Shown: piece by piece, positions 1 to 39,048 of the stretch
Layout: each line of letters starts with the position of its first letter
Position numbering within the stretch: the stretch's first letter is position 1
Assembly (NCBI RefSeq): GCF_014696435.1
Contig: NZ_JACJQG010000083.1
Coordinates: 1-39,048 of the forward strand
Source of the DNA: Calothrix anomala FACHB-343
Lineage (GTDB): Bacteria; Cyanobacteriota; Cyanobacteriia; Cyanobacteriales; Nostocaceae
Direction: 5' to 3'
DNA length: 39,048 nt
Translations under genes and position numbers: made by a program
The notes under the pieces: model-generated
Database searches by the model: none
What the model was told of the DNA's origin: nothing
Seen by the model: the letters and a program-made list of their open reading frames with translations, nothing else

Positions 1-214
1 TCAAACTATAATATTTTCAAGGTTCGGTGTCCCTGACAACGCCGCTTTTTGCGCTCCGCTCTCAGGCACTTATCCAATATATCTACCCATACCGGGTTTG
101 TCAACATGTTTGGCAAAAATATTTTTGACTTGGTTTTGTCCTCTTCTCATCCTTGCCCTGTAAGGCTTTTACGCTATAGTATCCGGAGGAAGTTGAGAAG
201 GAAGTCATAAAGTT
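1..214. other. Leader region before nadC, no gene seen
   Basis: No open reading frame of note and no RNA gene could be recognised here. A purine-rich AAGGAAG lies at about 199-205, close enough to the GTG at 215 to act as its ribosome binding site. A GGAGG at about 185-189 is too far away. The upstream gene, if any, lies outside the window. Confidence 0.4.
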
Positions 215-1084
215 GTGAGCAATTTTGGTGTGTTGCCACCTTGGCTGGTTTTAGATCCATTATTAAATAATTGGTTGTTGGAGGATATTGGTCGAGGCGA
301 TCGCACAACAAACAGCCTACTAGCTAAGGATGTGACGCCAGGAACAGCTAAATGGATAGCGAAAGCTCCAGGGATTATTGCGGGGTTACCTATTGCAGCT
401 AGGGTATTTCAGCTTTTGAATGAAAAAGTTAGCTTTGCGCCGATGACAGATGAAGGTGCATGGTGTGAACCAGGAGAAGTGGTAGCAGAAATTCATGGTG
501 CGTTGGATGCGCTGTTGATGGGGGAAAGGGTGGCGCTGAATTTGGCTATGCGGTTGAGTGGGATTGCAACTCTCACTAATAAATATGTAGAACAAATTGC
601 GGATTTACCTGCGCAGTTGGTGGATACGCGCAAAACTATACCGGGGCTGAGGTTGTTGGAAAAATACGCAACGGCTGTGGGAGGGGCGATTAATCATCGT
701 ATGGGGCTGGATGATGCGGTGATGATTAAGGATAATCACATTGCGGCGGCTGGGGGAATTGGCGAAGCAATTACGCGCATCCGTTCGCAGATACCTTATC
801 CGCTCACAATAGAGGTAGAGACGGAAACTCTAGAGCAGGTGAAGGAAGCGCTAGAGTATAAAGCTGACATTATTATGTTGGATAATATGTCTTTAGATAT
901 GATGTCTGTTGCGGTGGAGTTGATTCGCCAAGAATATAGTCACATTAAAATTGAAGCTTCAGGTAATGTGACTTTGGACACGATTCGGACTGTGGCGCAA
1001 ACGGGTGTGGATTATATTTCTAGTAGCGCGCCGATTACACAGTCTAAGTGGTTGGATTTGAGTATGAAGATTCCACTTAAATAA
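215..1084 (+). CDS. nadC: Nicotinate-nucleotide pyrophosphorylase (carboxylating), quinolinate phosphoribosyltransferase
   Basis: This enzyme converts quinolinate and PRPP to nicotinate mononucleotide, CO2 and pyrophosphate, the last dedicated step of de novo NAD synthesis in the cytosol. The 289-residue length is normal for the family. The N-terminal domain carries GERVALNL with R105 and RLSGIAT; the barrel carries DTRKTIPGLR at 137-146, the INHRMGLDD block with H161 and R162, and IKDNH with K172. An acidic IEVET follows at about 200, then DIIMLDN. Together these make the assignment secure. The start is a GTG; no better in-frame ATG exists upstream. It runs in the same direction as the following ankyrin gene, 28 bp away, but there is no functional reason to link them. 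Confidence 0.95.
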   Translation: MSNFGVLPPWLVLDPLLNNWLLEDIGRGDRTTNSLLAKDVTPGTAKWIAKAPGIIAGLPIAARVFQLLNEKVSFAPMTDEGAWCEPGEVVAEIHGALDALLMGERVALNLAMRLSGIATLTNKYVEQIADLPAQLVDTRKTIPGLRLLEKYATAVGGAINHRMGLDDAVMIKDNHIAAAGGIGEAITRIRSQIPYPLTIEVETETLEQVKEALEYKADIIMLDNMSLDMMSVAVELIRQEYSHIKIEASGNVTLDTIRTVAQTGVDYISSSAPITQSKWLDLSMKIPLK

Positions 1085-1112
1085 ACAACAATAGTCGCAT
1101 TTGCTTAAGATT

Positions 1113-2438
1113 ATGGCGTTTGTGGATAAAATCACAACTGAACAACAATCTTTAATGCCAATTTACCGCGACAAGTGGCATGACATAGCATTTTCGACGA
1201 ATAGAATTAACCCTCAAGAGGCTATGGAAGCAGTTCAATCTGTCTATGAATTGCTAAAACTACCAACCCCAGAGATTCAATTATTTGATAGTTTATATGC
1301 AGCAGCGATAGCAGCAAAACCACTATATAAACGTCCTTATTTCACTGAAGATGGTTCAGCACATGCAACCAAATTAATAGGGAAGCTGCACGATAAATTG
1401 TATATTAATAACGAAAATGCTATTGGTCATTGGGATGAATTTATTAATTCTCAATTGCGCGTGGATGGAAATTCGGAATTAGACAGGCAGTTATCAGAAA
1501 GTTTAAAGGATTACTTTTTAGAAGGTAAATCGCAATCATTTTCATCTAGCTATGACTTTTATTGGTTTGTGCCACTCCACTCGTATGCTTGTAAAGGTGG
1601 ATTATTCGATTTTCATTTTTCTGTGGTAAATCATAGGCTATTTCAGCCTTATGATGAATTTGCTTGGAAAGTATTTCAAAAACTGGTTAAATCTTGTGCT
1701 TGGATTATTCCTTTTGAGAAAATTTGTTTAGTTTGCGATCGCCCGACTCAGTTCTTGTTTAATTCAGAAAATATACTTCATGCAGAAGGAGAAGCGGCGG
1801 TTAAATTTATTGATGGTAATGGGCTTTATTCTTACCACGGTGTAACGCTGCCAATAGAATATGAACAAATGCAACCTCATCAATGGCAACCATTGTGGTT
1901 ATCAGAAGAAACTGATGCAGAACTAAAACAAATTCTAGTTCGAGCTATTACCAGCAAATCTGATAACTATAAAATCCGCTATTTTCAAGAAGCTTTAGAA
2001 ATGGCTGCCCGCTTGGGAAGGGTGAATATTGTTCAACAAATATTAGCAATCCAAAAGTTTGATGGACATTCTCTATCTAATACTCTTGCTCATGGAGTCT
2101 GGAGTAAAGATATCAAAATTGTAGAGGTTTTGATTGCGGCTGGTGCTTACTTAAATCTCCGCACAGATTGGGGACCACCTTTAATTGCTGCTGCTAGAAC
2201 CGGAGAAGTGAGGATTGTTCGTTACTTGGTAGAAGCAGGTGCAGATCCAAATCTCTGGATTGACTATGATGGATACATGAGTCCACTTTCAGTAGCAGTC
2301 TATGAAGGGAATCAGGAAGTTTGTGAATACCTGCTTCCTTTAATTACAGATTCGCAAGAAATTGAATATGCCGAACGAGAATTACCAAAAGCGGTTATTC
2401 GCAAACAGCGACGAGAAAATAAATCCTTAGAAAAGTAA
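1113..2438 (+). CDS. DUF6745-like domain plus ankyrin repeats protein
   Basis: This is a 441-residue cytosolic protein of unknown function. I prefer the ATG at 1113 to a TTG four codons upstream. Residues about 140-260 include a stretch with aromatic residues, 'CLVCDRPTQF', then 'HAEGEAAVKFIDG' and 'LYSYHGVTLP', which resembles the DUF6745 family (recalled from memory, so moderate certainty). Residues about 300-415 form three or four ankyrin repeats, recognisable from 'VEVLIAAGAYLNLRTDWGPP', 'VRYLVEAGADPNL' and 'SPLSVAVYEGNQEVCEYLL'. Ankyrin repeats suggest a protein-binding role. The C-terminus is short and basic. No signal peptide or membrane segment is visible. Confidence 0.75.
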   Translation: MAFVDKITTEQQSLMPIYRDKWHDIAFSTNRINPQEAMEAVQSVYELLKLPTPEIQLFDSLYAAAIAAKPLYKRPYFTEDGSAHATKLIGKLHDKLYINNENAIGHWDEFINSQLRVDGNSELDRQLSESLKDYFLEGKSQSFSSSYDFYWFVPLHSYACKGGLFDFHFSVVNHRLFQPYDEFAWKVFQKLVKSCAWIIPFEKICLVCDRPTQFLFNSENILHAEGEAAVKFIDGNGLYSYHGVTLPIEYEQMQPHQWQPLWLSEETDAELKQILVRAITSKSDNYKIRYFQEALEMAARLGRVNIVQQILAIQKFDGHSLSNTLAHGVWSKDIKIVEVLIAAGAYLNLRTDWGPPLIAAARTGEVRIVRYLVEAGADPNLWIDYDGYMSPLSVAVYEGNQEVCEYLLPLITDSQEIEYAERELPKAVIRKQRRENKSLEK

Positions 2439-2768
2439 GTAATAACAACAATAAAAAATTAAAGCTAGATACATCGGCATAAAACTTTATGCTTTTTGTT
2501 ACGAAATGATTTGCAAAATGCAAATGATATGTATGATAAGTTTGGGATTTTAAATTAGGTCAATAAATATCAATATTTAATAATTGATACCTAATAAAAA
2601 TATGAGATTTTTAGGATATTTTTGGAGTTAAAAAATATGCTAGAAAAGAGCAACAATTGCTACAAGGCGATTTTTACAAAAACTAATCTTGATTACAACT
2701 TCAAGAGACAGTTATAGGGACAATGGAGGCAGACAGAAATATTGTTGTTTTGCGCTCGGAGACGAATA
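2439..2768 (+). promoter_or_regulatory. AT-rich leader of the flavodiiron pair with two inverted repeats
   Basis: This 330-bp stretch has no gene. It contains a perfect inverted repeat ATTTGCA-AAA-TGCAAAT at 2509-2525 and a second one, TATCAAT with ATTGATA, at 2568-2589. Both sit 180-260 bp before the chosen start of the flv3B-like gene. I looked for an NtcA site of the GTA-N8-TAC type and for a TCCGGA heterocyst motif and saw neither. A regulatory role is inferred only from symmetry and position. Confidence 0.3.
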
Positions 2769-4487
2769 ATGGTAGCGATCGCAGAGAACGTTCAGCATCG
2801 GCTAACTATACAAACTGTAGAAATTGCCCCTAACACAACGGCGATTCGCTCTCTTGATTGGGATCGCGATCGCTTCGATATCGAATTCGGACTGCAAAAT
2901 GGAACGACTTACAATTCCTATCTAATTAGGGGTGAGCAAACAGTTTTAATTGATACTTCTCACCAGAAGTTTCGCGAACTGTATTTGGAAACGCTCAAAA
3001 GTCTGGTAAACCCTAAGACTATTGATTACATTATTGTCAGTCACACAGAACCAGATCATAGCGGTTTGGTGGAAGATGTGCTGCAATTGGCTCCGAGAGC
3101 GACTGTTTTAGCATCGAAAATTGCATTGCAGTTTTTAGAAGGCTTGGTTCATGATCCTTTTTCTAAGCGGATTGTCAAAAGTGGCGATCGCATAAATATT
3201 GGTAAAGGACATGAAATTGAATTCGTGAGTGCGCCAAATCTGCACTGGCCTGATACTATCTTTAGCTATGACCGCAAAACCGAAGTTATCTATACCTGCG
3301 ATGCTTTCGGGATGCATTTCTGTGACGATCGCACTTTTGATGAAGATTTAGAAGCAATCGAAGCTGACTTTAGATTTTATTATGATTGCTTGATGGGGCC
3401 AAATGCCCGTTCGTTGCTGAATGCAATGAAGCGGATGAAGGATTTAGGGAACATTAAAATTATTGCCAACGGTCACGGGCCTTTACTTTATCATCATTTG
3501 GATGTTTTGACCGAGTGTTACCAAAGTTGGAGCCAAAGACAAGCTAAAGCAGAAACCACTGTAGGTTTGTTTTATGTTGCTGAATATGGCTATGGCGATA
3601 AGCTGATTCAAGTGATTGGTGAGGGAATCCAAAAAACTGGGGTGGGAATCGAAATGATCGATCTCAGTTCTGCGGAAGCCCAAGAAATTCAGGAACTTGC
3701 AGGACGGGCGGCAGGTATTATTATTGGTATGCCACCAACTACTAATGCTGCGGCTCAAGCGGGAATTAGTTCGTTGTTGGCGGTGGCTAATAGCAAGCAA
3801 CTGGTGGGATTATTTGAGTGTTACGGTGGGGATGATGAACCCATTGATACCCTGCGGCGCAAATTTATCGATTTGGGAGTGAAGGAAGCTTTTCCGGCGA
3901 TTCGGATTAAGGAAACTCCTAGTGCGTCTACATATCAGCTATGTGCAGAAGCTGGTACGGATTTGGGACAGGTGCTGATGCGCGATCGCAATATCAAGCA
4001 AATTAAGTCCCTCGACGTAAATATGGAAAAAGCGTTGGGACGGATTAGTAGTGGACTATATATTGTCACTACGAAAAAAGGTAATGTGAGTGGTGCGATG
4101 CTGGCTTCTTGGGTAAGTCAAGCAAGTTTGCAACCTTTAGGATTTACCATTGCTGTAGCTAAGGATCGCGCGATTGATTCTTTGATGCAAGTAGGCGATC
4201 GCTTTGTGCTGAATGTTTTAGAAGAAGGGAATTATCAGGAATTGAAGAAGCAGTTTCTCAAGCGCTTACCTCCTGGTGCTGACAGATTTGCTGGTGTAAA
4301 AACGCAAACAGCAAAGAATGGTTCCCCAATTCTGACAGATGCGTTGGCTTATATGGAATGTGAGGTACAAAGCAGCATTGAATGTAGCGACCACTGGATT
4401 TTATATTGCACTGTCGAAGAAGGTCGTGTATCTAAATCTGATGGATTGACAGCTGTTCGTCATCGCAAGGTGGGTAACTACTACTAA
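2769..4487 (+). CDS. flv3B: Flavodiiron protein, Flv3 type (probably Flv3B)
   Basis: A 572-residue A-type cyanobacterial flavodiiron protein that reduces O2 to water with electrons from the photosynthetic or reduced-ferredoxin/NADPH pool. Domain order is metallo-beta-lactamase-like (about 25-260), flavodoxin-like (about 265-410) and a C-terminal flavin reductase-like domain (about 425-572). All diiron ligands are present: H92, E94, D96 and H97 in SHTEPDH, H159 in NLHWPD, D178 in CDAFG and H236 in GHGPL. This full set is the mark of Flv3/Flv4 rather than Flv1/Flv2. The ATG at 2769 is preferred over a TTG nine codons upstream because family homology begins here. It is followed by an Flv1-type gene in the same direction, matching the flv3B-flv1B order that is heterocyst-specific in Anabaena; flv4-flv2 operons normally have a small gene between them, absent here. 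The B assignment is inferred from context. Confidence 0.85.
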   Translation: MVAIAENVQHRLTIQTVEIAPNTTAIRSLDWDRDRFDIEFGLQNGTTYNSYLIRGEQTVLIDTSHQKFRELYLETLKSLVNPKTIDYIIVSHTEPDHSGLVEDVLQLAPRATVLASKIALQFLEGLVHDPFSKRIVKSGDRINIGKGHEIEFVSAPNLHWPDTIFSYDRKTEVIYTCDAFGMHFCDDRTFDEDLEAIEADFRFYYDCLMGPNARSLLNAMKRMKDLGNIKIIANGHGPLLYHHLDVLTECYQSWSQRQAKAETTVGLFYVAEYGYGDKLIQVIGEGIQKTGVGIEMIDLSSAEAQEIQELAGRAAGIIIGMPPTTNAAAQAGISSLLAVANSKQLVGLFECYGGDDEPIDTLRRKFIDLGVKEAFPAIRIKETPSASTYQLCAEAGTDLGQVLMRDRNIKQIKSLDVNMEKALGRISSGLYIVTTKKGNVSGAMLASWVSQASLQPLGFTIAVAKDRAIDSLMQVGDRFVLNVLEEGNYQELKKQFLKRLPPGADRFAGVKTQTAKNGSPILTDALAYMECEVQSSIECSDHWILYCTVEEGRVSKSDGLTAVRHRKVGNYY

Positions 4488-4515
4488 AGCTGATACCAAT
4501 TTTGTATCTATCATC

Positions 4516-4700
4516 TCTTCACTCTGTGTCCTCTGCGTCTCTGTGGTTTTAATATTTTTTGAACCGCAGAGTACGCAGCGAAAAGTCTGATCGCCGGAAG
4601 CCGGCGATGGCTTCTCCCAAGGGGAGACGCTGCGCGAACGCCAACGTCTTCGACGAACAGAACTTTTCAAGACAGAGAGCGCAGAGAAGAGAAGAGATTA
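4516..4700. repeat. Dispersed hairpin repeat with a nested insertion (copy 1)
   Basis: The gap between the two flavodiiron genes holds 'CTCTGCGTCTCTGTGG' followed by its approximate inverse, then GAAAAGTCTGA at 4580-4590 and its partner CAGAACTTTTC from 4658. The same outer halves occur at 27699-27780, where the centre is only 16 bp. Here the centre is about 67 bp and begins with a perfect hairpin, ATCGCCGG-AAG-CCGGCGAT at 4590-4608, then 'CTTCTCCCAAGGGGAGACGC'. It looks like one cyanobacterial repeat family nested inside another. Confidence 0.6.
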
Positions 4701-4859
4701 AGCTGTCCTCTCATCTGTTTTTGCTATCTCATATATGAGAAGGATTTCATTCAGCAAATGAGATTCGCAAATCCCTTCATTCATGTTTTTGAATTAGCTA
4801 AAAACTGGGTAAATAGTACCCGGTTTTTCCAAGTTTTTGATAAACATAACCGGAAATCT

Positions 4860-6572
4860 ATGAGCAATTCCAAACCCCGTGACATCCAAATTTTGCCGAT
4901 TGCGACAAATACTCAGGTTCTCAGAGCGCGTAGTTGGTCACGTTTGCGGTTTGAAATTGAATATGCGCTCTCAAGGGGAACTACTTCCAATTGCTATTTA
5001 ATTGCAGGTGATAAAACTGCGATTATTGACCCACCTGGAGAGACTTTCACAGAAATTTATTTGCCTGCATTACAGCAGACATTGAATTTAAAAAAGTTAG
5101 ATTATGTAATTTCGGGTCATTTTAATCCTAACAGAGTGGCAACTTATAAAGCTTTGTTGGAGTTAGCACCGCAAATTACTTTTGTCTGTTCGCTTCCGGG
5201 TGCTGCTAATTTACGCGCTGCTTTCCCTGATGACACTTTAAATATTTTGGTGATGCGGGGGAAAGAGACTTTAGATTTAGGTAAGGGTCATGTTTTAAAA
5301 TTCTTCCCGACTCCGAGTCCGCGCTGGCCGGAAGCGCTTTGTACTTACGACCAACAAACGCAAATTCTCTATACAGATAAGCTATTTGGCTCTCATATCT
5401 GTGGGGATGAGGTGTTTGATGACAATTGGGAAAGCTTCAAGGAAGACCAGCGATATTATTACAACTGTTTGATGGCTCCTAATGCATTGCATGTAGAAGC
5501 AGCTTTGGAGAAAATCTCGGATTTGCAGGTGAGAATGTATGGGGTTGGTCACGGGCCTTTGGTGCGTAGCAGTTTAATTGAACTGACCAAATCCTATGGC
5601 GAATGGAGCCACGCCCAAAGAACTAGAGAAATCTCTGTCGCGCTGCTGTATGCTTCTGCCTATGGCAATACGGCAACTTTAGCACAGGCGATCGCACTAG
5701 GATTAACTAAAGGCGGAGTGGCGGTTAAATCGATTAACTGCGAATTTGCGGAACCGGATGAAATTCGTACTACTTTACAAGAGTGTGATGCATTTATTAT
5801 TGGTTCCCCGACAATTGGGGGTCATGCACCTACCCCTATTCATACCGCTTTAGGTATTGTTCTCAGCGATGGCGATAACAATAAATTAGCGGGTGTATTT
5901 GGTTCCTATGGTTGGAGCGGTGAAGCCTTTGATTTAATTGAAGGTAAACTGCAGGATGCTGGTTATAAATTTGGTTTTGATACCCTCAAGGTGAAGTTTA
6001 AGCCGGATGATGTAACTCTGAAATACTGTGAAGAACTCGGTACAGATTTTGCCCAAACTATCAAAAAGGCGAAAAAAGTGCGCGTACCCCAACAAGCTGC
6101 GACTCCTTTAGAACAAGCTGTAGGGCGAATCGTTGGTTCTGTTTGCGTGATTGCGGCGAAGCAAGGAGAAGTTTCTACAGGAATGTTAGGTGCTTGGGTA
6201 TCTCAAGCTACCTTTAACCCACCGGGAATTACCGTGGCGATCGCTAAAGAAAGAGCGATTGAATCTTTGATGTATCCTGGTGGTAAATTTACTCTCAATG
6301 TTTTAGAAGAAGGTAATCATCTGGAATACATGAAGCATTTCCGCAAATCCTTTGCGCCTGGGGAAGATAGATTTGCTAACTTTAGTACGGCAATTGCGGA
6401 TAATGGTTGTGTTGTGTTGACAGATGCGATCGCTTATTTGGAATGTTCAGTTAGTCAGCGTCTAGAATGTGGCGATCATTGGGTAGTTTATGCGACTGTA
6501 GATAACGGTAAATTACTCAAGCCTCATGCGGTAACTGCTATTAACCACCGCAAAACAGGTTCTCATTATTAA
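4860..6572 (+). CDS. flv1B: Flavodiiron protein, Flv1 type (probably Flv1B), degenerate iron site
   Basis: A 570-residue partner of the preceding gene with the same three domains (metallo-beta-lactamase-like, flavodoxin-like from about 260, flavin reductase-like from about 420). The iron site is mostly lost: the canonical H-E-D-H becomes H87-N89-N91-R92, the next histidine is R155 (SPRWPE), the bridging aspartate is K174 (TDKLFG), and only H231 in GHGPL remains. This pattern is typical of Flv1/Flv2, which work as heteromers with a ligand-complete partner. An in-frame ATG at 4758 would add 34 residues, but alignment with the Flv3-type neighbour starts near the ATG at 4860, and 570 residues matches the usual length. 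The 372-bp gap to the upstream gene contains a repeat, so the two may have separate promoters. Confidence 0.85.
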   Translation: MSNSKPRDIQILPIATNTQVLRARSWSRLRFEIEYALSRGTTSNCYLIAGDKTAIIDPPGETFTEIYLPALQQTLNLKKLDYVISGHFNPNRVATYKALLELAPQITFVCSLPGAANLRAAFPDDTLNILVMRGKETLDLGKGHVLKFFPTPSPRWPEALCTYDQQTQILYTDKLFGSHICGDEVFDDNWESFKEDQRYYYNCLMAPNALHVEAALEKISDLQVRMYGVGHGPLVRSSLIELTKSYGEWSHAQRTREISVALLYASAYGNTATLAQAIALGLTKGGVAVKSINCEFAEPDEIRTTLQECDAFIIGSPTIGGHAPTPIHTALGIVLSDGDNNKLAGVFGSYGWSGEAFDLIEGKLQDAGYKFGFDTLKVKFKPDDVTLKYCEELGTDFAQTIKKAKKVRVPQQAATPLEQAVGRIVGSVCVIAAKQGEVSTGMLGAWVSQATFNPPGITVAIAKERAIESLMYPGGKFTLNVLEEGNHLEYMKHFRKSFAPGEDRFANFSTAIADNGCVVLTDAIAYLECSVSQRLECGDHWVVYATVDNGKLLKPHAVTAINHRKTGSHY

Positions 6573-6586
6573 TTAGGATTGTTCAT

Positions 6587-6614
6587 GGTGCGTTGTTTTA
6601 TGAAACAACGCACC
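6587..6614. terminator. Perfect 12-bp-arm hairpin between convergent genes
   Basis: GGTGCGTTGTTT (6587-6598), loop TATG, AAACAACGCACC (6603-6614) form a perfect stem. It lies 14 bp after flv1B and 23 bp after the end of the convergent kinase gene, an ideal place for a bidirectional terminator. There is no clean U-tract on the plus strand, so it might instead be one of the dispersed hairpin repeats; related 'GGTGCGTTG' elements occur at 32259 and 35246. Confidence 0.6.
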
Positions 6615-6637
6615 TGACTATGAAACAATAAAAAATT

Positions 6638-7720
6638 TTAAAATAAATCTTTTAATAAAACTGTAAAAATACTACCTTGGGGATGATTTTCTTCAACAGT
6701 AATAGTACCGTGATGAGCTTCAATTGCCATTTTACAAAAAGCTAATCCTAAACCAATTTGCGAAACTTCTTGCATTAAACTGCCAACTTCATACTTTTCA
6801 AAAATGCGTTGGCGGAGTTCCTCAGGTACTCCCCGTCCGTAATCCATCACTTGAACTTTAATAATTCCTGGCTCTAAATATTCGGCTTTGAGAATAATTT
6901 GAGAATGGGATGGTGAAAATTTAATTGCATTGGAAAGCAAATTATCTAATACTCGGCGGAAGATAGCGGAATCTACTTTAATGATGCGGCTGATTTCAGG
7001 TAAATCACTTACTAAGGTGAGATGTCTTTGAGTAGCGATCGCTTCCATATCTGTCACGGCTGATAGACAAATTTGCCCTAAGTCTATTTCTGTATAGTTA
7101 AGAATCATTTTGTCTGATTCTAACTTAGCCATGAGTAATAAGTTATCAATTAACGATTGGAGTTGTTGCACAGCAATGCCAATTTGCTCTAGCTTACGCT
7201 GTTGTTTGTCTGCTGTTAGTCCCGACAGTTGGAGAATCTCGGCTGATAGCACGATACTAGCCAAAGGATTGCGTAAATCATGGACAATCATGTTTACCAT
7301 ATCTTCTCGCAGTTTTAGCAAGGCTTGCAGGTTGTCGTATTGCTGTTTAATCCGCAACATGGAATTAACTCTAGCTCTTAATTCCACACCATTGACTGGC
7401 TTACTAATAAAGTCGTCTGCGCCTGTAGCTAAACATTGAGCTAAATCTTCTTTCGTCGTTAATGCTGTCACCACAATAATTGGCACTACCCGCCATTGAG
7501 GATCGGCTTTAATCCGCCGACACACTTCCATGCCATCGAGATCGGGCATCATAATATCGAGTAAAATCACATCAGGTTGAAAACTACTGAGCCGCTCGAG
7601 AGCTTGTCTACCGCTAGGCGCGTAGTAGAGACAGTAGTTTTCTCCATCTAGCAATGTTTCAACAACATCGAAGTTATCCGGTTCATCATCTATTACCAAA
7701 ATAGTGGGTTGATTTTGCAT
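6638..7720 (-). CDS. Response regulator-histidine kinase protein (REC-HisKA-HATPase_c)
   Basis: A 360-residue cytosolic signalling protein. REC domain at residues about 6-125 with D10/D11, phosphoacceptor D55 (VILLDIMMPD) and K107. HisKA begins near 138 with the phosphorylatable H147 in MIVHDLRNPL. The HATPase domain has an N box (NLLSNAIKF), G1 box (DYGRG) and G2 box (GLGLAF). There are no membrane segments and no separate sensor domain, so it most likely receives phosphate or a signal through its REC domain. It begins 12 bp after the stop of the giant hybrid kinase on the same strand, so the two are probably co-transcribed and may form a relay. The input signal cannot be read from sequence. 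Confidence 0.9.
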   Translation of the reverse strand: MQNQPTILVIDDEPDNFDVVETLLDGENYCLYYAPSGRQALERLSSFQPDVILLDIMMPDLDGMEVCRRIKADPQWRVVPIIVVTALTTKEDLAQCLATGADDFISKPVNGVELRARVNSMLRIKQQYDNLQALLKLREDMVNMIVHDLRNPLASIVLSAEILQLSGLTADKQQRKLEQIGIAVQQLQSLIDNLLLMAKLESDKMILNYTEIDLGQICLSAVTDMEAIATQRHLTLVSDLPEISRIIKVDSAIFRRVLDNLLSNAIKFSPSHSQIILKAEYLEPGIIKVQVMDYGRGVPEELRQRIFEKYEVGSLMQEVSQIGLGLAFCKMAIEAHHGTITVEENHPQGSIFTVLLKDLF

Positions 7721-7732
7721 GAATAATTTTTT

Positions 7733-10700
7733 TTACTTTGCTAATAGTTGTTGAATTGCGATCGCTAGTTGTTTTAGTTTGACGGGTTTGGTTAAATATT
7801 CATTGGCTCCTGCGGCTAAACACAGTTCGCGATCGCCTGACATTGCTAAGGCTGTTAAGGCAATAATTGGTATATGCATCAGTTGTGGTTCTTGTCGGAT
7901 GCGTCGCATCGCTTCTAATCCGTCGATTCCAGGCATTTGAATATCCATTACAATTAAATCAGGTAGTTGAGATTTGGCAAAATCAATGGCTTGTTGACCA
8001 TTTTTGGCTAATAACATCCGGTAGCCTCGGCTTTCAAAGTAGCCAGACATGGTATCAATATTGGCCTGGTTATCTTCTGCTAATAAAATTAAAGGCGAGG
8101 CTGCATCTGTTAAGTTTTCTTCCATAGACGCACATTGCACTGGAAGAAACAGATGTTGGACTTTTTCTATGGTTGACTGAAACTGAGCGCGAGTAATAGG
8201 TTTAACTAAATATTCACAAGCGCCATTCACCATTCCTTTGGTACGTTCGTCCACTACGGAAATGATAATGACAGGAATATCTTTAGTTTTAGGGTTGGTT
8301 TTCAGTTGATTGAGTAAGTCCCAACCTGACAGATCTGGCAATTGAATATCCAAAAAGATTATAACAGGCTGCACTCGCAACACTTCATCAACTACTCCTT
8401 GGCCTTGGGAATAGACAATGGGTTGCATTTCCATTTCCTGAAGATAGCGAGTAATTTGTTCAGCTGCTGGCACTGAATCTTCGATAATGAAAACAGGAGA
8501 ATTAGCCCCAGCTAAACGACAGGTAGACGATGTTGTTTTGACTTGATTGCTGGGAGAATTAATTCCTGGTTTATAGGGTATGTGAATAGTAAAACAACTT
8601 CCTTGATTAACTTCACTACCTACGGAAACTATTCCTCCATGCAAAGACGCAATTCTTTGAACTAGCGCTAATCCTAAACCTGTGCCAGAATATTGACGAT
8701 TGAAACTGCTGTCAAGTTGGACAAAAGGTTGAAATAGTTTGCTGATATTGTCGGCGGCAATTCCAATCCCATTATCAATGACACTAAAACAAAGCTGCGG
8801 AACTTGGGCAAAATTGGATTCTGGGGGTGAAGATTTCCAGGAAGTGTTGTATATTCTTGTATCCGATATTACTTTATCTGGTGTTACCACTTTAACTTCT
8901 AACGTGACTGAACCGCCATCGGCAGTAAATTTCACAGCATTGGTGAGTAAGTTAATCAGTACCTGACGCAAGCGGCGATCGTCTGCTTGAATGTAGCCTA
9001 TATTACTGGCAATAGTGGTATTCAGACTGATGTTTTTCTTTAAAGCCATTTGTTTAATAAAGCCCATACTCGCATCGCAAAGACTGCTAACTGAGACTTC
9101 ACTCAATTGCAGTTCCATTTTCCCAGATTCGATTTTAGATAAATCTAAGATGTCATTAATCAGTTCTAAGAGATGTTTACCACTGCGCTCAATTGTAGCG
9201 ATCGCTTTTGCTTGGCGTTGATTGAGGACACCAAAGACACCTTCTTGAAAGCCTTCCGACATACCGAGAATAGCATTCAGGGGGGTGCGTAGCTCGTGGC
9301 TCATGTTGGCGAGGAATTCATCTTTCAGGCGAGTGGCGCGCGCTAATTCTTCATTAGTCTGTCGTAATTGTTCTTCAGCTTGTTTGCGATCGGTAATATC
9401 TTCGTAGGAACCGAGAATACCGATGACTTCGCCTGCACTATTAGTTAAGGGAACTTTACTCGTGCGCAACCAGATTAACTCGCCATTGACATTGCTGGTT
9501 GGTTCTTCATAACCCAGTTTGGCAGTTTTGGTTTGCATCACCATTGCATCATCTGCACGGTATAAATCTGCCCATTTTGCCCAAGGTAACTCTGCATCAG
9601 TTTTGCCGATAATATCTGCTGGTGTCAATTGATAATCTTGGGCAAAACCGGGATTACAACCAAGAAACCGCGAATTTCTATCTTTCCAAAAGACACGTTG
9701 GGGAATGGTATCAAGTATCAAGCGCAACATTGTGCGCGATTCTTCTAGTTCTTTTTGGGCTTGTTTACGTTGCGCAGCTTGCTGACGAGCATCGCTAATA
9801 TCAAATAAAGTGGCTCTGTTATATAAGTAGTTACCATGAGCATCCTTCACGGCAGTAGCACTAATTAGTACTGGTAAAATGCTGCCATCTTTACAAACCA
9901 TGTCATATTCTAGGTCTTTTACCCAGCCCCTTTCTTTGAAGGTGGGATAGTTGGTGATAAAAGCTAAACGGCTGCTTTCTGTAAAGAAGTTTACTAAAGG
10001 TTGTCCTAGCATTTCCTCGCGGTTATAGCCCAACAATTGCAGCTCAGTTTCGTTAACTTTAATCAAACAGCCTTCGCTATCGAGAGAATGGTAGCCACAG
10101 GGAGCATTATTATATAAATCTTCTACTTCCCGAGCATAAAGCATGATGGCTTCTTCAGCTTGTTTGCGATCGCGCATATCAAACATGCTAGAACGGCTAA
10201 ACAGGTAAGTACCATCTTCACTCTTGACAGCAGTGGCATTGAGCAGCACTGGTAAAATGCTGCCATCTTTACAAACCATTTCAAATTCTAAATCTTTTAC
10301 CCAACCGCGCTGTTTAAATTTAGGAAATTGGTGCTGAAAAACTGCGCGACTGGTTTCTGTGAGAAAATCGGTAAATGGTTTGCCGATGATTTCTTGATAT
10401 GTGTAGCCTAACCATTGCAATTCTGTATGATTGATATTGACAAAGCGACCATCAGCATCCACTGAATGGTAGCCGCAAGGAGCATTGTTGTAGAGATCTG
10501 CCAGTTCGCGGGTATATATTGCTAGTACCTGTTCCGATTCTTTGCGATCGCTAATATCTGTAATCCGCACTAAATTTAGGTTACGTTCAGCTACAGTAAT
10601 TTGTTTAGCGGCGATATTCCCCCAAAAATACTTACCGCGACTTGTCACATATTCTATTTCTCGGCTCCAAAAACCTTTTGATTGCATTTGTTCAACAATG

Positions 10701-13700
10701 TCAACTAACTCCTCCACTGAGAATGGATGGCGTTGGAGTTTACGTCCTTCGATCCCGATTAATTCGACTTTATCAGCTACCTCAAACAGTTCTACCGCCC
10801 GCCGATTACAATCTAAGGTCAGTAGTGTTTCTGGATCGACTAAAAATAAAGCATCGGTAGATTCGTTAAAAATCACATCGCGCAATTGTTGTTGTCTTAC
10901 TAGTTCCTCTTCGGCAAGTTTGCGACTGGTAATATCCGTAAGTGTACCGATATAACCAATAATATTGTTGTTGGGGTCAGTTTCTGGTAAAGTTTGGATG
11001 TAGAACCAGATGATGCTACCATCTGGGCGCAAACATCTGCCTTCATTCTGGTAAATTACGTTTTGCACACAAGCATCAGACCAAGCTTTCACCAAGCGAT
11101 CGCGGTCATCTGGGTGCAAAGTATTTACCCATCCCATTCCGCTTGCCGTCTGTGCTGTTCTACCTGTCATTTCACACCAGCGATCGTTGACGTATATACA
11201 GTTACCATCAACATCAAAACGGAAAATTGCTACTGGTGAAGCTTCTGCTAAAGTTGCATAGCGGCGTTCGCTTTCCCGCAGGGCTTCTTCTATTTGTTTG
11301 CGCTCGGTAATGTCATAGTTAATACCCACCATTCTAATAGGATTACCTTGGCGATCGCGTTGTACTAAAGCTGCTGCTTTAATAAAGCGGACGCTACCAT
11401 CAGGATGAATGATACGAAATTCTAGCGCAAATTCCTTTTCTCCCCGCAAAGCCGCTTGAATGCTAGCGTGGGCTTGGGCGACATCTTCAGGATGGAGCGC
11501 ATCGATCCAATCTTGATAGCGTAAAGCCATTGGCGATTTTTGCATTCCATACAGTTCATACATCCGCTCATCCCAGTACAGGTGATGCATTAAATCCCAA
11601 TCCCAAGTGCCGATCGCTCCCGATCGCAGTGCTAAAGTTAAGCGATGAGAAATATTTTGCAACTGTTCTTCAATATGTTTGCGATCGCTGATATCTTTAT
11701 GAGTGCCTACCATGCGCACTGGAAGATTATGGCGATCGCGAGTTACAACTTTGCCATAATTAGCAATCCATTTCCACTTACCAGACTTGGTTTGCAATCG
11801 ATAGTCAAAGGCGTAAGGTGCATTGCTGTTTTGGAGATGGTCGTTGAGCAATTCCATCACCCAGGGTTTATCTTCAGGATGAATCAGCGACTCCCAGGTA
11901 CTTACATCATTGGCTAGCTCGTTTTCTTCATAACCGAGCATTTTCAGCCAAGTAGGACTTAAATATAGCTCTCCTGTGGAGATATTCCAGTCCCACAGCC
12001 CATCACCAGACCCCTCTAAGGCTAGCTGTAATCTTTCTTGGCTGACGCGCAGAGCTATTTCCGCTTGTTTACGTTCGGTAATATCCATGACAGTACCAAT
12101 TAAACGGCTAGCTCTGCCATTTTCATCAAATATGACTTCTCCCCGCGATAATAAATGAATTAACGTTCCATCTGTGCGGTAAGCGCGATATTCTTCTTTG
12201 TAGGATAGTCCGTATTTCAGGGTTTGTTGCACCAATAAATCGTGAATAATTCGATCTTCGGGATGCATCATCTGGCGAAAATCGTCGTAGCTGGGTTCAC
12301 CCACAGCCGGATCGCGGCGGAAAATGCGAAACACTTCTTCTGACCAAGTAATTTTTTTACTATTAAACTCAAATTCCCAACTACCTAAATTGGCAATTCT
12401 TTGGGCGACTGTTAGGTGAGCAGTTTTTGTCCGCAATTGTGCTTCGAGATGTTTGTGCTGGCTAATGTCTTTAGCAATACCCAACAGTCCAATTGTTTGG
12501 CCTGTAGCATCGCGCAGGGCTGTAAGTGATAGCAGCACGGGAAAGTGCGAGCCATCTTTGCGGATATAAGTCCATTCCTGTTCGTAGTTTTGTTTTTGTT
12601 GGCTAATAACCGTGAAAAGTTCTAAATTTGGGGCAATTTCCTGACCTAATTGCCATGAAAGGGCGGTGGCTCGCTGCTCCATTTCTGCGGGATCGTGAAA
12701 TATCAAGGGACTGAGGCGACCTACCACATCTTCTGCTGTGTAACCGAGCATCTTTTCGGCTGCTGGGTTGAAAATTTGAATAATTCCTGCTAGGGAAATA
12801 GAAATAATGGCATAATCGCTACATGCCAAAATCGCTTGTTGCAGTCTGCTAATATTTAACAGATCGGCTTCGGCGGCTTTGCGTTCGGTGATATCTGTAC
12901 CAGAACCTGCTATACGGATTGCTTTTCCGGTTTCATCCCACAATGCTTGCCCGCGATCTAATATCCAAATATAAGAACCGTCTTTGCATTTAAATCGGTA
13001 TTCTTCGCAGAATAAAGGTGATTTACCTGCTAGATGCTCTGTCAGTGCTTGTAAGACGCGATCGCGATCTTCGGGATGAATTTGGTTTGCCCATTCCTCT
13101 AAGTTGTAGTCAATCTCATGTTCGCCAAAGCCGCGCATTTCTTTCCACCGCGCTGACAGAAAGATTTTACCGGTTTTCAAATTCCAATCCCATATTCCGT
13201 CATTGCTTCCCTGTACTGCTAAATGCCAACGTTCTTGACTTTCTGTTAAAGCGGCTGTGCGTTCTTCTACTCTGGCTTCCAGTTCGTGATTTAGCTGTTG
13301 TAATGTTTTCTCTGCTAGAATTCGCTCGGTAATATCGATACAGGAACCCATATAACCTAAAAATTCACCTTCATGGGTAAATCTGGCAACTCCTGTATCT
13401 AAAACCCAGCGATACTCGCCATCATACCTCCGCAGGCGATATTCCATTTGGAAATTTTGCCGCGCTTCAAAGGCATTGACATAAGTATCAAAACAAGTTT
13501 GCAAATCGTCAGGATGTACCCCTTGCGCCCAACCATGACCGATTTCTTGGTCTAAAGTGCGTCCTGTAAAGTCTAGCCAAGTTTTGTTGAAATAATAACA
13601 GAGTTTGTCTGTCCCAGAAATCCAGATGAGAACGGGTGCGTTGTCTGCGATATTGTGAAATCTGGCTTCACTTTCTCTTAGGTAAGCTTCTGTTTGCTTG

Positions 13701-15799
13701 CGATCGGTAATATCTAAATCAATACCCATCATTCGGGTAGGATTACCGTTGTCATCATAAAAAACTCTGCCTCTACCTATTGCCCAACGTAAATTACCAT
13801 CGGGTTTCACAAAGCGGAATTCAATTTGATACTCTTGTTTTTCATAAACAGCCTGAGTAATTGCTTGTACAACTAAATCCCGATCCTGGGGGTAAATCAT
13901 GCCGAGCACAGTTTCATATTTACCATTGAAGCTACCGGGAGCCATGCCAAAAATTCTTTCTAGGCTAGCAGACCAGTGAACTTCTCCGGTTAAAATATTC
14001 CAGTCCCAATTACCCATACCAGCTGCTTCTAAAGCTAGATGTAAGCGTTCTTCGTTTTGTCGTAAAGCGGCTTCTGTTTGGCGGTGCTGGGTGATATCTT
14101 CAATGACAGCAATGAAATAATTTGGTTTACCTGAGCGATCGCGCACTAAAGAAATTGTAAAGTTAACCCAGATAAAGGAATGATTCTTGCGGATATAGCG
14201 TTTTTCTCTTGAATAGGTGGAAATTTCACCAGCTAAAAGTTTCTCTATTCCGGCTAAATTTGCAGATAAATCTTCTGGATGGGTAATTTCTGGACAGGTT
14301 AAGTTATACAGTTCGGTGGCGGTATAACCGACAATTTCACAAAAACGCTGGTTAACCAGGATAAATTTGCCGTCTAAGGAGATATGGCTCATCCCCACAG
14401 CCGCTTGCTCAAAGGTACTGCGAAAGCGTTCTTCACTAGCCAGTAAATTCTCTTGTGCTTGTTTGCGATCGCTAATATCTGTTAACACACCCAGCATTCG
14501 CAGCAGTTTTCCCGATTCGTCGTAAACTCCTTGACCTTTTTCTGCTAGCCAATGAATGCTACCATCTCGCCACAATACTCGGTATTCCACTGTATAATCA
14601 TTTTTTGTGGCGATCGCTTGACTAAATTCTCTAGCTACTAATTGCCGATCTTCTGGATAGATTAGGCTCAAGTGCTGCTTTGAGGTGAGCTTAAAGTCAC
14701 TTTTGTCATAGTCAAAATAGCGAATTGTATTCTCGCTGAAAAATATTTCATTAGTGATGGGGTTCCATTCCCAATAACCAATATCAGTTAAATTCAGGGT
14801 GAGTTTGAGTTTGGCTTCGCTAAGTTGCAAGGCTGTGGCGGTGCGTTGACTTGCTTGTAATTGTGCTTGTAATTGCTTATTAGTATTAGCTTGCTGAATC
14901 GCGATCGCTATTTGCACTGCAACTTGCTCTAATAAATCTACCTCTAGAGCTTGCCAATTGCGGGGTGTAGAACATTGATGGACAATTAATAAACCCCATA
15001 ATTCCTCAGCAACTACAATCGGTACTGCTAAATTGGCTTTGACTTCAAACTGTTCTAGCAGGTTTAAATGACAATTTGTTAAATGTGCTTGATTAATGTC
15101 ATTAATTATGTATACCCGCCCTGGGAAATTTTCCCTAGCGCCTGATTGTTGTTGAAAGTAGGTATCTTGAATATGCTGACCTAAAGCTACTGTTCTACCA
15201 GGAACCACAGATTCGGCAACTATTTTGCCGCTCATATCCGGTTGAAATTGATAGACTAATACCCTATCGGTGACGAGAAACTGCCGTAATTCTGCAGTTG
15301 TCAAGCAAAGCAGTGCTTCTAAATCGAGAGATTGATGAATTCGCGAAGCGATCGCTGCAATTAATTGTTGTTGTCCTCGGCTTTTTTCTAACTGTCGAAT
15401 TAGCTGTAGCCTTTCAACCGCGTAATCAATCTTACTGTAGAGGATTTCTGGTGTGAGCTTGTCTTTGAGCAGATAATCTTGTGCGCCGTTTTTCATCGCC
15501 CGAATTGCGATCGTCTCATTTTCTTGCTCTGTCAAAATAATTACTGTAGATTGAGTATTATTCGGTATTTCTTTAAATTGTTGCAGAAACTCAAACCCAT
15601 TGGCATCGGGTAGGGAAAAGTCCAGTAAAACTATATCTGGTATCTCTTGCTGACACCATTGCATCGCTTCCTGCGCTCGATTAAACTCGACAATTTGATA
15701 GATATATCTGCTGTCTTCTTGTAATAGACGACGCAATTTCACCCGCTCCACGGTGCAATCATCTATGACAAGGATAGTGAGACAGGAAAGATGGCTCAT
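7733..15799 (-). CDS. Giant hybrid sensor kinase: REC-GAF-(PAS)14-HisKA-HATPase-REC-REC
   Basis: A 2688-residue soluble hybrid histidine kinase. Order: REC at about 6-125 with D60; a phytochrome-like GAF at about 145-305 with C243-H244; 14 consecutive PAS/PAC units from about 330 to 2150, most ending in 'DITDRKQAE'-like PAC linkers; a coiled segment after PAS 4 (LEARVEERTAAL); HisKA with H2168 in SHELRTPLNA; HATPase with NLLTNAVKF, DNGIG and GTGLGL; then two REC domains with FLDIQLPD and VMDIQMPG. PAS 12 and 13 are near-identical neighbours with a 126-residue period. No transmembrane helix is visible, so cytoplasmic cues (redox, light, small ligands) are plausible. The downstream REC-HisKA gene is probably in the same operon. 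The ATG at 15799 begins directly at the REC fold. The function is not known; the domain list is read from motifs. Confidence 0.93.
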   Translation of the reverse strand: MSHLSCLTILVIDDCTVERVKLRRLLQEDSRYIYQIVEFNRAQEAMQWCQQEIPDIVLLDFSLPDANGFEFLQQFKEIPNNTQSTVIILTEQENETIAIRAMKNGAQDYLLKDKLTPEILYSKIDYAVERLQLIRQLEKSRGQQQLIAAIASRIHQSLDLEALLCLTTAELRQFLVTDRVLVYQFQPDMSGKIVAESVVPGRTVALGQHIQDTYFQQQSGARENFPGRVYIINDINQAHLTNCHLNLLEQFEVKANLAVPIVVAEELWGLLIVHQCSTPRNWQALEVDLLEQVAVQIAIAIQQANTNKQLQAQLQASQRTATALQLSEAKLKLTLNLTDIGYWEWNPITNEIFFSENTIRYFDYDKSDFKLTSKQHLSLIYPEDRQLVAREFSQAIATKNDYTVEYRVLWRDGSIHWLAEKGQGVYDESGKLLRMLGVLTDISDRKQAQENLLASEERFRSTFEQAAVGMSHISLDGKFILVNQRFCEIVGYTATELYNLTCPEITHPEDLSANLAGIEKLLAGEISTYSREKRYIRKNHSFIWVNFTISLVRDRSGKPNYFIAVIEDITQHRQTEAALRQNEERLHLALEAAGMGNWDWNILTGEVHWSASLERIFGMAPGSFNGKYETVLGMIYPQDRDLVVQAITQAVYEKQEYQIEFRFVKPDGNLRWAIGRGRVFYDDNGNPTRMMGIDLDITDRKQTEAYLRESEARFHNIADNAPVLIWISGTDKLCYYFNKTWLDFTGRTLDQEIGHGWAQGVHPDDLQTCFDTYVNAFEARQNFQMEYRLRRYDGEYRWVLDTGVARFTHEGEFLGYMGSCIDITERILAEKTLQQLNHELEARVEERTAALTESQERWHLAVQGSNDGIWDWNLKTGKIFLSARWKEMRGFGEHEIDYNLEEWANQIHPEDRDRVLQALTEHLAGKSPLFCEEYRFKCKDGSYIWILDRGQALWDETGKAIRIAGSGTDITERKAAEADLLNISRLQQAILACSDYAIISISLAGIIQIFNPAAEKMLGYTAEDVVGRLSPLIFHDPAEMEQRATALSWQLGQEIAPNLELFTVISQQKQNYEQEWTYIRKDGSHFPVLLSLTALRDATGQTIGLLGIAKDISQHKHLEAQLRTKTAHLTVAQRIANLGSWEFEFNSKKITWSEEVFRIFRRDPAVGEPSYDDFRQMMHPEDRIIHDLLVQQTLKYGLSYKEEYRAYRTDGTLIHLLSRGEVIFDENGRASRLIGTVMDITERKQAEIALRVSQERLQLALEGSGDGLWDWNISTGELYLSPTWLKMLGYEENELANDVSTWESLIHPEDKPWVMELLNDHLQNSNAPYAFDYRLQTKSGKWKWIANYGKVVTRDRHNLPVRMVGTHKDISDRKHIEEQLQNISHRLTLALRSGAIGTWDWDLMHHLYWDERMYELYGMQKSPMALRYQDWIDALHPEDVAQAHASIQAALRGEKEFALEFRIIHPDGSVRFIKAAALVQRDRQGNPIRMVGINYDITERKQIEEALRESERRYATLAEASPVAIFRFDVDGNCIYVNDRWCEMTGRTAQTASGMGWVNTLHPDDRDRLVKAWSDACVQNVIYQNEGRCLRPDGSIIWFYIQTLPETDPNNNIIGYIGTLTDITSRKLAEEELVRQQQLRDVIFNESTDALFLVDPETLLTLDCNRRAVELFEVADKVELIGIEGRKLQRHPFSVEELVDIVEQMQSKGFWSREIEYVTSRGKYFWGNIAAKQITVAERNLNLVRITDISDRKESEQVLAIYTRELADLYNNAPCGYHSVDADGRFVNINHTELQWLGYTYQEIIGKPFTDFLTETSRAVFQHQFPKFKQRGWVKDLEFEMVCKDGSILPVLLNATAVKSEDGTYLFSRSSMFDMRDRKQAEEAIMLYAREVEDLYNNAPCGYHSLDSEGCLIKVNETELQLLGYNREEMLGQPLVNFFTESSRLAFITNYPTFKERGWVKDLEYDMVCKDGSILPVLISATAVKDAHGNYLYNRATLFDISDARQQAAQRKQAQKELEESRTMLRLILDTIPQRVFWKDRNSRFLGCNPGFAQDYQLTPADIIGKTDAELPWAKWADLYRADDAMVMQTKTAKLGYEEPTSNVNGELIWLRTSKVPLTNSAGEVIGILGSYEDITDRKQAEEQLRQTNEELARATRLKDEFLANMSHELRTPLNAILGMSEGFQEGVFGVLNQRQAKAIATIERSGKHLLELINDILDLSKIESGKMELQLSEVSVSSLCDASMGFIKQMALKKNISLNTTIASNIGYIQADDRRLRQVLINLLTNAVKFTADGGSVTLEVKVVTPDKVISDTRIYNTSWKSSPPESNFAQVPQLCFSVIDNGIGIAADNISKLFQPFVQLDSSFNRQYSGTGLGLALVQRIASLHGGIVSVGSEVNQGSCFTIHIPYKPGINSPSNQVKTTSSTCRLAGANSPVFIIEDSVPAAEQITRYLQEMEMQPIVYSQGQGVVDEVLRVQPVIIFLDIQLPDLSGWDLLNQLKTNPKTKDIPVIIISVVDERTKGMVNGACEYLVKPITRAQFQSTIEKVQHLFLPVQCASMEENLTDAASPLILLAEDNQANIDTMSGYFESRGYRMLLAKNGQQAIDFAKSQLPDLIVMDIQMPGIDGLEAMRRIRQEPQLMHIPIIALTALAMSGDRELCLAAGANEYLTKPVKLKQLAIAIQQLLAK
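9780..10535 (-). repeat. Tandem duplication of one PAS-coding segment, 378-bp period
   Basis: Within the giant kinase gene two adjacent 378-bp segments remain alike at DNA level. For example CTGGTAAAATGCTGCCATCT occurs at 9871 and again at 10249, exactly 378 bp apart. They encode PAS 12 (from about residue 1769) and PAS 13 (from about 1895), both beginning YNNAPCGYHS and containing VCKDGSILPVL. This shows the PAS array has grown by recent unit duplication. Confidence 0.85.
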
Positions 15800-15862
15800 A
15801 AATTCACAAATCCAAACGCGATCGCGTTGTCAACCAAATTTTACTGCGATAATCATCATCTT

Positions 15863-15880
15863 AGTAACTTGATAGTTACT
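15863..15880. promoter_or_regulatory. Inverted repeat upstream of the hybrid kinase operon
   Basis: AGTAACT-TGAT-AGTTACT is a perfect dyad 64-81 bp before the kinase start codon. Symmetry and position fit an operator, but no regulator can be named. The rest of 15800-16044 holds no visible gene. Confidence 0.3.
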
Positions 15881-16044
15881 TCGGCTCTCAAAGTTGGGAA
15901 GTTGCAATCAAAATTTGCAGGAAGATGAACTCAAGCTTTGTAGCATCTGTCACTTGTTAAGTTAACATCAGTACAGTCAATTTTGTAATAATTTTCCTAA
16001 ATTGGGCATTGGGACAAGGGAAGGGGGACAAATGACAATTGTAC

Positions 16045-16064
16045 AGACGCGATTCATCGCGTCT
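16045..16064. repeat. Short dispersed hairpin (AGACGCGAT / ATCGCGTCT)
   Basis: A 9-bp perfect stem around a TC loop. The same hairpin with 10-bp arms occurs at 23585-23606 and a decayed one at 26673-26692, so it is a dispersed repeat family rather than a gene-specific signal. Confidence 0.7.
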
Positions 16065-16260
16065 CTATTGCGCATGGGGAACTGCCCATAGAGATACCAT
16101 AACGCTAGGAACGTCCGCAGAAGTTAAAGAACGGGATAAGCTAATAACTCTATCATCGGTAATTCTCCCTCTGCCAGTATCGCCAGCACTGAGAACTACT
16201 AAGATGAGCCTGCACAGAACTATTGCAAGTTGGTGAGGTACAGATAATCGTTGATTGTAG
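16065..16260 (-). pseudogene. Remnant of a CHAT-domain protein, catalytic cysteine lost
   Basis: On the minus strand an open fragment reads LILVVLSAGDTGRGRITDD, RVISLSRSLTSADVPS, VMVSLWAVPHAQ and then stop. It matches the end of a CHAT (caspase-like) domain and the fragment at 17083-17850, where the corresponding line is VVLSACNTGGGNITGD. The conserved Cys of SACNTG is Gly here. Upstream the frame is broken: 'INDYLYLTNLQ' then stop in a neighbouring frame. This is a short decayed paralogue, not a working gene. Confidence 0.75.
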
Positions 16261-16292
16261 CGGCATTGGCACTGCCATGCCCCGAAGCGCTG

Positions 16293-16796
16293 TTAAAGTT
16301 CATCTTTATTTGTTAATTCTTTTTCTATATTATCCGCACCATATCCTACAGCGACAATGATATTTTTGATAGTTTCTGCATCGCTATTAGCGGCGATTTT
16401 GCCGATTAATACAGCAATATGGGTTTTATCTTTAGTAAATACTTGCCAAGCGGCTATTTTATTTAAACTACTACTGATTAATAACTTATTGGCAATATCT
16501 GCTGAAAATGCTCCTTGGGAGGTATAACCTATAGATGAAATATAGCGAATTTCTAAATTACCTAATTTTTCCGTCTTCGATTCTACAAATACTACTTGTA
16601 CTCGTTTATTTTCTGTTTCTACCAATAATTTAAAATCTCCATTGGGAATAATTTCGTATTTTACGCCTAGTTTATCAAGTGCTTCTTTAATTCGCGGATC
16701 GGCTGGAGGTTTGGGATTATTTTGGGCGGATACTGTCTGCATAGAGATAGCAACCCCTAGAATAATAGAAGTTGCTAATTTAATTAGGCGTTTCAT
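16293..16796 (-). CDS. Small secreted protein, possibly YbjN-like fold
   Basis: A 167-residue protein with a clear signal peptide (MKRLIKLATSIILGVAISMQ, cleavage probably after TVSA at about residue 24). The mature part alternates beta and helix segments: KEALDKLGVKYEIIPNGDFK, a strand-rich middle (RVQVVFVES, LEIRYISSIGY), a LLISSSLNKIAAWQVF helix, and a C-terminal NIIVAVGYGADNIEKEL. This order resembles the YbjN/type III chaperone-like fold, but that is a weak impression. It lies between two CHAT pseudogene fragments on the same strand and could be a survivor of a larger, decayed module. No function is claimed. Confidence 0.7.
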   Translation of the reverse strand: MKRLIKLATSIILGVAISMQTVSAQNNPKPPADPRIKEALDKLGVKYEIIPNGDFKLLVETENKRVQVVFVESKTEKLGNLEIRYISSIGYTSQGAFSADIANKLLISSSLNKIAAWQVFTKDKTHIAVLIGKIAANSDAETIKNIIVAVGYGADNIEKELTNKDEL

Positions 16797-16871
16797 GGGA
16801 TTTTTGCTGGTATTTAATAATTATGAGAATTGTCAGTTGATTTACTAAAAATTTGATAATTTGTAAGCTGC

Positions 16872-16971
16872 GTAGGTTGGGTTGAGGAACGTAGACGCGG
16901 AGCGGCTTCCCGTAGGGTAACCCAACATTTCCAGGGGTTTGTTGGGTTTCACTCCGTTCAACCCAACCTAC
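16872..16971. repeat. MITE-like 100-bp palindromic repeat
   Basis: Perfect 14-bp terminal inverted repeats GTAGGTTGGGTTGA (16872-16885) and TCAACCCAACCTAC (16958-16971) enclose a second inner pair (GGGTAACCCAACA and TGTTGGGTT). No coding capacity. The same ends recur at 25034-25183, and a half copy lies at about 18255-18290. Confidence 0.75.
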
Positions 16972-17082
16972 AATTATCCTTAACTATGCTGCGCAATGTA
17001 AACATGCTTGAAACTCTTACCAATGACCAATGACTAATGACAGACTTCACCAGTTGTCTTAAATTGCGCCAACCTAATTACT

Positions 17083-17850
17083 TTAATTTGCTTCACCTAT
17101 CAGAGTAAATGCAGCCCAGTCTACAGGATTATTGTATTTTTTTCTAGTAGCTAACATTGCTTGTCTCAGCGCCGCCGCTTTATCGGGATTATGCTGGAAA
17201 TAACGATAAAACTCACTCATTAAAAATGCAGTAGAGTTATCGGGTACAGACCAAAGTGAGACAATAACACTCTTGACTCCAGCAGTAATTAAAGCGCGTG
17301 ATAAGCTTATCACACCATCGCCTGTAATATTACCACCTCCAGTGTTACAAGCACTCAGGACAACTAAATCAGCGTTAAGTTTCATGTCGAGAATTTCGCA
17401 GGATGTGAGCAATCCGTCATGTTTACCGCTAGGAGCAAGTGCGATGGCACCAGGTACGCCCAATCCTTTAAAATCATCAAGTAAGCCGTGGGTAGCTAAG
17501 TGAACTATCTGAGCGTTGATTGATTGGGGTTTTGCTTATGTTTGCGAGTTAAATCTAAAACTTGAATTGCTGGCGCAGTTAATATAGTATGTTTATCGAT
17601 TAAGTACTTACCTTGCTCGTCTTGTAATGCTGGAAAAGGTACGAGAAATAACGATTCTTGCGGAATAAAAATTACACGATCGTTGGGATTTTTCGGTAAA
17701 TATTCGGCAATAGGTTTAATTAAAATTTCATAGAGTTTCTTGAAATGTGATTTTCAAGTTCTAGAACTTGGCTGATTATCTGTTCTCGGTTCAATATACA
17801 CACCTCTTCCTCTAGCGCCGATAACTCTGCGGCTGTTCATTACCAAATTT
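17083..17850 (-). pseudogene. Broken CHAT-domain protease gene (C-terminal half, frameshifts and internal deletion)
   Basis: Minus-strand reading in at least two frames gives a CHAT domain in pieces. 17525-17740 encodes YEILIKPIAEYLPKNPND, RVIFIPQESLFLVPFPALQ, DEQGKYLIDKHTILTAPAIQ and VLDLTRKHKQ. A frame change at about 17522-17536 then leads to AQIVHLATHGLLDDFKGLGV, LVVLSACNTGGG and VIVSLWSVPDN, and the stop at 17083. The catalytic His (HLATHG) and Cys (SACNTG) survive in the 3' piece, but about 50 residues between the two pieces and the whole N-terminal TPR region expected for cyanobacterial CHAT proteins are missing. Further frame breaks lie upstream, near 17740. The intact frame downstream of the break is about 145 codons with no good start. 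Confidence 0.85.
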
Positions 17851-17923
17851 TGCAGAGTAGAAATCTTTCGTCGTCAAGACTACATAAGCTAATACCAATT
17901 CACGAAATTACTGATACAAATCA

Positions 17924-17957
17924 CTTCCTCTGCCCCTCTGCTTCCTCTGCCCCTCTG
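17924..17957. repeat. Two tandem 17-bp units (CTTCCTCTGCCCCTCTG)
   Basis: Two exact 17-bp copies side by side, related to the 'cctctgc' low-complexity repeats seen elsewhere in this genome. Non-coding. Confidence 0.7.
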
Positions 17958-18015
17958 CTTGCCTATGTGTATCATTTTTAAAGTGAAGCGGTATAATGGG
18001 GCAATTATCTGTTCA

Positions 18016-18246
18016 TTTCGCCTTCCAAAGGAGAATATTCTTGTTGAGAATAGAAAAGTTCTCGTTTGAAACATGAAACTTCGTCTTCCGAACACGAAAG
18101 TTCTCGTTGAGAACAGGAACATTTTCGTTCGGAACATGAAATTTCGCCTTCCGAACACGAAAGTTCTCGTTGAAAACATGAAACTTCACCTTCCGAACAG
18201 GAACATTCTCGTTTTCAACCTCAAGCGTCATGTTCTAGACTCGAAG
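18016..18246. repeat. 21-bp tandem repeat array, 11 units, open in several frames on both strands
   Basis: Eleven contiguous 21-bp units run from 18016 without any length change; the first ten are good and the eleventh (18226-18246) is degenerate. Unit types vary: one family has CTTCCGAACACGAAA in the middle to end (units at 18079, 18142 and 18184), another has TTCTCGTTGAGAACAGGAAC (18101). Several units are internally palindromic, for example TTCTC-GTT-GAGAA. Because 21 is divisible by three and the units lack stops, long frames exist on both strands, with seven-residue periodic products such as RKAKFHV-PNENVPV-LNENFRV (minus) and MKLRLPN-TKVLVEN (plus). None has a convincing start or binding site, so I treat it as a DNA repeat that may or may not be expressed. 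Confidence 0.85.
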
Positions 18247-18477
18247 CTGCGAAAATGTTGGGTTTCTTTCCTCAACCCAACCTACACAACTTCAGGTTTT
18301 TAACGCTCACTTTGAGTCAAAAAGGCGATGTCTAGAACGGAATAAGGCAATGCTCCTCTAAAATATAAGAGGTTTGATAGAGATATTTCCAGAAACTACC
18401 CTATTAATTATGATTGTGCCCTGAGCGAAGTCGTTCGTCGAAGACGTTCCCGAAGGGTAGGGTACAACGCAGCATTG
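18247..18477. other. Intergenic: half copy of the CCCAACCTAC repeat, no gene
   Basis: 'GTTGGGTTTC' and 'CTCAACCCAACCTAC' at about 18258-18286 are a short copy of the repeat at 16872. Further on, 'TCGTTCGTCGAAGACG' and 'TTCCCGAAGGG' are fragments of another common cyanobacterial repeat. No open frame of note. Confidence 0.5.
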
Positions 18478-19302
18478 TTAATTCTCTTGTTTAATAGCGC
18501 TTTCGTGCCATTTACTTAAAATAAAATCCGATAAAGCATTCAAGCTGACAAAAATTAACACCCCTAACCCCGTTGTCAATAATAATGCCGCAAACATCCG
18601 GGGAATTTGCAGGTTATAACTAGAAATTAAAATGCGATAAGCAATACCAGCTTTTGCGCCACCAGTTCCGGCGACGAATTCCGCAACAACTGCGCCAATT
18701 AAGGATAAACCACCGCTAATTTTTAACCCCCCTAAGAAGTATGGCATGGCACTGGGTAAGCGGAGATACAGCAGGGTTTGCCAACGAGAGGCTTTATAGA
18801 GTTGAAATAAGTTAAGTAAATTGCGGTCTACACTGTTGAGTCCCAAGGTAGTGTTAGAGACAATGGGGAAAAAGGCGACAATCCAGGCGCAAACTACTAA
18901 GGCGGCGAAAGTATTGTTTTTGAACCAGAGAATAATTAAAGGCGCGATCGCAACAATGGGAGTTGTCTGTAAAATCACAGCATAGGGAAATAAGCTGCGT
19001 TCAATCCATTTGCTTTGGGTAAACAATATCGCTATCAGTAACCCAGATATCGCCGCCGCCATAAAGGCGACTACGGTAATTTGCAAGGTAACTAATAAAG
19101 AAGCGAACAATTCCCGCCAATCGCTAATTAAAGTTTGCAATACTAATATGGGGCCTGGGAGAATATAAGGCGGTAATTGTGTTACCCTCACGAAGATATC
19201 CCATAATACCAGGGCGAGAAACCCTACTAATACTGGTGCCCAAACATCAGGCGAGATAACTTTTGCTGGCGAGTTTTTTAACTTTGGGCGACGAGTAAAC
19301 AT
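18478..19302 (-). CDS. ABC transporter permease, SsuC/TauC/ThiX type
   Basis: A 274-residue inner-membrane permease with about six helices, starting WAPVLVGFLALVLWDIFV and including the EAA-like cytoplasmic loop near 'LPSAMPYFLGGLKISGGLSL'. This is the BPD_transp_1 family used by importers of sulfonates, nitrate and pyrimidine precursors. It follows the ATPase gene on the same strand. An upstream ATG at 19353 would add 17 residues (MPNAPCPMPIFQL...), but those codons are a heptanucleotide repeat, so I place the start at 19302, where the basic MFTRRPKLK N-terminus precedes the first helix. Family and partners suggest pyrimidine or thiamin-precursor uptake; the substrate is not proven. Confidence 0.88.
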   Translation of the reverse strand: MFTRRPKLKNSPAKVISPDVWAPVLVGFLALVLWDIFVRVTQLPPYILPGPILVLQTLISDWRELFASLLVTLQITVVAFMAAAISGLLIAILFTQSKWIERSLFPYAVILQTTPIVAIAPLIILWFKNNTFAALVVCAWIVAFFPIVSNTTLGLNSVDRNLLNLFQLYKASRWQTLLYLRLPSAMPYFLGGLKISGGLSLIGAVVAEFVAGTGGAKAGIAYRILISSYNLQIPRMFAALLLTTGLGVLIFVSLNALSDFILSKWHESAIKQEN

Positions 19303-19324
19303 TAATTTAATTACTAGCTGGAAA

Positions 19325-19352
19325 ATGGGCATGGGGCATGGGGCATTGGGCA
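19325..19352. repeat. Heptanucleotide tandem repeat (GGGCAT[T/G]) at the permease start
   Basis: Four imperfect 7-bp units lie between the ATPase stop and the permease start. Similar tracts occur at 24874 and 26613. They resemble the short tandemly repeated repetitive (STRR) sequences known from heterocystous cyanobacteria. Confidence 0.7.
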
Positions 19353-19356
19353 AGAG

Positions 19357-20124
19357 TCAAATAGAATTGCTATAGTCCATTGCGATCGCTAAAGCTTGGG
19401 AAACTTCGCGGCAATATTCCATATATACTGATGATGTGCGGAAAGAATCGTTACGGGGATAAGGCGCAGCAATTTCTATATCTGCGACTACTCGTCCAGG
19501 ATTTGTCCCCATCACTAAAACGCGATTGGATAAATATACCGCTTCATAAATATTGTGGGTGACAAAAACTACCGTCCAACGCTGTTGATCCCATAAATCC
19601 AGTAAATCGCTGTTTAGCTTGCTGCGAGTAATTTCATCTAGAGCACCAAATGGTTCATCCATTAATAAAATATTTGGCTGGGTAACTAAAGCCCGCGCAA
19701 TTGATACCCGCATTTTCATTCCCCCAGATAACTCACGGGGGTAGCTATGCTGACATTTCTCTAATCCTACCAATGCCAAAGTTTTCTCTACCAAACTCTC
19801 GGCATCTTTTACAGCTACCTTTGCCAACTTTAGTGGTAAACGGACATTTTCTTTTACATTTGCCCAAGGCATCAGTGCTGCATCTTGAAACACAAAGGCT
19901 AGTTTACGTGCTTGGGCAGGTAAACCCCAATCAATAGTACCAGAACTCATCTGTCCTAATCCGGCAATCAGTCGGAGAACTGTACTTTTACCACAGCCAG
20001 AAGAGCCGACTAAGCTGACAAATTGGGCTTCTGGGATAGCTAAATTTAAATCTTTTAAGGCAACTGTGCCATTAGCGTAGATTTTGCTAATGTGGCTGAG
20101 TTTAATTGCGGGAGGGTGATTCAT
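19357..20124 (-). CDS. ABC transporter ATP-binding protein, SsuB/TauB/ThiZ type
   Basis: A 255-residue ATPase that energises the adjacent permease. Walker A GSSGCGKST at about 40-48, signature LSGGMKMRVSIARAL, Walker B ILLMDEPFGALDE and the switch His in FVTHNIYEA are all present. The closest families are the sulfonate/taurine/pyrimidine-precursor importer ATPases. The gene lies downstream of the binding-protein gene, separated by 360 bp that hold a nested palindrome (20225-20443), and upstream of the permease. Substrate specificity comes from the binding protein, not from this subunit. Confidence 0.93.
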   Translation of the reverse strand: MNHPPAIKLSHISKIYANGTVALKDLNLAIPEAQFVSLVGSSGCGKSTVLRLIAGLGQMSSGTIDWGLPAQARKLAFVFQDAALMPWANVKENVRLPLKLAKVAVKDAESLVEKTLALVGLEKCQHSYPRELSGGMKMRVSIARALVTQPNILLMDEPFGALDEITRSKLNSDLLDLWDQQRWTVVFVTHNIYEAVYLSNRVLVMGTNPGRVVADIEIAAPYPRNDSFRTSSVYMEYCREVSQALAIAMDYSNSI

Positions 20125-20224
20125 TAATTAATATAAGGCAGAGGGCAGAGGGCAGAAGGTAAACCGCCAGATAATAAATAAAAACACATACCCTCATCAT
20201 AAAATTTGCCCAGAGAAGAAACTA

Positions 20225-20443
20225 GTAGGGGCGGGAAAACCCACCTGTGTCAACTTAACGCAAAACCCTTATCCTAACTGGCTCCCATGCTCTGCGTGGG
20301 AGCAATGATCCTGAGGCTCCGCCTCAATTTATCAGAAGACGAGGCGGAGCCTCGCAATACGCATTTCCAGCCGGAGGCTGGAAACGAGATAGAGAAAGCT
20401 TTTGAGCTTAAGTTGACACCAATGGGGAAAACCCCGCCCCTAC
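20225..20443. repeat. Nested palindromic repeat element, 219 bp, inside the ABC operon
   Basis: Outer ends GTAGGGGCGGG (20225) and CCCGCCCCTAC (ending 20443) are inverse; a second shell GTGTCAACTTAA pairs with TTAAGTTGACAC. Inside lie three separate hairpins: GGCTCCCA..TGGGAGC, GAGGCTCCGCCTC..GAGGCGGAGCCTC, and TTTCCAGCC-GGA-GGCTGGAAA. There is no coding potential. It separates the binding-protein gene from the ATPase gene and could attenuate or process the transcript, or be a passive mobile repeat. Flanks carry further heptamers (AATGACA) at about 20461-20485. Confidence 0.8.
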
Positions 20444-20484
20444 AATTGGGGATAATTTATAAATGACAAATGACCAATGACAAA

Positions 20485-21534
20485 TTACTGACCTTGATTG
20501 ACAAACTGTAAGGTAAATGCATCTTGATAATTAACATTGGGCTGAGACAGTCCGGTGTTTACCATGCTATCGAACAATGATTTCCAGCGTGCCTGTGTCA
20601 TTGCACCAATGCCTTGTTTTTCTGCGTCGCCTGACAAGATAATTCCCGATTCTTTGAGCTTTTCAATCCCATAAGCAATTTGCTCGTCAGTCATTTCGGG
20701 ATTCTCTTGTTTGATTAATTGATTACCTGGTTGGGGATTTTCTAAGTAACTGTACCAACCTTTAATCGAAGCATCAACAAATCGTTTGACTAAATCGGGA
20801 TTTTTGGCGACTAATTCTTTCTTGGTTTCAATTGTTGTGGCGTATGGTTCGTAACCATAATCTGCTAGTAAAAATACTAATGGTTTAAATCCACCTTGCT
20901 TTTCTACAGCAAAAGGTTCGGATGTAATGTAGCCTTGTTGGGCTGAGGTTTTATCTGCCAAAAATGGGGCAGGATTGAAATTATAGGGGCGTTTTTGTGC
21001 ATCTGTAAAACCATACTTAGCTTTCAGAAAAGGCCAATAATTCAGGTTAGCGGCGGCTGAGATATAAATCGGTTTGCCTTTGAGGTCGGCAAGGGTTTTA
21101 ATTGCTGTGTTGGGATGGGAAATAATACATTGGGGATCTTTTTGAAAGATTGCCGCTACCGTGATTTTGGGAATTCCTTGTGCTACGGCGTTTATGGCAT
21201 CAATGCCATAACCCATGAAAAAATCTACTGCTCCTCCCATCAATAACTGGGTACCACTAGGTACTTGGGGGCCACCCATTTTAATTGTGACATCCAGCCC
21301 GTGGTTTTTGTAGATTCCCGTTGCGATCGCCTGGTAAAATCCGCCGTGTTCTGCTTGGGCAAGCCAATTTGTACCAAAGGTAACTTTATCTAACCCTGAA
21401 CTTGTATTTGAAGCTGGATTGCTATTAGTACAAGCCGCAAGCAAACTGCTACTTATACCGATGCAACTGTACTGAAGAAACTGACGGCGACTAAGGCGAG
21501 AAATTGCAGTTGATGAGCATGGAGATTGATTCAT
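20485..21534 (-). CDS. ABC substrate-binding lipoprotein, NMT1/THI5-like
   Basis: A 349-residue periplasmic lipoprotein. The N-terminus has a twin-arginine-like SRRQFLQ at 15-21 and a lipobox LAAC with C35. The mature domain begins VTFGTNWLAQAEHGGFYQA, the NMT1/THI5-like signature shared with ThiY, which binds pyrimidine precursors of thiamin, and with related pyrimidine and riboflavin binders. Later blocks are 'GTQLLMGGAVDFFMGYGIDA' and 'TLADLKGKPIYISAAANLNY'. It is preceded 33 bp upstream by a TPR gene and followed by ATPase and permease, forming a complete importer. Lying divergent to URC1 and URC4, it is plausibly an importer of uracil or a related pyrimidine; a role in thiamin precursor or other small-molecule uptake remains possible. 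Confidence 0.88.
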   Translation of the reverse strand: MNQSPCSSTAISRLSRRQFLQYSCIGISSSLLAACTNSNPASNTSSGLDKVTFGTNWLAQAEHGGFYQAIATGIYKNHGLDVTIKMGGPQVPSGTQLLMGGAVDFFMGYGIDAINAVAQGIPKITVAAIFQKDPQCIISHPNTAIKTLADLKGKPIYISAAANLNYWPFLKAKYGFTDAQKRPYNFNPAPFLADKTSAQQGYITSEPFAVEKQGGFKPLVFLLADYGYEPYATTIETKKELVAKNPDLVKRFVDASIKGWYSYLENPQPGNQLIKQENPEMTDEQIAYGIEKLKESGIILSGDAEKQGIGAMTQARWKSLFDSMVNTGLSQPNVNYQDAFTLQFVNQGQ

Positions 21535-21567
21535 GGAACAGGATAACGCTCTTTAAACTGTGGTATT

Positions 21568-22038
21568 TTAGCTGATTCTGAATGTACATTCTAAAATCAG
21601 CTTTTGGTTCACCACAGAATAAGGTTGAATTTTCAGCGCGTTTTGAAAAGCTTGGATAGCTTCGCGATATTTTCCCAGAGCGGCATAACATAATCCCATA
21701 CCATGCAGTGCGCCAAAATGTACGGGATTTAAATTAATCACCATTTGGCAATCAGCTAAGGATCTTTGATAATCACCGATACTGTAGTAAAGAAAAGCAC
21801 GACGATTCCATGCCTCAGCAAAATCGGGTTGTTCTTCTATTAATTGGCTTAGGACTTTTTCAGCTTCCGTAGTTTCACCAGCATCAAGCAACTTCTGGCT
21901 GTTATCTATTTTCTCTAAGCCATAAATTCCCTTCTGCTGAAACCAAATCCGCCATAATTTCTTAGTGGCCTGTTCCCGAACTGTAGCGTCAGCATTTTTC
22001 AAATCTTCAAGTAAAGATCTGATCGATAAAGAATCCAT
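21568..22038 (-). CDS. TPR-repeat protein
   Basis: A 156-residue soluble protein. Residues about 1-45 are helical (SIRSLLEDLKNADATVREQA). Two to three tetratricopeptide repeats follow: 'QKLLDAGETTEAEKVLSQLI', 'AWNRRAFLYYSIGDYQRSLA', then 'GALHGMGLCYAALGKYREAI'. TPRs bind proteins; no enzymatic motif is visible. It is the first gene of the minus-strand transport operon (33 bp to the next start) and is divergent from URC1, with a palindrome between them, so it may share their regulation. Its role in transport or catabolism is unknown. Confidence 0.85.
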   Translation of the reverse strand: MDSLSIRSLLEDLKNADATVREQATKKLWRIWFQQKGIYGLEKIDNSQKLLDAGETTEAEKVLSQLIEEQPDFAEAWNRRAFLYYSIGDYQRSLADCQMVINLNPVHFGALHGMGLCYAALGKYREAIQAFQNALKIQPYSVVNQKLILECTFRIS

Positions 22039-22102
22039 AAATGTGATCTAGGTAATCGTATTTATATATCAACTTTCGCACAAAATTCTCTACTTAGGCA
22101 TT

Positions 22103-22120
22103 TTTAAAGTTAACTTTAAA
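22103..22120. promoter_or_regulatory. 18-bp perfect palindrome between the divergent transport and URC genes
   Basis: TTTAAAGTTAACTTTAAA is a perfect palindrome 65 bp before the TPR gene and 193 bp before URC1, in an AT-rich 275-bp divergent intergenic region. It is a good candidate operator for coordinated control. TTGACA at about 22256 could be a -35 for URC1, but I see no properly spaced -10. Confidence 0.4.
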
Positions 22121-22313
22121 TTCTCTTATTACAGTTGTAAATTACGCATTTTCCGTGTTGTATTTTAACTGTATTCAGTAATACTATTAATACGGATTTA
22201 AACAAATAAATTCATCCAAAATTAGTCATTAGGACATCATATATTTACCAATAGTTGACAAAACCCTATTGACTAATACTTGATAAAAACAGCACAAAAA
22301 AAATTAATTAATT

Positions 22314-23573
22314 ATGCCAAAGCAAAATAGCGGTTCCCGGCATATTGTTCTCACATCTCATCCCAATAGTGGTGGTACTAAGCCCATTCCGATTCACTGG
22401 GGAGCGAGTAATCCTCTGGAACGGGGGCCGATTATTGCGACTTTAACAAAGCAAGCACACCGCAATGTTATTGGGACTCATTCTGGTAGTTATGCGGTGT
22501 ATCGCGCTTTAGCAGTAGCTAGCGGTGCTTTACAATCAGATCATCGGGCTGATTTAACGAATACAGCGCCAGTAGCCCATATTGGCCCTCATCCGAGTTG
22601 GTTCGATGCTGATAAAATTGTTTCACTTGACCCCTTTGGGGCGGTAGGGAGTGAGGTATTTAGCTCTTATTTCGCTCAAGGCTATGACATCCGCCCGACG
22701 ATTGCTATTACTCAAGCGCATATTAATATGCCAGAACTGCAAGATGCGGTGGATAAAGGGCGCTTGCAGGTGGATGGGAAAATTATGAAGCCTGGTGGCG
22801 ATTTAGTGGTGACAAAGGCGGCGATTGAGCCTGTATGGTATTTACCAGGAATTGCCAAGCGGTTTGGCATTAAGGAAACCGATTTACGCCGTGCTTTATT
22901 TGAGCAAACTGGGGGAATGTTCCCGGAATTGGTGACACGTTCTGATTTAGAGGTGTTTTTGCCACCAATTGGCGGTGTCACTGTCTATATTGTCGGTGAT
23001 ATTAATGCGATCGCCGATCCGAATAAACCTTTAGCAGTGCGGGTACATGATGAATGTAACGGTTCTGATGTGTTTGGTTCCGATATCTGTACCTGTCGTC
23101 CTTATTTAGTGCATGGAATTGAGGTTTGCGTCCAAACTGCCCAAGAAGGGGGTGTAGGCGTAATTGTCTATTGCCGTAAAGAAGGACGGGCTTTGGGAGA
23201 AGTTACCAAATTCCTAGTTTACAATGCCAGGAAGCGTCAAGAAGGAGGCGATCGCGCTGATGCCTATTTTGCCCGGACAGAGTGCGTCGCAGGTGTTCAG
23301 GATATGCGCTTTCAAGAGTTAATGCCCGATGTATTGCATTGGTTAGGGATTACCCGAATTGACCGCATGGTATCCATGAGTAATATGAAATACAATGCCA
23401 TCACCCAAGCGGGGATTGAAATTGTCGAAAGAGTACCTATCCCAGAGGATTTAATTCCCCAGGATGCGCGGGTAGAAATTGAAGCTAAGAAGGCGGCAGG
23501 GTATTATACCACAGGTGAGGTATTAGATACAGAAGGTTTGGGAGAAGTAAAAGGGCGAGATTTGGAAAGTTAA
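22314..23573 (+). CDS. URC1-like GTP cyclohydrolase II family protein (uracil catabolism)
   Basis: A 419-residue protein with a GTP cyclohydrolase II fold in its C-terminal half. Zinc ligands are kept in C-x10-C-x-C form (C248, C259, C261 in ECNGSDVFGSDICTC). The catalytic EGR is present with R292 (YCRKEGRALG), and VSMSNMKYNA stands where RibA has TNNPxK. RibA is about 200 residues; the extra N-terminal domain of some 220 residues here, starting SRHIVLTSHPNSGGTKPIPI, is the mark of the URC1 type, which acts in the URC uracil-degradation route rather than riboflavin synthesis. The next gene is URC4, 52 bp on, and upp lies 2.4 kb downstream, which strongly supports the assignment. Riboflavin synthesis proper should need a separate RibA elsewhere. 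The exact reaction of URC1 is not deduced from sequence. Confidence 0.88.
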   Translation: MPKQNSGSRHIVLTSHPNSGGTKPIPIHWGASNPLERGPIIATLTKQAHRNVIGTHSGSYAVYRALAVASGALQSDHRADLTNTAPVAHIGPHPSWFDADKIVSLDPFGAVGSEVFSSYFAQGYDIRPTIAITQAHINMPELQDAVDKGRLQVDGKIMKPGGDLVVTKAAIEPVWYLPGIAKRFGIKETDLRRALFEQTGGMFPELVTRSDLEVFLPPIGGVTVYIVGDINAIADPNKPLAVRVHDECNGSDVFGSDICTCRPYLVHGIEVCVQTAQEGGVGVIVYCRKEGRALGEVTKFLVYNARKRQEGGDRADAYFARTECVAGVQDMRFQELMPDVLHWLGITRIDRMVSMSNMKYNAITQAGIEIVERVPIPEDLIPQDARVEIEAKKAAGYYTTGEVLDTEGLGEVKGRDLES

Positions 23574-23584
23574 AACAAATTGTA

Positions 23585-23606
23585 GAGACGCGATTCATCG
23601 CGTCTC
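23585..23606. repeat. Dispersed hairpin between URC1 and URC4
   Basis: GAGACGCGAT, loop TC, ATCGCGTCTC: perfect 10-bp arms, 12 bp after the URC1 stop. It is a copy of the dispersed hairpin at 16045. It ends 8 bp before the AGGAGG at 23614-23619 that serves URC4, so it could influence translation or mRNA stability between the two cistrons. Confidence 0.75.
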
Positions 23607-23625
23607 CTGCATTAGGAGGTGAAAA

Positions 23626-24864
23626 GTGGAAATAGGAACCGCAGAGACGCAGAGGACACAGAGAGAGTTAGTTGCATATCTTCGTTCGCCGGAAGCGATT
23701 CGGGAACGGTGTGGAGAATTGTTTTCCTGGGTGTGTGAGGGGAAGTCAGAGAATTTTCTCTGCGATTTGAATCAGTTGGGAAGGGTAGCGGATTATGTGA
23801 TGGAAGTAATACGGGGAGAATACCCGAATTTGGATGTTCCGTTTCATAGTCGCTGGCGACATTTTGAAGTTGGGGGTGTGGGGAGATTAGCCAAGTTAAA
23901 TACGCTGTTGGCGGGGTTATCTCCAGAGGAAAAGGCGGCAGCGAAGTTTGATTTGGCGATTATTAGCGTGCTATTAGATGCTGGTGCTGGGGATAGATGG
24001 CATTATCATGAGCAGGAAACTAATTTAAGGTTGGGGCGTTCGGAAGGGTTAGCGGTGGCGAGTTTCCAGATGTTTTGTCAAGGAAATTTTGCTAGTGATG
24101 GTTTACCCCAGGCTGATGCTTCTCGGTTACAACAATTAACTGAGGCGGAATTAGCAGCAGGGTTCCAGGTAACTGCTGATAATCCTTTGGTGGGGATTGG
24201 GGGAAGGTTGAATTTATTGCAAAAGTTAGGACAAGTTTTACTGGCTTCCCCCCATTTATTTGGTGATACAAATCCTCGTCCGGGGAATTTGGTTACATAT
24301 CTCTTGGGTAAATCGGAGAATGGACAGTTAGCTGCGACAACTGTATTAAGTGCAGTGTTGGAAGGGTTAAGTGATATTTGGCCAGGAAGATTAGAGATAG
24401 CTGGGGTAAATTTAGGCGATGTTTGGGAACATCCAGCGATTAGTGATGATGGTTTAGTCCCTTTCCATAAATTATCGCAGTGGTTAACATATTCTTTGTT
24501 AGAACCATTGCAAGAACTTGGTTTGACAATTACTGGTTTGGATCGACTCACTGGTTTACCAGAATATCGTAATGGGGGATTATGTCTGGATTTGGGACTG
24601 ATAAGCGTGAAAAATCCAGAAATTTTACACACATCTCACTCGGTAGCATCAGCAGTTATAGTTGAATGGCGGGCTTTGACTGTGATTCTTTTAGATAGAA
24701 TTGCGGCGACAGTCCGGGAAAAATTAGGTATGAGTCCAGAGGAACTACCTTTAGTGAAAATCCTCCAAGGGGGAACTTGGACAGCTGGACGCAAAATAGC
24801 CGCAGAATTGAGAACAGGTGGGATACCCCCCATACAAATAGAGAGTGATGGGACGGTATTCTAA
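23626..24864 (+). CDS. URC4/DUF1688 family protein (uracil catabolism)
   Basis: A 412-residue soluble protein of the URC4 (DUF1688) family, required for uracil degradation by the URC pathway in yeast such as Lachancea kluyveri; its chemistry is not settled. Family blocks include 'FHSRWRHFEVGG', 'LLDAGAGDRWHYHE', 'RSEGLAVASFQMF', 'PRPGNLVTYLL', 'DVWEHPAISDDGLVPFHKLS', 'LTGLPEYRNGGLCLDLG' and 'LQGGTWTAGRKIAAELR'. The GTG start has a perfect AGGAGG 6 bp upstream. Residues 5-14 (TAETQRTQRE) are encoded by the dispersed 'GCAGAGACGCAGAGGACACA' repeat, so the repeat has become the N-terminus. It is co-directional with URC1. Confidence 0.9.
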   Translation: MEIGTAETQRTQRELVAYLRSPEAIRERCGELFSWVCEGKSENFLCDLNQLGRVADYVMEVIRGEYPNLDVPFHSRWRHFEVGGVGRLAKLNTLLAGLSPEEKAAAKFDLAIISVLLDAGAGDRWHYHEQETNLRLGRSEGLAVASFQMFCQGNFASDGLPQADASRLQQLTEAELAAGFQVTADNPLVGIGGRLNLLQKLGQVLLASPHLFGDTNPRPGNLVTYLLGKSENGQLAATTVLSAVLEGLSDIWPGRLEIAGVNLGDVWEHPAISDDGLVPFHKLSQWLTYSLLEPLQELGLTITGLDRLTGLPEYRNGGLCLDLGLISVKNPEILHTSHSVASAVIVEWRALTVILLDRIAATVREKLGMSPEELPLVKILQGGTWTAGRKIAAELRTGGIPPIQIESDGTVF

Positions 24865-24873
24865 GTTGAAAAT

Positions 24874-24922
24874 GGGCATGGGGCATTGGGCATTGGGCAT
24901 TGGGCATTGGGCATTGGGCATT
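24874..24922. repeat. Heptanucleotide tandem repeat (GGGCATT)7
   Basis: Seven uninterrupted 7-bp units starting 9 bp after the URC4 stop; the first is GGGCATG. STRR-type. Variable copy number between strains would be expected. Confidence 0.85.
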
Positions 24923-25033
24923 GGGAAAACAGATTTTCATACTTAGTTGTGAGATTTTCTCGTGATTGACTGATTGGAAAGATGGGAAAGGGGACAAGGA
25001 AACTGACTAATGACAAATGACAAATCAAGATTC

Positions 25034-25183
25034 GTAGGTTGGGTGCAGCGTAGCGTAACCCAACATTTTATACACTATTTGAAGCGTTGATTTTGAGCGT
25101 TGAATTAAGTATTTGGTTATTTAAATAATTTTTATTTTCTTGATATCATGTGTTGGGTTACGCAAAGCCTCCACCCAACCTAC
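25034..25183. repeat. 150-bp MITE-like element with double-shell inverted ends
   Basis: Left end GTAGGTTGGGTG...GTAACCCAACA (25034-25065) and right end TGTTGGGTTAC...CACCCAACCTAC (25151-25183) are inverse, with 12-bp outer and 11-bp inner matching blocks. The AT-rich centre has no gene. The right end overlaps the 3' end of the pentapeptide gene and supplies its TAG stop. It belongs to the same family as the element at 16872-16971. Confidence 0.75.
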
Positions 25184-25770
25184 GGGAGATTGCGATCGCA
25201 CTTTATTTCACCCACCGAGCGACCGTCTGGGAGAATAATGCGTCCGCCACCTGGAGGTATATATTCTGGCAGTCTGAAATTGGAAACTTGAAAACTGGCT
25301 CCGGTGAGATCACTATCATTGAACCCAGAATCACTGTCGAAACTAGCTCCATCAAAGATTGCACCTCTGAAACTAGTCTGAATCAAAGCAGCCATGATGA
25401 AGTTAGCGCCTCGGAGAGAAGCTCTGTCAAAATTAGCCCCTTTAATGGCACTTTCTTCTCCACCAATAACAGCCCCATCCAAAATAGCTTCAGTCAAATC
25501 AGCATCAATAATACCAGAACCTTTGAGATTGACTCCTCGCAAGTCAGCTCTACTCAAGTTAGCTCCGGTGAAATCAACCTCGCACAGGGCAGCACCGCAC
25601 AATTTAGCACAACTCAAGTTAGCTCTATTGAGTTTAGCCCCACTCAAGTCAGCCCCACTCAAGTTAATTTCCATCAATTTAGTGTTATCCAAAAAAACAC
25701 CCCTGAGTCTGACTCCAGGAAAGTTTCTTTCCCCAGTAGCATAACGCTGCAACAACTCTTCAGCATCCAT
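25180..25770 (-). CDS. Pentapeptide-repeat protein
   Basis: A 196-residue protein whose residues about 20-165 are A(D/N)LXX pentapeptide repeats (LSGADLSGAKLNRANLSCAK, then LTEAILDGAV, LRGANF, FRGAIFDGAS), expected to fold as a right-handed quadrilateral beta helix. Such proteins are abundant in cyanobacteria and mostly of unknown role. A short non-repeat N-terminus (MDAEELLQRYATGERNF) is typical of cytoplasmic members. It lies on the opposite strand between URC4 and upp, so it interrupts rather than belongs to the URC cluster. Its stop codon lies in the end of a MITE-like element. A perfect dyad GGTATC-AAA-GATACC lies at 25842-25856, about 70 bp before the start. The 256-residue frame on the other strand is an antisense artefact of the repeats. 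Confidence 0.9.
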   Translation of the reverse strand: MDAEELLQRYATGERNFPGVRLRGVFLDNTKLMEINLSGADLSGAKLNRANLSCAKLCGAALCEVDFTGANLSRADLRGVNLKGSGIIDADLTEAILDGAVIGGEESAIKGANFDRASLRGANFIMAALIQTSFRGAIFDGASFDSDSGFNDSDLTGASFQVSNFRLPEYIPPGGGRIILPDGRSVGEIKCDRNLP

Positions 25771-25958
25771 AATTTGCCTCCCGCTTCAAATAACACATAT
25801 AAAGTACAGCTATTACCTTCAACGGTAGCTTCATCGACCCAGGTATCAAAGATACCCATACAATTACTTAGGACTTCGGCAATCGTTCCTCACCCCCCAC
25901 TCACAATCGCCACCTTATGAGTACATTGAAAGTGGGGACTTCTGCGACACGTTAAAAA

Positions 25959-26606
25959 ATGACAATTGACCAACAAAATCAAGTAACGCTTATTGAACAT
26001 CCATTGATTCAGCATAAGTTAACGCTGATGCGGCGGGTGGAAACTAGTACAACAAAATTTCGGAATCTTGTTAAAGAAATTAGTTTGTTGTTGGCTTATG
26101 AGGTAACTAGGGATTTACCTCTGAAATACGAGGAAATTAAAACGCCACTCGCACCGATGAATGCGCCTGTGCTTGCGCCTGATAAAAAGTTGGTGTTAGT
26201 TTCGATTATGCGGGCGGGACAGGGTATTTTAGATGGAATGCTGGAGTTAATGCCTTCAGCTAGGGTGGGACATGTGGGTTTATATCGCGATCCGAAAACC
26301 CTGATTCCCATCGAATATTATTTTAAAGTCCCCCATGATGTGGAACATCGAGACATGATTGTTGTCGATCCGATGTTAGCAACGGGGAATTCGGCTGTAG
26401 CGGCGGTAGAACGTTTAAAATCAACTAATCCTTTATCAATCAAGTTCGTTTGCTTACTTGCTGCACCGGAAGGAATTGAGCATTTCTGTGAGGTGCATCC
26501 AGATGTACCTTTATACACAGCCGCAATTGACGACCATTTAGACGAACATGGTTATATTATCCCTGGCTTGGGCGATGCAGGCGATCGCTTATTTGGGACA
26601 AAGTAA
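25959..26606 (+). CDS. upp: Uracil phosphoribosyltransferase
   Basis: A 215-residue enzyme that makes UMP from uracil and PRPP in the cytosol. Motifs: SIMRAGQGI with the MRAG turn at 84-87, the flexible [12 protein letters not shown] loop, the PRPP-binding [16 protein letters not shown] at 135-150 and the C-terminal uracil site [17 protein letters not shown]. Length and motif spacing are standard. In the URC pathway this activity (URC6) is the entry step, so its position just after URC1 and URC4 and next to a nucleoside importer is meaningful; it also serves plain salvage. The start is the ATG at 25959, which begins [20 protein letters not shown], as expected. Confidence 0.95.
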
Positions 26607-26612
26607 TGAATT

Positions 26613-26692
26613 GGGCATTGGGCATTGGGCATTGGGCATTGGGCAGAGGAGATAAATTATTGACAATTGTATAGATGCGATTAATCGTGTCT
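26613..26692. repeat. Heptanucleotide repeat (GGGCATT)4 and decayed hairpin copy
   Basis: Four 7-bp units at 26613-26640 just after upp, then a degenerate copy of the 16045/23585 hairpin (AGATGCGATTAATCGTGTCT) at 26673-26692. Both lie in the space between the convergent upp and permease genes. No gene. Confidence 0.65.
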
Positions 26693-26717
26693 CTAGCAAC
26701 TGACAACTGACAACTGA

Positions 26718-27650
26718 CTATTGACTATTTTCTTTCAAATAGGGAGTACCTAAGGCTTTGGGCGGTGTAGATTTGCCTGCTAATCCGACTAATGCTAATA
26801 AAGCGATCGCATAAGGTAACATGACTAAAAATTGGTAGGGGATATTTGCGCCTAAGGCTTGAATTCGCAGTTGCAAGGCTTCTGTAGCGCCAAATAGCAT
26901 ACAAGCTAAGGCACTATATATAGGATGCCATCTGCCAAAAATTAAAGCTGCGATCGCAATAAATCCTTTACCTGCACTCATCCCCTCGGCAAAAAATCTG
27001 ACTTGGACTAAAGTTAAATAAGCACCGCCTAAACTCGCTAAACAGCCGCTAATTATTACGGCGATATAACGGACATTTTCTACTGATATTCCGGCTGTAT
27101 CTGCTGCTTTGGGCGATTCGCCTACAGCCCGCAATGTTAAGCCAAAGCTAGTTTGATATAAAATATAGGTAGTTAGAAATACTAAAAATATTAGTAAATA
27201 TACCAAAATATCTTGCTGAAATAATAGCGAACCTAGCACCGGAATATTCGCTAAACCAGGAATGATAATTGCGGGAATTCCTGGTAATTGCTGTGTACTG
27301 CTACCGCTAAATACTAACCTGCCTAAAAATGATGTTAACCCAGCAGCGACGAGATTAATTGCTAGCCCAGAGACTAGTTGGTCAATGCGCAAAGTTATAC
27401 ATAAAATAGCATGGAGTAATCCTATTAATGCGCCAGCTAATAAGGTGGCTAGGATACCAAGCCAAGGGTTACTAGTGTAGAAAGTTGCAGCAGCGCTGGT
27501 AAAAGCACCTGTGAGTAACATTCCTTCTAAGGCGATGTTTAACACTCCTGAGCGTTCGGAGTATAATCCGCCTAGAGCAGCGAATCCTAAAGGGATGGTG
27601 AGGCGTAAGGTGGCTATGAGGTAATCAGAGAAGAAGTTGAGATTGTTCAT
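26718..27650 (-). CDS. Nucleoside-type ABC transporter permease (NupQ/YufQ-like)
   Basis: A 310-residue inner-membrane protein of the branched-chain/ribose/nucleoside permease family (BPD_transp_2) with 8-10 hydrophobic segments. Diagnostic blocks: 'LRLTIPLGFAALGGLYSERS' and 'GVLNIALEGMLLTGAF', then 'LRAVGESPKAADTAGISVEN', 'GKGFIAIAALIFGRWHP' and 'FGATEALQLRIQALG'. This is the shorter of the two permeases found in nucleoside importers such as Bacillus NupNOPQ. It follows the longer permease on the same strand after a 131-bp gap that holds a dispersed repeat. The matching ATPase and binding lipoprotein lie 2-5 kb upstream. The substrate is probably purine or pyrimidine nucleosides. Confidence 0.92.
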   Translation of the reverse strand: MNNLNFFSDYLIATLRLTIPLGFAALGGLYSERSGVLNIALEGMLLTGAFTSAAATFYTSNPWLGILATLLAGALIGLLHAILCITLRIDQLVSGLAINLVAAGLTSFLGRLVFSGSSTQQLPGIPAIIIPGLANIPVLGSLLFQQDILVYLLIFLVFLTTYILYQTSFGLTLRAVGESPKAADTAGISVENVRYIAVIISGCLASLGGAYLTLVQVRFFAEGMSAGKGFIAIAALIFGRWHPIYSALACMLFGATEALQLRIQALGANIPYQFLVMLPYAIALLALVGLAGKSTPPKALGTPYLKENSQ

Positions 27651-27698
27651 GTCTGTTTTTAAAGACTCTGTTTAGTCTGCATTTTGTTTCATTTATTT

Positions 27699-27780
27699 AA
27701 CCGCAGAGGCGCAGCGAAAAGTCTGAGCGGAGGTTTCCTCCGATCAGAACTTTTCAAGACAGAGAACACAGAGATAAGAG
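27699..27780. repeat. Dispersed hairpin repeat, simple form (copy 2)
   Basis: CCGCAGAGGCGCAGC, GAAAAGTCTGA (27716-27726), a small hairpin CGGAGG-TTT-CCTCCG, then ATCAGAACTTTTCAAGACAG. The outer halves match the element at 4560-4690, which carries a longer centre. It fills the gap between the two permease genes and ends just before the upstream permease's stop codon. Confidence 0.65.
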
Positions 27781-27781
27781 A

Positions 27782-28822
27782 TTAAAGATTCTTCAATTTT
27801 GAATTTTGAATTGTTATCTTTCGTTCCACCGCTAGACTGATAGCTATAAACAATACTGTTAATCCTTGAATCGCATAAACTACTGTGACTGGCACGCCAG
27901 CACTACGCTGCATGACGTTTGCACCACTGCGCAGGGCGGCAAAAAATAAGGATGTGAGGATGACACCAAAGATGCTACCACGACTTAAAAAGGCGATCGC
28001 AATGGCGTCAAATCCATAACCTGGGGAAACTTGTTCAAATAAGCGGAATTTTAACCCCATTACTTCACAACTTCCAGCTAATCCTGCTAATCCTCCGGCT
28101 AATGCCATTACTAGCATAATTGTTCGTTCTACCGATATGTGAGCATAACGGGCGGCAATTGGGTTTTGTCCGATGGCGGTGATTTGGTAACCTAAAGGCG
28201 ATCGCTCTAATAATACCCACAATATCCCGGCGGTAAGTAATGCTAATAAAATTCCGGCATGAGCTAGGCTTTGTGGTAATATAATCGCTAGGCGGGCGGT
28301 GTTGGCAATTAACGGCGAATAAGGGCTAGGCGCACCTAGAGCCATTAAAGGATTTTGCACGAGATAGCTAACTAAATTCACTGCAATATAGTTGAGTAAT
28401 AAGGTGGTAATTACTTCGTTTACTCCCCTTATGGCTTTAAGATAACCGGGAATCCAACCCCAAACTGCACCAAACAGAAATCCGGCAAACAGTGCTAAGG
28501 GAATATGAATAAACGCAGGTAATGCGGTTACATATAAGCCAATTAAAGTACTGCCTAATGCACCTAAATAAATTTGTCCTTCGCCACCAATATTAAATTG
28601 TCCCGCTCGCAGTGCTACTAATACTCCTAAGCTGGTGAATAATAGCGGTGTCATTTTTGTGAGGGTGTTACCAAATCCAAAATAGGTAGATAGGGATTCT
28701 TGAAATAAAGCTGTGTAGGCGGTGAGGGGATTCGCTCCAGCCATGAGGATGAGGATAGCACCGACGATTAAAGCAGATACTATGGCAATTAGCGGTGATA
28801 GGATTGGTAGCAGGAATTTCAT
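27782..28822 (-). CDS. Nucleoside-type ABC transporter permease (NupP/YufP-like)
   Basis: A 346-residue polytopic permease, the longer partner of the gene downstream. Signature blocks are 'FNIGGEGQIYLGALGSTLIG', 'RGVNEVITTLLLNYIAVNLV', 'ITAIGQNPIAARYAHISVER' and 'PGYGFDAIAIAFLSRGSIFG', typical of nucleoside and BMP-dependent importers. The N-terminus (MKFLLPILSPLIAIVSALIV) is the first membrane helix. It should form the membrane channel with the shorter permease and use the double ATPase at 30768-32234. The permease pair is separated from the ATPase and lipoprotein genes by a 1.9-kb island, so it may have its own promoter upstream of 28822. Confidence 0.92.
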   Translation of the reverse strand: MKFLLPILSPLIAIVSALIVGAILILMAGANPLTAYTALFQESLSTYFGFGNTLTKMTPLLFTSLGVLVALRAGQFNIGGEGQIYLGALGSTLIGLYVTALPAFIHIPLALFAGFLFGAVWGWIPGYLKAIRGVNEVITTLLLNYIAVNLVSYLVQNPLMALGAPSPYSPLIANTARLAIILPQSLAHAGILLALLTAGILWVLLERSPLGYQITAIGQNPIAARYAHISVERTIMLVMALAGGLAGLAGSCEVMGLKFRLFEQVSPGYGFDAIAIAFLSRGSIFGVILTSLFFAALRSGANVMQRSAGVPVTVVYAIQGLTVLFIAISLAVERKITIQNSKLKNL

Positions 28823-28902
28823 GCCATTAGTTGCGATCGTGATTAGTGGCGATCAAATTTGTCGTTGTGCAGATTAAATACAATAAATTTTCCTAAATTC
28901 AT

Positions 28903-29574
28903 CTAACCAAAGTTTAAAAACATCGCATTTCCTTTGTCAGCAGCATCTTGATAATATTTCACAAGAGGATTGTATGTATAATCAAACAAATGATTATAAT
29001 CATCTTCTTTTAAACCTCTATATTTTAACCTTTGTCCGAGCTGCTCAAGAGAAAAATTTGATAAAGCGTTAGCTATTGTTCTTACTTCATCGGCAGTTAA
29101 ATACATCAGAGGATAATCACAGCCATAATAACTAATTCCATTACCTCCCAGCACAGCATTAATTAAAGGTAGATTATCTTCTTTGTTTGTACTAACAACT
29201 ATTTCAGATAAATTAACTGTTTCATCATATACATGATATCCTGTAAGTAAAAAAAATATTGGTCGCCAGGTTTTATCTAAATCAAGATATATACCTTTGC
29301 CTTCAGCTATAATTAAAGGAATATCTTCTTTTATTTCGTTAAATTGTTCTAAATTTTTTGCTGATAATTTATCTAATGTCTCATTTACATAATTAGTTGC
29401 CTCATTAAACCAATCAACATCATCAGGATCATCTGGATCTATGATAAAATTTTGCCAAAATGGTGAGTCCTCTAAGTATTTTGCATTTAAAAACAATCCA
29501 GCAAAATCAGGATATTTCTTGAATTTCTCCAAAAGATAGGGATTTACTTGTTTAAGTTGCAATGTGATTCCCAT
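28903..29574 (-). CDS. DUF1877 family protein (YfbM-like)
   Basis: A 223-residue soluble protein that fits the DUF1877 pattern: start MGITLQLKQV, 'YLDLDKTWRPIFFLLTG', 'INAVLGGNGISYYGCDYPLM', 'YLTADEVRTIANALSNFSLE' and an end 'YYQDAADKGNAMFLNFG'. The function of the family is unknown; such genes often occur as multicopy accessory genes. Base composition is more AT-rich than that of its neighbours. A decayed second copy of the C-terminal part lies immediately upstream at 29598-29825. It sits in the island that splits the nucleoside-importer genes. Confidence 0.82.
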   Translation of the reverse strand: MGITLQLKQVNPYLLEKFKKYPDFAGLFLNAKYLEDSPFWQNFIIDPDDPDDVDWFNEATNYVNETLDKLSAKNLEQFNEIKEDIPLIIAEGKGIYLDLDKTWRPIFFLLTGYHVYDETVNLSEIVVSTNKEDNLPLINAVLGGNGISYYGCDYPLMYLTADEVRTIANALSNFSLEQLGQRLKYRGLKEDDYNHLFDYTYNPLVKYYQDAADKGNAMFLNFG

Positions 29575-29597
29575 TTTATAGCTAAATTATTATTAAG

Positions 29598-29825
29598 TTA
29601 ACTGAGATATATCAACATAGCACAGTCTTTGTTGGCTGCATCTTGTTAATACTCCATAATTTCTCCTTTGATATCTATTAATCCTTCTAATACTTCATAG
29701 TCTCACCAGACGGTAGATATATAAATATCAGGATTGAGCATAATAGCTTGATTCAATCTTTCCTTCAAGCCGGCTGCTGTAATCTTGGATAACGCTTCTG
29801 CAAATTGCTTTTTATTTTGGCAATT
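29598..29825 (-). pseudogene. DUF1877 remnant with two in-frame stops
   Basis: One minus-strand frame reads KQFAEALSKITAAGLKERLN, QAIMLNPDIYISTVW, stop, DYEVLEGLIDIKGEIMEY, stop, QDAANKDCAMLIYLS, stop. This matches the C-terminal third of DUF1877 proteins and the end of the neighbouring intact gene (ALSNFSLEQLGQRL ... YYQDAADKGNAMF). The N-terminal two thirds are absent. It is a dead paralogue left by tandem duplication or by loss of a longer gene. It accounts for most of the gap between the intact gene and the antitoxin. Confidence 0.8.
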
Positions 29826-29932
29826 GATTTACTGTACGAAAGTATATTCGATCGCAATTGGTAGTGATAAGATTGTTAACAGGTGTTAAAGGCGATCACT
29901 TATAATTTTTGGTTTGGGAGGTAAGATTTACT

Positions 29933-30190
29933 ATGCAGTTCATTAATTCTTTAAAGCTAGATCAAATTGAACAATCAATCAGAAATTTATCACGTGAAGA
30001 ACAGTTGTGGTTAGTTGAACGAATTATCCACAATATGAGAGTCAGTGCATTAAAAGATACTTCAAATATTACAGCACATAGTCTTGAACAACAACTAGCA
30101 AACATGGCAAACGATCCAGTAGTTCAAGCAGAATTAATAGCTATTAATCAAGAATTTGCTAATACTGAATTTGATGGTTTGAATGAATAA
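29933..30190 (+). CDS. Antitoxin of a MazEF/PemIK-like module
   Basis: An 85-residue protein (from the ATG at 29933; a TTG at 29909 is less likely because GGGAGG lies about 11 bp before the ATG). It has the 'LDQIEQSIRNLSREEQLWLV' helix typical of short cyanobacterial antitoxins and a C-terminal acidic tail that could wrap the toxin. It overlaps the next gene by one base (TAATG), the usual coupling in toxin-antitoxin operons. The gene is intact, while the partner toxin carries a nonsense codon. It is opposite in strand to the flanking transporter genes, a sign of insertion. Confidence 0.8.
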   Translation: MQFINSLKLDQIEQSIRNLSREEQLWLVERIIHNMRVSALKDTSNITAHSLEQQLANMANDPVVQAELIAINQEFANTEFDGLNE

Positions 30191-30537
30191 TGAATATCCA
30201 GCGTGGGGAAATATACTTTGTTAACTTAAATCCAGTTCAAGGTAGAGAACAAGCAGGATAACGTCCAGTTTTAGTACTTTCTATTGATGCAATTAATCGT
30301 CTTCCCTTAGTTATTACTGTAGTCGTTGGTACTAAAGGAGCAAATATTCTTCGTGATTATCCAACGATGGTAAGAGTTCCTCCATCCGAGAGTGGTTTAA
30401 CTTTAGAAACTGTATTTTTGTGTTTTCAAATTCGTTCTCTCGATCCAAAACGATTTCCAGAAAATCCTGCGGGTAAGTTGTCTGAACAGATGATGCTATT
30501 AGTTGAAGCAACTACTCGCTACTGTTTAGGCTTATGA
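30190..30537 (+). pseudogene. MazF/PemK-like toxin with a nonsense mutation at codon 24
   Basis: Reading from the ATG coupled to the antitoxin gives MNIQRGEIYFVNLNPVQGRE, QAG, TAA (30259-30261), then RPVLVLSIDAINRLPLVITV, VVGTKGANILRDYPTMVRVP, PSESGLTLETVFLCFQIRSL and so on to a natural stop at 30535-30537. The frame is otherwise unbroken for 115 codons, and the stop replaces what is normally Lys or Thr in the QAGxRPVLVLS block of this ribonuclease family (one base change from AAA). The toxin is therefore truncated after 23 residues unless the stop is read through or the base call is wrong. Confidence 0.88.
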
Positions 30538-30553
30538 AATATTATTTTTAGGT

Positions 30554-30748
30554 TTAAATTTTGTTTTGACTGTAATGTTGATTTTGAATCGCTGCAATTT
30601 TATCAGCAGTTAAAGTCACCACTTTACCATCCTTCATAACACTAATTGATTGTCCAAGCTGGCGATGTCTTTCAATCGCAGCTGCAATTGCTGCTTTGAC
30701 TCCAACATCAATTGTGTTATGTAGCTTTTGCATCTCTTCTTCAGTCAT
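30554..30748 (-). CDS. Small hypothetical protein, 64 residues
   Basis: MTEEEMQKLHNTIDVGVKAA begins a short helix-rich N-terminal half (AAIAAAIERHRQLGQ) followed by a likely beta hairpin, SISVMKDGKVVTLTADKI. It is 19 bp after the nucleoside ATPase on the same strand and could be co-transcribed with it. The pattern looks like a conserved small cyanobacterial protein, but I do not recognise a function. It has no signal peptide, membrane segment or metal-binding motif. Confidence 0.65.
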   Translation of the reverse strand: MTEEEMQKLHNTIDVGVKAAIAAAIERHRQLGQSISVMKDGKVVTLTADKIAAIQNQHYSQNKI

Positions 30749-30767
30749 TATAGAATTTTTCCCCGCA

Positions 30768-32234
30768 TCACCTTCCTTCCCCAGCCATCAATAAACCAAT
30801 CTCTGCTACTGTCGCTGTTGCTGCATCTAAAATAGCGACAAACTCACCTCTATAGATTACGGCAAGGCGATCGCTCATTGCCATGACTTCTTCTAATTCG
30901 GTGGAAATATACAAAATCGCGGCACCGCGATCGCGTTCTGCTAAAATTCGACTATGCACGGCTGCTGTTGCACCAACATCTAAGCCGCGTGTGGGTTGCA
31001 TGGCGATAATTAACCCAGGTTCTCGTGCTAATTCTCGCGCTAATACTACTTTTTGCTGATTTCCTCCCGATAGCTGACTAACTTTGATATCTTTATCTGT
31101 AGCGCGGATATCAAATTCTTGCATTGCAGCTTGGGCATGATGCGCGATCGCTTTTTGTTGTAACAGAAACCGACGACAAAAGGGCAAATATTTAAAAGAT
31201 TTTAAAATTAAGTTTTGGGCAATGCTAAATTGCATAATTAATCCCATTGTTTGTCTATCTTCGGGGATGTAACCAACTATGCAAGGTTGATTTGTAAACT
31301 TTATGTTACCTTGCTTTACTTTTCGTAACCCTGCTAAGGCATCAGCTAATTCTCTTTGTCCATTTCCATCAACACCAGCAACGCCCAAAATTTCGCCTTT
31401 GTGCAGTTCAAAAGAAACGTTATTTATAGTTGTAATTCCTCGATAATCTGCAACTTGTAAGTTTTGGACTGCGAGGATAACTTCTCCTGAAGATATGGGC
31501 GGTTTATTTAATTGTAAATTAACTTCTTTCCCTACCATTAATGCTGCTAATTTTTGGGGTGTGGTAGATTTAGTTGCTGTTGTCGCTATTACTTTTCCCT
31601 GACGCAAAACTGTGACTGTATCGCAGAGGTTCATTACCTCGTCTAATTTGTGGCTGATAAAAATAATGGTATTACCTGCATCTGCGAGTTGACGCAAAAT
31701 AGCAATTAATGATTTTACTTCTGGTGGTGTTAATACTGCTGTTGGTTCATCGAGAATTAATAACTTAGCTTGGCGGTAAAGTACTTTGAGAATTTCTACT
31801 CGTTGTTGTATTCCTACGGGTAAATTCTCTACCTTTGCTGTTGGATCAATTTCTAATCCGTAAGCTTGGGATAATGCAGCAATTTCTTGGTGTTTTTGGT
31901 GCAAATTTAACCGCCAACTTGGTTTTGTACCTAAGATAATATTTTCTGTGACAGTTAACTGCGGTACCAGCATGAAATGTTGATGAATCGTACCAATACC
32001 TAATTTAATTGCTTGATGAGGCGAAGTAATTTTAATAGCTTGTTCTGCAAGATAAATTTGTCCTGCATCTGGTTGGTAAAGTCCGCTAATGATATTCATT
32101 AAGGTACTCTTACCTGCACCATTTTCGCCTAGAATGGCATGAATACTACCAGATTTAACATTGAGGCTAATAGCGTCATTAGCAATAAAGGAACCAAAGC
32201 ATTTAGTAATATTTTCTAAGCGTAAATAGTTCAT
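30768..32234 (-). CDS. Nucleoside-type ABC transporter ATPase, double domain (NupO/YufO-like)
   Basis: A 488-residue protein with two ABC domains, as in nucleoside and sugar importers. Domain 1 has Walker A GENGAGKST, Walker B LLILDEPTAVLTP and a degenerate signature LPVGIQQRVEIL. Domain 2 has an altered Walker A (GVDGNGQRELADAL), a good signature LSGGNQQKVVLAREL and Walker B LIIAMQPTRGLDVG, the usual asymmetry of this family. A longer frame starts at 32300, but homology (MNYLRLENITKCFGSFIAND) begins at the ATG at 32234, and the extra codons lie in a dispersed repeat. It lies 78 bp after the BMP lipoprotein gene and is on the same strand as the permeases. Confidence 0.93.
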   Translation of the reverse strand: MNYLRLENITKCFGSFIANDAISLNVKSGSIHAILGENGAGKSTLMNIISGLYQPDAGQIYLAEQAIKITSPHQAIKLGIGTIHQHFMLVPQLTVTENIILGTKPSWRLNLHQKHQEIAALSQAYGLEIDPTAKVENLPVGIQQRVEILKVLYRQAKLLILDEPTAVLTPPEVKSLIAILRQLADAGNTIIFISHKLDEVMNLCDTVTVLRQGKVIATTATKSTTPQKLAALMVGKEVNLQLNKPPISSGEVILAVQNLQVADYRGITTINNVSFELHKGEILGVAGVDGNGQRELADALAGLRKVKQGNIKFTNQPCIVGYIPEDRQTMGLIMQFSIAQNLILKSFKYLPFCRRFLLQQKAIAHHAQAAMQEFDIRATDKDIKVSQLSGGNQQKVVLARELAREPGLIIAMQPTRGLDVGATAAVHSRILAERDRGAAILYISTELEEVMAMSDRLAVIYRGEFVAILDAATATVAEIGLLMAGEGR

Positions 32235-32258
32235 GTAAATAAAAATTATCCAGATACT

Positions 32259-32290
32259 GTAGGGTGTGTTGTCGCGTAGCGCAACGCACC
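32259..32290. repeat. 32-bp dispersed repeat, copy A
   Basis: GTAGGGTGTGTTGTCGCG followed by TAGCGCAACGCACC. An inverted copy with a single mismatch lies at 35246-35277. It sits between the lipoprotein and ATPase genes. Confidence 0.75.
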
Positions 32291-32312
32291 AACACAACAT
32301 TAGTGAGTAAAT

Positions 32313-33383
32313 TTATTCTGCGACTTTTTTGACGCAGCGTGTATCTTTACCAGCTTCCTGACAATCTGTAAAAATAATTCTCTTCTCAAGAATATCGTCT
32401 TTAACATTTAATACTTGTTCCTGTACTGCTTCGGGTACAGTCTGACCAAATTTACCTAAAAATAGAATATCTGCTCTTTCTAAACCAATTGTATATATTT
32501 GCCCTTTGAGTTGTTTTTTCTGAGCTAAATCTGCCAAATAAGCTATAGCTAAATTTAAGCGTTTGACTGCACTGGTTAACACGGCTTTTGGTGCTATATC
32601 TAATTGATCGTTGGTATTGCCAAAAGCATATACTCCCTTTTCACTAGCGGTTTGTAAGACAACAGCCGATGCGTTATCTAACCATTGATAGATGACATCA
32701 GCGCCGGAAGAAATAATTGCTAAAGTCGCTTCTTTAGCTTTGGCAACATCATTCCAATCACCTGTGAAAGTAGAGGTAACTTGAATATTTGGTTTCACAG
32801 ATTTTGCGCCTAATTCAAATCCTCTCAATTCTCCTTCGGTGGCGGGAAATTTTTCTCCTGCAATATAAGCTAGTTTATTAGATTTAGTCATGGAAGCGCC
32901 GATAATTCCACATAAATAACTGGCTTGTAAATGATCTATTCTTAATGAGGCGATATTTTCAGCTTTAAGATTACCATTTACCCCCACAAAAAAAGTTTGA
33001 GGAAATTGTGGCGCGATTTGTTCAATTGCGGCATCAAATTGTCCGCCATGGGCAAAGATAAGATTGTAGCCTTTACGCGCAAAATCTGTGAGAACTTCAG
33101 TTTGATCCGCTTGCGCTACCTTTTCTACATAGGCGATTTCTGCATTTAGCTTTTGCTTGGCGAGGGTGACGCCTTCATAGCCAGATTGATTCCAAGCTTT
33201 ATCGGTGATAATTCCAGGAAGTGCGATCGCTATTTTAAACCCTGAAGTACCACCCCCTGCTGTGGTTGTGGTTTTTGCTGTTGGTGTGGTTTGGTTACTA
33301 CTACAAGCTTTTAGCATTAAGCTAGTACCTAACGCTGCGGAACCAAACCAGATAAATTGACGCCGATTTACGTTTTTTGTCAT
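32313..33383 (-). CDS. BMP-family nucleoside-binding lipoprotein
   Basis: A 356-residue lipoprotein that captures substrate for the nucleoside-type importer. The N-terminus has NRRQFIWFG (twin-arginine-like) and a lipobox LKAC with C27, followed by a Thr-rich linker. Family blocks include IAIALPGIITDKAWNQSGYE, 'GVTLAKQKLNAEIAYVEKVA', 'GYNLIFAHGGQFDAAI', 'HLQASYLCGIIGASMTKSNK' and 'GADVIYQWLDNASAVVLQTA'. This is the PnrA/BMP family, whose studied members bind purine or pyrimidine nucleosides. It heads the transport genes and is divergent from the DoxX/ureidoglycolate lyase-like pair. Confidence 0.92.
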   Translation of the reverse strand: MTKNVNRRQFIWFGSAALGTSLMLKACSSNQTTPTAKTTTTAGGGTSGFKIAIALPGIITDKAWNQSGYEGVTLAKQKLNAEIAYVEKVAQADQTEVLTDFARKGYNLIFAHGGQFDAAIEQIAPQFPQTFFVGVNGNLKAENIASLRIDHLQASYLCGIIGASMTKSNKLAYIAGEKFPATEGELRGFELGAKSVKPNIQVTSTFTGDWNDVAKAKEATLAIISSGADVIYQWLDNASAVVLQTASEKGVYAFGNTNDQLDIAPKAVLTSAVKRLNLAIAYLADLAQKKQLKGQIYTIGLERADILFLGKFGQTVPEAVQEQVLNVKDDILEKRIIFTDCQEAGKDTRCVKKVAE

Positions 33384-33561
33384 AATTCGCCTTTTGCTAG
33401 ATACCGATTGTACTTATTTGAACACTCTTCTCAACACTCTAAAGTCGCGAGTGCGATTTTGGAAGCATTTTCGCAAATTTTCTCACTGGAGAGTGAAGAC
33501 AGAATTAGATTCGCCAATAAAACTAAAGAAATATCACTAAATTGAGAATGAGGCGAATCTT
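33384..33561. promoter_or_regulatory. Divergent promoter region with GGCGAAT beside both start codons
   Basis: On the minus strand GGCGAATT directly precedes the ATG of the BMP gene, and on the plus strand GGCGAATCTT directly precedes the ATG of the DoxX-like gene. A further inverse AGATTCGCC at 33507-33515 pairs perfectly with GGCGAATCT at 33552-33560. Another direct repeat, AACACTCT (12-bp period), lies near 33420-33440. A shared regulator or a translational control hairpin is possible; no consensus promoter is clear. Confidence 0.35.
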
Positions 33562-34002
33562 ATGTACAAAAATAAGGAACTTTGGCGCGTCATCCTGGCG
33601 GTATCAATAATTATTGTGGGTGTGACGCATTTTGTTTTCCCTCAACCTTTCGTCAAAATTATGCCGCCACAACTGCCATATCCGTTAGGATTAGTTTATC
33701 TCAGTGGCTTTTATGAAATTTTAGGCGGTATCGGCTTATTAGTTCCCCCTGTGAGTCAAGCTGCTGCTTGGGGATTAATTTTGCTATTTATTGCGGTTTT
33801 TCCGGCGAATATCAATATGGCAGTCAATCATATTAAGATTGAAACCATACCTTATTCAGATTCACCTTGGGTACAAGCAATTCGCCTTCCCTTCCAAGCA
33901 GTGTTTATTGCTTGGGCTTGGTGGTATACTCAACCTTCAGATAAAGAAAAGCAAGCGTCGATAATTCCTAAATCCTTAATTCCTCAAGAATTAGATTGGT
34001 AA
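33562..34002 (+). CDS. DoxX-like membrane protein
   Basis: A 146-residue integral membrane protein with four hydrophobic helices: 'WRVILAVSIIIVGVTHFVFP', 'GLVYLSGFYEILGGIGLLVP', 'AAWGLILLFIAVFPANINMA' and 'RLPFQAVFIAWAWWYT'. The order and the HFVFPQPFVKIMPPQLP loop match DoxX-family proteins, which are poorly understood. It is 13 bp upstream of the ureidoglycolate lyase-like gene, so the two form an operon. Whether it moves or oxidises anything related to that enzyme is unknown. Confidence 0.85.
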   Translation: MYKNKELWRVILAVSIIIVGVTHFVFPQPFVKIMPPQLPYPLGLVYLSGFYEILGGIGLLVPPVSQAAAWGLILLFIAVFPANINMAVNHIKIETIPYSDSPWVQAIRLPFQAVFIAWAWWYTQPSDKEKQASIIPKSLIPQELDW

Positions 34003-34015
34003 TTTAATAAATATT

Positions 34016-34510
34016 ATGAGTACATCACAAACAATACAACAATTACAGGCGAAATTAATTACACCGGAAAACTTTCAACCTTTCGGACAGGTGATTTTTC
34101 CTAGTGATGATGGTAAAGCTTTTGATGCGGAAGATGCGCAATTAAATTTGCAAAATGGTACGCCGCGATTTTATATTATGCGCTTGCATCGTAACGGACG
34201 CAAATTTCATAAAATTACCCGCCACGTGCAATGTACTCAATGTTTAGGTTCTTTAGCAGGGAAAGATTGGTTAATGGGGGTTTGCCCGCCGCATAATGAA
34301 TTAGATGTACCAGTTTTAGCAGAAATCGCCGCTTTCCGCATTCCTGGAAATTGTTTTATTAAATTAAATGTCGGTACTTGGCACGCTGGCCCTTATTTTG
34401 ACCATGAGTTTGTTGATTTTTATAATTTAGAATTGAGCGATACCAATGTTGTAGATCATTTTACTCATGATTTTTTTCAGAGTCATCAATTAAAGTTTGA
34501 GATGGTTTAG
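34016..34510 (+). CDS. Ureidoglycolate lyase (AllA)-like protein
   Basis: A 164-residue cupin-type protein of the ureidoglycolate hydrolase/lyase family. Blocks: 'LITPENFQPFGQVIFPSDDG', 'RFYIMRLHRNGRKFHKITRH', 'VQCTQCLGSLAGKDWLMGVC', 'IAAFRIPGNCFIKLNVGTWH' and 'AGPYFDHEFVDFYNLELSDT'. The conserved GTWHAGP near residue 121 is the family hallmark. AllA splits ureidoglycolate into glyoxylate and urea. No allantoin genes are visible in the window; instead it stands beside a nucleoside importer and the URC genes, which makes a ureido intermediate of pyrimidine breakdown an attractive alternative substrate. That is inference. The function could also be generic purine catabolism. Confidence 0.83.
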   Translation: MSTSQTIQQLQAKLITPENFQPFGQVIFPSDDGKAFDAEDAQLNLQNGTPRFYIMRLHRNGRKFHKITRHVQCTQCLGSLAGKDWLMGVCPPHNELDVPVLAEIAAFRIPGNCFIKLNVGTWHAGPYFDHEFVDFYNLELSDTNVVDHFTHDFFQSHQLKFEMV

Positions 34511-34678
34511 TTAATAGATGTGCGCTATGCACCATAGATAGATGTGTTTTTTCTCTTTGATGCATAAGGTTGCGATCGCAAATTCGGTAAATTTTGATGT
34601 ACTTACACTGATTTATAGTACAAGTGAACTATAATAAATGCGACGTTGTCTATAGCCTGCCTTGAGCAGTTTAAAACT

Positions 34679-35068
34679 ATGACTAATGTATTTCAACAGC
34701 ATGGTGCTTTTAGTTGGTGTGAGTTAATGACAACTAACACCACCGCAGCAAAAGAATTTTACAGCCGACTCTTTGGTTGGACAATGGAAGATAAACCAAT
34801 CCCAGAAGGAGTTTACACGGTTCTCTCAGCAGCGCGTCAACAAGTGGGTGGATTGATGAAAATGCCAGATGAGATGTCTGCAATCCCGCCACACTGGGGT
34901 GTATATGTTACAGTTCAAAATGTTGATACTACTGCCAAGCAAGTAGAAGAATTGGGAGGAAAAGTTTGCCTTGCACCGATGGATATCCCTGATGTTGGCA
35001 GATTTGCAATGATTCAAGACCCGCAAGGTGCTACATTGTCAATTATTAGCTATGGCTTGATGGCGTAA
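34679..35068 (+). CDS. VOC (glyoxalase/bleomycin-resistance) family protein
   Basis: A 129-residue protein with one beta-alpha-beta-beta-beta half and its partner: 'HGAFSWCELMTTNTTAAKEF', 'YSRLFGWTMEDKPI', 'VYTVLSAARQQVGGLMKMPD', 'HWGVYVTVQNVDTTAKQVEE' and 'VGRFAMIQDPQGATLSIISY'. Such proteins are metal-dependent isomerases, lyases or dioxygenases, or drug binders; the substrate cannot be read. I chose the ATG at 34679; a TTG at 34646 would add 11 residues without homology. It is 168 bp after the AllA-like gene, so co-transcription is uncertain. Confidence 0.88.
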   Translation: MTNVFQQHGAFSWCELMTTNTTAAKEFYSRLFGWTMEDKPIPEGVYTVLSAARQQVGGLMKMPDEMSAIPPHWGVYVTVQNVDTTAKQVEELGGKVCLAPMDIPDVGRFAMIQDPQGATLSIISYGLMA

Positions 35069-35245
35069 ATAATTATACAAAATTGATTTACTAGCCATCA
35101 AGATGCGATCGCATTACTGACTATTAGATTAATATAACGGGGTGATGCGATCGCATTGCAATCGCGGATCTACTGGTTCGCTTTCTCATGCTAAAATGCC
35201 GAAAACGCATTCATGGATGCGGCGTAGGATATTTTTTAGATATTC

Positions 35246-35277
35246 GGTGCGTTGCGCTGCGCGACAACACACCCTAC
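35246..35277. repeat. 32-bp dispersed repeat, copy B (inverted relative to copy A)
   Basis: GGTGCGTTGCGCTGCGCGAC followed by AACACACCCTAC; the reverse complement equals the element at 32259-32290 except for one base. It ends 10 bp before the stop codon of the Thg1-like gene. Confidence 0.75.
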
Positions 35278-35287
35278 ATTTATTTAA

Positions 35288-36043
35288 TTACGAGATTAAT
35301 TCAGCGATAAATTGGCTGTATTCATCTTTCATTTTTAAATCTAAATCGCGTTTAAGGCGTCTTCTTGTTGCTGGAACAATTTCACTTTTAAGCGGGTTAA
35401 ATCCTTGCTTTTCGTAAGTTTCCCAATATAGCCCAATACCGCGTTTATGCCAATTAGGAATTTGATTAAAATTAATTCCATGTTGAAATAACAATTCGTT
35501 TTTCTCAGCTACAGATAATCCTTTCATCATGCTGGTTGCTTGGGTGGCGTTTTTTCCTTCTTTACGCAAACACCAATAGCAATGAGAATTTAAAGCGTTT
35601 CTGTGCGCGTCTTCACTCCGCCAGCGAAAATAATTGACTACTTCTGTGGAATTGGGAAGCTGAGAAATGCGACAATCAAAGCAGCCTAAAGAACCTAACA
35701 TTAAAGAAAATTTGGCGCTAGCTTCACTGGCTAAAACTGAGTTGAGTTTTCTTAATTTTCGCCCAAAGGTATTTTCGTTGTAAGCAAACAACAAAGATAT
35801 TTCATCACTTTGGGTATAACCATAAGTGATATCAATCCCGCAATTCATCAAATGTTCAACAGTTTCTAACATTAAATCGCGAAAGCGGATATCAAAAGGC
35901 GCTTCAAATTGATGAACTTCTTTTGTGAGTCGCGTAAAACCTCTACCATCTAATCTAGCTACAATATAAATTCCTGGCAACACACAATGATCGTGTGCTG
36001 TTTCAAATATCCGCATTCTACTATCAAGTTCATCAAATTTCAT
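35288..36043 (-). CDS. Thg1-like 3'-5' RNA polymerase (tRNA-His guanylyltransferase family)
   Basis: A 251-residue member of the Thg1/TLP family, which adds nucleotides to RNA 5' ends in the 3'-5' direction. Catalytic metal ligands are present: D32 in RLDGRGF, and D80 and E81 in YTQSDEISLLF. Other blocks are 'RDLMLETVEHLMNCGIDITY', 'SEDAHRNALNSHCYWCLRKE' and 'ATQATSMMKGLSVAEKNELL'. Bacteria usually encode G-1 in tRNA-His genes, so bacterial Thg1-like proteins are thought to repair 5'-truncated tRNAs. It overlaps the upstream kinase gene by 11 bp, so translation is probably coupled, pointing to a joint RNA-repair role. The exact RNA substrate is unknown. Confidence 0.93.
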   Translation of the reverse strand: MKFDELDSRMRIFETAHDHCVLPGIYIVARLDGRGFTRLTKEVHQFEAPFDIRFRDLMLETVEHLMNCGIDITYGYTQSDEISLLFAYNENTFGRKLRKLNSVLASEASAKFSLMLGSLGCFDCRISQLPNSTEVVNYFRWRSEDAHRNALNSHCYWCLRKEGKNATQATSMMKGLSVAEKNELLFQHGINFNQIPNWHKRGIGLYWETYEKQGFNPLKSEIVPATRRRLKRDLDLKMKDEYSQFIAELIS

Positions 36044-36482
36044 GCTGCCATTCCTCTATAATAAATGAATAATTTAATTCGGATTTGACTGTGTAAATTG
36101 CATCAAATCCTTCTGCCCATGTAGGTAAAACTAACTTTTTATAAGTTGCTAATAATCCGATTAAGGGAACAATTTGCTTAGGTAGCCTTTGATTATTTCG
36201 CTGTTGACAATCTTCTAATGCAGCCTGAAAGTAGTAACCGACAATTTTAAAACCTTGGGATTTGGCTGGAGTAATATAACGCTGTCTCTCTTCAATAGTA
36301 GGATTAGTATTATCTACCACGAAAGGTTGTTTACCAGTTAAACAAGCTTGCAGAAAAATTTGCTCTCGATGGCGGGTTTTGAGCATATCTAGGTTAATGC
36401 GAATGTGAGTGTTAAAGAAGTTTTTTTGATAAAAAGTAGATTTACCTACGCCTTGAATACCGATAAAAATTATTGCTTCCAT
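36033..36482 (-). CDS. P-loop polynucleotide kinase-like protein (PNKP kinase-domain family)
   Basis: A 149-residue ATP-binding protein. P-loop GIQGVGKST at 8-16, a catalytic-type aspartate D32 in INLDMLKTR, and VVDNTNPTIEERQRYITPAK at 55-74, the DNTNPxxxxRxxY block of polynucleotide 5'-kinase (PNKP) domains; 'QRNNQR' near residue 95 resembles the lid region. No phosphatase domain is attached. It is first in the operon and overlaps the Thg1-like gene by 11 bp. A 5'-OH kinase would prepare RNA ends for further repair or ligation, so the pair makes biochemical sense. The kinase substrate is inferred. Confidence 0.85.
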   Translation of the reverse strand: MEAIIFIGIQGVGKSTFYQKNFFNTHIRINLDMLKTRHREQIFLQACLTGKQPFVVDNTNPTIEERQRYITPAKSQGFKIVGYYFQAALEDCQQRNNQRLPKQIVPLIGLLATYKKLVLPTWAEGFDAIYTVKSELNYSFIIEEWQHEI

Positions 36483-36665
36483 TGATTATTATTTACAGCA
36501 TCTTCCTGTAAATAGACCATGCTGTAGGGGCACGGCACTAGTAAAATTATTGTATGTACCAAAAGATTGTCGGTGTTCCCTACGACAGATGTGGTTTAAA
36601 TAGGTGAAAATTGCTGTAATTTCACGCAGAGGCGCAGAGAGGAAGATATTGTTGATTTTGATTTG

Positions 36666-36914
36666 CTATTGGCTGTCTTTAGGTATGGGAGTTTGCGCTA
36701 GTTGTGGTTTATTTTTATAACGATGGGTTAAAGCGGTGTTAAATAGTTGAGCGATCGCTAAACTTAAAAATGAAGAAGCTATATATTGTTTTAGCCTAGC
36801 ACCCTTTCCCCGCACTAACTTCACCGGATAGTACAGCGTTCTGGGTGCTAATGGAGTAAAAAATTTAACTCCGTTGCTGGGGAATGTGTGGTGGCGATCA
36901 TTAGTAGCATGCAC
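36666..36914 (-). CDS. Possible small hypothetical protein, 82 residues
   Basis: The frame reads 'HATNDRHHTFPSNGVKFFTP', 'LAPRTLYYPVKLVRGKGARL', then a moderately hydrophobic 'YIASSFLSLAIAQLFNTAL' and a polar tail. There is no recognised family. The basic first half followed by a hydrophobic helix could be a small membrane-associated protein, but the length is such that chance is possible. No good ribosome binding site was seen. Confidence 0.3.
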   Translation of the reverse strand: MHATNDRHHTFPSNGVKFFTPLAPRTLYYPVKLVRGKGARLKQYIASSFLSLAIAQLFNTALTHRYKNKPQLAQTPIPKDSQ

Positions 36915-37364
36915 TTATGTATAATTCTAAACAAGGGGCATAAGTTATTAATACTGTTTCCGACTCAGCGATTACGGAAAAAATAGTCTTTTTGTAGCAG
37001 AATGTAAAGTTAGTAATTGTATTATTTTTTTGCAATATGTGACAAAAGTATGTATTTACTAGGAAATAGGCATTACATAACATATTGAGTATATAAATGT
37101 GTTACATCAAAAAGCAAAGAAAAATCTCTATAATCATCATATATTCATCTAACAATGGGAAAGTTTATACTATTTTTAAAGCTAATTTGCTATAACTATA
37201 CTGGTTACATTGTTTTTAATAAAACTGCGCCAACTTCCCTTAATCTCTATTCTTGGCGCACTTGGTGAAGCAGTCCGATCTTGGGGGTTTCCCCCATGAG
37301 GAACTGCTGAACCCGAAGGGCGTTTTTGGCGGTTCAGTTTGATTTATTTATTGAGAACGTAACA
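36915..37364. other. 450-bp intergenic region with a hairpin repeat, no convincing gene
   Basis: AT-rich and without a credible frame. At 37270-37307 there is a hairpin, GCAGT ... GGGGG-TTT-CCCCC ... ACTGC, followed by GAACCCGAAGGGCG, a repeat common in Nostoc-type genomes. The hairpin lies 58 bp before the start of the secreted protein gene and falls where its 5' leader would be. Confidence 0.5.
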
Positions 37365-37805
37365 ATGAAATTTTCCATCTTATTCTTTTTAGTTATCATC
37401 AGTGCGATCGCCAGCACAAAAACAGCCTCTGCTCAACAACAAAATCTTTTTCTCACACCAGTAGAAAACCATCAAATTGGTGTCACAGAATCACCAATCC
37501 CAGACACCAATCAAGCAGCTAATTTAGCAACAGAAGCAGCCACCATTGATAGTAAGTGGCAAAACGTTATTATTCAACCCACTAATAGTTTGCTACCAAC
37601 TAACAATAGAATTTCCATCATCCAACAACAAGGATGTCAAAAAATGAATCCCTTAGAGTTCCTAGAAAATCCTGGGGCTGCATTTGAAAAATGTCAGGAA
37701 CTAAACAATAATCAAACTCCTCCCCCCAGAAGCAGCGAACCAATTGAATATTTAAAAGTACCAAAATTAGATTCTGGAATTAGCGTCACCGTCACGCAAT
37801 TTTAA
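37365..37805 (+). CDS. Small secreted protein of unknown function
   Basis: A 146-residue protein with a clear signal peptide (MKFSILFFLVIISAIASTKT then ASA, cleavage at about residue 23, before QQQN). The mature part is polar, low in complexity and rich in Asn, Gln, Pro and Thr; it has two Cys residues (QQQGCQKMNPLEF and FEKCQELNN) 27 apart that could form a disulfide. No domain is recognised. The ATG at 37365 is chosen over a GTG/TTG-type start 13 codons earlier because the signal peptide begins here. Confidence 0.7.
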   Translation: MKFSILFFLVIISAIASTKTASAQQQNLFLTPVENHQIGVTESPIPDTNQAANLATEAATIDSKWQNVIIQPTNSLLPTNNRISIIQQQGCQKMNPLEFLENPGAAFEKCQELNNNQTPPPRSSEPIEYLKVPKLDSGISVTVTQF

Positions 37806-37883
37806 TATAGGATGAGTATTTGACTTTATAATTATCAGTAGGTTGGAAAATTACCAGCCTACAATTAATCTTAATTTTGATTG

Positions 37884-37918
37884 ACAAATGACCAATGACA
37901 AATGACAAATGACAAATG
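37884..37918. repeat. Heptanucleotide tandem repeat (ACAAATG)5
   Basis: Five 7-bp units (the second is ACCAATG) 29 bp before the start of the next gene, in its 5' leader or promoter. The same heptamer occurs in shorter runs near 20461 and 25008. Confidence 0.8.
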
Positions 37919-37946
37919 ACAAAAACTAAATAGGAGCCTGATACAA

Positions 37947-38738
37947 ATGGTTAAAGTTGTCACAATCAACATTTTATTTGAAATGGATTTATGGGAGAGA
38001 CGACGACAACTATTAGTAGAAGGATTGAAAGCAGTTGAGGCAGATTTAATAGGATTACAAGAAGTTAATTTACAAGCAAATACAGCAGCTTGGCTAGCAG
38101 AACAGCTAGAAATGCCTTATGTATATTTAGTATCTTATCAAGAGCGAGTGGCTAAGATTGGCATTGAGTACGGAATTGCCATTCTCAGCCGCTATCCTTT
38201 TATACAGCAAGCGCAACTTGATTTACAAAGTCAAGGTAGACTGGCGCAATATGTAGAGGTAAAAATAGGCGATCGCTCTATAATATTTTGCAACGGACAT
38301 TATTATTGGCAACCTGGTTCTACACCAGAACGGATGAAGCAGATACAGCTATTAGTCGATTGGCTGGGTAAGCTACCACCAGAAATCCCCATTATCACCG
38401 TCGGAGATTTTAACGCCACTCCCGACACCCCCGAAATTGCATTTATCTGCGAAAAATTTACCTCAGCTTACGCTAGTTATCATGGCGAAGAACCAGAATA
38501 TACTTGTCCTACACCTTTGGTGAAACCCAACCGCAGCTTGTCGCGTAAAATTGCACTGAGGTTACTGAATTTGTATGTCAATCGCACCTGGAAACCTTGG
38601 CGCGGTACTCTGGATTACATATTTATTACCAATAATTTGACTGTGCGCGACTGTCAATTGATTCTCACTGAACCTGCGTCGGAGAATCCTAATATTTATC
38701 CCTCAGATCATTTTGGCATTGCGGCTGATTTAGGTTAA
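37947..38738 (+). CDS. Endonuclease/exonuclease/phosphatase (EEP) family hydrolase
   Basis: A 263-residue metal-dependent phosphodiesterase-like protein. Motifs in order: TINIL near the N-terminus, E39 in IGLQEVN, 'CNGHYYWQPGS' with a catalytic-type His, GDFNATPDTPE, 'GTLDYIFITNN' and the C-terminal SDHFGI with D254 and H255. Family members cleave nucleic acids, phosphoinositides or sphingomyelin; the substrate here cannot be told. There is no signal peptide, so it is probably cytosolic. TAGGAG lies about 11 bp before the ATG. Confidence 0.9.
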   Translation: MVKVVTINILFEMDLWERRRQLLVEGLKAVEADLIGLQEVNLQANTAAWLAEQLEMPYVYLVSYQERVAKIGIEYGIAILSRYPFIQQAQLDLQSQGRLAQYVEVKIGDRSIIFCNGHYYWQPGSTPERMKQIQLLVDWLGKLPPEIPIITVGDFNATPDTPEIAFICEKFTSAYASYHGEEPEYTCPTPLVKPNRSLSRKIALRLLNLYVNRTWKPWRGTLDYIFITNNLTVRDCQLILTEPASENPNIYPSDHFGIAADLG

Positions 38739-38744
38739 TGTTTC

Positions 38745-38780
38745 ATTTTCCATCCCCGTGAGGGGTAATGTGTTGAAAAC
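38745..38780. repeat. Single CRISPR-repeat-like sequence, no array
   Basis: A 36-bp stretch beginning ATTTTCCATCCCCGTGAGGG and ending TGTTGAAAAC has the look of a cyanobacterial CRISPR repeat: GTTT-like start, a CCCC-GTGA-GGGG stem and a GAAAAC end. No second copy follows in the remaining 268 bp and no cas gene is present. It could be an orphan or degenerate repeat, or a weak terminator, as it starts 7 bp after the EEP stop. Confidence 0.35.
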
Positions 38781-39048
38781 CATCCATATAACAATACCGT
38801 TCAGTTAGCACCAAAAACCCTAACATGCGTAGTAGCGTGACAAGGTTAAAAAGTTGGGTTCAAACAATCTAGAAAATCTACCAATAATAAATATAGTCTC
38901 TGATTATTCAACCCAACAAATTAAGCTTGCCGCGCTACTAGTGGTCTGTCCCATTAATTTTGCTGGGTTGCACTAGCTCATGATTAAATAGTAATCTAGG
39001 TGCAAACGTACCCACAAACTCACAGGCGATCGCTTGCAAGGAAAAAGG
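38781..39048. other. Terminal intergenic region, no gene
   Basis: No coding frame or RNA gene recognised. 'ACTAGTGGTCTGTCCCATTA' at about 38937 resembles ends of some cyanobacterial insertion sequences, but without a transposase in view this is unsupported. A HIP1 site lies near the end. Confidence 0.3.

Follow-up and report, generated by a model that had tools for sequence, protein, structure and literature searches.

Introduction

URC is one of four known uracil-degrading routes. In the yeast Lachancea kluyveri, the URC pathway employs the same three families that are dealt with in the present study, i.e., URC1, uracil phosphoribosyltransferase (UPRT), and the DUF1688 protein URC4, and leads from uracil to urea; the urg1-urg2-urg3 genes of Schizosaccharomyces pombe represent the same families in a cluster. 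The Rut pathway of E. coli (RutA-G) likewise makes uracil usable as a nitrogen source, but URC1 and URC4 belong to other families. The kind of locus reported here is already known: URC1/URC4 pairs are on record in fungi and bacteria, and URC linkage in bacteria was reportedly described by Andersen et al. in 2008.

The locus lies in a contig of Calothrix anomala FACHB-343, whose whole analysed stretch of 39,048 nucleotides is referred to as the window. It is real and functionally coherent, and it is found in a group for which the literature matches listed include no study on URC, which agrees with an earlier note on this DNA, according to which the chemistry of URC1 and URC4 is not known to have been studied in cyanobacteria.

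Results

Genes of the locus

The source genome (9.24 Mb in 144 contigs) holds one URC4 according to a genome-wide search. The gene starts 52 bp after URC1, and the UPRT gene follows 1.1 kb downstream, beyond an inserted gene on the opposite strand (Table 1). The coordinates and reading frames given in the earlier note proved exact, and the sequence data support its interpretation as a gene cluster for URC-type uracil catabolism. The clustering on one strand holds as well, whereas the three genes form no simple operon in this strain because the pentapeptide-repeat gene sits between urc4 and upp. This gene belongs to some 0.9 kb of inserted DNA (about 25024-25957), which is absent at this place in a close relative (L033). 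A TGGGCAT heptamer array (24873-24925) adjoins the insertion. No Rfam element scored above its gathering score in the window. The sequence features expected of a URC gene cluster are present, namely, a URC1 homologue (PF12471 plus PF00925) with URC4 (PF07958) nearby, a linked UPRT, and a urea-using enzyme in the genome.

Table 1. Features of the URC locus and its surroundings in the window
Feature	Position	Strand	Basis
Divergent TPR-repeat gene	21568..22038	-	Pfam, locus comparison
NtcA-type box GTATTCAGTAATAC (GTA-N8-TAC), divergent URC1/TPR promoter region	22171..22184	.	Motif and conservation
URC1, UTP cyclohydrolase-type (GTP_CH_N + GTP cyclohydrolase II domains), 419 aa	22314..23573	+	Pfam, NCBIfam, alignments, PDB relatives
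URC4 (DUF1688), 412 aa, with kinship to Qng1 and a predicted ribotide N-glycosidase function	23626..24864	+	Pfam, fold and residue match
Pentapeptide-repeat gene	25180..25770	-	E 6e-28 (Pfam scan)
upp, uracil phosphoribosyltransferase of the URC type; the copy at G000:C75 is a different one	25959..26606	+	NCBIfam, trees
BMP-type ABC transporter genes, other genes interspersed	26718..33383	-	Best NCBIfam names 'putative B6', all below cut-off
Ureidoglycolate-lyase-like gene	34016..34510	+	PF04115, 4e-9; far under AllA cut-off

Both PF12471 (GTP_CH_N, 1.3e-88) and PF00925 (4.6e-18) were found in URC1 by the Pfam scan, which confirms the earlier description of the protein as a GTP cyclohydrolase II homologue with an additional N-terminal domain. 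URC1 scored 776.8 bits against NCBIfam NF005536 (cut-off 403) and 60.1 bits against the RibA model TIGR00505 (cut-off 205.85), and thus does not qualify as RibA. The zinc site, C248-x10-C259-x-C261, is unchanged in 29/29 aligned URC1s, and alignment with the genome's own RibBA places Asp330 and the catalytic Arg332 in register with D-x-R, and SMSNMK at the position of TNNPRK; retention of the zinc site and the arginine together with replacement of the TNNPxK block had been noticed before. GTP cyclohydrolase II acts with loss of pyrophosphate, and the retention of D-x-R is expected if URC1 loses pyrophosphate in the same way.

Judging from profile scores, URC1 groups with the proteins of the solved structures 7EEV and 7EJ3, apart from RibA. 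It is a full-length homologue of both (E 6e-197), and the alignment shows the Zn motif C-x10-C-x-C and D-x-R to be common to them. The idea that URC1 might be the sole RibA of the genome, which the earlier note had named as incompatible with its reading, is ruled out by a separate canonical RibBA (250.2 bits for PF00925 vs 67.9 for URC1) as well as by these scores and this kinship. The PDB molecule name of both structures is 'GTP cyclohydrolase II', and they are probably those of an ACS Catal paper of 2021 on a bacterial UTP cyclohydrolase; the enzyme is also the subject of a theoretical study of 2022. The remark that the chemistry is poorly described in bacteria consequently applies to URC4 but not to URC1, whose relatives have solved structures.

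Distribution of the URC genes

Among the 386 genomes of the phylum, matches to URC4 were found in 33 and to the URC1 N-domain in 36, with both in 31 (Fisher 4e-38, a value that overstates the association because the genomes are related). The seven discordant genomes hold gene pieces: G125, G167, G278, G352, and G376 have short pieces of URC1, G334 has an incomplete URC4 with a stop, and G354 has a URC4 with three stops plus URC1 pieces. Since both genes are decayed in G039, full-span matches to the two remain in 30 genomes, URC1 being split over two frames in G215. The two genes lie within 6 kb of each other in 22 of these 30 and apart in 8, so linkage alone does not account for their co-occurrence.

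The order URC1-URC4-UPRT on one strand was found in 45 of the 68 cyanobacterial loci fetched, which belong to the best 80 matches and are not a random sample, and in 9 of the 12 loci fetched from outside the phylum (alphaproteobacteria, myxobacteria, one planctomycete, and unassigned ones). Not all three genes are present in 21/68 cyanobacterial loci, and UPRT is missing from 16 and URC1 from 10 of all 80 fetched loci, in each case partly at contig ends. At five relic loci (L172-L176), URC1 pieces adjoin a full-length TPR gene, which demonstrates loss in place.

The UPRT of the window scored 267.7 bits against TIGR01091 (cut-off 208.35). This model matched in 61/61 genomes, above the cut-off in 60, and copies of at least 258 bits occur in 26/30 URC-positive genomes vs 0/31 URC-negative ones, the latter hand-picked from relatives and not at random (Fisher 2e-13). 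The remaining copies above the cut-off score at most 243 bits and are presumably housekeeping enzymes. No intact second UPRT is present in four URC-positive genomes (G062, G195, G203, which has a broken piece only, and G336). In trees that omit loci L001-L032, matches shorter than 185 aa or with stops, and the 1/12 non-cyanobacterial loci with no UPRT match, the URC-type UPRTs of cyanobacteria and other phyla form a cluster that excludes 15 cyanobacterial UPRTs of the housekeeping type (support 0.93-0.97). The window UPRT shares a mean identity of 66% with 11 URC-linked UPRTs from outside the cyanobacteria, 49% with E. coli Upp, and 40% with the housekeeping UPRTs. Because E. coli Upp, the single outside yardstick, is nearer to the URC-type enzyme than to the cyanobacterial housekeeping copies (43%), the URC-type enzyme may have arrived with the pathway as a bacterial Upp of the ordinary kind.

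The upstream region of URC1

NtcA-activated promoters have the consensus GTA-N8-TAC with TAN3T about 22 nt downstream. The same pattern is found about 130 bp ahead of URC1, where the box is followed, 22 nt later on the URC1 side, by the start of the -10-like element TAAATT. The motif alone is weak because 17 copies are found in the window vs 5.9 expected, and its conservation alone counts: the box is the most conserved 14-mer in the 320 bp upstream of URC1, the motif being exact in 24/28 loci, and among named loci with intact URC1 it is present in 23/27 vs 2.6 expected from shuffles. GTA-N8-TAC was found upstream of UPRT in 0/27 loci, upstream of nine other neighbours with 0-2 matches each, and upstream of URC4 in 7/28, the window's own match (23380) being within the URC1 coding sequence. 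Outside the clade, the box occurs in 3/40 loci, about the shuffle level (8.3%).

A relative of the divergent TPR gene is present in 29 of the 68 cyanobacterial loci (from the best 80 matches), mostly beside URC1, and it also scores 23/27 for the box because it has the upstream region in common with URC1. The box might belong to the TPR gene instead of URC1, a reading we take seriously although we give it somewhat less than an even chance. It lies between both genes and could serve either, since -10-like elements are equally common on the TPR side (13/24) and the URC1 side (12/24), and it is kept in two of six loci where a decayed or missing URC1 stands beside the TPR gene. In the other four, however, the box is broken or absent despite a full-length, stop-free TPR gene, as opposed to the 23/27 boxes kept with intact URC1 (Fisher p 0.02, from small numbers and related genomes). 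These six do not include L178, where the TPR gene was not found, and L179, where some 10 kb separate it from the pieces of URC1 and the motif match is elsewhere. In L072 and L077, where URC1 is intact and the TPR gene is located elsewhere, no box was found at the TPR gene. We infer that URC1 may be controlled by NtcA through this candidate site.

Relationship of URC4 with Qng1

The full length of URC4 is covered by PF07958 (DUF1688; E 6.6e-154), its sole Pfam match at E <= 0.001, and PF10343 (Q_salvage), the model of the Qng1 family, gave no match. Qng1, or DUF2419, is queuosine-5'-monophosphate N-glycosylase. When structural relatives were taken from the alignment list in Foldseek's ranking, the predicted fold of URC4 matched Qng1 along the whole chain at 15-17% identity (the Qng1 set A3 leaves out a fifth, split Qng1 gene, L170/L171). 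The Lys, Gln, and Tyr of the Qng1 active-site block are retained, and an acid is found at the equivalent place, Glu in URC4 and Asp in Qng1. Both the fold and the catalytic residues that characterize the Qng1-type N-glycosylase superfamily are thus found in URC4, with Asp replaced by Glu, and the predicted structure makes URC4 look like an enzyme that cleaves a base from a nucleotide.

The alternative, that URC4 cuts no N-glycosidic bond and uses the Qng1 fold to hydrolyse the ring-opened product at its ureido or enamide moiety, seems to us rather unlikely. A common fold proves no function, the catalytic acid is changed, and the accessible part of a yeast metabolic-model paper gives 'ribosylurea to urea' for URC4 with no mechanism, nor is one described in the accessible parts of the literature matches listed. 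Against this stand the whole-chain similarity, the retained Lys, Gln, and Tyr, and the acid at the equivalent place, and 'ribosylurea to urea' is itself the cleavage of an N-ribosyl bond.

End products and other neighbours

The genome encodes a urease alpha subunit (UreC, 980 bits at G000:C60). Urease presence says little because the subunit is equally common in URC-positive (29/30) and the chosen URC-negative genomes (30/31). The single URC-positive genome lacking it has urea carboxylase above the cut-off, an enzyme present in 6 of 31 genomes searched, and a urea-using enzyme is therefore found in 30/30. As for the three-carbon product, URC1 is immediately preceded by a gene for an aldehyde dehydrogenase in 6 of the 12 non-cyanobacterial loci; the best match of all four that were scanned was CoA-acylating (methyl)malonate-semialdehyde dehydrogenase, above the cut-off in three, which fits malonate semialdehyde. 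No relative of it at E <= 1e-30 was found in the 68 cyanobacterial loci (from the best 80 matches). The product reported for yeast is 3-hydroxypropionate.

With regard to other routes, RutA was above its cut-off in 0/30 URC-positive cyanobacteria, the best match in the present genome reaching 155.8 of 498.3 bits, although one URC genome (G332) may have a rival route because it encodes a protein near the cut-off (436.5 bits). Allantoinase was likewise above its cut-off in 0/30 (lower matches up to 292.7 of 357.85 bits), and allantoicase was found in 0/30, where the control had no match anywhere either.

The ureidoglycolate-lyase-like gene, which in several other cyanobacteria lies directly downstream of URC-type upp, is present in 29/33 genomes with URC4. 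It is rejected as a strict URC gene and kept as a mere lead, a possible extra member, because 74/353 genomes lacking URC4 carry one too. The BMP-type transporter, whose permease 1 is found in 16/68 cyanobacterial loci (from the best 80 matches) and 1/12 others (L107, 40-43%), possibly supplies nucleosides or pyrimidines. The SsuABC/NMT1-type transporter (18478-21534) was rejected as a fixed part of URC because its binding protein occurs in 15/68 cyanobacterial loci (from the best 80 matches) and SsuB-type matches in non-cyanobacterial loci show 36-40% identity only.

Discussion

The locus quite probably encodes the core of URC uracil catabolism for nitrogen scavenging, every reaction in this organism being a predicted one. 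The reading is based on gene identities, co-occurrence, the second UPRT, the predicted fold and active-site match of URC4, and the urease gene. The dedicated UPRT would convert uracil and PRPP into UMP, which general kinases would bring to UTP, and URC1, with the Zn site and D-x-R of the UTP cyclohydrolase class, would then open the uracil ring, releasing pyrophosphate and yielding a ring-opened ureido ribotide. URC4 would hydrolyse the ribose C1'-N bond of this compound, or of a ribosylurea phosphate derived from it, as Qng1 does with queuosine-5'-monophosphate. Ribose-5-phosphate would return to PRPP, urea would be passed to urease, and the three-carbon remainder would become malonate semialdehyde.

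More tentatively, we propose that URC4, as a member of the Qng1 superfamily, acts as a ribotide N-glycosidase and supplies the missing step by freeing urea or ureidoacrylate from ring-opened UMP, that the cyanobacterial pathway is an NtcA-controlled nitrogen module with its own UPRT, and that the UPRT-adjacent ureidoglycolate-lyase-like protein may complete it. Hydrated 3-ureidoacrylate differs from ureidoglycolate by one additional CH2, and an equivalent cleavage of it would yield urea and malonate semialdehyde.

There is a small chance that the main role of the module is to adjust the pools of pyrimidine nucleotides, as an overflow of UTP/UMP. The reported substrate class, UTP, is an internal nucleotide, and no uracil permease was named among the window proteins scanned (Pfam, NCBIfam); the second UPRT, the NtcA-type box, and the urea-using enzyme in every URC-positive genome, though urease is widespread in the group anyway, argue instead for nitrogen scavenging. 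It is highly improbable that URC1 serves riboflavin or deazaflavin synthesis as a diverged GTP cyclohydrolase II, with URC4 and UPRT as chance neighbours, as its automatic naming (NF005536 and the PDB molecule name) would have it, since URC1 is far under RibA-type cut-offs, lacks the RibA TNNPxK block, is accompanied by a canonical RibBA elsewhere, and co-occurs with URC4 even when unlinked. The 'GTP cyclohydrolase II' annotation on URC1-type genes is misleading.

Of the new findings, the link of URC4 to Qng1 is the most useful, since this kinship suggests the likely reaction, Lys282 and Glu313 as the two catalytic residues to mutate, and candidate substrates. Taken as a whole, the locus suggests that multicellular cyanobacteria scavenge nitrogen by a route that is genetically testable through NtcA, URC1, and URC4.

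Compared with the known systems, URC1 resembles the bacterial UTP cyclohydrolase of 7EEV/7EJ3 in full-length homology, Zn motif, and D-x-R, from which the same activity is predicted in the cyanobacterium. URC4 differs from Qng1, apart from the low identity, the Glu, and the missing PF10343 match, in being some 80-90 residues longer, and its substrate is presumably a ureido ribotide rather than queuosine-5'-monophosphate. From the yeast pathways the present locus is set apart by its cyanobacterial host, by the probable removal of urea by urease and not by urea amidolyase (URC3,5), by the candidate NtcA site, and, in this strain, by the pentapeptide-repeat gene that splits the cluster.

Decay and neighborhood of the URC genes

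In five loci fetched from other genomes (L172, L173, L174, L175, and L176), four of which come from one genus, a full-length copy of the divergent TPR-repeat gene is accompanied by a URC1 gene that has decayed in place, and this decay is the mark of a pathway that has been lost repeatedly, or of a loss that is spreading. The NtcA-type box (GTA-N8-TAC) between the two genes is altered at differing half-sites in L172, L174, and L176. Of the 80 fetched loci, 13 (L050 and 12 more), all of them cyanobacterial, carry a minus-strand gene for a GlcD-like FAD-binding oxidase upstream of URC1.

In several distant cyanobacteria, a ureidoglycolate-lyase-like gene directly follows the URC-type upp, with a gap of 34 to 91 bp; the pair is also present in genomes G060 and G116, whose URC1 and URC4 are on contigs other than that of the pair, and in G008 and G213 the lyase-like gene adjoins URC1. 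Judged by profile score, no classical allantoinase exceeded the cut-off in the 30 genomes with full-span matches to URC1 and URC4.

Qng1/DUF2419, a predicted relative of URC4, was found in 5 of 292 genomes; in two of these (L166 and L168, members of the phylum from outer families), a gene that resembles tgt by eye stands directly behind it.

Other features of the window

The tandem array is accompanied by a matching repetitive putative ORF, which may not be a real gene. The Thg1-type and polynucleotide-kinase-like genes might constitute an RNA-repair pair.

Table. Locations of accessory features in the window and fetched loci
Feature	Location	Strand	Remark
Tandem array	window 17889-18213		21/63-base units
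Ureidoglycolate-lyase-like gene	window 34016-34510	+	PF04115, 4e-9
Ureidoglycolate-lyase-like gene	L065, L066, L013, L160, L161		
Thg1-type (tRNA-His guanylyltransferase) gene overlapping polynucleotide-kinase-like gene	window 35288-36482	-	kinase likeness weak
Exo/endonuclease-phosphatase gene	window 37947-38738		near the preceding overlap
GlcD-like FAD-binding oxidase gene	L050 3920-5269	-	upstream of URC1
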